Assembly (NCBI GenBank): GCA_033439255.1
Contig: CM065878.1
Location: 4,402,001-4,466,000, forward strand
Length of the DNA: 64,000 bases
Source of the DNA: Hericium rajendrae
Lineage: Eukaryota; Basidiomycota; Agaricomycetes; Russulales; Hericiaceae
Direction: 5' to 3'
Part shown: positions 1 to 64,000 of the stretch, one piece after another
How positions within the stretch are numbered: the stretch's first letter is position 1
Layout of the letters: each line of letters begins with the position of its first letter
Notes under the pieces: generated by a model
What the model was told of the DNA's origin: nothing
Database searches by the model: none
The model's input: only the letters and a program-made list of their open reading frames with translations
Translations under genes and position numbers: made by a program

Positions 1-261
1 GATGCCCTCAAATCATTGCTTCGCCTGGTCCTGCGTATCTCCATCTCCGATGGCCGAATCTTCCTGGGGACATTCGCTGGGACAGATAAGGCGCTTAACC
101 TGCTCCTCGTCAATACAGACGAATTCCGGCTGGGTCCAGCTGAGAATCCGGATGGGAGATATGTCGGACAAGTCATGATTCCATGGAGGCTGGTTATTAG
201 AGTTGAGGTGCAATCGCCCGGGGCGGGCCCACAGGAGCAGGAGGATGGCATGTACATGTAG
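1..261 (+). CDS. NatC auxiliary subunit NAA38 / LSMD1 (LSM fold), 3' part
   Basis: The reading frame is open from base 1, so the start lies outside the window. The encoded piece (about 86 residues) reads as an Sm/LSM fold: the Sm1 strand LRISISDGRIFLGTF, then a D-x-x-L-N-L-L-L segment, then an Sm2-like VGQVMIPWRLVIRVEV end. The short Sm2 loop and the tail after it fit the LSMD1/NAA38 subunit of the NatC N-terminal acetyltransferase better than the canonical RNA-binding LSM proteins, which have a tighter Sm2 (IRG-like) motif. In the family this subunit partners Naa30/Naa35 on ribosomes. The stop is TAG at 259-261. Assignment to NAA38 rather than another LSM protein is inference from the Sm2 shape. 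Confidence 0.7.
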   Translation, partial: DALKSLLRLVLRISISDGRIFLGTFAGTDKALNLLLVNTDEFRLGPAENPDGRYVGQVMIPWRLVIRVEVQSPGAGPQEQEDGMYM

Positions 262-343
262 AGGTACGCGTTAAACATTGTTCCTGTATCCAGTCTATCT
301 AATATTGGTGTTTCATTAATAGCAATATACTGCACCATCTGTT

Positions 344-1293
344 TTGAAGGACTGGATTCTAATCTCGTCGAGACGAAACGTTTCGGTGGCCCTGGCGGAT
401 GCACTGAAGTCGGCGAAGCACTCGCACCGCAAATATGTCGTCTTCATGAAGCCAGACGCACGATTCCCATTTCAGTATCCCCGGCATTGCATGACATTGA
501 ATGAAACGGATCTTAGCCTGCTATTGGCCGCGCGAGCAGAGGTGTGAACGAGCCAGACCTTGCTCTTCACTGTCGATGTACATCGAGTTCCGTACACCGT
601 ACACTGCATCTACTCCCTTCATCCGCTCTGCTGACCCATGCTTATGCTTCATCATCTTCCATCTCCGTTCAGTATGCCCTGCTACCCCCGGATCGCGAAT
701 GTCGACTTCAATTCATTTTCTCAATACGGATCGTGCCTTGTAGCCGGAAGTAGATGCAAAGAGATGTCGGTTTGTGCAATATGTTGTCGGTTAGTCGATG
801 GCGATCAGATCGTTCTCGAAATCTTCTTGCAAGGCGGTCACTCTGAGGCCGATATGATGCTCGCTATGAAGCACGTCATGGACTGATTGGACTGCCCGCT
901 TCAGACCTGGAAGTTCATCCGGCCGCCGGTGCCCATCGTTGGGCTGCGCGCTATCGATGTTTCCGGAGACGTCACCGCGATGTTATCCGCGCTTCAGGAC
1001 GACAGAGCCGGATCGTGGTAAGTCGCGACGCAGCTCATCAAATTCGTCGTCGAGAGTGGAAGATGATGTCAATGGTATCATGAATGTGAATGCGCCCGTC
1101 ATCGCTGACAGCATCTACGACTGTGTCGAGTTCAATGCAGATGCTCAGGTTGTGATTCGTCAAGCTGACGTCGGTATGTCCTGATAATTCCGGTGCCATT
1201 CCGCCATTTTCACATTTTTTCATCTGACTAGTGCAAGGCCTGCTCTGTGACATCACGTTCTGGACGAAGAACAAGGATGCTGCTGACCAATAA
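344..1293 (+). pseudogene. Unresolved coding-like stretch, possibly a decayed or poorly resolved gene
   Basis: Several short open pieces on the plus strand look protein-like but do not join into one clean frame. The best-supported part is the 3' end: coding to 1173, an intron 1174-1231 (gtatgt...gactag) and a last exon 1232-1293 ending in TAA, giving a tail that contains VIRQADV then VQGLLCDITFW. A further open piece lies at about 897-1018 (contains IVGLRAIDVSGDV) and another at 344-547. I recognise no domain. It may be a fast-evolving gene with unseen introns, or a relic. Confidence 0.25.
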
Positions 1294-1880
1294 GAACACC
1301 GTCTTGTCTAGCTCGGCCTGGATATAGGTCTGGCGTGCCGAAAAGTTTTTTCCTTCTTGATGACTCACTGCAATAAGTATCAGCTTTTGTCTTTATGCTT
1401 TGTTCTTAACCCATCCCTATACTATCACATACTGCATTCTTTTTTTTGCTCACAAAATACGGTAGGCGAGATACAATTAGTCTCCCAGAGGCAGAGTTGA
1501 CAGAACTCAACGTGCCTCAGGATCGTCTGTCTGACGATACAATGTTCGCGTGGTTTTAATTTTTCTCGGAAGTTGGTTCTGGGTGCTCACTTTCATGGGG
1601 TTCGTGTTTCCGACGAGTCGTACATATCTGCAGCTGATCCATTCGCCATGAAAGTTATGTCAGTAAAAATCAGATGTTTATTGTCATGAATTATGTTTTC
1701 CGCAGCACAATACACGGAAAAGGGCTGCGAAGTGTCGAGCAACGGGGATTGAACGGATGTCACAATGGTCATTTCTGAGCGCCAGACTATCGGATCGCTG
1801 ACTCAGCACGCTCGGTATGCTTGCCTGCCTTGCATTGGACTCAGCAAAGTCATTCTGGCCTTCTCCACCACAGGCTAGCC
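1294..1880. other. Intergenic, presumed PRP16 upstream region
   Basis: AT-richer than the flanks, with T-runs near 1441 and no sustained open frame. It presumably holds the promoter of the helicase gene that starts at 1881. I see no recognisable motif beyond that. Confidence 0.4.
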
Positions 1881-6730
<4,850 letters not shown>

Positions 6731-6893
6731 CATGGATCAATTGAAGTTCAATCGCATATTTATCTCGTGTTCATCTCTTATACTAGATGTTCATCACGGC
6801 TGTTTTCCATGACCTCGTATTATGATGTCAAAGCGTGTAATGTAATGATAACTTGTCCTACTAGCCCACACATACCAGCTGTTCGGACACGCA
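6731..6893. terminator. Convergent 3' ends of PRP16 and IND1
   Basis: A 163-base gap between two stop codons facing each other. It is AT-rich and must hold both polyadenylation regions. No exact AATAAA was relied on. Confidence 0.4.
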
Positions 6894-8165
6894 CTACGAA
6901 GTTCTAGCAAAGGATCCCCAGATCTTGTCCGCAATGCCTTTCATGGTTTCTTTCCACTTGAGACCACCCGCACCATCAACCTTCTGTAATCCGGTATCGC
7001 TCATCAGACCGTAGGGCAGACCTGCATCGCCGCCTGTGCTGACGCCAGATACTAACGGCAATTCTCCGAGCACCGGCACCCGAAGCTTCTGAGCAGTAGC
7101 ACCAAACAGCTCAGAGGAGCCAAATAGGTAGTGCGGAGTCGTGCAGGAGGGGCATAAGAAATAAGACTGGTTCAGGACAAGTCCAGTGACCTAGAGCTAT
7201 GTCAATCGCAGAGCAAAAGCAGGATGACCAGCAGGACATACGGGAACGCCGACTTTGCGAAACATAGCAATGCCTTTGCGAACATCAGAGAGGGCTACAT
7301 CTTGCGGGGTGGACACGATGACCGCGCCTACGAATTGACCATGAAAAATGGAATTCTAATGACGTACAATCTATGCTCACCATCGACCTTGACGAGCTGC
7401 CCTAAAGTCAGTGGCACATCCCCCGTACCAGGAGGCATGTCGACGACGAGGACATCAAGACCGGGGCTCGAAGAGTCTCCACCAGCAGCGAAGCGCCAAT
7501 CCACGTCGAAGAGGAGCTGCTGTACAGCCTTCTGCACCATTAGCCCGCGCCATATGACTGGGACATCGTCACTGGTGTCAGACTCAGAAGAGCGCGGCAG
7601 AAGAAACCCCATGGACATGCAGGGTATCCCATGATTCGTTAGAGGGATTAGAGCACCAGCTAAACGCGTGGTTAGTATCAATGTAAAGAAATCGAACATA
7701 GACAACATACAAGGTGTGAGCTCAGGCTCGTCTGCACGGTCAAGACCCATGAGCTTAGGAATGGATGGACCGAAAATGTCGAGGTCTAGTACTCCCACAC
7801 GGGGCCGAATGGACTCACTGCGCATGGCAAGCGCAAATGCAAGGTTTACTGGTGAACACACTGCGTGAATTCGTTGTTCAACAGTTTATCGTGAGTACAC
7901 ACACCTGCAACCGTGCTTTTACCAACACCACCTTTTCCACTCGCCACCACCAAGACTTTCTTCACATGAGGAATAGGCCGCTTTACGATCGGGCCACTTC
8001 TCCGAGGAATTTGAGGGGGAGCGTTCGCGGAGGATCTTGGTAAGCCCTGGCTAGGTCAATGACTTCCGTGAACGAACATGCAAGGTGGTTTACCAGAGGG
8101 TTTTCATGGTGTATGCGGCATGACGTGGAGAAGCTCCTGCGGCAGACGCTGAATCCGCGAAACAT
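6894..8165 (-). CDS. IND1: Mitochondrial Fe-S carrier P-loop ATPase IND1 / NUBPL (Mrp family)
   Basis: Mrp/NBP35-type ATPase that delivers Fe-S clusters for complex I assembly in mitochondria. Six exons, 8165-8094, 8046-7905, 7848-7711, 7659-7381, 7327-7242 and 7190-6894, sum to 1014 nt (337 residues) in phase. The N-terminus [16 protein letters not shown] is rich in R and S with no acids, as expected of a mitochondrial presequence. The deviant Walker [10 protein letters not shown], the [10 protein letters not shown] switch region and DMPPGTGD are all present. A CPSC pair near the C-terminus is the cluster-binding CxxC of this family. Intron 2 ends just before VNLAFALA. It is divergent from the tRNA isopentenyltransferase gene, with about 365 bases between the two starts. 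Confidence 0.93.
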
Positions 8166-8530
8166 TTACAACAGGTCCAGTCCCGCAGGGAAGCTACGTA
8201 GATTTTGAGGTGAAGTTCGCACAAGTAGTGCAATGAAACACGATGGATGGAACTTACGGGGCTATACGAGGCAGAACTCAGAGCTATGCACCGTGCTTAC
8301 CACGGATAAGAAAAGCAGAACTGCGGCGGATCTTGTTGGTAAATGACAAGGAGGGTTGAGAGCTCAGGATGGTAGGGAAAGATGACCGTTACTTAGGATT
8401 GGCGGCCATTCTCTGCGGCCCGCTGTGCGGACCGCACCGGGCCGTGATCTGCCGCTCCCATTCGACAAATACTTGGTTCAAGTTGTCCAGAACAACTTCG
8501 TCCTCAGAATCAGATGCTACAACCAGTGGA
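8166..8530. promoter_or_regulatory. Divergent promoter between IND1 and TIT1
   Basis: The two genes point away from each other here. The frame of TIT1 stays open back to an ATG at 8369, so part of this gap could be coding or 5' UTR. No TATA-like box stands out. Both products act in or on mitochondria, which would make a shared promoter sensible, but that is inference. Confidence 0.45.
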
Positions 8531-10359
8531 ATGTTGCATTGGTTTCGTCGAATCTTATCCCCTCTCATGTCATCTTCCCCTCTAATAGCAATCTGTGGAA
8601 CGACCGGTGTCGGCAAATCTAAGCTCGCCATAGAGCTCGCTCTGAAGCTTTCAAAAGGTCCTAGTATCAACGGATGGCACGGTGCAAGGATAATCAACGC
8701 AGATTCCATGCAAGTGTACAAGGGATTGGATATCTTGACAAATAAAGTGCCACTGCACGAAAGACATGGCGTCGAACACGCCTTGATGGACTTTAAGAAT
8801 CCTGGTGAACAGTACGTCGTCGGCGAGTGGGTTCAGGACACGATCGAGGAGGTGGCATATTCATCTCCTTTCCCTGTACGATCAGATCCTGACACATTTC
8901 CGTAGATATCCGCAGCCCACAAAGAACGCAAGGTACCAATTGTAGTTGGAGGCACTGGTTACTGGATTCAACACTTGCTCTTTCCCAACCGGCTGGCCAG
9001 CGATCCGACTCCTTCCAGTCCGGCGAAGACACCAGTGGATATGTCTGAAGAACTGAAAAAATCTCTCACGAAATTGCCTCCAGAGCTTTTGGATCTCTTC
9101 AATATGCTTCCAGACACTCCGCCAACCGCGTCCGACGATCCGAAAGCCGCGTTTGCTTTGCACGCATTGCTCAATGCACTTGATCCTACAGTAGCCAGTC
9201 GATGGCACTGGAAGGACACGCGGAAGGTGTTACGCAGTCTCTCTATCATGAGAGACACAGGTAGAACACCAGGCGAGATCTTCTCTGAACAGTCGCGCAC
9301 GGTCGTCAGACCAAGGCCAGTTTGCCAATCTATTGTATCATTTACCCAGAAACTGATAATCCGCGTCATAGATATCGTGCTCTGTGTTTCTGGTTATATG
9401 CGAGTCCGGATGTTCTAAATGTACGACTTGACGAGCGCGTAGATGCGATGCTTGCTGTGAGTGCATTCGAGACCGGGTCTATTTAGGCTGTTCAAGGGAT
9501 GCATTTCAGCAAGGCGTGTTGGGTGAGATTCAAGAATTAAGAACACTTGTCGCCAGCCCACTCTCGGGAAGTGTTGCATCGGATGTGGATTATACAACGG
9601 GCATATATCAATGCATCGGTCAGTCATAAGGTTCCAATCCATACGGATGAAGAACTCAAGAATCTGACATGCAGGGTATAGAGAATTTGATGCCTACCTC
9701 AACGAGACATCGCCTTCAGAGGAGTCCTATCAAAATGCTGTTCAGGCTATGAAACTGTCAACGCGAAAATACGCTAAGAGACAAATATCGTGGATCCGCA
9801 ACAAACTTTTGCCCGCCATCTATGCGTCAGTTGATCCTGCTGTTCCCCAATCCGACGATCCTGCTGCGTTTCTTTTGGACGCAACCGGTAAATAATCATC
9901 GTCGTTGTTACTTTCTGTAATTCATTGACAATATGCAGATCTGGATAGATGGAAATATGATGTTCAGGGTACGGCAATCAGTATAACAGAACGTACAGTA
10001 CACTCTCTTGATTTCCACAGGATTATACTGAGCTTAGAAGCAGGTTTTCTTCGGCAGGAGCCCCTACCAGATCCGCTCTTATTATCCGGATATGCAAAGG
10101 AAATGCTTTCCGTCTCACTCAAGCCAACAAGGTAGGCAATGTTTTTGCTGACAACTCACTCTCGACGAGCATGTCTAACAGACAATCTAGTCCAGTCGCT
10201 GTTCTCGATGCCCAACGCAAGGTGATCTGCCCTACGTGCACGCTCGATGATCATCAGCCTGTCATGATCGATGAGAGAAACTGGGCCGCACATGCGAAGA
10301 CAAAGGTCCACAGACGGCTGGCGTCGCCTCGGGATCCACGAAGGCCTGAACATAGGTGA
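8531..10359 (+). CDS. TIT1: tRNA dimethylallyltransferase (isopentenyltransferase), full-length copy
   Basis: Adds the isopentenyl group to A37 of tRNAs reading UNN codons (MOD5/TRIT1 family). Eight exons: 8531-8851, 8906-9315, 9372-9456, 9510-9618, 9675-9887, 9939-9992, 10038-10131, 10191-10359 (1455 nt, 484 residues, in phase). Walker A is GTTGVGKS near residue 20. DSMQVYKGLDI and VVGGTGYW are the family's substrate motifs. The C-terminus carries a U1-type zinc finger, CPTCTLDDHQP then HAKTKVHRR, found in eukaryotic members. The ATG at 8531 gives MLHWFRRILSPL, a plausible mitochondrial leader; in-frame ATGs at 8369 and 8567 are alternatives, the latter giving a cytosolic form. The intron after exon 2 has no GT donor in phase; AG|GCCAGT at 9314 is the only fit. 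Confidence 0.93.
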
Positions 10360-11167
10360 CTCGGATGATCCTGATATAACATGGACTGGAAGGCAGCCAT
10401 AAGATAGGGCATGAGATGTATCCTCTTATGATACGTCGAAACATCCCGTATTTGCTGTCGGAGCATCTCGCTGAAGGCTGAGCTCGACAAGAGCGACATC
10501 AATCCCTCTTCATATAACACGGTGTTCGGTGCGCTCCCGGAAGGACAATCATTGGCGCAAAATTATCCTTCGACCATGGCCGAGTAGGCCAACGCCTCTC
10601 AATGCTTATGTCTAGACTTCTAATAATACGAAATATTCTATCATGGACGGAGAGAATACATATCAGGAGGTGATGTGGATCTTGCAACTTCGTTCGCGAC
10701 TCTGTCTGCTGAGTAAACCGACATGCAGCCAGAACTGCTAGATGATGAGCATTCGGAAGCGAGGCCGCGATCACACTTAGGGAGGGTTGGTGCGCAGGTG
10801 CGCAAGCCCGCGCTAGTGCTCAAATCGTAGCTCGACGCACAGAGAAAGGGTAAATGACGTGCATATCTCCCAGTGACGCATACTTAAAGCAAAGACTGTC
10901 TGTCTTCCGGAGGTTCCTGCGGGGCTAGGCGACTGACTTGAGATAAGGACGAGATGCATTTATTCAACCTTGGGGACTGGTACAGTATAAGAATACGAGA
11001 TGACAATACCCCATAGCAAGGACTCAAGTAACCCATCTAGATTGTTATATAGATACGTGCCAAGACAATGAGCAAAATAAATAAATACGAGGGCGTCGAG
11101 GACGGGATGAGCAGCCTTAATCAAGAGCCATCGGAACATTCCATAAATAGTTTGTTTAATCGGAAAG
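10360..11167. other. Spacer between TIT1 and membrane gene (unit 1)
   Basis: No gene that I can support. Minus-strand open pieces (for example 10499-10774) recur in unit 2 at 17172-17537 but with shifted ends and small indels, as expected of non-coding DNA inside a duplication. Confidence 0.5.
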
Positions 11168-12842
11168 TTAGACCATTGCTCCACTGTCGGCGGGCTTCCC
11201 CTCGCTCTTCTCTACAGTTGGTAGATCCTGAGCCCCACCATTATCACCGCTATTGTCGAGCCTTGAGGTTGTCGACTCTGTCTCCTGCACCGTTCGAAAC
11301 TGGATGCCCGACATAGTGCCAGTTCCGCGCTCACGAAGAGCGAGCTGATGCGAAGCCGGAACACGGCCATTTGCAACGTAACTGGCACGCAGAGAGTCCT
11401 GCACGTCATCGAACCCCTTTCCCATGCCGACACGAACGATGATGAGGGTCGGAGCAATTGCCTGTGCAGGTGACAATGCCAGTTAATAAAGCTCATGTGA
11501 GAACTGACTGAGCGCAATCCGATTCACTCACCAGAAGCTGCAGGCTAATTGCAGATGCTACAATCTGTCATGATCACCCTAAATAAAGAGTTTGACATTA
11601 CAGAATCAAACTCACAGGCTGAATAGTAGGAAAAGTTGCAATGATCGAATCAACGAGGAGGGCTGTGGAATAGAGTGCACCGGATTCAACCCTTCATAAA
11701 GGTTAAAAACGATTAGTAAAGACCATAATCATGTCGTTTGATAACCAAGTCACACACAGCATTGCGATTGCAGAATAATATCTCACTGTAGAATTTGGGC
11801 CAGCCTTGATATCTCTTGTCATCCTCCATATTCTTAGTGCTGTTAGATTGTGAAAAGTCATCTTCAGCCACCATTTTAATTGACTTTGAATGACAGTATA
11901 CCTGCTAGGAACGTTGTGATGATATTTGTTGCTAAAGACAACCAATTACCGATGTTGGAGACTACAGCGCTCCGAGCTACAAGTGCTTCTTCAGTTTCGA
12001 GGGTCGGAGAGCCACTCTTCTGAAGGGTCACGAGTCTACCGTAATAGTATATGCTCATGATATTGCATGCTGGATTCCAGTATGCTGTGAGTGTTTTATA
12101 CATATCATAATGATGGCACAAACCTGTAGTGGCAAGTAGTAGAACTAATGGAAGAGCAATAATCCGTTTCTTGCTACCCCAGAGCACGAAGCACCGATGT
12201 ATCTGTGAAACTTCATCAGCATCCTGCTCCTATAAGGCCGAGACAAGTGTTACGCACCAGGAGTGAATCGGCAATATAGCTGAAATATATTACATCAATT
12301 AGAAAGGTAGAAAAAGATACGAATGTCTCCGTACAACAATGCCGCGGCCACACTGTCCTCTAGGATAGTGAATGAATTGTTTATTATCACTTCATGGTGC
12401 CTAGCCGGAATATCTGAAAGAATGCAAGACACAAGGCCGCTATCCTCGAAGTTACTTGAAGAAGTTGTTTTGGGTGTTAGAAGCACGTCGAGAAGGTCGG
12501 CAACAAGAAGGACAGTAATAAAGGCAAAAAGGAGGTTGGTCACGATGAGATAGCGCATATTTGGCCGTTGCCAAATCGTGACGTAGATAGAACCTGCGAA
12601 GAGCATCACATAGATGCCTATACAATCTAAGCCCCGAGAGAATATTCAACAAACAGGGATGACACTCACCATATAGAACTGCATGTGTCTGGGCAGATAA
12701 GTCAGTGGGACTGTCATGCAGCAGCAAGTCCTGACTTGCCCAAAGGGTTGCCAACTCTATCTGCAGACATAACCACGAGTTAATCGAAACCTCAGTAGCC
12801 AAGAGTGTAGTGTCATACCCTGTAATTGGATTCGCCGCACAT
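11168..12842 (-). CDS. Seven-helix membrane protein of an agaricomycete family, copy 1
   Basis: Eleven exons (12842-12819, 12760-12740, 12688-12670, 12617-12335, 12279-12258, 12202-12124, 12084-11902, 11839-11758, 11691-11616, 11564-11532, 11461-11168) sum to 1116 nt, 371 residues, in phase. The pattern matches a family expanded in mushrooms: an opening LYGIYVMLFAGSIYV helix, ADSLLIHRCFVLWGSK between helices, LSLATNIITTFLA, and the signature end AIAPTLIIVRVGMG followed by a polar cytosolic tail. Function is unknown; the topology is receptor-like but no ligand is known. The first three exons are only 24, 21 and 19 nt. The intron after exon 2 begins GCAAGT, a GC-AG intron, where the sister copy has GTGAAT. 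Confidence 0.85.
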
Positions 12843-12925
12843 ATCTAAATCTGAAAATGACGCAAGACGTCGAAGAAGGGAACTGATCGCTGCAGTGATA
12901 TACCGCAGGCCGCAGCTTTAACTCG

Positions 12926-13282
12926 TCAGGTGGATGGACGGAAACCCGCACGGGAGTTGGGAGTGACACAGTATGCGTCGAATGCAGAAGGATCCGTAGG
13001 GCATCGGCTTATATTCGTAGTCGGCGCATAGCCATGTTCGCCCAAGTTAAGATGGATCATGATTGTGATGAAGAAGACTGGCCTTCTATGAGATTTCTTC
13101 CATTGGTGCGATAGCGTACGGACTCGGCCGCGTACTTTGCACCAAACTATCATCAGAGCAACAGTGAGGCAGCGACTGCTGTCCTGATCTTGTTTCACAT
13201 CAACCAAGTACACCTTGATGGTCAATGTGTCTCCACATATTCCGCAATGCCTCGAGCAGTTGGAACCAATTGGGTCGGCCAT
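12926..13282 (-). CDS. Small Cys-rich ORF upstream of the membrane gene, copy 1
   Basis: Begins MADPIGSNCSRHCGICGD and continues to a CxxC-like region, so it could form a zinc ribbon (C-x3-C-x2-C, then Cys further on). The same start recurs in unit 2. After about residue 40 the two copies part because of a small indel, so only the first part is shared. It could be a small gene, a 5' UTR ORF of the membrane gene (same strand, about 80 bases upstream of its start), or chance. I do not recognise the family. Confidence 0.25.
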   Translation of the reverse strand: MADPIGSNCSRHCGICGDTLTIKVYLVDVKQDQDSSRCLTVALMIVWCKVRGRVRTLSHQWKKSHRRPVFFITIMIHLNLGEHGYAPTTNISRCPTDPSAFDAYCVTPNSRAGFRPST

Positions 13283-14103
13283 GGATATTCTAAGCAGCCT
13301 GCATCATGTCCATGTTGAAAATCCATGCCCATGAGCTGTGCCATGTATATTTTTGCGCGCAGATACTGAACAGTTGATCATGAGATGTATCCCCGACGGT
13401 TGTGCTTCTCCCGCGATATAGAACGCAACGCCGTGCTAAAAGCAGCGCAAAGGAGCAGTTGTGCTGATTGAAGCTCACGGGCTCTGCGCACGCAGGCAAT
13501 GGGGAACGAAGGAGGATGCCATGTGATGCAGTGCGTGCAGCAGTGCTGTTCGGAGGGTGCAGGCGCGAGCACCAAGCTACGAAGGGACGTCTATTGCGAG
13601 GCCATCATACAAGATCTGCCTGTGACATATCATGAACACGTACTATAGATCTGATACAACGTACCTACTGGGTGAAACAAGGGTAGAAAAACTGGGCGAC
13701 GTCGGATAAGGAACGAGGGAATGATCTACCAATGTACCATGTACGCACTAGCACGGACACCCCAAATAGGTGACGTATGCTGGTTGACAATCTCGAGAAA
13801 TAGTGGTGGAGAGAAATTTCACACTGAGGTTGAGCCAAACAACTCCTCTGCGTCGAGACGAGCTGCAGGAACTAGGTAACGAAATTGTCGGAAGAAGAAC
13901 GTTGGGTAGCGGAGTTTAGCCGCGGCGTACGCGTCAATTGACTGTAGCTTCATGACATCTCAACGTTCGACCCTATCCGCGCTGGACCTTTTGAACGGCA
14001 AACAATGGCATACTAGATACATTATTTAAAGGCTGCATCTTCCCCAGTTTCTTTTACGCCGTCGACCATTGTAGCCGTCGACCAAATCTCCCACTTTTTC
14101 ACC
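13283..14103. other. Spacer between membrane gene and IES6 (unit 1)
   Basis: No supported gene. It should hold the IES6 promoter and perhaps that of the minus-strand unit. A purine/pyrimidine-mixed stretch around 13900-14000 is well kept in unit 2 (20470-20580), suggesting it lies in the promoter. Confidence 0.4.
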
Positions 14104-14880
14104 ATGTAGGTGCACCCGTCCATCCAATCTCCAGCACACTCACACTCACGCCCATCCTCCAGGCCACCCAAAGGCTCCACCCGCAAGCGCGTCGGCGTCT
14201 CAGCAAGTGCCGAAGGCACAGCGACACCCCAAGCCCCCGTGCGTCTCTCCTCTCCCCACGCACACAGCATGCACGCGCTCATCCATCGCACAGACCCTCG
14301 CAGAGCAGCTCTCCTACCTGAACAGCCCGCGTCCGTTCAAAAACCCGCACTACACGAAGAATGTGAACCGGCGCGCGAAGAACCTGAAGAACGTGCTGGC
14401 GCAGGAGCGCGAGCGCGAGCGGCAGCTGCGTGAGAGACGGCGCACAGAGAAAGAGCAGGAGATGGAGGTCGATGGGGCGGCTGCGGGCCAGGACGCACAG
14501 GCGGTGGAGGAGGACCTGGCGACATGTAAGTGGCATTTCATTTGGGTTGTTCGTTTCTGAAGGTGTATTGTCGGCAGATCTCTCTATTGAAGCACCGCCG
14601 TCGGTGCTGCCTCAGCGACACTACTGCGATATCACGGGTCTTGAGGTGCGTCTCGTCGCTTCTTGTGATAAGTCTCGAAATTCATGGTTTTTTCAGGCTC
14701 CGTACACTGATCCAGCGACCGGGCTGCGATATCATGACAAGAGTATCTACGAGTTGATCAAGGGCCTGGTACGATACACCATACCGCGTATCTCGCTGAG
14801 CTGACTCCTGTTGCTCTCAGACCATCAGCGCCGCGAAGGATTATCTGGCGGCGCGGGGCGTAATTCCTATCGTCAAGTAG
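14104..14880 (+). CDS. IES6: INO80 chromatin-remodelling complex subunit Ies6 (INO80C, YL1-C domain), copy 1
   Basis: Nuclear subunit that with Arp5 couples the INO80 ATPase to nucleosomes. Six exons: 14104-14105, 14163-14238, 14294-14525, 14578-14645, 14697-14768, 14821-14880 (510 nt, 169 residues, in phase). The family core SYLNSPRPFKNPHYTKN and a basic coiled region NRRAKNLKNVLAQ are followed by the YL1-C domain: RHYCDITGLE, APYTDPATGLRYHDKSIYE, DYLAARGVIPIVK. The start is odd: the only in-phase model places AT at 14104-14105 before a GTAGGT donor and the G of the start codon at 14163, so an intron splits the ATG. Unsplicéd, the ATG is followed at once by TAG. Both copies share this. Confidence 0.9.
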
Positions 14881-15085
14881 AATCCAGATTTTAGCATATG
14901 GGGACTATACGTCCACTGGAAAGCATTGTTTGTGAGTTATTGGGATATAGAAATCCCGCCGTGTACCATTATCTCCTAGCATCTATTCGTTGTCGAAGAA
15001 TTCTTGGAGCACTCTTTACAGCCCGGGCATGAATAATCAATAGCATAACATGCTAGGCACAAACTCCTTCGGAATCACCTATCCG

Positions 15086-15441
15086 TTAAACCAATTCAAG
15101 GGACCACTCCAAGATCTCGGCATTCTCATACGTATCCTTTTCATTGCTGGTCGATATTCCCCTTATTCCCTTGTCTGCCCCGTCGATCATCACCTTGGCC
15201 AGATACTCTACACCAACAGTTAATCCAGAGAGCAATGTCTCGCCGACTCCAGTCAAGAATGATTCAGCAGGGAGAACACCACCATGACGGAAGGCGACGG
15301 CTTTGAAACGAGCATGGCTGGCTGACTTGGATGAGGTCGGACTCAACTCGATCCTGCAATTTACCAGCACAGTTCAGCAATTTATTTTTCAGAACTAAGA
15401 TGAGGGACGGCAGACCTTGACCATATGCGTCAATGCCATCA
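15086..15441 (-). pseudogene. 3' fragment of an atypical SDR (NAD(P)-binding) gene, cut by the duplication junction
   Basis: Minus-strand frame ending in TAA at 15086-15088. It reads GGVLPAESFLTG, GLTVGVEYLAKVMIDGA and YENAEILEW, the C-terminal pattern of NAD(P)-binding epimerase-like proteins in fungi; the matching N-terminal Rossmann part sits only in the second unit at 22261-22500. A piece with DDGIDAYGQG lies just upstream. The gene is cut at about 15441, where the sequence switches to TIT1 intron 1, so this copy lacks the cofactor-binding end. Family assignment is moderate. Confidence 0.6.
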
Positions 15442-15511
15442 TCCTCGTTCAGGAGGTTACATATTCGTCTCCTTTCCTTGTGCGAATACGTTCTCATGTT
15501 GACTCCCGTAG

Positions 15512-16965
15512 ATATCTACTGCCCATAGAGAATGCCAGATACCAATTGTTGTTGGAGGCACTGGTTATTGGATCCAACATTTGCTGTTTCCCAACAGGCT
15601 GGCCAGCGGTCCCGATCCATCAAGTCCGACGAGGACACCAGTGGTCATGTCTGAAGGACTGAGAAACTCTCTCGCGAAATTGCCTCCAGAGCTTTTGGAT
15701 CTCTTCAATATGCTTCCAAACACTCCGCCATCCGCGTCCGACGATCCGAAAGCCGCGTTTGCTTTGCACGCATTGCTTAATGCACTTGATCCTACAGTAG
15801 CCAGTCGATGGCACTGGAAGGACACGCGGAAGGTGTTGCGCAGTCTTTCTATTATGACAGACACTAGTAGAACGCCAGGTAAGATTTTCTCTGAGCAGTC
15901 GCGCACGGTCGTCAGACCTAGGCCAGTCTACCTATCTATTGCATCGTTTACCCAGAAACTGATTCTCCTCGTCGTAGATACCGTGCTCTGTGTTTCTGGT
16001 TATATGCGAGTCCGGATGTTCTAAATGTACGATTTGATGAGCACGTAGATGCGATGCTTGCTGTGAGTGCATTCTCGACCGGGTCCAGTCGTGTTATTGA
16101 AGGGGTTCCTTTCAGCAAGACGTTTTGGAGGAGATTCAAGAATTGAGAAGACTTGTCGCTAGCCCGTCCCCGGGAAGTGTTGCATCGGATGTGGATTATA
16201 CAACGGGCATATATCAATGCATCGGTCAGTTATAAGGTTCCAATCCATACGGATGAAGAACTCAAGAATTTGACCTGCAGGGTATAGAGAATTTGATGCC
16301 TACCTCAACGAGAGATTGCCTTCAGAGGAGTCCTATCAAAATGCTGTTCAGGCTATGAAACTGTCAACGCGAAAATACGCTAAGAGACAAATATCGTGGA
16401 TCCGCAACAAACTTTTGCCCGCCATCTATGCGTCAGTTGATCCTGCTGTTCCCCAATCCGACGATCCTGCTGCATTTCTTTTGGATGCAACCGGTAAATA
16501 ATCATCGTCTTTCTTACTTTCTTTAATTCATTGACAATATGCAGATCTAGATAGATGGAAATATGATGTTCAGGGTACCGCAATAAGTATAACAGAACGT
16601 ACAGTACACTCTCTTGATTTCCTTAGGATTATACTCAGCTTAGAAGCAGGTTTTCTTCGGCAGGAGCCCCTACCAGATCCGCTCTCATTATCCGAATATG
16701 CAAAGGAAATGCTTTCCGTCTCACTCAAGCCAACAAGGTAGGCGATGTTTTTGCTGACAACTCACTCTCGACGAGCATGTCTGACAGACAATCTAGTCCA
16801 GTCGCTGTCCTCGACGCCCAACGCAAGGTGATCTGCCCTACGTGCACGCTCGATGATCATCAGCCTGTCATGATCGATGAGAGAAACTGGGCCGCACATG
16901 CGAAGACAAAAGTCCATAGACGGCTGGCATCGCCGCGGGATCCACGAAGGCCTGAACATAGGTGA
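15512..16965 (+). pseudogene. tRNA isopentenyltransferase copy lacking exon 1 (no P-loop)
   Basis: Seven exons match TIT1 exons 2-8 with exactly the same lengths: 15512-15921, 15978-16062, 16116-16224, 16281-16493, 16545-16598, 16644-16737, 16797-16965. All remain open and all splice sites match, including the AG|GCCAGT donor at 15920. Missing is exon 1 with Walker A and the DSMQVYKG motif, so it cannot be a working transferase. It keeps the tRNA-binding central part and the C-terminal CPTC...H...H zinc finger. Substitutions include GTGYWIQH kept but ASDPTPS changed to ASGPDPS. The duplication is either recent or the remnant is under some constraint; there is no start codon of its own in a good context. 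Confidence 0.85.
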
Positions 16966-17749
16966 CTCGGACGATCCTGATATAGCATGGACTGGAAGGC
17001 AACCACAGCCACGAGATAGGGCATGAGATGTATCCTCTTATAATCCATCGAAACATCCCATATTTGCTGTCGGAGCACCCCGCCGAAGGCCCAGGTCGAT
17101 GAGAGCGACGTCAATCCCTCTCCATATAACACGGTGTTCAGTGCGCCCCCGAAAGGACAGTCATTGGCGCATTACTCATCCTTCGACCATGGTCGAGTAG
17201 GCCAACCCCTCTCAATGTTTATGTCTAGACTTATAATGATACGAAATATTCCATCATGGACAGAGAGAATATATATCAGGAGGTGATGTGGATCTTGCAA
17301 CTTCGTGCGCGACTCTGTCTGTTGAGTAAACCGACATGTAGCTAGAACTGCTAAATGATGAGAATTCGGAAGTGAAGCCGCGATCATATTTAGGGAGCCC
17401 GCGCTAGTGCTCAAATCGTAGCTCGACGCACAGAGAAAGGCAAATGATGTGCATATTTCCCAGTGACGCATAATTAAAGTAAAGACTCTGTCTTTCAGAG
17501 GTTCCTGCAACTGACTCGAGATAAGGACGAGATGCATCTATTCAACCTTGGGGACTGGTACAGTATAAGAATACGAGATGACACTAAGTAGCCTATATCA
17601 AGGACTCAAGTAACCCATCTAGATAGTTATATAAATACGTGCCAAGACAATGAGCAAAATAGATAAATACCAAGGCATCGAGGACGGGATGGACAGCCTT
17701 GATCAAGAGCCATCGGAACATTCCATAAATAATTTGTTTAGTCGGAAAG
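16966..17749. other. Spacer between the TIT1 remnant and membrane gene (unit 2)
   Basis: Counterpart of 10360-11167, with small deletions (for example near 17395 and 17510). No gene supported. Confidence 0.5.
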
Positions 17750-19418
17750 CTAGACCATTGCTCCACTGTCGGCGGGCTTCCCCTCGCTCTTCTCTACAGT
17801 TGGTAGAACCTGAGCCCCACCATTATCACCGCTATTGTCGAGCCTTGAGGTTGTCGACTCTGCCTCCTGCACCGTTCGAAACTGGATGCCCGACATAGTG
17901 CCAGTTCCGCGCTCACGAAGAGCGAGCTGATGCGAAGCCGGAACACGGCCATTTGCAACGTGACTGGCATGCAGCGAGTCTTGCACGTCGTTGAACCCCT
18001 TGCCCATGCCGACACGAACGATGATGAGGGTCGGAGCAATCGCCTGTGCAGGTGACAAGGCCAGTTAATAGAGCTCATGTGAGAACTGACTGATGCGATT
18101 GGCTCACTAGAAACAGTTGGTTAATTGCAGATGCTACAAGCTCAATGTGTCATGGTCGCCCTAAGTAAAGATTTTGACATGACAGAATAAAACTCACAAA
18201 CTGAATAGTCGGAAAAGTTAAAATAATCGCATCAAGGAGGAGGGTTGCGGAATAGAGTGCACCGGATTCAACCCTTCATGAAGGGCAAAAACGATTAGTA
18301 AAGATCATAGCCATGTCATTTGATAACTAAGTCACCCACAGCATTGCGATTGCGGAATAATATCTCACTTTAGAATCTGGACCAAGATCTCTTGTCATAC
18401 GCCATATTCTTAGTGCTGTTAGATTGTGAAGAGTCATCTTCAGCCACCATTTTAACTGACTTTGAATAACAGTATACCTGCTAGGAACGTTGTGATGATA
18501 TTTGTTGCTAAAGACAACCAATTACCGACGTTGGAGACTACAGCGTTCCGAGCTCCAAGTGCTTCTGTAGTTTCGAGGGTCGGAGAGCCACTCTTCTGAA
18601 GGGTTATGAGTCTACCGCCATAGTATACGCTCACGATATTGCACACTGGATTCCAGTATACTGTGAGTGTTTTATACATATCATAATGATGGCACAAACC
18701 TGTAGTGGCAAGTAGTAGAATTAATGGAAGAGCGATAATCCGCTTCTTACTACCCCAGAGCACGAAGCATCGATGTATCTGTGAGAGTTCATCAGCATCC
18801 TGCTCCTACAAGGCCGAGACAAGTGTAACGCACCAGGAGTGAATCGCCGATAAAGCTAAAATATATTACATCAATTCAAAAGGTAGAAAGAGATACGAAT
18901 GTCTCCGTACAACATGGCTGTCGCTACGCTGTCCTGTAGGATAGTGATTGAATTGTTTATTATCACTTCATGGTGCCTAGCCGGAATATCTGAAAGAATG
19001 CAAGACACAAGGCCGCCATCCTCGAAGTTACTTGAGGAAGTTACTTTGGGTGTTAAAAGTACGTGAAGAAAGTCGGCAACAACGTGGACAGTCACAAAGG
19101 CGAAAAGGAGGTTGGTCATGATGAGATAGCGAATATTTGGTCGTTGCCAAATGGTGACGTAGATAGACCCTGCAAAGAGCATCACATAGATTCCTACGCA
19201 ATTTAAGCCCGAGAATAATATTCAACAAACAGGGATGGTGCTCACCATAGAGAACAGCCCCTGTCTGAGGAGATATGTCAGTGAGACTATCACGCAACAG
19301 CAAGTCATGATTCACCCAAAGGGTTGCCAACTGTATCTGCAGACATAACCACGAGTTAATCGAAACCTCAGTAGCCAATAGTGTAGTGTCATACCCTGTA
19401 ATTGGATTCACCGCACAT
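17750..19418 (-). CDS. Seven-helix membrane protein of an agaricomycete family, copy 2
   Basis: Same eleven-exon layout as copy 1 and still open throughout, starting at ATG 19418 and ending with TAA at 17750 (about 369 residues). Exon 4 (19193-18911) has the same 283 nt; exon 8 is six bases shorter, an in-frame loss of two codons. Key pieces are kept: LYGIYVMLFAGSIYV, IGDSLLIHRCFVLWGSK, LSLATNIITTFLA, AIAPTLIIVRVGMG. The intron after exon 2 starts GTGAAT here, not GCAAGT. Both copies therefore look usable, unlike the TIT1 and SDR pieces beside them. Confidence 0.83.
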
Positions 19419-19420
19419 AT

Positions 19421-19849
19421 CTAAATCTGAAAATGACGCGAGACGTTGAAGAAGGGAACTGATCGCCGCAATGATATACCGCAGGCTGCAGCTTTAGTGG
19501 ATGGAGGGAAACCCGCACGGGAATTGGGAGTGACACAGTATGCGTCGAATGCAGAAGGATCCATAGGGCATCGGCTTATATTCGTATTCGGCGCATAGCC
19601 ATGTTCGCCTAAGTTAAGATGTATCATGATTGTGATGAAGACAGAAGGCTGACCTTCTATGAGATTTCTTCCATTGGTGCGATAGCGCACGGACTCGGGC
19701 GTACTTTGCACCAAACTCACATCAGAGCAGTTGAGGCAGCGACTGCTGTCCTGATCTTGTTTCACATCAACCAAGCACACCTTGATGGTCAATGTGTCTC
19801 CACATATTCCGCAATGCCTCGAGCAGTTGGAACCAATTGGGTCGGCCAT
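19421..19849 (-). CDS. Small Cys-rich ORF upstream of the membrane gene, copy 2
   Basis: Open for 142 codons from MADPIGSNCSRHCGICGD, with RCLNCSD about 25 residues on, so a CxxC...CxxC zinc-ribbon layout is complete here. A possible donor (gtgagt) follows NCSD. The end of the ORF touches the first exon of the membrane gene (start at 19418). Coding status is uncertain because the whole unit was copied together. Confidence 0.27.
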   Translation of the reverse strand: MADPIGSNCSRHCGICGDTLTIKVCLVDVKQDQDSSRCLNCSDVSLVQSTPESVRYRTNGRNLIEGQPSVFITIMIHLNLGEHGYAPNTNISRCPMDPSAFDAYCVTPNSRAGFPPSTKAAACGISLRRSVPFFNVSRHFQI

Positions 19850-19861
19850 GGATATTTTTAG

Positions 19862-20676
19862 CAGCCCATATCATGTCCATGTTGAACATTCACGCCCATG
19901 AGCTGTGTCATGTACATTCTTGCGCGCAGGTACTGAACAGTTGATCATGAGATGTATCGCCGACGATTGTGCTTCTTCCGCGATGTACAATGCAACGCCG
20001 TGCTAAAAGCAGCGCAAAGGGGCAATTGTGCTGATTGAAGTTCACGGGCTCTGCCCACGCAGGCAGTGGGGAACGAAAGACGATGCCATGAGATGCAATG
20101 CGTACAGCAGTGCTGTTCGGAGGGTGCAGGCGCGAGCACCAAGCTACGAAGGGACGTCTGTTGCGAGGCCGTCATAGAAAGTCAGCTTGTGATAAATTAT
20201 CATCACATGCTATAGGACTAACGAACGTACTTGCCTGGGTGAAACAAGGGTAAAAAAAACTGGGCTACGTTGGATGAGGAACGAGGACATGGTCTACCAC
20301 CCACGTACTACCACGGACACCTCGAATAGGTTATGTATATGGTTGATATACCCCAGAAATAGTGGTGGAGGCCGTTTTCAACGTTGAGGTTGAGCTAAAC
20401 AATCCAGTGCGTCGAGAGGAGCTGAATTAAGGGAACAACGAAGTTGTCACGAATCGTCGGAAGAGGAACTTTGGTAGCAGAGTTTAGCCGCGGCGTACGC
20501 GTCAATTGACTGTAGCTTCGTGACATCTCAACGTTCGACTCTACCCGCGCTCGACCTTTTTAACCACAAACAATATTTGGCATACTAGATACTGTACATC
20601 GTTCAAAGGCTGCATCTTCCCCATTCTCTTTTGCCCGACCGACGTAGCCGTAGACTGAAATCCCCACTTTTCCACT
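19862..20676. other. Spacer between membrane gene and IES6 (unit 2)
   Basis: Counterpart of 13283-14103. No supported gene; holds the presumed IES6 promoter. Small indels distinguish it from unit 1. Confidence 0.4.
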
Positions 20677-21458
20677 ATGTAGGTGCACCCGTCCATCCAA
20701 TCTCAGCACACTCACACTCACGCCCATCCTCCAGGCCACCCAAAGGCTCCACCCGCAAGCGCGTCGGCGTCTCAGCAAGTGCAGAAGGCACAGCGACACC
20801 CCAAGCCCCCGTGCGTCCCTTCTCTCCACACGCACGCACGCATCCGCTCACCCATCGCACAGACCCTTGCAGAGCAGCTCTCCTACCTGAACAGCCCGCG
20901 CCCGTTCAAAAACCCACACTACACGAAGAACGTGAACCGGCGCGCGAAGAACCTGAAGAACGTGCTCGCGCAGGAGCGCGAGCGCGAGCGGCAGCTGCGC
21001 GAGAGACGGCGCACGGAGAAGGAGCAGGAGATGGAGGTCGACGGCGGGGCTGCGGGCCAGGATGCAGTGGTGGAGGAAGACCTGGCTACGTGTGAGTGGC
21101 ATTTCATACGGGTTGTTCCTTTCTGAAAGGTGTATCGTGTCTGCAGATCTCTCTATCGAGGCACCGCCGTCGGTGCTGCCCCAGCGACACTATTGCGATA
21201 TCACGGGTCTTGAGGTGCGTTTCGCCGTTTTTTTTTTCTGGTGACAAGTTTCGGAATTCATGGCTTGTCTTTTCAGGCTCGGTATACTGATCCAGCGACC
21301 GGACTGCGATATCATGACAAGAGCATCTACGAGTTGATCAAGGGCCTGGTACGATACATCGTACCGTTTATCTCGCTGAGCTGACTTATTTTGCTCAGAC
21401 CATCAGCGCCGCGAAGGATTATCTGGCGGCGCGGGGTGTAGTTCCTATCGTTAAGTAG
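20677..21458 (+). CDS. IES6: INO80 complex subunit Ies6 (INO80C), copy 2
   Basis: Exons 20677-20678, 20735-20810, 20863-21091, 21147-21214, 21277-21348 and 21399-21458 sum to 507 nt, 168 residues, in phase. One codon is missing from exon 3 relative to copy 1; the YL1-C domain differs by a few residues (ARYTDPATG for APYTDPATG). The start codon is again split AT|G by the first intron. All splice sites are intact, so this organism seems to carry two usable IES6 genes. A T-run in intron 4 (21229-21237) is longer than in copy 1. Confidence 0.9.
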
Positions 21459-21664
21459 GGACTGGATTTCGGTATATGAGGACTGCCGTTCTCTACTAGA
21501 GCGCGTTGTTTGTAAGTTATCGGGATATTGATATCCGCCGTGTACCATTATCTTCTAGCATCTATTCGTTGTCGAGGAATTCTTGGAGCACTTTTTACAG
21601 CCCGGACATGAATAGTCAACAGCATAACATACTAGGCACAAAGTCCTTTGAAATCACCTATCCG

Positions 21665-22500
21665 CTAAACCAATTCAAGGGCCCACTCCAAAATCTCGGC
21701 GTTCTCATATGCATCCTTATCGTCGCTGGCCGATGTTCCCCTTGCTCTCTTGACTACCCCGTCAATCATCACCTTGGCCAGATGCTCTACACCAACAATC
21801 TACCCAGAGAGCAACGTCTCGCCGAGTCCCGTTATGAGCCGTTCAGCAGGGAGTATACCACCAATGCAGAAAATGAGGGCTTTGAAACAAGCATGGCTGG
21901 AGCTGAACTCGATGAGGTCGGACTCAACTCGGCCCTGCAATTCATCAGTACTGCTCAATAACTGTCCTCAACGAGCGCAGACAGACCTTGACCAAACACG
22001 TCAACGCCATCATCTTCGTGTATCCTTGATTGGCTTACTGTGTTCTGTCTGCCCCGCGCCCGCTGCAGTAGCAAAACCTAAAACGGCTCTTCGAGCAGCC
22101 GCTTCTCAGCAAATTTAGCCAAAAAGCATGCAGCAGCGAGCATGTATCGGTGCGAAACGTGCTCATAGACGTCCTTACCAGGAAAATCCGTCTTCCCTCC
22201 TATGCACCTCCACCAGTTCAGCACAGCGCCCACGCAGGCGAGACGCTGGGTCAGAGCTCACTAGATACACGCGTCGCAATCTTGCAATTGCAACGCGCCC
22301 ACGAGCTCCTCATCGTCGAGGTCGCACTTGCTTAGGTCTTCGCGTATGACGAGGCCTGACTTATCCTGCTTCACATCCGCGTTGAATGTGGGTGACCCGC
22401 GCACAACGCCTGTGACCTTGTCGAGGCGCGGATCGGCGAGAGCCTCGAGCAGCACCTGCCTGCTCACGAAACCAATGACGCCGGTGATGGGGACATGCAT
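21665..22500 (-). pseudogene. Full-span but decayed SDR (NAD(P)-binding) gene
   Basis: The N-terminal part starts at ATG 22500: MHVPITGVIGFVSRQVLLEA is the Rossmann nucleotide-binding loop of atypical SDRs (usual form GATGFVG), followed by the strand-helix DKVTGVVRGSPT. The middle (YMLAAACFLAKFAEKRLLEE, RFCYCSGRGA) and the end (GGILPAERLITG, YENAEILEWALEL) follow in order. The frame is broken at several points, including a TAG after CDACI near 22261 and a TAG in the segment matching SGLTVGVE, so this only full-span copy looks dead. A gene such as this would be expected to act as a small-molecule oxidoreductase or epimerase. Confidence 0.65.
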
Positions 22501-23012
22501 TCTTGTCGGTGCAGGATGTAAGGAGGATACGATAACGCATTCGACGCGTACTGGCAAACATCAAGATTTTGAATGGTGAATATTTGAATATTTAGCTCAT
22601 CAGAACACGCGCAAGCCATGGCGCGGCATGGTTAGATTCCACTGGGAAACTGCCACAGACGTACCGTCACGGTTGCATACACGGCTCGCTGCAGCAGTTA
22701 ACAAAAGAGCGTGCTGCGTGCCCGAGGACACATGGCTGCAGTTGTTATGAAATAACTGTCTGAACGTCCGAACAACCTTGCGACCCGAGCGCTTCAGTCG
22801 AACAGCCGGAGGCTTTGGATCCTAACACGGACAAACAACCTCCTCGACTTTTGATTCCGTATCACGTGTGATCTGTATACGGTCAAGCAGGACACGTATC
22901 GCTACGTATCGCAGCACCACACGCTCTTTTCTTTTCTAACCCATCGCTTAGCTCGATATCATAAAGCATCGAGGCCAACTAAAGCGACAATTTCTGATCT
23001 TCTGCCGCCGCC
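22501..23012. other. Intergenic, presumed promoter of the Dcr2-like gene
   Basis: No open frame of note. The plus-strand gene that follows has a Kozak-like GCCGCCATGG at 23006-23016. Confidence 0.4.
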
Positions 23013-25515
23013 ATGGCAATCACCTGCGGCAGGTTTCTTCGTTTCCTGCGCTCCATATTCATTCCAGCCACCAACCATCATCGCGTTCTCCTGCCTCCTT
23101 ACTTTCTTTTTCGTTTTATATCAGCCTACCCACGGCCCAGGCGAACTCCAGCGGCTAGGCTGGCAATCATGGGACACCATCTCTTCCCGGCCCATTACAG
23201 CTGGTGCGGACGGTGACGTCAATACAGGCGGCGCAGGGCAAGGCGCAGATGAGGACACGGCGGTACCGGATGGCGTCGACTGGTGGAACGTCTCGCGCCC
23301 ACACCACAGCAGGTGGACAGTGCGAGCTTGCCGCTGGATGTGTGGGCTCCGCTCCTTCCCCGCGATACGGGTCGTACGTTCGATCCTTTTATATAGCTTG
23401 AATCATAACGCTGAATGCAATGCTACCAGTGTCCGAAATAACGGTGGTCAGATGCATGTTTGATATGCGGATGGGTGATATGTGCGCGCCGCCGTCGACG
23501 AAGGAGGAAGAGGCGGTCAAGGGGAAGTGGGTGCGCGTTGAGCCAGACCTCAATCTCCAGTCTGGGATGTGGCATCTCGTGCGTCAGTTTCTCCTCTAAA
23601 ATGCTCTTCTTATGCTCATTATCGCGAAGCATATATACTACCGCCGTACTCGCCGACGCGATGTGCCTCTCATCACGGACATCCTTCTCCTTGATTCCTC
23701 AACCAGGCCACCAGACCCCGACTCCTGGACGAAGGCCTCGCGTTCCCTTCGTGATGGAGTCTATCGCACACCCTCGTTATATCTCTGGTACCGCACAGGA
23801 AAGACCCTTGGTGATATGTCAACGGAAGAACGCGCCGAGCTCATCACCGAGGTCGACGTCCTGTACGGCGACGGGCAGCCCTGGTTCGGTTTCGAGAAGC
23901 TCTCGCCGCCTACCATGGAAGCCCAGGGAAGACGCAAGGAGAACACATGGCTCACCATCCGCCGCGGCGTAAAAAGTACGTCTCTCCTTCTCACCTTACC
24001 CCCCTTCCTAACCACGGCGTGATCCCTCACAGCTCCCCCACGCCCGCACCGTTACACTTCTCCCACGACGGCAAGTTCAAGATCCTCCAAGTCGCAGACC
24101 TGCACTTCTCCGTCGCCGACGGCCCCTGCCGCGACGTCCCGCCCGACTTCACCTGCGAGCCCGGCGCCTACAGCGTGACCGCCTCGCTGCTCTCGCGCAC
24201 GCTCGATCTCGAGAAGCCGGACCTCGTCGTCTTCACGGGCGACCAGCTGAACGGGCAGGGCACGTCGTGGGACGCCAAGTCCGTGCTCGCGAAGTTCAGC
24301 GCGGAGGTCGCGAAGCGGCAGATCCCGTGGGCGGCCGTGTTCGGGAACCACGACGACGAGGACGCGCGCGCGACGGGGGGGCGCCGCGACCAGGTCAAGA
24401 TGATGCAGGCGCTGCCGTACAGCCTCGTCGAGGCGGGCCCGGAGGATATACATGGCGTGGGCAATTATGTGCTGAAGGTGTTTAGCGCGGATGCGAGCAA
24501 GACGCAGTTGTTGACGCTGTATTTCCTCGATTCGGGGAGCTATTCGAAGGGCTTCATCGATTGGTTTGGGTTCTTTATGCCCACGGAGTATGATTGGATT
24601 CGGCAGAATCAGATCGACTGGTTCCTCCAGGAATCTGGTGCGTATATACGCCATTGATCGTACGTTCTGGTGCTTACTTTGCCGTTCAGCTTCGGTTCCC
24701 GTGATGCAGCGCCCATTCACGCCCGACACTGGAAAGGACTTAGGTGACGTCTGGCATCGGCAGGCATCAGGGCAGCTGACCCCAGAGCAGAGCAAAATCG
24801 CTAAGCCCAATGCGCTCATGTTCTTCCACATGCCTCTGTACGCGTCTGCTCTTTTTCATCTATCTCCAGCACTAATTTGCATCTTGTTTCAGGCAAGAAT
24901 CCTATGGCACAGCCGACACGGACCCGACCACAGGTCGCCTGCTCGACGTCGGTGAGCACGATCTGGAGCGCAGCGGCGCGGCAAAGACCAACGGCGGGCT
25001 TCTCGAGAAGGGTCTGCTGAAGGCGACCGAGAGCGACCACACCGCCAGCGGCAGCATTCCTGAAGTCAAGGTCGTTGGCAACGGCCATTGCCACGGTGAG
25101 TGTCTCACTCTCAGCGTAAAGTTGATTGTACTGATGACGGGCGGTAGTCACCGAGAACTGCAGACGCGTGAAGGGCGTGTGGTTGTGCTTTGGCGGCGGA
25201 GGCTCCTACCAAGGCTACGGCAAAGTTGGGTAAGCTCTATCCACGTACCGATTCCCATCTCAGACCACTGACACCAATATTAGCTTCGACCGCCGCTTCC
25301 GTGTGTATGACATCTCAGACTACGGTGAGACAATCCGCACATACAAACGTTTGGACACCGGCGATATCATAGACGAGATGGTGCTTGCTGGGAAAGGCGC
25401 GCCACCCCGTACCAGGGCTGAGATAACATTACCATTTAGCAGAGGACGTGGAGTATCTTTATTCACTGTACCAGTAGACAAACGCATTATGGAGATGGTC
25501 GATACCTTTGGGTAG
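23013..25515 (+). CDS. Dcr2-like metallophosphatase (calcineurin-like phosphoesterase)
   Basis: Family of yeast Dcr2 (START entry, UPR). After an N-terminal exon (23013 on, MAITCGRFLRFLRS, basic then hydrophobic, possibly a signal anchor) I read exons to 23373, 23430-23578, 23630-23975, about 24033-24637, 24690-24837, 24893-25095, 25148-25229 and 25284-25515. The metal-binding blocks are visible: FKILQVADLHFS, VVFTGDQLNG, AAVFGNHDDE, VVGNGHCH and the end CFGGGGSYQGYGK, FDRRFRVYDI. Two joins do not fit in phase: near 23300, where the frame moves from VDWWNVS to the frame of LPLDVWAPLLPRDTG, and at the intron ending at 24032. The first exon-intron layout is therefore approximate. Identification is secure; the exact model is not. 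Confidence 0.85.
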
Positions 25516-25727
25516 TGTAACATGTGGACATCTGCGCGACCGGCGCCCGCCGTCGCCAAACCAAGAAAGTCTTGGGAAACGCTTGTTTGCTTTGACATGG
25601 CGCCCATGCCCGCCCTCCCGATCCCGTCCTTCATTCGTTCTTTTCTCTTCGTCATTGGTGATCACCCCCAGAGCGTGTTGAAATCCGGCCGTCGCATTGC
25701 AAACCGGCGATTCCGAGCGCGACGGAC

Positions 25728-27739
25728 ATGATGGAGTACGGAACAAGGCCAGTCGAGTACGGAGCAAGGCAAGTTCAAAGCCTGCATGGCACATCGCCAC
25801 TGGACACCCTCGTCCGGCGCACGTCGTCTCGAGAGGCAGAGTCGAGCCTCTCAACGACACCGGGAAAGCTGGCGTCCGCCGCCGTCCCGCTTGACCAGTC
25901 GTTCGAGACGCCCCAGGTCGCGACTCCCCCGAAGCAACTGCAGGGCAAGGGCCGCCCGCCGTCCTCCCCGCTCCTGCATACGCGCTTCCAGCGCACGTCC
26001 ACCGGCACCACCTCCTCGTACAACACGTTCAACGCGTCGTTCGATCGCTCGATCGGCGACGAGCGCCTGCGGGACGACGAGAGCGTGTACTCCACCCCCA
26101 CTTCGCCGCCTGCCCATCGGCAGCTCTACCCCAACCCCTGGGACGGTGGCCTGCGTGCGTCGGAATACGAGCCAGGCCGGGCGTCCGACAATGTGGATGG
26201 CGGGGAGTACTACTCGGGCGTGCCGTCGATGATGGAGTACCGGGAGTCGTGGCGGAGCGATGGCACGGTGCGGGAGCAGCCCGAGGACATCGCCACCGCG
26301 ACGGGCCCGAACCACGGCCTGTGGACGCAGGGCCGGCCGCGGCGCAGCAGCGACAGCCAGCATATCGACCCTTTTGTCTTCGAGACGCAATCAATTGACC
26401 GTCAACAAGACGCGGCGGTGCCCACCGTGGTGATATCTTCCGAGCCTGACCCCGCGGCTGCGCACGACTCGCCCTTCCCGTCTCCATCCTCCATGGGCTC
26501 TGCAAGCTCCCGCGCAGGCCGCGTCCCCTCGGCGGTCCTCTCGCCGGCGACACGAATTTCTCGAGGCCCCGCCGCCCAAAGGACGTGCCCTCGGATGCGG
26601 AGACCAAGCGCGCCGTGATAGAGCGCAACTCGCATCGCACGCATGCAGGTGCCTCGCTGCGGATGGCTGCTACCAGCACCTATTCCCCGTCGCTAGCGTC
26701 GTCGGCCACCTCCCTCGCGAGCCATTCCAACGCTTCCCTCGCGAGTCGCTCCCACCCTGAAAGGCCCGAAATACCGAGATCATTGTCCGTGCGCTCCGTC
26801 TCTCCATCACCCACGGGATCAGCATTCCCCTCTCGCCCTTCCTCGCCGCTGCGCTCCCAACCACCAGCGGCGCCTCCACCGACTGCGCCTCTTCCCCCGC
26901 CCCCAGGCCAGACCCAGATCATCACCACCCCACACCAGCCCCCGCCCCTCAGCCCCGCCTCCCCCAGCAGCCTCTACTCCGGCTACTCCTTCTACCAGCT
27001 CGACAGCCGCACGCCCTCGCCCACCCCCTCAACCCTCCAAGTCCCCGGCCTCCCCCCCACGCCGACCCTCCCCTCCCCCTCCACCCCCACGCCCGCCGCG
27101 CCGCCCCCAACCGCCGGACGACGACCTCCAGCTCGGCATCAAGCACCACGAGGCGAACCGCCTCCCCGAGAGCGCCGCGTGCTTCGAGCGCGCAGCCGCC
27201 GCAGGCTCGGGCGTCGGCATGCTCATGTGGGGCCTCGCGCTGCGGCACGGCTGGGGCTGCGCGGCGGACGAGGCGCGCGCGTTCGGCTGGCTGCGGCGCG
27301 CGGCCGAGCGCGCGGTCGGCGACCTCGAGCGCGCGCGGCAGGACGGGCGCGCGGCGGACGCGGTGCGCTCGGAGCTCGTGCTGGCGATCTATGAGGTCGG
27401 GCAGTGTTTCTTCCAGGGGTGGGGCGTGAAGAAGGATGCGAAGATGGCTGTCGTAGGTGTTTTTGTGCTGTGTGGGTGTGGGGATGCTGATGTGGTTGTA
27501 GAGCTATTTCCGCGTTGCGGCGGATCTGGGCGACGCGGATGCGCAGCAGGAGCTCGCGTTCTGTCTTGCGAATGGGAAGGGGTGCAAGAAGGACAGGAAG
27601 GAGGCCGCGAAGTGGTATCGCGCAGCCGTGAGTCCCCTTTTCGCTGCAGATGGGCGCCCACGCTGATTTGTTTGTTTAGGTCAAGCAGGGCGCGAGCGAC
27701 GTCGGGCTTGCGTGGATTTACAAGGAGAAGTTCCAATAA
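25728..27739 (+). CDS. SEL1-repeat protein, Dsf2-like, with long disordered N-terminus
   Basis: The first 400-odd residues are low-complexity, rich in S, P and T (proline runs around 26860-27110). The C-terminal third carries SEL1/TPR-like repeats: ACFERAAAAGSGVGMLMWGL, GQCFFQGWGVKKDAKMAV, FRVAADLGDADAQQELAF, then WYRAAVKQGASDVGLAW. Introns lie at 27453-27501 and 27628-27679; the stop is TAA at 27737-27739. The architecture resembles fungal Dsf2 and the wider Skt5/Chs4-type SEL1 adaptors. The frame slips by one base near 26540 and again near 27105, both beside C-rich runs, so the uninterrupted frames alone would give three separate proteins. Such proteins act as scaffolds; the partner is unknown here. 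Confidence 0.75.
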
Positions 27740-28043
27740 GCGTGCTGTAAATATGGACTGTCATCCCTATCATCGGCCTGGCCTGCTATACTATACAATA
27801 CTTCTCGATACCCCTCTCACTCACTAACATCTCAAACAATGCTGCAATAACCCTTATATCTGAATTATATCATTTTCCACTCATTACGGTCATCAAGCTC
27901 TGCCCATCTGCGAGTCAGATTCTCCAAGGAGCCACATAAATGGAGTCAATCCGACAGATGAACAGTGCAAACCCACAGGCAGATCGGTGAATAAATGTGA
28001 TATATTCTACGACACGCTGAAAGCAATTGCCCACTACTGTAAC

Positions 28044-29619
28044 CTAGGCTTCTATCGAAGCGTACTTCGGCTTGCTCTTCAGCTCCGCATACGGATCCGG
28101 CCTCGGCATATGGCCATAACGCGGCTCTGGCATTTCTAAAGCGCACGCGTCAGACCCCGAAGAAAACAACATGGACGTGAGCACGTACTGATGACCTCGT
28201 TCCAGATCCTACTGGACTCCTCGTCCCAGACCGAGCGCCACATATGCGCTCCGCCGGCGTCGGTGCGCAGGCCGTACTCCTCTATGAACTTGCGCACGTC
28301 GAAGTCGCGGCGCTCGAGGCCGGTGGGGACGTGGATGCGCTCGGTCGGCGAGGACTGCGGGAGCAGCAGGAGGACGTAGCGGTGGTAGGGCGTGCCACGG
28401 GCCGGGTGGGGCGGGATGTAGGGCGTGTGCGTCGTGGCGAGGGGAAGAGGAAGGGTGGACGAGGGCGACAGGGTAACGTTCGGCCTTTCGGAGGTTGCGT
28501 GAGCTGGTTGGAATGAGAAGAGGGAGAAGACACGTACTGCAGCCAGTGAAGGTAGGTGCTGAAGGTCGCATTTTCTTCATCCGGTACATCTGCAGCGCAT
28601 GCATCAAGACAAGACTGAATAGCGGACATGATCATGTCAGTGACGCACCAGGGTCGACCATTAGCAGCGTGTAAAGCCTCGGGTCCGTGTGGAACACAGT
28701 TGTGTACAACCTCGGCGGTTTCTTCGTCTGAAAGTGGCATGTCATGAGATGTGGGGAACCTCCAAGGACATAAAAATAACGTACCTGCTCATTCAGCAAA
28801 TAGATACCTGGCTCAACAGGCATGTAACGCCGCTTGACACGGGTACGCAAGTATACGCTCTGGGGCGGAGGCTCCGGGAAGTTAATGCGGAGGTCAAAGG
28901 AGGGACGCAAGTCGGGCAATACGTCAGGGACGACATTCATCTGGTGAATGCGCTCCATCTGCAATGGGTAACCCCACGTGAGATAGGGCAGAAAGCAGGC
29001 GAGTGAATATAACGCACCAGGAGGTCCAGAGCACCGTCCTGTCTCCAGCGCTGCTCGACCAAATGCCTGTAGACCGGCTTGCTCAAGTCCGCTACGCAAA
29101 CATGTAAACGTCAGTTCTGCTCCGAAGGATAAAATGCCCGTACATACCCAGGCCGTTAGCAGCCTTCCACCTCACATCCGGCAAGTTGACCTCAGCCATG
29201 ACATCGAGGATGTCCAAGCGCTTCCTCTCCTTCTCAGCTTCCTCGCCGGCCAACTCGCCGTTCGCCAGCTTCGCGCGCACTTCCTCAGCCTCCTTCTTCA
29301 CAGCCTGCGAGTCCGCCTCGATGACACGCAACGCCTCGTCGTACGCGGAGAGAACGCCGGGCGCGAGCGGACGACACCATTCGCGTGGCCGCTCAGCAGT
29401 GATGAAGGGCCGACGAGTGGGATACCTCTTGCGCCCGCGGGTCTTCACCGGCGCTTCTTCGGTAGCATCAGCGGCCGCGGCCGGTTTGGTGTCAACCTTG
29501 GGTGCGGGTGCGCTGGGAGGCGGCGGAGACGGTGGTGACGATGCAGTAGCCGGCGGGATGGTCACGTTCGTCCTTATGAGAGGACGCGACGCGACGCGAA
29601 ACCTGCGAAGCGCCAGCAT
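28044..29619 (-). CDS. Mitochondrial large-subunit ribosomal protein mL38 (PEBP fold)
   Basis: Seven exons (29619-29148, 29091-29018, 28958-28785, 28727-28649, 28589-28538, 28484-28189, 28135-28044) sum to 1239 nt, 412 residues. The N-terminus MLALRRFRVASRPLIRTNV is a typical mitochondrial presequence, then a basic region RGRKRYPTRRPF and a helical stretch. The C-terminal half is a phosphatidylethanolamine-binding-protein fold: PRLYTLLMVDPD, STYLHWLQ, YIPPHPARGTPYHRYVLLL, ending WNEVIKMPEPRYGHMPRPDP. This layout is that of yeast MRPL35/human MRPL38. All joins are in phase. Confidence 0.9.
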
Positions 29620-31617
29620 TATTGTCGGGAGATCGACGACGCTGTCGTCGATGGAAAGAGGAGATGCTCGTCACTGTCGTCGACGGTGAGGAAGCTCAGG
29701 CCGCCTCGCCGAAGTCGCGTCGGCGAGAAAATTCTGGTCATGTGATGTATCCCAATTTGGAAGTCCGCGGCAGTCCATGAGATTGGTCTCTACTCGCCTG
29801 CTCTCCTCTTTCTTTCTCTCTACCACACGACAGTCTGAAGGCCGCGACACTCTCCCCACACAGATGTTGCCCTTTGGGTGCACATCTTTTTCGTGAGCTA
29901 CAATGCTTCGTCCTCTATCCGCTCCAGCAGAGCGTAGTTCTTAGGGGCCACGCGACGCACCAGAAATACGCTGCCCGTGTTATGTTTGTGGCAGACCGCG
30001 AGGTAGGTCACAATCAACCAATAGCTACCCATGGTGCTGCGGAATGCAGTGCAAGGTATGCTTGGGACAGGGAACGGCTTGCAATGCGTCGCGAGGACCG
30101 AGCGCTGGGCTTATCTGCAGAGCTCCTGACTGGTCGCCATGCTATCGCACGGACGATTGGTCGACACTTGCTACCGGTGGGGGAATGTGATCCGTCCGTG
30201 CCTTGTTCAGTCATGGCCTCGGTCACAATGTTCGCCGAAACTGGCGAGTGGTCCCTGGCATGAGAGAGTTGTGGCTCTGGCGCGCAGAGCCACGCTCCGT
30301 CTTGCGCTCGGGATGACATGTCAGTGTCGTTTACATTATGGCGCGTTATGTTGTCGTTGAACTGGGCGATGGATCGTTCTGACTACCGGTATTCAAACCG
30401 ACCTTTCTGTCCATCGTATGAGGCAACTGGCCGACTTTGTCGCGAGCTCCATCGCCAGCGTCTTCGCTACACTTCGCGGCTCGCGCTGCTGCCTGATCTG
30501 ATTAGTCTCGGACCGCCGCTGGTACCGCGCGACTTAGATGCAGACTTGCTCCAGACTGTCGTGTCTTAATTTTTGGAACCCTTGCTCCTCGAGAGCACAC
30601 CAACCTCTCGCGATAGCCCAAAGACCGCGAAGCTCACTCCACACCGGACGCCTGCCGTCCCTCGTCGTGAGCGGGCAAGGTCTGAGCAACCCCCTTGATC
30701 AGCTCTCGCAGAGCTCATGTTCAAGGACTGCGCGACGCACCAGCAACCCCTTCTCCGCCGAACCCGAAGATCCGTCTGCAGTGTCGCTGATCAGGGCCTG
30801 CCAGCGTGAGGCGGCGGAGAGCGGGTTGAAACACGTCGCGGGGCGGGGCGCGTCTCTGTGTCTTCCAGCATACTGCGTTCTGTGTCTTCCGTTCGCGTAT
30901 GCTCATGCGACATCTCTCTGTCCCAGCTGCCCTGCTATCGTTGCCATGCGTCGCCTGACGCTTCCCAGCTTTTGCTATGTCCTGTTGACTGGCAGTGGGC
31001 TTGAAGTCACCGTCTTTGGACCACGATTGCTGCTGTTCGCCCTGTGGACATGCAGGCAAGATGAATGGTCCTGGACGGAGGATCGGCATACGAGGGGGGC
31101 ATTTCCAGCTGGATCAGAGCTTTTGTCGCACTGCGCGCCCTTGAGTTTACTTCGCGATTCACGACCGGCTTGCTCTTGACCAGCTTTGGGCAAAGAGCAC
31201 AGCAGTCGTTGAAACTCGACTCAGGCTACTCTTGGGCTATCGTTCCCACAATTTTTTGCTCATGTGCTCCTGCGAGCATTGTATGATTGTTGATTGGCTG
31301 CGCAGTGAGCGTTTTTCCCTTTTGGAATACCTGTCGACAGAGGCGTCGCTTTGCCCTATCTCATGCTCAGGAGCCACAAAAAAATGAGGAAGTCGATTAA
31401 TCGGTGTTTAGATTGTGTTTACACGAAGGTAATCGACTCGATCCCCCCCTTCCCCCCGCGTGTGGCACCCACCCCGACAGTTTCTTTGACCGCCAGCCAT
31501 CATTCGCTCGCCGCGCTCGATCAGTCTCACTGACGACATGGGACCGCTGGCGGGAATGACGTGCCGCCCGGCTTCCCGCCGCGGTTGGTCAGCGTTGTCT
31601 CGGATCCCCTGCCATGG

Positions 31618-31685
31618 CGGGGAGGATATAAGAGTTGCGCGAATCAATGTTTTTGCCCTTCAGACTTTTCTTTGTCCTTCCAGGT
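31618..31685 (+). promoter_or_regulatory. TATA-like box with pyrimidine-rich start region
   Basis: The sequence gaggatataagag at 31621-31633 is followed about 30-50 bases later by a CT-rich tract (cttcagacttttctttgtc). This is the shape of a strong fungal core promoter, but no gene follows. It could belong to a non-coding transcript or a lost element. Confidence 0.3.
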
Positions 31686-31774
31686 TCGTCCCCTTTCGTT
31701 GAAGCCGAGCGCTGGATGTCCGCTAACTATTGAAGTTTTCAGGGACATGCCGGAATCTTTCCACAGCTTGAGGA

Positions 31775-32345
31775 TCATTAACGCTCGATGTCCTCTTACC
31801 ATGCATCGCCCGTGTAGGTCCCGGTCATACTACGCTCGTCGCGCGGGTCAGTCTTGCGGCCCATGCACAGCGGCGATTCCTTTCGGCGACGCATCGTTCC
31901 TGTCCAGCTTATCATCTACGTCTTGGCCGCAGAACAAGGCACCCCGCCGCGCGGGGCACGAGGTACATCGACGCTCGATTTCCCTCAGCGACGCATTCGC
32001 TTTTGTAGGCCGCGCCCCTGCACTACATCCGCCGCGCGGGTCAGTCTCGCAGACAGTTACGAGGATCGATGCTCGATACCTTCTAGGCGACGCTTCGCCC
32101 CGTCGAGGCCAGCTGGTAGCCATTATCTACATTTTGACCGCAGACCAAGGCTGCCGCGCGCTGGGTCAATATAGGTTATCGACGCTCGATGTCCTTTGCG
32201 ACGATAATCGTTAGTAGGCAACGCCCCTGGTCATGTAAATTCGCCGTTCAACGTTTCATTGTTCCATGTCCTCACCATTTCCATAGAGTATTAATTTGAA
32301 TCGACGCTCGATATCCTCCAGGCGACGCATCGCCTATGGTCCCTC
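31775..32345 (+). repeat. Degenerate tandem repeat marked by cgacgctcgat
   Basis: The core cgacgctcgat (or one base off) plus a following gcgacgcatcgcc-like block recurs at about 31780, 31971, 32062, 32170 and 32299, at intervals of roughly 90-190 bases. A second mark, cgcgcgggtcagtct, occurs near 31848 and 32036 and weakly elsewhere. Units are diverged and uneven. Confidence 0.6.
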
Positions 32346-33358
32346 GACATTATCCCTTATAGGGTGGATTTACTTCCGGTCTGTGGCGAGGTTTTTAAAA
32401 TGTACTAGGTTGTGTAAATTCAGACTTGCTTCGAACATATCAGTTTGCTATGTTTCACCGTTTCTGTCCGGAGACACGACAGCCCGAAAAATCATCGAAA
32501 CCTTCGCACTACTCGGAATCTCCTCGTTCAAAAGCTGAAAGAATAAGTGCGGTCATCAGCGACATCAGACGAGTCATAAAATCGACGGCGACGGCAACAC
32601 AACAGAACGTGTCTTGGTCCTGCTACATCTAAAGACCTATGCCGGAAGGCCGCACAACTTTTCGCGACCCTTGGAGCGTATGAGGAAGAAGGGGCGGGCT
32701 GCGAACATGTTGCGGGTCCCGGGGCGCATATCTATCACCCAGTCTCCCGTCGCTCAACGATTTGCTACCGTGCCCACGCATATGTGCACGGGAAACGCGA
32801 TGGCTCGAATCGAATACAATCCCCACAATACGTGCGGTCACTGGGGCGGTGAGACGGTCGACATATACGTTCTGGACGGAGGACAGACAGATAGGCAAGC
32901 TTCCCGTTCGGTGAAGGCTTTAAGCAGAATGCACGTCCTTGATTCACTTCGCGGTTCTCGCTTTTGTCCGGGGTTTTCCAATGATTGATAATTTGTATTT
33001 GAGTTTAGACGAATACTCAACCATCGTGCCTCAGGATCATTTCATCTGACCTTTTGCGGGACGGTCGGCGTGAAATTCGACTCGAACTGCTCTCAGGCCG
33101 TCGTGCCTATATTTTTTCCTCTATATCACTCTTCGCGAGTAACTTGATCTTTTTCAGGTTTTCGAGGGTTTCCAATTGTTGACAGAAATTATATAGGCAT
33201 TGCATGTGGTGCAAACGGTATCTTACAATGCTTTAATGGTATTACAAATGTCATAGCATGGGTCAGTAAAAGTGTGCGGACGGATAAAGAATGATTCCAT
33301 ATAAACCAGCAAAATAGCGTGATCCGATTGGAGATCACCACCAAACTGATGCACCAGC

Positions 33359-35122
33359 TCACGCCTCATCCATCTCCCAGTCCTCATCCTCCAGCACTGC
33401 ATCCAGTTTCACCTCCCGCACCGCCCACTCCTCCTCCGCCCCTTCCCCCTCTCGCTCCTCCTGCTGCTCCACACCACCTTCCAAGAAATCCAAACACCCA
33501 ACCGTACACCCTCGCCACAACAACGGCACCAAACACCCCACATCCACGCCCGCAACACAGCTCGCCCACGCCAACCGCTCCTCCGCATGCTGCACATACA
33601 CCGGCCCCGTGCGCGCCCACCCTTCCCCGCCGTCGCCATGTGGACATCGCCCGACGCCGCCCTCACCACCTTCCTCCGCATCCGCCCGGCGTATGCCCGA
33701 ACGGCACGAGCGTAACGCCCGACGCCCAGCTCGCGGTGGACTCGGCGCGCTGCAGCGTGCGGATCGTCGGGTTCAGGTCCGGCGCGGCGACGCACCCCGG
33801 CACCGCGCGCGCGAGCGCGGCGCGAGCGGGCGCGGGACCGCGTCGGCGGGCAGTGGGAGGATGAAGTGCGCCTGGAGGTTGGTCTGTGGCGGCGCGAGCG
33901 GGTGCGCGGGGTCGGGCGGCGCGGGGGAGAGGAGGGTGCGGAGGGCGAGCTCGGTTAGTGGGGGCACGCGGCCGAAGTGGCGGGTCGGCGGGGTGACGGT
34001 TGGCGGAGGGGGGATTATGGAGGGGACAGTCTGTGTGGTTGCGGACGTGGTCTGGGTGGTTGCGGGCGAGGCGGTCTGGGTGGTTGGGGCGGGCGGTTCG
34101 GGGGGTGTGAGGAAGGGGTTGGGGGTTACGTAGCATTCTTTGAGGCGCATGGTTGTCATTTCTGCCGGGAGGTATTGAAGCTTGTTCAGCGCGACGTTAA
34201 GGCTGCGAAGCCCTCGCAGCTCTGCGATCTGCGGTGGGATATGCGTAAGAGCGTTATTGCCTGCGAGCATTGGACAATATAATTAATATATTAATTCTGT
34301 ATGTATGATGGCAGCTTTGACTCACGGAGGACAAGCACGACTAGATTGCGAAGCTGGAAGAGCTCTAGAGGAAGCGTCCGGATCTCATTCGGCCCGAGGT
34401 ATAGTTCAATGCCAGAATGGGGCCTCTCTGCTGATTTCGAGCGAAACGAGTATGCTGAGGACAGAACAGCGGCTGGCGCTGTCTGGCTGCGCGAAAAGGT
34501 GCGGGCAGCTGGAATCTGGATAGGGACAGGCACCTCCTTCAAGGGAGGGAGCACCACCACGTTCGCGAGATCGCATATTTCCGCAGGAATATACGTAAGA
34601 CCCTTGTTTCTGCAAGAGCAGAAATCAGCCAATGTGCAGACAAGAATTGCAATGAAATATACGTACGACAGGTCGATCTTCAGCGTCGCACTGTCCACCG
34701 CATCCGTGATTGTCTTCTGCCAGAGCATCGCCTGCCGGTCCTCCTTCGTCTCAAATACGTACTCCGCCTCGTCGAACATGCGCTTCAGATTGCGCTGCGT
34801 CGGTGTTGGGCTGGGGGCGCTTGCGCGGGCTGCGGAAGTCGGTCGACGGCGGCGTGTTCGGCGGCGTGCTGTATGGGGAAGCATGCTTCATCTCGTAGCG
34901 CGGCGGAGGGCGCGTCGCTCGCGCTGTCCCCGCGTATGGGTGCACCACCGCGCCCGAGGGCGAGCCGGAATACGGCGGGTCATCGAGCGAGATAGGTTCG
35001 AGACTGGGAGAGGAGGGCGGCGAGGAGTCGTGAAAGTCAAAGGGATCTGGTGATGATGCGGGGGAGGAGGAAGGCGACATGTAGGCACGCTGGTCAGCGC
35101 TTGTGAATTGTCTCATCGTCAT
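33359..35122 (-). CDS. Leucine-rich-repeat protein of unknown function
   Basis: Begins at ATG 35122 (MTMRQFTSADQ) with a disordered S/P-rich N-terminus, then NLKRMFDEAEYVFETKEDR. LRRs follow: KGLTYIPAEICDLANVVVL, YLGPNEIRTLPLELFQLRNL, NALTHIPPQIAELRGLRSL, NKLQYLPAEMTTM. Introns are 34666-34610 and 34325-34261. The C-terminal region ends VYVQHAEERLAWAS, PLLWRGCTVGCLDFLEGG, EDWEMDEA with stop at 33359-33361; a cysteine-bearing WRGC module like this closes homologous basidiomycete LRR proteins. The frame slips near 34815 and again between about 33780 and 33600, in GC-rich runs, so the middle of the C-terminal half is uncertain. LRR proteins of this kind are usually cytosolic scaffolds. Confidence 0.75.
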
Positions 35123-35454
35123 CGTGTGCTACTAGAAGTCGCGTTGGTGATAGTTTTAGGCTACGATCAATATTCTTAACAATGGAACGGGTGTGGTATT
35201 CAGTGATAAGTACTAACCAAACTTACAAAGGGCGATAGAGAGTGGTTGAAGGAGGAGGGAGAAAGAGAGGGCGTAAAGCCGCACGCGAGCTCTAAATACG
35301 CGCCCATGGGGCGGTAAACAAAGTCACGACGCGTCTGTCATGTGAGAAACGCGTGCGCGTGTATTTGTTGACGCTTGTGGACGCGTCATTGGGGACTGGA
35401 CTTTGCGCTGACAAGTGGTCCTCATCGTCCCCGATAGCGGTCATCGTATCTTCA

Positions 35455-35700
35455 TAAGGCAGGCGAAATACAAAAGCGACCATCATCACATGATCCGTGA
35501 CACAGTGTGACCCCTCCTACAACGCTGTCGCTGAACTGACATTGTATTTCTTATGCTTATTCTAAGAACATCAAAAATTTTATAAAATCCTTTAAATTGA
35601 TGGTCGCAAGATCTGTGAATGACAGAATACCAGCTGCACTACAAATCGCAAACAGCTTTGCTCACGTGATGATGGTCGCTTTTGTATTTCGCCTGCCTTA
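35455..35700. repeat. Perfect 35-base inverted repeat with about 176-base spacer
   Basis: The left arm 35455-35489 (taaggcaggcgaaataca...) is the exact reverse complement of the right arm 35666-35700. One mismatch follows, then three more matching bases. The spacer is AT-rich. It has the shape of a small foldback or MITE-like element. I could not make out a clear target-site duplication outside the arms. Confidence 0.75.
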
Positions 35701-38700
35701 CATACTCTCACTAGCTGAATTGATTATGCGCTTCCTGGGATCTGTACACCAAATCGACATTGTATACGTATGTACATGCTTCCAGCTAGTGAGCATTCTA
35801 CAGCTCATCATCTGACCCTCATCAGTTGCCTAAGACAAGCCCTACGTCATCAAAGCATAACTCGGCAGACTGTGGTCCCCACCACACCATGCTGAACAAT
35901 TGGATGTCACTGCATTTCCAGGCATTCAGCTTAGTTAAGGCCGTACATTAATCATCTTCTAACCAGATTTCCCTTCAGTCCAGCCCTTTCGGATCGTCAC
36001 TTGGTTTTGCATAAACCACTCCAGGCTTGCTCCAAGTCCGCCTCAGACCTATTGTATAGGCAGGATCGAAAGCCCACGCACACTCCCAACATGAAATGCA
36101 TTCTTCAAATTTCCTCCTTCCCATTTGCTGATCGCGCGTAACCCGAGCAGCCCACCTCCAACCATCCAATCCCCGCCCGCCCGCACAGACCAACTCGGTC
36201 TCCCCACCCCGCCCTCCCGCCGCCAAAATCAAACCCCCGCCGATCGCAAAAACTGCCGCCCACAACCCCGGCGCACCAGGGCAAGTACCTGGCGGGCCCA
36301 ACACTACACCCATCCCGATCGGCGCGCAGCCAATCGCGCTCGCGTCATAAATATGCCTCCGCGACGCATCGATCGGTCGCCAGCGCCGCGCCACGGAGGC
36401 ATTTTTACTCGTGTGCCATCTTCCTCGTTTTCCTTTGATCCGTGTGTATTTCGTCTGGCATTAATTACGCACGGACCGCCTCCTGGCTCCTGCTGCTGGC
36501 TCGGCGTCATCGGTGTGCGCAGGTTCAGCCGGCGAGCGACGCTGCGGTGTTTTCGCTGCTGGTTGGGACGAGGCATGGAGCGTGGAGTCTATGTAGGCTG
36601 TATTTTCCCGGTTGTTCTGGTGTGCTGGATGCCGTAGCAGCATGTGCATGCATTGCTGCCGGAGTACAACGCTTCCCGACCGGTGTTGTTTGAGGCTGTC
36701 CGACGACGTCTGCCAGCGTCCGCCTGGATTTGATGTGGCTTACTCTCCGTAGCTGACCTCATACAGAAGACAATCATTCTGTGTATTGAGGGTGTGGCTT
36801 CGTAATTTCATCGGTCGAACATTGATTGCGCCCGACGTAAACCTACATCCACGTTTGATCCATTTACACACAAAAAACGGAATCAAATTGTTTGCGCATT
36901 CAATATTCAGTCCTAGGACCTGTACGTGGAACATCGTCACTTCGCATGCGTCATGTCCACGTACATCATTGATCTCTTTTCTCTCCGTTCGCTGCTCCGG
37001 TCCAATTGCGAGTCGCGACTCCATTACGATCGAAAAACAAGCCCGCCTTGCTCGCGATCGTAAAATACCGACGGCCCACATGCACTCTCCGGACCATCGA
37101 CCTTCTCCGGACCATCGACCTCCCGACCACTACGGCGCAATGCAATGCATCCAGCAATAAAGCTCCGCTGCAAATACCATTCTCCAGGAACGGAGCAACG
37201 GACTCGGAGCAGCAATCGATTTCGGGCATTATGCAGATCCCATCGGCCAACCCCGCTATATCCGGCACTAGGCGCATCCCCACATCGGGCATGCCTCGGG
37301 CATGGCCCGACGTGCCTCCGGCTCATGGTGGCTGCATATGAAATGTTGGCGGCCAGCGCCGCGGCGCGGCCAATGGCGCGCGTGAGATTCCAGCGAGCGT
37401 CGCGAGCCTTGTGCGCGTGGGGAATCGGGATGGGCCCGGCCGTGGCGCGCTGAAACGCGGCGTACGTAGACGACTGTGGAGCTCGAGAATCGTCAGATGG
37501 AATATTCATTTCGATGGTCCAGACTTTCTGCATACTAGAACGTACGCCCAGTTTCATTTCAGCATCACGCCAGCGCGGCCATTTCATTTGTGAGTGTTAG
37601 CATACCGGTCTGCCGCCCATTGAACCTAGACTGGTCTCGCTGCGTTGCCGATGTCAGTAATGGATCCGGAGCTGAAGAAGTGTTTCAGCCTACGAAACTA
37701 CGAACCCGAGCTTGCAGCAACGCTACCGTGAATCTGTGACGCTATCGCCAACCACATCCCACCCGCGGATGCCTCCCTGTCAATGACAGTGCATCATCCG
37801 CTCACTGCATGACATACCACAACACTGGTAATATGGTAAGTCCCTCCTCGTGTACAACTCCCGCCACATCTCGCGCAGGGAACATCCCCCAAGAAAGGAA
37901 TCGCGCCAGCAGCACCACGATGTCCAGGCGTGCCAGCGCATACCCCCCGATTCGCATTGCTCAGTGCGCACGCTGCGCGGACGAACCATTTACGCCAGAG
38001 CAAACGCCGCCAGGTGATATAAGGAGGTTGTACAATGTAATGCGGTGCGTGTACACCATATCTCACGAGCGCAGGCTAGAAGAACCACTTGGCCGTAACC
38101 CATTCATCCACTCGCTCCGGGGCTCGCGGCATCCGCGGGCGTAGTGGCAGCGTCGCGTCCCATTGGCGCATGCAAGGCTGAGGCTCTTTCTTCGGCCTGA
38201 TACGCAGATCACTTCTTGGTGGCTTTAGAGATTAGAGTTTGCCCATCACACTGGCGGCGGGGGCAGTTGGAAGCGCGCTCTTGAATGCTATCACTTACAT
38301 GTATACAGAGCGCGAGTATCCGCTGGAACGGCGCGAAGCTGGAATACCTCGGACGCAGAGCACTGAGCAGCAGCGCGAGCGGGCGGGCGCAGACAGCGGA
38401 GATGCCACGGGAAATCCACGGATCAGCAACGGGAATGCTCGTGAGTGCTGTACCTCCATATGTCCAGGTCCACGACGCCAACCCTGTCGCCCCGGGCATA
38501 CGCATCATATCTGCCAGCTTGCGACCCTGCATGATGCCAGCAGCACAAGCGCGCAGCGTCGCTGATGGCGACCGGGTGCAGTCACGCTGCCCCAGCGAAG
38601 GGAGACGCGGTGGGAAGCGCAGGTGGGAACGGAGCACATGCTCGGCGCGGACGGGCGTCGGAAGGGGATAGCGCCGCTGTCGGACGGAACCTTATTTTGG

Positions 38701-39820
38701 CTGCTGCTGGGAGCTGTATTCCCGGCTGGGCGCGTCGAGGATCGTGAGCCTGAACATTGAGCTGAAGAAGACCGAGGATCGTCCGTCCGTGGCGTGGATG
38801 GCTGGCGAGAACGGATACATTCGACGGGTGCAGGCGATCCTGCGGCTTGCGCGAAGCAGATCCTCCATGCTGGTCGTATATTGAGGCTACGCTTCGACGC
38901 ACCCGACACAGCTGTCGCGCCGATCCGAAGTCGGGAGTCGGGAGGCTGCGTCGGCGATCCTGCTTCCGCGTCTGCGCGCCGTCAATCGAATGCGTATCTC
39001 GGTTGGCGCGGAAGCAAGCCGGTATCCGCACAGTTACATGCAGAAGACAAAGGAAGACAATGTCTCCGGAACGACTCCGATGCTCGCTCCGTCAGGCGGC
39101 GTCTCGACTTCTTCCTCTCGCAGGCGCAGGTGGAAATTGCGAGATAAATATGAACTTTGCATGAGGAAAGAATAAGTACTCGCGAATGCAGAGCCGGACA
39201 GGTCCATATTGTCACACGATCAAGAAGACTCACAACTTCCAACTCGCCGACAATGGAAGCTGAAAGGACGTCGACATCCTTACGCAGATATGACGAGTAA
39301 GAACACGCACCGTTCGAACACACTGGAACACTCACCTCATCGACACGCGCAATGACATCAGGTCACCCCAGCATCCAACTCGCAGACAAGCAGAGTCATT
39401 ACTCCCAGAGGACGCCGCACCGAAGCGCTGACCAGTCCACGTTCCAGAACTTCTGGCCAACCGTACTTCTCGACAACTTCTCGAAGCCGCAACTCAACAC
39501 ATGATCGATGAAGAAGGACAGCGAAGGACACACATTTAATTCAGGTCCTGGCGTCCGTGGCATCATGCATCATCTGATTGACCGCGCTGCGCTGGTCAAC
39601 GACGCCCCGACGCCGGGCCATCGCTACAACGCCCAGCACTGCCGACAAGGCCCTTCAAAATCCCGGAAAATCATCAGCGAAAATCATCAACACCAGCGCA
39701 GTCCACAAATTCACATGCCCGCACGCTGAATCCCAAATCCGAGAGCCAACATCGATGTCCACGCCCGCATGCAGCAACGACGATCCAGCAGCGTCCCCGC
39801 CGCGCGAAGCGAGTGTCAAG

Positions 39821-39848
39821 TTCTACGTTCTACGTTCTACGTTCTACG
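39821..39848 (+). repeat. Microsatellite (ttctacg)4
   Basis: Four perfect head-to-tail copies of a 7-base unit. Confidence 0.9.
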
Positions 39849-40989
39849 CAGAACATCGCGCTACGCCATCGATATTCGACGCCCCCACGCGCCCGCGAAT
39901 CCGGCAGGCCGCCCCCGCCGATCTGGCCCGCGCCGCCGATGTCGATGTCGATTGCCGCCACGACCCCGTCACGCGACAGCAAAGGAGACCGAGGCACACA
40001 ACGTGTCGCCGATGGACATGATAATGCGCAAAATAAGTTATAGATGATCGCGACGACGATGCAATGTTCCGCACTTCTGATGCGTTGTACGTGTACATAC
40101 GCGCAAGCGTCGAGGATTCAGACGCGGCACCATCAGATCCCAGCGCGCAAAAGATTCAAGAAGGATCTTCCTGCAGAACTCTGGAGTGCGCATCGTCATG
40201 ATGCGCCGCCAATCAGATCGCAGGCACGTCGTCGGTGCAAAATTGAACGCTGTGCGGGTCAGCAGACCGGCGGGTCGGACGGACGGGCGTCCGCGTCGAT
40301 TTGTCGGGGGCTCGTCGCGCATCGTCGCCAATGCAACGAATATTGAAATGGGCCATCAGATTGGCAAAGTATACGTAGACGAGGCAAAGTGAGACCAGAG
40401 CGTCGAGGCATCAGCGGATCGTGACGGGGATAGCGGAAGACGTGGAGTCGAGGCGCGGGCGCTCAAGCGCTCACTGACATATCGACGATCCACGACGCAA
40501 TGGATGCATGCAACGAAGCCGGCAGAGACGTAACAATCGAGCAACTGTGATGCGGGGCGCGATATCCAAGAGAGGGCGCTGGCGCAGATACCAGTCCCGC
40601 CCCGCCCTGCTCCGGCCCCGCCACGACGCCACCGACGTCAGCCCACGCGCGCATCTGCGGGCACGCACGGGCAGCCGGCGGTACACAAGCACGCGCGCAC
40701 GCGAAATGGCTTGATGTCCGCGCGGCGCGTGGCAGCAGGCCAGGCACGGCGCAACTTCAGCGCACTAGCGCGTTCGGCTGCTGCTGGAGTGAAGCGGAGA
40801 ATGACGGTCGGAGCGACGCATCGTAGTCGCCCAAGCACGAGCGCCAGATTTGCAACACCCGTTCCTGCCACCGACGCGAGACGCGAAGATGCGTGCGGAG
40901 ATCTGCAGTCCGAGTACTGGCACCGGGCTGTTCTGCCGGGTGCTGAGGCTGATGGGATGATGCGCGACTCTTAGAGCACACAGGACTGT

Positions 40990-41290
40990 CTGACTCTGCG
41001 CAGATTCTGCGGCGGGAAGGCAGAGAACGTACGCACGCGTGCATTGTGGAGGCAGAACGATGCCGCTGTGCTATGTATACGAACGAAACGGAGAAGCAGC
41101 CCGCAGATTCTGGGCAGAGAACGCACATGCATTGTGGAGGCAGAACGATGCCGCTGTGCTATGTATACGAACGAAACAGCGCAGACTCTGCGTCGGGAAA
41201 GCAGACAACGCAAGATTGCATTGTGGAGGCAGAACGATGCCATTGTGCTATGTATGTAAACGCACGAAACAGAGAAGCAGCGCGCACCTC
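40990..41290 (+). repeat. Tandem repeat, period 88-89 bases, three units
   Basis: The block cattgtggaggcagaacgat starts at 41042, 41130 and 41219, followed each time by gcc(g/a)(c/t)tgtgctatgtat and a aacgaaac end. The linker between blocks (cagattctg, gggaag/gcagagaacg) is also repeated but less well kept. The third unit is cut short near 41285. Confidence 0.85.
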
Positions 41291-42389
41291 CGCTCGCGAG
41301 CCGAGGAGCCCCTGGAAACCTGCTATGCGCCTGCCAACGCGCACATGGCAGCAATCTGGACATGAACTAGGGAAGCTGATGATCCAGGACGTCGAGCAGG
41401 CTGCTAGACGGCCGCAGGCGCACGCAAAGAGAAAGGGCGTGGCGCGGACGATGCTTTGCCTGAGCCTGAGGAAACACGCCCGGCGCCATTGGCGAGCGCG
41501 AGGATAAGTGGTGGCGCGGGAGATGCCAGCGTCGCGTTCGAAGAGGGTTGGATTGCCATACGGCGCAGGGGCGTGGGAGCGGCGGGCGCCTGGCGCGACG
41601 GGCTGGGAGATGAATGGGGATCAAACGCTATCAAATGAGGTTGGATCAGGACGGTGGGTCAGTGAGGTTAGCGTTACGGTATGCAGAGGTGCAGGCAGTC
41701 GATGTCGTACTGCAATTTAGTGGGTCGGGACGGGCGCCGAGGGACGATCGCGGAGGTCAGGCGAGGCTGGCGCGACAGCGGGTGAGCCAAGCGCGAGCGT
41801 GACGGAGCGTCCATTGCTCGAATGGGCAGGGCGCGCGCCGCATTGGGCTGGCGGCGGTCAATCTCATTGTGGCATTCATGGCGTTGGCCAATGCAGCATG
41901 CGCTTGCTGTGGGCAATGGACAATGCGTGCGCTGCGGACAATGCAGATGGACAATATGCGGAATAATGGGGAATGCGGATGGAAAAATGGAGGAGAAATG
42001 GGCGATGGTCGTGTGCGTTCAAGTGGACCCGTCGGGAGATCGAGGCCACATCGACCAGGGGCAACGGGTCGGGCAACCTTATTTGGCGGGCCGTACGCCG
42101 AGGAAAATGGGAACATGCTGGCGAAAATATTATGTATTGCTGACACGCGGCTGGTTGGGAGCAAGAGCAGCGGGGCCGTTATCGATTTTGCGGCGGCGAG
42201 GCGGTGGCAACGTGCCGAGCTCGGACGGCCGGTGATCTGGTGCGTCAGGGATCTTGCGGCGCGGAACCTGTTGTGGCCTCTACGCGACATGCCATTTGAA
42301 ATGCCCGGTGGCCTGGCCTGGGTGCGCCACTGGGCCGGGCAGGATACGAATAAATATCAAGGCGGATATTCGACGGAATCTTTGTAGCC

Positions 42390-43439
42390 ATGTCTTCGCC
42401 CGCCCAGTTCCTCGACGCGTCCTCCGTCGCTTCCTCCCCCTCCTCCGTCGCCTCCTCCTCCTCCCTCCCCTCCCTTGCCGAGTGCTCTACCCCCGCCTCG
42501 TCCTCGTCCTCCCTCTCCTGCCTATCCTCCCTCCAGCACTCCATCACAGACATGCCCCTCCGTGCCAACGAGCACCTCGCCGTCCTCCTCCCCCGTGATC
42601 TGTGGAAGGTGTGTATCCTGTCTTTCTAACATTGACTATCGCTTATCCAACGCGTCCAGCCCGACTCCCATGCTTCCCACTGCGAAACCTTCATCTGCCA
42701 CAAGCGCTTTTCCCTCTTCGAGCGCCGCCACCACTGCCGCAAGTGCGGCGGCATCTTCTGTGCTGCCTGCAGCACGCGTAATACCCCCCTCCTTGATACC
42801 ACTACCCTCTCTTTCCTCCACCCCCCGCGTAATACCCCGCTCTCCCTCTACGCATCCCCATCATCCCCGCTCCTCCCGCGCGCGTATGTGACGCCTGCTG
42901 GGATCAGATCCACGGATCTCCTACTCCTAGATCACGCGCCTCGCGTCTTCCCGCCTTCATCGAAGCCGCGGAACACGCCCGCGTCCTCCCTAAATCCATC
43001 CTCAAGACCTCCGCATCCCGCTCGCGCGGCTCCTCCCGATCCTCTTCCGTCATCATCACTCCGCCCGACGGACACGCCCTCTCCCCGCGTCCCTCGCGGC
43101 GGCACCGCACCATCGCCGCCTGCCCACCCGCACCACCCTCCTCCGAGTCCGGCGACGCCCCGCCGACCCCCGCGAGCGAGCTCGACGCCTACCCCCTCCG
43201 CATCCGCTCCGAGCTTTGCAAGCGCACCGGCGGCGGCCGTTGGACCCCAAGCCATGCGCCGTCGCGCTCCAGGTCCCCGGCCGCAAGCCCGCCTTTGCCC
43301 TCGAGATGGAGCGCGAGGAGGCCGAGGCGCGCCGCCTGCGCGAGAACCCGCTCGTGCGCGACGGCGACTTCATGTACCGCGTCCCGCGCGAGGTCTGTCC
43401 CGCCTCGCCCGGCGGGCCTGGGTCCTCGCGACCTTCTAG
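42390..43439 (+). CDS. FYVE-type zinc-finger protein
   Basis: Two exons, 42390-42608 and 42660-43439. After a serine-rich start comes RDLWKPDSHASHCETF and the finger CHKRFSLFERRHHCRKCGG then FCAACSTR, with a later CDACWDQIH pair: the RHHCRKCGG block is the PI3P-binding R(R/K)HHCR motif of FYVE domains, which bind endosomal membranes. The loop between the third and fourth Cys pairs is long. A basic/disordered part follows, then EMEREEAEARRLRENPLVRD and DFMYRVPREV, a conserved C-terminal block of basidiomycete homologues. The frame slips by one base near 42880 (before CDACWDQ) and near 43245 (a CCCC run), so residue numbering is approximate. It stands alone in a gene-poor region. Confidence 0.8.
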
Positions 43440-45957
43440 GCGCACTCTCCTGCGACACCCGCCCGGTATCTTATTGTGCATATATATTCCGCATCGCCCG
43501 CCTCCATCCGTACATACGCTAATTGCTCGCATGTTGATACCACCATTGCTCTGAACACTCCGTCTCTTTCTCTTCCACGTTATGTTGTCATGCTCTGTAC
43601 ATAGATAGTGCTGTTGTCTGTTGTACCCTCTCCGCCCGCGCCTGTAGAGCCGGGCCTGTGCATAGGTAGTCGTTGATTAATGCTCTATGGGGTTTTGGCT
43701 TTCACTTCTTGCGAGCGTCCTTTGACTTCGCTGCTGATTCTGTTCGAGGTCCCCGCTCTCGTAAATGTATCGTGACCTCCCACGCCGTCATACATCGCCG
43801 CCGCCCGCATTCCCATCCGGGCGCGCGAAAGCGTCGAAGGGAGCCAAATATGTAGCCTTTGTCCTTCTCTTCCTGCGCTCCTTGGCCACGGGTCGCCACA
43901 GCGTCTCTCGATGCGCCTGTCAATGGACCGGAGAGCGCCGGCGCCTGGCCGAGAATGGAGTTCCCTTTCAGCTCCCTTTCAGTTGTCGTTCTGTACTTCT
44001 GATCCAGACGGTGCCACCCTGCAGCGCCTTCGAAGTTCGCGGGCGTCTGGAAGTTTGGAATGGTGGCCTCAGGCAGAGCCTTTCGCATCTGTCTGGATAC
44101 CCGCGAATAGTCTTTGTTTCTGTCGTCCTTCTCTGTGTCCGCGGGTCTCACATATGCACGCGGCCCGGACACCGGCCGTTGCGGCGTGTCTGAAACGGTC
44201 GACTACCGGCTTGTAGGACGAGGAGAGCCCTTTCGCCGTACTCTACGCTCCCCCTTCGGCCCCCGCCCTCGCGACGTCGGGCCCACCGGCCACGCGACAC
44301 GCAAATCTCTCATTGACGTACGCACTATGACCCAAGGTGAAACGCGCAGAATCGTGGTGACGGCACGCACGCGATCTATGCTTATATCCGCGACGATCCT
44401 GCGTCGCGTTACGGTTGGGCCGGATTACGGAGGCGCGCAGCGTGCTCTGGTCGGTGACGGCAACGAACGCGGAGCCCACGCGACCTTGGACTGTGGCGAC
44501 GCCGGGTCTTGGCGCGTCGGTACGTACTGACACATCCACGCACGGCGATTGGACGGTGCAACGCGACGCGCTAGGGTTGAAGCGTTTACGTCTTTCTGCT
44601 GCCTTCTGCCTCGAGGGCAACGTCGTACACGACGCGGCCACGATCGCGGTGGTGTTACGATTGTAGGTACGTATGTGCGCACGGAGATTGGACGGGCTTA
44701 TGTTTTACGTTGCGCGCGGGCGTGGCGTGGTTCTGCCGTTCTCTGAGTCTCTGCCGACGGCTTGGACGACATGAACACGTATGCGCGCGCGTTTGTGGCG
44801 CGTCATTGGCATTGTCAGGCAGTACCGACGCGACGCGCCGCGATCGCGTGCGCCCAGCGCACCCATCGGACCACTTGTCTCGCTGCGTCGTCGGTGCAAT
44901 GCAAGGCTCGTCGTTGCTCTGGCGGGTAGACCGTGCATCTATGTGGTGCGTATGTATTTGCGGGCGATGCTCCGGCCGTGCGGTCTTCTGACGCTGTTCT
45001 CGCTCGCAGACCCACTGATCCCAGCGCACAGGCACCCGAGAGCGCAACGGACGGTACCTTCACGTTCAAGCACCGGCGATCATACCTCCCGCACTGAGAC
45101 ATGCCGATCACTCATCACAATATCCGCGCATTTCAGCGATATGCGACGCTGCGGGTATCGCGCACTCATTGCATTGATGGCGCTGATGGGCGATGAGCGT
45201 CCGCTGGGTCGTGCACTGGCCAATTGTTGATCATGATGCAGATGCAGATATGTGTATATGCTGCCCGGTTATTCAAACATGATGTGGCGCACAGTCGATC
45301 AGCATTTACCTCGTCCTGGGTGTTTGTTACCTCAATCTATGCCACCATCTTGCCTGTGAATGGTTTCGTTCCACGTCAATCTCCCGCTGTTAACAATGCA
45401 GCAGTCATTGCGCATATGCTGAATATTCATTCATTCAGAGTCGATCAACCTATAGCACAGATCAACCGTCTTCCACATGAGGTCAGCGATGGAGACCACG
45501 ATCGCCGCCAGGTGTTCCTACGCCCTCCGGCACCACCAACAGTTGACATCTCTTCCAACGCGCAAACCGCACCGGCCACACAACAAACAGCACCCGCTCA
45601 CCGGCACCTGGCAGAATTTCCCTCATCTCCAATCCCGCGATCCACACTTCCTGAATCCACCGCTCCATCCGAAGCCCGCCACGCTGCAGCATCCCCATCG
45701 AGCCGCCTCCGCCCGCACGCCGTCCAGATTTCCTACGCGAGCGGACTCCCATGCGCGAGATCCGGCCTGGCGTATGATTGATATCCGCTGGTGCCGGCGG
45801 CTGCAGCTGGTTTTGGCAGCGGCTTCGTGGGCGCTTGGGCACTCCGAGGGCGCCGGCGAAGTGGGTGGTTGCAGTTTGAGACTGTGGTGCGTCTGGCAAT
45901 GTGAGATTGTGCCCGTCGCGAGCTCAGGCTTCTGTGGACTCTGGTAATTTGGTGTTG

Positions 45958-46290
45958 GTGATGCTGCCATATTCGCATCCTCGTAACGCAGCACCTCGTC
46001 TGCATCCAGTGCACCGATTTTTTTTTACTAGGACGATAAAGTCGGGCCCTTCCACAAAGCAAAGGCCTTTCCAGGACGACAAAGCAAGCCCTTCGAAGTT
46101 TCGACAAAGCAGAGGCCCGCAAGCGTCGTTCGTCGTGACTCCCGTTCTCTGGGTCTGGGCCTCGACCGCAGCATGCCTGCTATTGCCATACTCGCATTCC
46201 CATAACACAGTGCCTCGCCTCTGCATCCACAGCGCTGACGCACTACTAGGACAACAAATCAAGCTCTGCAACAACATAGGTCAGCACGTC
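45958..46290 (+). repeat. Diverged direct repeat, two copies about 225 bases apart
   Basis: The block gccata(t/c)tcgcat-c followed by taac-cag, gcctcg-ctgcatcca and ctaggac-a-aaa recurs at about 45964 and 46188. Smaller acaaagca(a/g)aggcc repeats lie between. One copy carries a nine-T run (46019-46027). Confidence 0.5.
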
Positions 46291-47793
46291 ATTGTTCGCC
46301 ATGCCTGGACCTTGCGGCACGACCGCGCTCAGCATGCCATGGCACCCTTCGTCACCGTACCCGACTCACCCGTGCTATCATGTTCCCCGGCCTCGTATCC
46401 AGGACACAAGGAACGTGCAACAAGAGCAAAGTGCAACACTGCACTTCAGACGCCGCCCCGCCCCGGGAGCTCTGTCTGTGGCCCGTCTCCAAGGAGCCGA
46501 GGAACGCAACACGTTGCACGTTCCTGCCCAATGCTGGATCATCGCGATGCTAGCCTAAACACATGCAAGCTCAAGGGGTGATCAACAAGATGGAGTTACA
46601 GATAGAGTTCCGCCTGGTCGCGCCACCGCCCGCATCTCTGATCCGCGCCGCCGCATCTCAGAATCTTATCATCCCTGCTCCCCACAGAATCAAAACGCAT
46701 CCGAGCAGCACTCGCATCTCGTCGTCCTCGCTGCAGCGCGCCATCACCCCTATCATCCCTGATTCCAATCCATCGTCCTTCGCTGTTCATCTACCGCCTC
46801 GCGGCTCTGTCAGATAAGCGTCTTGCCTCGAGGCGGCCCTGTACCAACCTGGGTCGCTGCGTGGATGTGCTGGTATACCGGATGCACAGACCGGACACTG
46901 CAGCGAGGCAATGGAGCATTGCGTATCTGTGCCGCATGGCGCCACAGCGTGTCTATCAAGGCAACGCTGTAAATACTGTGCACATCGCACGCGCCGGGGC
47001 CCGGGGTGTCTCGTTTCCCGATGCACCTCCCTAGAGGAGATGCAGGATCTCTGCCGGACCGATCGTGCAGGTTGGCGTGTATCCATTGCAGTTATCTTGT
47101 CTATGTCATGTCGCGAACATTTCCATCCATCAGATACCTGCAGCGTGTGTATGTATTTGGGACCCGATGCGGACGCTGCCAATGCCACACCATCAGCCCG
47201 CATCTGCGTGTCTCCCTTCCCCGCGCACGTCGCTCAGCCAGTCTGCCCGGAATGTCTAAATGCAGCCCCCATGATCCCAGGTGTGTCGCAGACAAAGTTC
47301 AACTGCATTCGCGCATCTGATGCTGATGGACGCCGGGCGAAAACGACCTGCGAGCTTCTGTCTTCGGTGTGCGGACGCCCACAACGCCCATACCAGCCGC
47401 GGCAGACGCGCGCGGCGAAATCCGAGGCAGAGCCACCGGAAGATTGGGCTGCGATTGACATGCCGATTCGGAGGACGAACTGAGGCTCCTCGGAGGAGGG
47501 AGTGCGCTGTGGCACGTGGGGCTCTGATCTGCGTCAGCTCAGCCTCCGGCGGTATCGTCGGCGCCTCGACGCGGAGTGTCCACTGCCCAGCCCATCCGCA
47601 TCCATTGGCTGCGCGGCCGGAGCTTGTGCAGGTTGGAGGCGACATGGGAACGTGCAAGTGTCGGGCGCGGCGTCTGCCGGCGCGTTGCAAGCAGACGCTG
47701 CAGGCTCGCGAGCACGAGCACATGGTCGCCTGTCTATGCCATTCAGCCATGTCCCTGATCAGCGCGCGAGCTTGTATGCAGAGTAACCAACAG

Positions 47794-48663
47794 TCAGAAC
47801 TCGGCACCGACTTGCGAGGTGTCCTCGGATATCCTCGCTGTCTGCTTTCTCAGCTCTCCGACCATTCCGTTGACGGTGTTCTTAAAGTCGAGCAGTTCGC
47901 CGTGGACATCGACGGTCAGCGTTCGCGACAAGTCGCCAAACGCGACAGCCTTGAGGACCTCACATGCGCCGCGTATCGTATTCTTAAAGTCCCCTGGAGC
48001 TTCAGCAGCACTGTGAGGACATCCGCCCGGACACCCTCGTGGGGCGGGGACGCGCGACGCGGGCCATGACAACATCTGCAGGACAAGATGAGCATGCGTT
48101 CCTGTTCCGAAAGTAACCCGAGACTTACTGGGGCTCCCCGTAGTTCCGAACGATATCCAGCATTTCCGTTGTTCCGTGGCCCAGTGCGTCCACCATCGCG
48201 TTCACAGAGTTCTGCAGGCCCGCCGCCTCGGCACCCCCAGCGAACGAGTGGACTCGTTGCGACAGGTCTCCGTGCGCAACAGCGTCGCAGACCCTGTGGC
48301 GTCGCGTACCTGCGATCGTAGCGATCACAGCTCATGCTCAGCATCCAAGCCACGTTCTGGCCTGATGGACGGCGGAGCGCGCATAACGCAATCGTCGACT
48401 GATTGCATTGTTGAGCGTCTCGGAATCTCTCCACGATCCGTTGGCGAGCCTGCGATGGGCGTAGCTTGTCTTCAGCGGCCTGCACGCGGCCAGCGATCAC
48501 ATCTAGCGATCGCAGGACGCTGTGCATCTGCTCGTTCGCGGGGCCGTCGTAGCGCAGCGCCCTCCGTTGCCGCCGGCCTCGTAGGCAGACAGCACGGCGT
48601 GAGATGCGTCAAGGAAAAGTCGCTGCTTGGCTTGCTCATGGTATCGTGGTGATGACCTGGTTT
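47794..48663 (-). pseudogene. Relic of a group III (Nik1-type) hybrid histidine kinase, HAMP part
   Basis: Read on the minus strand, three pieces in order match the N-terminal part of Nik1/Os-1 osmosensing kinases: an opening with SHAVLSAYE and GPANEQMHSVLRSLDVIAG near 48630-48500; a HAMP unit CDAVAHGDLSQRVHSFAGG with LQNSVNAMVDALG near 48300-48150; and another HAMP unit AFGDLSRTLTVDVHGELLD with FKNTVNGMVGELR near 47960-47800. The intact family has five to six HAMP repeats, a kinase core and a receiver; I find none of the later parts downstream. The frame is broken in several places. This is a truncated, decayed gene, probably a duplicate of a functional one elsewhere. Confidence 0.7.
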
Positions 48664-48955
48664 GCATTGGCTAGAGAAGAAGACAGTTCGAAAGAGGGGA
48701 ATCGATGGAGAACGATTCGGTGAGCGGCGTGCTCGATTAGGCAGGTTTAGTATTCGACGGCATTTCAAATCACGCAGACGGAGGTATTTTGAGTGGTTGG
48801 ACGACAGCTCTATATATGAGGGTCCTGGATCCCAGATGCAGCTTGAGCAGAAAGAAGCTGGAAATTTTCTCAGTTATTCGACGGGATTTCCACTCGATGA
48901 AGAATACCTATCTAGAAATATATGCACATCGGTACGTAGTAGTAAGTAGTCCCTA

Positions 48956-50778
48956 CTAACTGTCTCTCCCACCTGAACCACGCCCTTCATCCTCTACAAC
49001 TAACGGCCCACACACCCCAACGGCCCACGCCCTCTCAATCACACTCAACACCATCCCCTCCTCGACCTCCTGCATCTCATCCCCACCTCCCGATTTGCCA
49101 CCGCCCATCCGGCCCCGCAACACAGCCGCCAGCCGTCCGTCCAACAACTCGCGCACGACGCTCGATGCGTGCGCACCAGCAGAGAACGAAAGGCAGAGCG
49201 AGAGCGCGGTGCAGAGGTAGTGCAGCGTCTGCCTGCGCGCGAGGCGGCGGATGCGCGGATCCACATGGGCCGGAGGATCGGTGGAAGAGCCAGCGCTAGT
49301 AGTAGACAGCGTGGAAGAGCCAGCAGAACAAGAGCTCGAGCCGCAGAGCGTTGCGTTGTCGTCAGGACACGGTGCAGGAGGAAACAGGCCATCGAGCTCG
49401 CGGACGGCCTCCAGCGCGACGCGGTCCTCCAGAGCCTGCACACAGCCCGCCAGCGCGTCGGCCCGCGCCGGATTTTTCGCGCTCAGATCCCCAGCTAGCG
49501 CCTCGTCGCAAAGATGGTGAAGCGTTTCAAGCGTGCACTGGAGGACGTGCACCAGGTCTGAGGGATCTGCGAGGTCCTGCTCTGCTCGCCGTGGCTTAGA
49601 CGCCATAGATCCCAAGCCGGTCGTCTTAGATGGAGTATCAGATCGCGCGGACATAGAAGGCGGAGCAAGCAATGCCATGGCCCGAGCTTCTGTAAGCGGC
49701 TTGAACGACTTGACGAGTGGCACCAGAACCGAAGACGCGAGCGGCACGAGGAGCGCATCCAGAGCATCGCGCACCGTGTCGCAGGCCGGCTGAGAAAATT
49801 CGAACATCGGGTCGCTGGCCGCCCACGCAGAACCGAAGTGCGTCTTGGCGGATCTGCCGGAGATTTTGTATGCGCTGAGTAGCGGCGGAATGAGCGTGCG
49901 CAGCATGTGCGGGATTGTACCGGCTAAGGCGGCGCATATATGCGTGGGCGCGGGGATTGGGTGGTCAGAGGCTGGTGGAGCGGTGAGTACGGAGAGGAGA
50001 GAGCTCAAGGCGGCAGTGCAGCGGTGAGATGTTGAGATAATTAATGCAGGAGGAGGTTGACTTGAGGGGTTTCCGGAGATGGTAGAGAGGGCTTGGAGTG
50101 CATACAGGGCGGGGAAGAGCGAGTTGCGAGCGGGGATCGGAATGGCTTTTTCTGCATTAGTTGGTTCGTTTCACCACGCATGGATAATTCTTACTCTTTT
50201 CGTCGAAAATATGCGGCAGATCTATCCTGGGCAGATGGGGTGGTATTGGTGCCTTCGTCAAGCGCGAAGAGGGTGTGCTTTGCGCTGTGGGAGCAGCACC
50301 CTTCTTGGTTTTCTTTTTCTTTGCTGGGGGTTCTTCGGACGGGTCATTGTCGAGAGCTGAGGCAGCTCTAAGCGAAACGAGTTCTATGGAAAAGATAAGA
50401 GATTCTGCTTTTCAGAAAATATTTTAATTCCGCACCGATATGTTCTGCTTCAGAGGCAGCCTTGATCTTTCCGAGCGCGTCCTCCAGCTCCAGAGCACGT
50501 TTCCGCCATGCATTTTCTTGCAAGCTCTGTCTGCTGCACGGAGAAGGAAATATTGCATGCAGATCAAGCAAATATGCTGTTCCGACGCATGAAAGTATGA
50601 GTTGTATTATGAGCATAAAATTGGCGTATAACAGACCTTCGGCAGACTGCTCCGGCGGCTTGAACTTCAGTGCTGCAAGGCCCTATCCGAATTTAATGGG
50701 TCATTTAAATATAAACAGATTTATTCAGAGGCCTACTATGGCGATTCTGATTTTCTGCGTATGTGAGATGCCTGACAT
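48956..50778 (-). CDS. Predicted helical protein of unknown function
   Basis: Five exons, 50778-50737, 50682-50648, 50530-50436, 50383-50195 and 50151-48956, sum to 1557 nt, 518 residues, in phase, which supports the model even though I recognise no family. The start MSGISHTQKIRI leads into KPPEQQSLQENAWRKRALEL, a short coiled coil, a lysine-rich KKKKTKKG patch (possible nuclear signal), and DLPHIFDEKKKAIP. The rest is alanine/leucine-rich helix, reminiscent of HEAT-like or helical-bundle proteins, with a serine-rich loop (about residues 370-400). The short second and third exons would be missed if only long frames were considered. Confidence 0.7.
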
Positions 50779-51424
50779 GATGGTGAAGGGATGAAGGGAG
50801 TCCGGAACGCGGCTGTCACAAACCGGCCGAACCGTGACAGACGCGTCCACCGTAGCTGCCTCGCGACTACCACCGTTCCCCTCGACACTCTCACTCTCTT
50901 TGTTCTCCATTGATCACCTCTCGATCCACGCCGTCGCAACCCACATTTTGTTGTCGAAAATCCAAGACGCGAAGGTGCTGTTTTGGATGCCGCGGCATTC
51001 GATGTCGATCTTGTCCTTGGGGCTTTTGATGGTGGGCCCGTCGCGTCTGCTTGGCATATTCTAGTCAGTGCTCTGGCTTTGACTTGTTCACTCACTCATA
51101 AGTGACTCGAGGATACTCAAATTAGACAGAGGCTCTATTCAACGTACGAACCAATGGCCAACATGAAGTAGCTATTACCGCGACAAGCCACGGGACGGCG
51201 CATACATGCCGCGGGATGCGGGAAACAAATAAACAAATAAATGCACAGGACGCGTCAAGGACGTGTTAAAACTGGTACAAGGTATGCAAGTCAACTATTG
51301 ATTGTGCTTGATCAAAAAATACGAATCTAAACGCGCTATATGCTCATCCAGAAATTTTCTCGACCTCGAGACACGCGACGCACTGACCTCCAACCCACGC
51401 AGGCTACACAAGCACGCCGACGCG
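50779..51424. other. Intergenic between two minus-strand genes
   Basis: Upstream of the helical-protein gene and downstream of the PHD gene. No supported coding sequence. Confidence 0.45.
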
Positions 51425-54261
51425 TCAGCTCTCCTTTACCGTGCCCTTCCCTTTCCCCTTCCCTCTCCCGCCCATCACCGGCGAGTCCGGTCCAACCCGC
51501 CGCGCCACAGCCCTCCCCATCAACGGCGAGTCCATCAGTTTGCGCGCCGGCATTACATGCGGACCCTCCGCCGCGCCACCCACGCGATCCACGGGCGTAT
51601 CATCGTACACCCCGCCCGCGCCGCACTCTCCCTGCGCGCAAACACATGCCGCGCGTTCAGGTTCCCTGGCGTGAGAAACGGGCCCGAGCTCGCGGGGATG
51701 GGGCGTCCGGCCCACGGGCCTGCCTTGGGCGTGGTGAATGGCGCGCCGAACCGAAAGCCGCGCGATGGCGTCGATGTCGGGTCGAATGGAGAGCCGTCTT
51801 GCGCGTACGTATATGTGTACTCTGGCGATGGATGCACGCGCACCGGCGCGTCCGCGGTGGGGTGTTGTGGCGTCACGGGTCCCTGCGAGCGCGACGAGGA
51901 GAGGTTCTCCGCACGGGTACGGTGCGTTGGGGTCGTAGGCATGGCCTGAGTCCGCCGCGGGGAGCCTGGCGCGTCCCATGCGCCCAGGGGCGACTGCTGC
52001 ATTGCGCCTTGATAGAACAGCGGGTCGTGTGGCCGGTGCGGGGTTGGTCCCTCGTCTGTGACGAATGTTGGCTCTGACTGAGTTTCTTCTAGACGCATCT
52101 GCTCGTCCCGCGTGGAAAGACACCATTGGCAATACCATGGGTCCTCTTCTCGCCCGAGCTCTGCCACATCATTGATGCCTATGCACTCGAGATGGTACCA
52201 TGTCCGGCACCCATCGCACTGCACGAGCTCCCGTCCATCGTCACGCCCGCGACAGATGCACACGACTTCTTCTTCCTCGGGTTCCGCGTCCAGTTCGGCA
52301 CCGAGGTCCATTCCGAGTTGACGTTTGTAGGCGAGCTGGCGGACTTCCCTCTTCGAGAGCAGAGCAGCGCGTGCGTCTGCAGGATCGCTCGGGAAGGCGA
52401 TGCGCGCCGATGACGAAGGAGCGTTATAGTCCCTCAACGGGACCATCTTCCCTCTTCCAGGCTTCCACCACACTGTACCCTCCCGAACTGTATACTCGTC
52501 TTGCCCTGCGCCGAGCTGCATCTCGACGTCTTCCTCCTCTTCATTACTGTCCTCGCTCTCGCCCTCCAAGAAGCGCTCAATCCACTTCATTCTCTCCGCT
52601 TCCTCCATCCGCTCCGTCTCTTTCCTTTCCATTGTCCGCACACACCAAGGAAATTCCGCGTCGGGCCAGTTCAGCGCTTTGGCACCTTCTTCCTTCGCCG
52701 CGTCGCCCTCTAGCGCAATCCCAGCAGCCCCTTCATCCTTCACCGCCCCTCGCGCTGCCCGTCCACCACGTCGTCGTCGTCTCCCACCTCTCTTCCCCCT
52801 CGTGCTCACCGGCGCCTGGCCCTCCGCCTTAAACCCACCCACCAGCTCACCCACCTCCTCCTTCCCAACATCCAACAGCATCCTCCCCTTCCCTTCCACC
52901 TCCACAGGCCTCAACATACTGCCCTCCCCACCACCGCGTTCCCACCCCTCCTAAACGCCTCCAACCGCCGCCTCTTCCGCGCCTCCTTCCCATCCACCAC
53001 CTCGCTCTCCCCCGCCCCCCCGCCTCCGGCGACGCCGCGTCCGCCCACGCAGCCACAGGCGTCTCCACCGGCGCCGTCGACCCGTACCCGCCATACCCGC
53101 CCGCCATCAGGCGCTCCTCGAAGCTCTCCTCGCTCGTCTCCGCAAAGCCCCACAGCGCGAGCCGCCGGCCCTTCGCGGGCGACTCCGTCACGCCGACCGC
53201 CGCGTCCGCGTCCGCCCGCTTCAGGCGCACAAGGTACTCGGGGCGGCGCGCCTCCGCCTCGGCTTGCCGCCGCGCGTGCTCGGCGCGGATGCGCGCGATC
53301 TCGCCGCCGGGGGCGCGGGCGTCGGCTTCGGTCTGAGTTTCGGCGGCGGAGTCGGGGAGAGGGGATGGTGCGGGCTGGGTGTCGGGCGGCGGGGGCTGGG
53401 ACGAGGAGGGCGGGCGGCGCGTGGGCGTGAATGGGGAAGACAGGCGCGAGGAGTGCGATTGCGCGGACGCGGCGGGGCGCGGAGGGGTCTGGACCTGCAT
53501 CGACTGCGAAGCGGATGGGGACTCGGTCTTGATGGAGCTATGGGGCTCGGTTAGCGGGTCGCTCCCGGGCGATGGTGCGTGCGTTGCTGGGACGTACGAG
53601 GATCCCGCTGCCGGGGGCGGCGTCTTGGGCATGGGCGAAGGCGGAGAGCGGCGGCGCTTCGTGGGCGTCGTCTCGGTTGTGCCGGGTACGGCGCCCCAGC
53701 GCCGCGCGACCATCGGGCTCGAGTCGGGGGTGAGCATGCCGCGGGGCGCATCGCTGACTGAGCTGTTTTGCGCGATGGCGAAACGGCGCTGCGAGGGAGG
53801 GAAGGATGGGCTGGCGGATGCGCCGTTCATGTGCGGGGCGGGGAAGGTGCTGGGGCTGCGGAGGGGTAAGCGGCAAGGTCATCGGGAGAGGGGACGGGCG
53901 CACCTTTGCGGCGTTGGCAGATGCGCCATGCGCGAGCTTCCTGCGATAGAAAACGGAAGACCGAGGGATTCGTGCGACATTGGGTTCTGTCTGTGATGTT
54001 CGTAAGAGGTTAGCATTGGTCGTTCAAGCATCTTCTGCGCTGCAAAACTCACTCGACGGCAGCAGGGCTATTCCAGGATGGACCTTTCTCCACAGCGTGC
54101 AGGTCAGGAGGCGAAGCAACTGATCGCGACGAGGAAGAGGCAGGATCGGAGGGTTGGAAAAAGACAAATTGAGGCTGAAGAGGAGGAAGGTATGCGCTGT
54201 TGGGCTGGGAGCTGGAGCTCTCGGGGACAGGGACAAGGTTGGGATCGGGTATGTCCATCAT
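51425..54261 (-). CDS. PHD-finger protein
   Basis: Three exons: 54261-54053, 53990-53904 and 53849-51425 (about 905 residues). The start MMDIPDPNLVPVP is chosen because both joins are then in phase; a hydrophobic stretch further upstream (near 54350-54400) would be added only if an earlier ATG at 54408 were used. Disordered P/S/T-rich text precedes a conserved block GRRLALWGFAETSEESFEERL. The PHD finger follows in the last exon: VCICRGRDDGRELVQCDGC, RTWYHLECIGI, DPWYCQWC, a C4HC3 set that reads histone H3 tails in the family. A basic patch (GKRGGRRRRRGGRA) precedes it. The frame slips in C/G runs near 53018, near 52920 and near 51612. Confidence 0.8.
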
Positions 54262-54679
54262 ATTGCAGTTTGACCGAGGTTTTGTCCCGTCTCTGATCAA
54301 TCGTGCGTGCGCCTTCTCGCTCCTCTGGATCAGAAACTGGCAGAAAGTCAAGAACAATAGGGCAGAGATCAGAGCAACAATGCTGTCGAGAACACGCAGT
54401 GTGAGCAAGCGAATGCTTATCGACTGAGGCGACTCCGGTCCGTGGACTAGCGTGGGAACAGATCCGGTCTCACGCGCACTCGAAAGCTAATCGGAGATCC
54501 AGGACAATACAATTTCCGAACTTTTTGCTTTCGCGATTGGCCGACCCGCGTACAAGCGAACAAGCGAGCAAGGTCCCCGTCGTCTTCGCCAGCCCCATCT
54601 GCGACGTGCCGCCCCTACCTTGCGCGCCCGCAGACGTGGCAAAGTCGCACTGGCTACGGGCATAAAATTTTCACAGTCT
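54262..54679. promoter_or_regulatory. Divergent promoter between the PHD gene and DNMT2
   Basis: About 420 bases between divergent starts. An open frame on the minus side encodes a hydrophobic segment, but the spliced PHD model does not need it. No clear box seen. Confidence 0.4.
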
Positions 54680-56052
54680 ATGGCAGTGCGGGAGTCGGAC
54701 GACATGGAGCCAGAGGACGGTGTGCGGGCGCTGGAGTTTTACAGTGGAATTGGTGCGTCATTTATGTGTCTGTCGTCGTACAGCGGAGAACTGACGGTAC
54801 GGTGAAACAGGCGGACTGCATCTCGCGCTGCAGCGAAGCGCCGTACGTGGGAGGATCGTCCGCGCGTTTGACTGGGATCAGACGGCCTGTCAGGTCTACG
54901 CTGCGAATCGCGGGCCTGGCGTCGTGCAGAAGGTCGACATATCGACGCTCACGGCAGCACAACTCGCGGCCTATCGCGCGTCCCTGTGGCTCCTTTCTCC
55001 GTCGTGCCAGCCCTATACGGTTCTCTCTCCTTCCCCGAAGGGGCATTCGATCCGCGCGCACAGTCATTTCTGCATCTCGTCCAGAATGTTCTCCCAGATC
55101 TCGCGTCGCACTATCCAGACGCCCTCCCGACGCATCTGCTCGTGGAGAACGTTGCTGGCTTCGAGGTGCATCCGCTTGTCGCTTCGTACGTTTCGGAAAC
55201 TGATATTGCGCAAGGTTCTCTAGACCTCCACCACGCGCCAGTTACTCCTTGACACCCTGCATGGCCTAGGCTACACCACCTCCGAGCACCTGCTCACGCC
55301 GCTGCAGTTCGGCATCCCGAACTCGCGCCTGCGGTACTATCTCCTCGCCAGGCTTGCGCCATTGTCCTTCCACGTTTCTAAAGGAGGCGTGCTGCGACAT
55401 ATTCCTGGGCACGGCGAGCCCTGGGTCGATCCTCGGTCGGGGTCGAGGGACGTCAAGAGCGTGAACACGCCTGTGGAATGCCTCCGCACATATCTCGACC
55501 TCGATCCGGAAGAAGGGAGCAGTAGGCATCCGCATGCTGTACCGAACAAGGTGTTGGAGAAGTGGGGACGGTTGTTTGATATCGTCCGGCCGGGGGGAGG
55601 CGAACGTGTTGCTTTACACGAGGTAGGTTGCTTGAGGGCATACAGCTTCGCGGGTTCTGACGTTATGTCGCAGGTTATACCCAGCTTGTGGAGCGCGCGG
55701 GCTCGATTTTGCAGGTGAATGAAGAGCTAGACGTAGGTCCTTCACCATATTTCGTTTGTGTTACGTACCTAACCGTGAACAGACTACAATGACGTTTGAT
55801 ACGTTCCTCGCCGCTCAGCAAGCCCATGACCCTGATGCCGTCCGAATTTTGTACCCGCTCAGGCTACGCTACTTTAGTCCAGCGGAGCTACTTCGGCTCT
55901 TCTGCTTTGAAAGCACGGGGAGGAGCGGGGTCGGCTCCAATCCATTCTACTGGCCGGTGGGTGTATCTACAAAGAGCAAATACAGACTTATAGGCAACAG
56001 TGTCAATGTACGCGTGGTGACTGAACTAATAAATTATCTGTTTGAGACTTGA
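54680..56052 (+). CDS. tRNA (cytosine-38) C5-methyltransferase DNMT2 / TRDMT1
   Basis: Methylates C38 of tRNA-Asp in the family. Start ATG at 54680 or 54704; exon 1 ends at 54752, exon 2 runs 54811-55168, exon 3 from 55228 to about 55622, then two short exons and a last one ending with TGA at 56050-56052. Motif I is LEFYSGIGGLHLAL; the FDWDQTACQVY block binds AdoMet; motif IV is SPSCQPYT, with Ser inserted-like where most members have PPCQP; motif VI is ENVAGFE; TCCFTRGYTQ holds the CFT triplet diagnostic of DNMT2; motif X is RLIGNSVNV. The frame slips at the ccccgaagggg stretch near 55038 and at a six-G run near 55594. The fission yeast enzyme Pmt1 has a similar PSCQP form and is known to be active. 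Confidence 0.88.
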
Positions 56053-56688
56053 ATTGGACATGTTGTGCATACTGCTGATCGGTAAATGTGAACATAGTGA
56101 AGACTTTCGAGAAGTTGCTGGCCTCGAATGCTCGAGGTTTGCATCTAGGAAGTCCATTAAAGGTAGGCTGGGAGGTGTTTCGCAGGTGCTTCGCAGATGC
56201 CGAGTAAGCCGAAAGACCGAGTTCCCTATTCCCAGCCTTCCTGATTCAAACGCAGAGTCTCGGTAGTGTTCCAGAGTGATCCACATCTCGATGGTGTTCA
56301 GGTGCTGCTTGGAAGGATGGCAACGGAAGGGAGACTGAGACTGAGGCCGAGAGCGTGGGAAACTCGGGAACTCCGAAGGAAAGATTACATAAGAGGGAGT
56401 CCTCGACGCCAGCACTTCCTTCCGACCACGACCATCTTGCAGAACACTTTCTCTCACTGAGCTGAATACATCGCCCACAATTTCGTCCTACTCCAGCCAC
56501 CACCCCCCATTTGCGGTCTTCTGTCCAGGCAGACGATTCATGCTTCGACCCTTAACCACCATACGACAAGTCCAGCGTTTCTTGCATCCGAATATATCTT
56601 CTAGTACAGTACGTCCATCTCATTTGCTTTGTTCAGGAGCATTGTATACTGACTCTGTCACCTTCTGCAGCGCTAAAATTTGCCCAGC
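56053..56688. other. Intergenic between DNMT2 and eIF5
   Basis: A 150-codon open frame on the minus strand (56026-56478) shows no domain. The region before 56689 contains a likely 5' UTR intron, since cttctgcag at 56661-56669 precedes the start closely. Otherwise nothing seen. Confidence 0.4.
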
Positions 56689-58033
56689 ATGGCTGCCGGT
56701 ATTGTCAATGTCCGTCGCGATGTCGACGATAAATTCTATCGCTACCGGTACGTCCATCTTTGATTTCTTTAATGCATCCATCCTAACCTGTTGACCTCCA
56801 TAGTATGCCCCTTCTGATGACCAAAATCGAAGGCAAAGGCAACGGTATTAAGACCGTCATCCCAAACATGTCCGACGTCGCGCGCGCGCTCTCCCGCCCG
56901 CCGGCGTATCCGACCAAATTCTTCGGCTCCGAGCTCGGCGCGCAGACGTCCATCGACGAGAAGAACGATCGCTACATCGTCAACGGAGCGCACGACGCCA
57001 CGCGCCTCCGTGAGCTGCTCGATGCGTTCATCGACAAGTTCGTCCTCTGCGCCGCCTGCAAGAACCCGGAGACGGATCTCATCCTGACTAAGAATGAGAT
57101 GATTGTGCGCGACTGCAAGGCGTGCGGTGTACGGTCCAACATCGACATGCGCCACAAGCTCGCGACGTACATCATCAAGAATCCGCCGAAGAAGAAGGGC
57201 AAGGGGAAGAGGAAGGGCGATGGCGGGCATGCGGAGGCCCCGACCCCTCCCGGCGGCGACCTCATCAGTGGCGGCGCGGATCGCAGCAGCGGCAGTCCGG
57301 ATGGAGATGAAGGCGCTGAGAGCGACGACGAGCTCACCCGTCGGTTGAAGGCAGAGGCCGCAGAGCTCAACCCAGAGGCTACGCTGGCTAAGGAGGATTG
57401 GTCAGCGGACACTTCGCCCGAGGCTGTCAAGGCCCGCATGGGCGCCCTCAGTGCCGGCGTTGCAGGCATTGCCCTCACCAATGGAGGGGAGGCTGACAGC
57501 GATGAGGACGTTGATAGTCCGTACTCACAGCTCGGACGCTGGACCCAGGAGAATCCGGGTATTAGCGCCGTCGAGGTGTTCAAGAAGGTACAGGATCTAG
57601 GCCTCGAGAAGAAGCACAAGGCCGTGCAGGTCCTCGTCCAGACACTCTTCACGGAGGACATTGTGACGGAAATCTCCAAGTACTTGCCGGTGTTTGTAAA
57701 GGTACGTTTTTGTGCCCTTGTAATTTATAAACCGTTTGCTGACGATTGTTGCAGTTGGTCTCGTCCGAGAAACATCAGAAGGCCCTGCTGGGTGGTGTCG
57801 AGCGCTTTGTGGGATTGACCCACCCGGATCTGATCCCATCCATCCCGAAGATCCTTATGCCATTCTACCAGGCCGATGTCCTTGACGAGGAAGTTGTGAC
57901 TCAGTGGGGTACCCATGTCAGCAAGAAGTATGTGGACAAGGATACGAGCAAGAAGGTTCGCAAGGCCAGTGAGCCCTTCCTGAAGTGGCTCGCGGAAGCG
58001 GATGATGATGATGAGGAGGATGACGACGAGTAA
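56689..58033 (+). CDS. TIF5: Translation initiation factor eIF5
   Basis: GTPase-activating protein for eIF2 in the scanning ribosome. Three exons, 56689-56747, 56804-57701 and 57755-58033, give 1236 nt, 411 residues, in phase. The N-terminal eIF2B/eIF5 domain opens [19 protein letters not shown], whose first Arg (residue 18) aligns with the catalytic Arg15 of yeast. The zinc ribbon is [10 protein letters not shown] with CKACG. A basic [10 protein letters not shown] linker leads to an acidic/serine region and a C-terminal W2 domain that ends [16 protein letters not shown], the acidic-aromatic tail that binds eIF2beta and eIF3c. Confidence 0.96.
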
Positions 58034-58551
58034 ATTGGTCTGCACTCATTGTTTGCTGCAGTACTATGTATGTTGTCTTCAGGCTTGGGTACGATTCTAG
58101 TCTAGTGCTTGTACAGTTTCCGTTTCATGCATAAACATTTTAAATCCTTACACAATGCGGATGATCATGCTATTCCCGAGTGTCTGCCTTTGGAGTTTGC
58201 CTCGACGAAAACAGAACAGCGTGCCGGATGACATAATTCATTTTATGCCTTTGCCATAAAAATGGACCCCGCAATTACCCCGCAGCAGCTGACATGGTTC
58301 TCGTGGGGAAGCGGGGAAGGCTGCACAAACCGGGTTGCTCAGGTAGCCGGTCGAGCGTCGACAGCATGATATAACCTCTGCGTTCATGTCGCATCATGCA
58401 CAAACTTGGAGAGTCCAGCTCCCTCTCAGGCTGTTCTTGACCAACCTTTGCTGGAAGCCCCACTGACATCGCCGTGGGTAACGTACGCGCTTGATCGAAT
58501 ATATAGCCACGGCCATTACGACGTGAGACATACTGCTGTGCCAGATCAGAC
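58034..58551. other. Intergenic between eIF5 and the SCPx thiolase
   Basis: Holds the eIF5 3' UTR and the thiolase promoter. A TATA-like atatatag lies at 58499-58506, about 50 bases before the thiolase start. Confidence 0.45.
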
Positions 58552-60537
58552 ATGTCTGCAAACGCTAGGAAGCCAGAGCGCGTGTTCATCGTCGGGCTGG
58601 GATGCACGGCGTTCATCAAGGTGCGTTGTCCTATCTTCACGACACCGGCCATGCTCAGAATGAGCCATGTAGCCTCGAGCGACGAGGGAGATGAGCGATG
58701 TGAGTTATTGCTTGTCTTTCCCATACCTCAGCACTAATGGTCCATTGTAGATGGGCCTGGAGGCCGCGACGAAGGCCCTGCTTGATGCTGGTATGCTCAA
58801 TGTAGACGATCTGGCTCGGACGCTCACAGTCCGTGCCCTAGGGATCACCTACGACGCCATCGAGGCCGCCTTCGTAGGCTACTGCTACGGCGACTCCACG
58901 ACCGGCCAGGTGCGTCCCCCATCCCCCACTCTCTCCCCTAGTTCCCCCTCATCCACCCCGCACAGGCCGCGCTCTACAACCTCGGGCTCACCTCGATCCC
59001 CATCACAAACGTCAACAACAACTGCTCGACAGGCAGCACCGCGCTCTACCACGCCGCGAACCTCATCCGCGGCGGCCTCGCGCACTGCACGCTCGCGCTC
59101 GGCTTCGAGCGCATGGCGCCGGGCAGCCTCGGCAGCAAGTGGCCCGACCGCGCGGACCCGATGCGCCCGCTGCACAAGGCGACCGCGCTCGCGGAGCAGC
59201 GGCTCGGGCAGAACAAGGGCCCCGGCGCGCCGCGCCAGTTCTCGAATGCGGCGAGGGAGTACTTTGAGCGGTACGGCGGGGACAAGCGTACGCTCGCGCA
59301 GATTGGTGAGTGGTGTTGGGTGTGGTGGGGGATGGAGGTGTTGATTGGGTGGATGTGCAGCGTCGAAGAACCATAGGCACTCGGTTCAGAACCCGTATTC
59401 CCAGTTCCGCAACGGGTGGTCGGAGGCGGAGGTCCTCGCGGCGCCGCAGATCACGAACGAGCTCACGAAGTACATGTGCAGCCCCACCTCGGTACGTACG
59501 CCCCCCCTCCCCTCGCCGCCCGCTGCTGACCCGCGGTTTCAGGACGGCGGCGCGTGCGCGATCGTTGCGTCCGAGGCGTTCGTGCACGCGCATGGGCTCG
59601 AGAACCAGGCGATCGAGATCGTCGCGCAGGCGCTCGAGACGGACACGCCCGACGCGTTCACGGGCGACGACGCGATGAACGTCGTGGGGTACGGGATGGC
59701 GCAGCGCTGCGCGGACGACGTCTTCGCGCAGGCGGGCTTCGGGATCGGCGAGGGGCGCGACCTCGTCGGCGTCGTTGAGCTGCACGACTGCTTTGCTGCG
59801 AACGAGGTGCGTCGCGTCTTTCTCGTGATGCGCGGACTTTGATGAGGTGATTGTCGGGCGTGCGTGCGTTCTTTAGTTGGTCACCTACGGCGCACTCCGG
59901 CTCTGTCCTCTGGAAGATGCGTGGAAGTTTGCGGAACGCGGCGACAATACTGTATGTATCCTCTGCACGTCTGCTGAGGTTCATTCCAACGAAGTCGCTC
60001 TAGTACGGCGGTAAGTTCGTCATCAACCCCAGCGGCGGGCTGGAGGCGAAAGGCCACCCGCTCGGCGCGACGGGTATAGGCATGCATTTCTACATTGCCA
60101 GTAAGCCTCAGGCTCTCGGATCTCAGCTATATGCTCACTCGCATTCCAGTGCAACTCCGAAACTGTACGTGTGCAAGGCCATGTCACTATCCGAACTAAA
60201 CGTTCTTGCAGGGGCCGGGCCCATGCAAGCCCCAGGCTTGTTCTCCATCCCCGACAAGCGCGGCAAGTATGGCCTCGTGCACAATCTTGGGCTGGGTGGC
60301 GCTGTCGTCGTCAGTCTCCTGCGGCGGCCCGAGTTCTTCAAAGAGGGTGGGGCCGATGGAAGAGATCGGTACGCGCCGCTTTTCCCAAACCACACATGGT
60401 CGCAGACTGACGGCATCTGCTGATGTAGACTTGGCTATAACCATGCACATGAGTGTAGATCCGTCACGCGGAAGGACGTGGACAAGGTCAAGTCGAAAAA
60501 GGCGAGTGAGCGGGTGCTGGAGTTTGCGAAGCTTTGA
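58552..60537 (+). CDS. SCPx-type thiolase (sterol carrier protein 2-related 3-ketoacyl-CoA thiolase)
   Basis: Cleaves 3-ketoacyl-CoA in peroxisomal beta-oxidation. Twelve exons: 58552-58620, 58673-58699, 58751-58790, 58842-58909, 58966-59305, 59361-59491, 59543-59806, 59877-59951, 60004-60100, 60150-60164, 60212-60368, 60429-60537 (1392 nt, 463 residues, in phase). The catalytic Cys is in NVNNNCSTGSTALY; the His pair in VELHDCF and NPSGGLEAKGHPLGATG fits the SCPx group. The C-terminus ends VLEFAKL, and AKL is a good PTS1 peroxisomal signal. No SCP2 lipid-binding domain follows, so this is the thiolase part alone. Exons 2 (27 nt) and 10 (15 nt) are micro-exons. Confidence 0.93.
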
Positions 60538-60779
60538 GTGGATATGGACGGGGATCGTTTCTTGCACATCTGTACAATATTTGTATGAGCTTTTTACATG
60601 AAATGCCATTGCTTTATTTATGCGTTTTCTTCACTGGCTTCTCTGGAAAATAGCGCGCCTGCAAAATATGAAATACGCGCCGTATACACGTGACTCAAGA
60701 TGTTGGCCCCGTGCTTCTCGCGAGTCGTGCGCCGCAAGGCTTCGCGTCTTTCACCACCATCTCCGTCGACGGCCAGCCC

Positions 60780-61872
60780 ATGGCCCGAACTATCGTATCC
60801 TATGAGGACCTATCCAACGGTGCCGGACCCTCGTTAGGCCCCCAGATATCCGCGCCCAACCACCACATCCAAAATGGCCCACCAGCGAAGAAACGCAAGC
60901 GGGCGCAGAACGGCCGTGGGCGCGGACGGGGCGGCGGGCGGCAGTATCCTCAGCACTGGGACGACCCCGGCTCTGCCGGGGATGTCGATGTCGTATGGCG
61001 GCGGGGCCGAGGGGGACGTGGTGCTGCAGCAGGAGCAGTCGGAGATGGCGTTTGAGGACGCGGATGCAGAGGAGGGGAGGAGGAAGAGGGGGAGGAGAGC
61101 AGAGAGCTGACGCAGGAGGAGGTCTGGGACGATTCGGCGCTGGTGGATGCTTGGGAGAGCGCGATGGCGGAGTATGAGGTGCGTTTGCCGTTTCGTGCGA
61201 TGCGCGGGCGCGGTGACTTATGTTTCGTGGATCTCGCAGGCATTCCACGGGAAAGGCAAATCATGGAAAGACGAGCCAGTCAAAAAATCGCCGCTGTACG
61301 TCCCAGCCCATGCCTCCATGCTCGTATATTCTGCATTACTGATGATCCGCTCTGCTTCTCAAGCAGCTGGTACAACGTCCCTCCGTCGCCCTCCAAGCTC
61401 AAAGCTTCACAAACCAAAAAGGAGCCTGTGCCGCCCCCAGGCCCGTTATTTGAACAGACCGGCGCGGGCGCGGAGACCTCCCAACCGCTCGACTTTGCGA
61501 CCTTCATGCCGGAGCATGATGCGTCGCTTTCCCTTCCTGGACCCCAGTCCCTAGCAGCGAGTATCAGCTCGGGGATGCGGGGATGGGTGAGTGGGTTAGC
61601 AAAGATGAGGCGTTTCAGCGGGCACTGGGGGCGATGTATTGGGCGGGATATTGGACAGCCGTGTATCATGTGCGTTCTCCGTTCCATCTCCTTCATCTCG
61701 GTGCGTCCACAGATACTCATAGCCGTTTAAATCGCCATAGAGTCATGCTCAGGGTAGCAATCCCCGAGAGCAGCAAAACGCGACGGGCGTGCTGGATGAA
61801 GATGCGGATGCTGAGTTCGCAGGCGCAGACGAAGAGATGGACGAGGAGGAGCTTATTTCGACTCAGCGGTGA
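60780..61872 (+). CDS. Survival motor neuron (SMN) orthologue
   Basis: Core of the complex that loads Sm rings on spliceosomal snRNAs. Exons about 60780-61178, 61240-61295, 61367-61669, 61753-61872. The Gemin2-binding helix is EEVWDDSALVDAWESAM, followed by YEAFHGKGKSW. A proline-rich middle leads to the YG-box-like oligomerisation helix ALGAMYWAGYWTAVYH, then an acidic tail to TGA at 61870-61872. No Tudor domain is visible, as in fission yeast Smn1. A basic RGRGRGGG patch sits near residue 45. The frame slips in G-runs near 60980, 61085 and 61580, so the part between the RG patch and the Gemin2 helix is approximate. Confidence 0.8.
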
Positions 61873-62538
61873 TACTGCTTAGCTGTGTGCCTCCGGAGCT
61901 GGACGATCTTGCATTTTGGGCTTGTTATAAGTAGGTGTAGTTCAATACGGAGCATCAACCATTGACTGATTCATGCAGCATACCTGCATTGAACTTTTCA
62001 CCGAATCTGTTTGTAGTGTTTAAATTAATTGTGGATATCAACACCGCAGGGAATAGTCCGCATACTGTCGGACTGCCCATAATTTTATTCCTGAGATAAC
62101 TGTCCAATCCAACAGAATTTTATGAGTGACATTAGTCGACTTTTCCGACTCATTTTGGTTTGGACGCGCGTATTTTTGTCCTCGGGATTGCTGTATTGCT
62201 GCTATCTCTTCTCTGCGGTGGAACATGCATAATATTCATATTTTGCTGGGACAGAGCTTGTCAATGCACTCTAATGCGCGCCTGGTGTCGCCCACCGACT
62301 TTTCTGAGTCTCAAGACTGGCGCCCAACACCACGTGTTGATCGATATTGGCAGTGAGACTGCATCGATGCAGTCTTCACGACGCCTCGAGTTCCCTTGAC
62401 CTCAGCTCTGCCTCAGGTTACCCAGCATCGCTCAATCACCCGATACCGCTACTTCCATCTAGTTGCCATTGTTTGCCGGTGAGCAATACATGGACCCCAT
62501 ATCAGGATGTCGGACCATGCTAACGATTGCCTACAGCA
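61873..62538. other. Intergenic between SMN and the STAND gene
   Basis: AT-richer than the flanks, no supported coding sequence. Confidence 0.45.
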
Positions 62539-64000
62539 ATGACCGAAGAATCTCGCAGATCTCGCCGCGTCTGGCGATTCATTGGCGACGTCTTCTTGTG
62601 TCGTCCTCTGAACACCAACCCTGAGCATTCACCGCCCAGAAGATCAGCATCTTGCCCACCTTCTCCATCTCGCAATCGAGTTGTAGATGTTCTACCCGTA
62701 AACCAAGACAACGAAATGTCAATGCACCTTCCGAGCAGCCAACCCCAGGTGACGATGTTCACGCACCTGCACATCCGTTCTTGTATCCGCGGAGCATTGC
62801 AGTGCAAGAATATTCTCATCAGAGCATTGATTCTCCTGCTCAGGAAGATACTCTGACTGACCCGAACCCGCCGCATGCTCTGCGCGAGGATCCCTCTCGT
62901 ACGTCATGCTAAACTCTCTGATCATAACACAGGATTTCTCAATCATTTCTCGATGTATCCGTCAGAGGAACCGCTGATGCTCGGACACACACCTATCATA
63001 TCTCTTGATGGTCTGTCAACCCCCGACTTGGCTTCAGAGTCGCCCAGTCCGTCAAGTCAGCGCATTGCATCTGCAGCTCGCACTGCATGGACTGCGTTCA
63101 AAGAGGCCCTGAAGATAACTGAGGGCTTTTCGGATGCCTTTCCTCCGCTCAAGTCGGTCTTATCCGGTTTAAATATTGTTCTCGATCGCATCGAGGTGTG
63201 AATTCAAGCAGTGCTCGAATTAGACACGATCACTCATTCTTTCTCAGATGATTCAGGAAGCCCAAGAAGAATTTTCAGCTGTCAAAGACAAGTCAAGGGC
63301 TTTGCCGAAATGATTCGGAAATATGAAAACATCGATGGCAACATATCCATGGACATTCACGACCGAGTGAATGGCTTTGCAAAGTACGTGCAGTTCCGAG
63401 TAGCACATAGTCCATTTGCTGATGTTCGCAATATAGTGCGCTCGATGTACAGAAGTTGTCGATCGAGGACAAGTTGAACCGGAACCGGGATGATCAAGCG
63501 TACTGTCGAGGCTTCGGGTGACAAGACCGATCTTTCGCGTTACATCCGCACCATTGGACATCTGGTTGATCAATTCATGGTATGTGCCCAAAGGCCTTCT
63601 GCATCGCAGCTTCGGCATTTATTTTCCACTGGTAGATGGCAACTGCTCTCAATACGGATGCAAATGTAGCAGAGTTACTCAAAGTATGTTTTCTGTGTGA
63701 TGATTAATGGTTGAATGCTGACCAGATTCATGCCATGTAGGATGGTAAGCTGCACATCTCTATCTTCAAACTTCAACTAAACATTATTGTTGCAGCTAAG
63801 TTCAATAAGCTCAAATATTTTGCAGAGGCAGCTTTCAATGGGCCTCACTCTTTTGGCAAAGGATGCATGCCTGGCACTCGAGTTGCTATTCTTGGTGATC
63901 TGATGTCATGGGCTGTTGATTCTGAGTCTGATGCTTCAAATATCTACTGGCTTACTGGTCTTGCTGGGACAGGCAAATCTGCTATAGCCTATAGCCTATG
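62539..64000 (+). CDS. NACHT-type STAND NTPase (fungal NLR-like), 5' part
   Basis: The gene runs off the window. From ATG 62539 a disordered head leads, after an intron 62899-62932, into a helical N-terminal region: RTAWTAFKEALKITEGFSDA, FPPLKSVLSGLNIVLDRIE, IRKYENIDG, VEASGDKTDLSRYIRTIGHL. Near the end of the window CMPGTRVAILGDLMSWA is followed by IYWLTGLAGTGKSAIAYSL, the Walker A of a NACHT domain. This layout belongs to a large mushroom family that often has WD40 or TPR repeats at the C-terminus and is thought to act in non-self recognition. Two or three single-base frame slips are apparent (near 63300 and 63490), and a 41-base intron at about 62699-62739 is possible; decay cannot be excluded. 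Confidence 0.75.

Follow-up and report, generated by a model that had tools for sequence, protein, structure and literature searches.

A tandem duplication and its junction

The window analysed here, a stretch of 64,000 nucleotides from Hericium rajendrae, covers positions 4402001 to 4466000 of a 5.3 Mb contig (C1) in a genome assembly of 46.8 Mb and 19 contigs. Near its left end lie two adjoining direct copies of a 6.6 kb segment carrying a gene for a tRNA isopentenyltransferase (TIT1), a membrane-protein gene, IES6 and a gene that had been labelled a short-chain dehydrogenase (SDR). Unit 1 (8847-15448) and unit 2 (15451-22019) match on the same strand in a single BLAST alignment of 6,673 columns (88.3% identity with gaps counted), and their global alignment shows 655 substitutions in 6,508 aligned bases (10.1%). 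The tandem duplication proposed in the initial annotation, with gene order and orientation kept across the two units, is thus borne out by self-BLAST and global alignment, and its coordinates agree to within a few bases. As assembled, the locus has the two adjoining direct copies that characterize a tandem segmental duplication.

Genome searches with queries from the TIT1 end and from the right end of the unit each found only units 1 and 2. A query from the interior also found weaker matches of 64-83% on contigs C4 and C1, mainly on C4, which are interpreted as relatives of the membrane-protein gene. For the flanks at 1-8800 and 22100-30000, the genome searches (in one of which 40 of 43 candidates were scored) gave short or weak matches only and no second copy, and Tandem Repeats Finder reported no tandem array at 8000-23000. 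The 264 kb formed by the window and the 200 kb beside it contain two other clean adjacent direct pairs, one of 4.5 kb that is 97% identical and lies in a repeat-rich region (C1, about 4343955-4352927, left of the window) and one of 0.9 kb that is 86% identical (about 4526442-4528260), besides many shorter or overlapping repeats that were left unsorted.

The two units meet at 15449-15450, where two extra bases separate a stretch that resembles the right end of unit 2 from the motif AGGAG, which resembles the 3'-terminal five bases of TIT1 exon 1 and is followed by TIT1 intron 1. The breakpoint contexts show no long homology between the parent sites. The junction had previously been placed at 15441-15447, which is right to within a few bases, and had been described as SDR coding sequence joined directly to TIT1 intron 1; this description has to be amended, as the end of exon 1 precedes the intron and the SDR label is unsupported (see below). 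An assembler normally needs an overlap or leaves a gap. As the join has no long homology and the window contains no N, an explanation by assembly across an overlap or a gap does not fit; the join suits end joining or template switching, not an assembler's overlap. A bacterial promoter scan, which is uninformative for a eukaryote, gave no match at the junction.

Elsewhere in the window, a segment of about 59 bases (1478-1536) resembles at least 38 places (81-90%) on many contigs and both strands; it is not a tRNA according to ARAGORN, which predicted no tRNAs anywhere in the window. At 40998-41286 there is a short direct repeat of local extent, and at 35455-35700 a 39-base inverted repeat. A laccase exon matches 33 solved sequences at similar scores and, together with short introns and a fungal-type IES6, gives the sequence a fungal look. 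No 5.8S rRNA was found in the genome among the 39 of 1,533 candidates that were scored.

Different fates of the four duplicated genes

TIT1 copy 1 (8531-10357, forward strand) is full-length and matches the whole tRNA isopentenyltransferase (IPPT) profile PF01715, with profile positions 1-48 in the frame of exon 1 and positions 49-243 in exons 2 to 8. Exon 1, which ends at 8851, lies almost wholly outside unit 1; exons 2 to 5 were modelled at 8906-9315, 9372-9456, 9510-9618 and 9675-9887, and exons 6 to 8 at 9939-9992, 10044-10131 and 10182-10357. The start of the gene is unsettled, with in-frame ATG codons at 8369, 8531 and 8567 that make longer and shorter forms possible. MOD5 occurs in two forms. 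TIT1 copy 2 (TIT1-2; 15512-16963, forward strand) has no exon 1 and consists of seven exons, all open, at 15512-15921, 15978-16062, 16116-16224, 16281-16493, 16545-16598, 16650-16737 and 16788-16963. Profile positions 1-48, which hold the P-loop, were found at one place in the genome, in TIT1 copy 1, and are absent from copy 2 in the profile search. A scan of 14881-15505 in phase 0 found no ATG with a consensus-like donor that could provide TIT1-2 with a new first exon. Both copies keep a GC-AG intron (9316-9371 and 15922-15977).

IES6 is intact in both units, encoding 169 amino acids in unit 1 (14104-14880) and 168 in unit 2 (20677-21458), both on the forward strand. The YL1_C domain is found in both copies at similar scores (56.4 and 57.2 bits) and copy 1, the one compared with structures, resembles solved Ies6 chains with a best E of 1e-22; the gene can therefore be assigned to IES6/INO80C. 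In the gene models of both units the start codon is split by an intron as AT|G (14104-14105 with 14163 in unit 1; 20677-20735 in unit 2). For a pair in which one copy is neutral the whole time and the other is constrained to some degree, w is expected to be at least 0.5. The maximum likelihood (ML) estimate for the IES6 pair is 0.05 (p = 8e-8 against 0.5), showing that IES6 is constrained in both units. The membrane-protein gene on the reverse strand was modelled in part, with four exon pieces compared (copy 1 at 11168-12760; copy 2 at 17750-19336, with coordinates carried over from the alignment), and with w = 0.36 (ML, p = 0.12 against 0.5) constraint on it is only suggestive. The earlier claim that these two genes were doubled whole agrees with the intact IES6 in both units and, as far as it was modelled, with the membrane-protein gene; a true tandem duplication of both is the best reading. 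A literature search that combined IES6, duplication and basidiomycetes gave no match, which is not proof of absence.

In unit 1 the fourth gene is represented by its tail only (15086-15448, reverse strand), which differs in length from the unit 2 sequence by 2 bases and is thereby shifted in frame. The other remnant still has its head, which extends beyond unit 2 (21665-22500, reverse strand); one TAG terminates its head piece and another occurs within its tail. The gene was read in pieces, without an exon model, so the first of these two stops could fall beyond a missed intron. Both units appear to carry a disrupted frame, each with its own lesions. A further length change is suspected in the head; it falls in a T homopolymer and may reflect a sequencing error. 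The tail has a w of 0.96 (ML), which differs from 0.5 (p = 0.045) and not from 1. Judged from these frames, the gene appears to be dead in both units, even where the head is retained, and was therefore not simply beheaded. Searches with the pieces, which have low sensitivity, gave no Pfam match, no significant SDR among solved structures (one SDR chain had an E of 1.5) and no further genome match at E up to 1. Neither a profile nor a structure match thus identifies a short-chain dehydrogenase, and the gene is referred to here as SDR-like.

Divergence along the units and possible gene conversion

Differences between the units are unevenly distributed. Outside modelled exons, 38 of 163 bases differ at 8852-9560, 205 of 2,530 at 9561-13480, 144 of 872 at 13481-14880 and 104 of 557 at 14881-15448, corresponding to roughly 20% toward either end, compared with 8% in the middle. 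The two outer parts taken together (142/720) are more diverged than the middle (Fisher p = 6e-17), although the segment boundaries were picked after the profile was seen and the middle may contain unmodelled exons of the membrane-protein gene, which would lower its divergence; compared with all the rest of the unit outside modelled exons, the p-value is 2e-11. The same trend is seen within TIT1, where introns 1 to 3 differ at 38 of 163 bases and introns 4 to 7 at 11 of 208 (p = 4e-7). The longest identical run between the units is 156 bases, against a 95% permutation limit of 74, and is exonic.

Patches of low divergence inside the units with diverged ends are the pattern associated with gene conversion, allowing for post hoc boundaries and for the diverged inner patch at 13481-14880. 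This suggests that gene conversion may have homogenised part of the interior, the ends having been protected and left most diverged. Patchy divergence is common to these units and to duplicates that undergo interlocus gene conversion, the subject of PMC3924818 and PMC3790853; the present comparison covers the two copies only.

This profile also affects the dating of the duplication. An exon divergence near 3% had been given initially and taken to indicate a fairly recent event. The value is correct for TIT1 from codon 201 on (15/535), but TIT1 exons 2 to 8 as a whole differ by 6.4% (73/1135) and the units by the 10.1% given above. The estimate of a recent event rested on the least diverged exons and does not hold in view of the outer parts, which cautions that few exons are an unsafe basis for dating such duplications. 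The duplication appears real, old and of a known, ordinary kind.

Decay of the truncated TIT1 and history of the locus

For a gene without its front, TIT1-2 is well preserved: all 12 internal splice sites are kept and no indel separates it from copy 1 in 1,452 aligned bases. The ML estimate of w is 0.32 over all exons, a result of moderate strength (p = 0.034 against 0.5), with 0.37 for codons 1-200 (p = 0.14) and 0.15 from codon 201 on (p = 0.017), and the last 178 codons contain four amino-acid differences. Constraint also seems to act on codons 10-32, ahead of the first in-exon Met, where six changes are synonymous and one is nonsynonymous. An NG86 estimate of 0.23 (bootstrap 0.13-0.39) was dropped, because allowing for transition bias raises it to 0.32 and weakens the test, and ML was used. 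Taken together, the w values place TIT1-2 between IES6, for which both copies are maintained, and the SDR-like gene, for which neither is.

Neutral evolution of one TIT1 copy was simulated with rates taken from introns (371 bases) and from noncoding indels (19 events), using 4,000 runs from each copy. An open frame, all splice sites and freedom from exon indels were retained together in 0 of 8,000 runs; individually, absence of a stop was seen in about 6%, intact splice sites in 20-21% and absence of indels in less than 0.1%. Moreover, a neutral branch alone would be expected to accumulate about 62 amino-acid changes (43-83), compared to the 30 observed between the copies, and an earlier crude check of full neutrality had given P = 0.0055. 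Based on the sequences, therefore, TIT1-2 seems not to have been a dead gene throughout the divergence of the copies.

TIT1-2 nevertheless shows signs of decay. Its IPPT score is 134.8 bits versus 150.9 for copy 1, and it scores below copy 1 against all six solved sequences. Changes could be assigned to one branch through family conservation only; in five alignments TIT1-2 has lost R159 (to H; Arg in 5/5) and G167 (to D; Gly in 5/5), as well as G119 (to S; Gly in 3/5) and E124 (to K; Glu in 3/5, with gaps in the rest). By contrast, the residue found in yeast at codons 6 and 10 is shared by copy 2 but not by copy 1. A rough two-phase sum that assumes w = 0.1 while the gene was functional fits a neutral share of about 30%: it gives 29 differences and a 3% chance of so clean a frame if the last 30% of the TIT1-2 branch was neutral, and 24 differences and a 10% chance if the share was 20%. 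The simulations, the low number of changes and this sum favor a later loss of the TIT1-2 front.

Several explanations of the locus can be weighed against these data. The initial annotation implied that one event beheaded two genes that have both been dead ever since, which needs the fewest events and is in agreement with the near-neutral SDR-like tail, the lesions in both units and TIT1 codons 1-200, which alone are compatible with a w of 0.5; moreover, tandem duplications that cut genes are reported to be frequent in Drosophila yakuba (PMC5460883). The absence of a clean TIT1-2 frame from all simulations disfavors this explanation, which we consider unlikely, and one event beheading two genes does not fit an SDR-like gene that looks dead in both units and a TIT1-2 that seemingly was not dead throughout. 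As described in PMC5460883, the D. yakuba variants are similar to the present locus in being direct adjacent copies in which some genes are duplicated in full and others interrupted by the breakpoints; those variants are polymorphic and mostly young, whereas the units here are diverged and apparently partly homogenised, the cut TIT1 is open, and the two remnants stand head to head without forming a chimeric gene. The main rival is a single old duplication that beheaded TIT1-2 at once and left a truncated product or transcript with a weakly constrained function. This would take one rearrangement and would account for the open frame, the kept splice sites, and the low w and few amino-acid differences toward the end of the gene, but TIT1-2 has no new phase-0 first exon and no P-loop region, has lost family-conserved residues, and appears constrained even before its first in-exon Met, leaving this a possibility of rather low probability. 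It is improbable that selection retains the headless TIT1 specifically as a fragment lacking the catalytic front, with a role such as tRNA binding or regulation alongside the working enzyme.

Two further explanations involve haplotypes. According to PMC4209137, the average difference between two individuals of a single mushroom species can reach 14%. Haplotypes that had diverged before a real unequal exchange brought them together in one chromosome, so that the divergence is older than the join, would account for both the constraint on TIT1-2 and the mosaic divergence. Alleles predict neither divergence concentrated at the ends nor decay of TIT1-2 on one side only, and such an exchange seems quite improbable. 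The same two features argue against two haplotypes wrongly placed end to end by the assembler, as do the join without overlap or gap and the lack of a second copy of the searched flanks. False duplications of this kind are documented in vertebrate assemblies (PMC9516828), and the heterotype duplications described there resemble the present case in that two diverged copies could come from two haplotypes; they differ from a locus with no overlap at the join, with the outer parts most diverged and with one decayed TIT1. We regard an artefact as very unlikely.

The history of this arrangement seems to involve more than one step. Our preferred explanation, put forward tentatively and with less than even confidence, is an older tandem duplication with partial conversion, after which TIT1-2 remained functional over most of its history before losing its front. 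A non-homologous join would have created a true tandem duplication, gene conversion between the neighbours may have partly homogenised the interior and left the ends most diverged, and both units would have retained an intact IES6 and, to the extent that it was modelled, an intact membrane-protein gene. TIT1-2 was probably a complete, functional gene for the greater part of the period after the copies separated. A later deletion over the unit boundary could then have removed exon 1 of TIT1-2 and, with it, the head of the SDR-like pseudogene next to it; as these two heads face each other at the boundary, one deletion would take both. No remnant of a longer, deleted unit was detected, and we infer this deletion and its timing from the slow decay of TIT1-2 only. 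This block of a fungal genome could thus represent a compact case in which genes duplicated together met very different fates, the copies were partially homogenised and a truncated gene decayed late, with the delayed decay of the headless TIT1 as the main point of interest.
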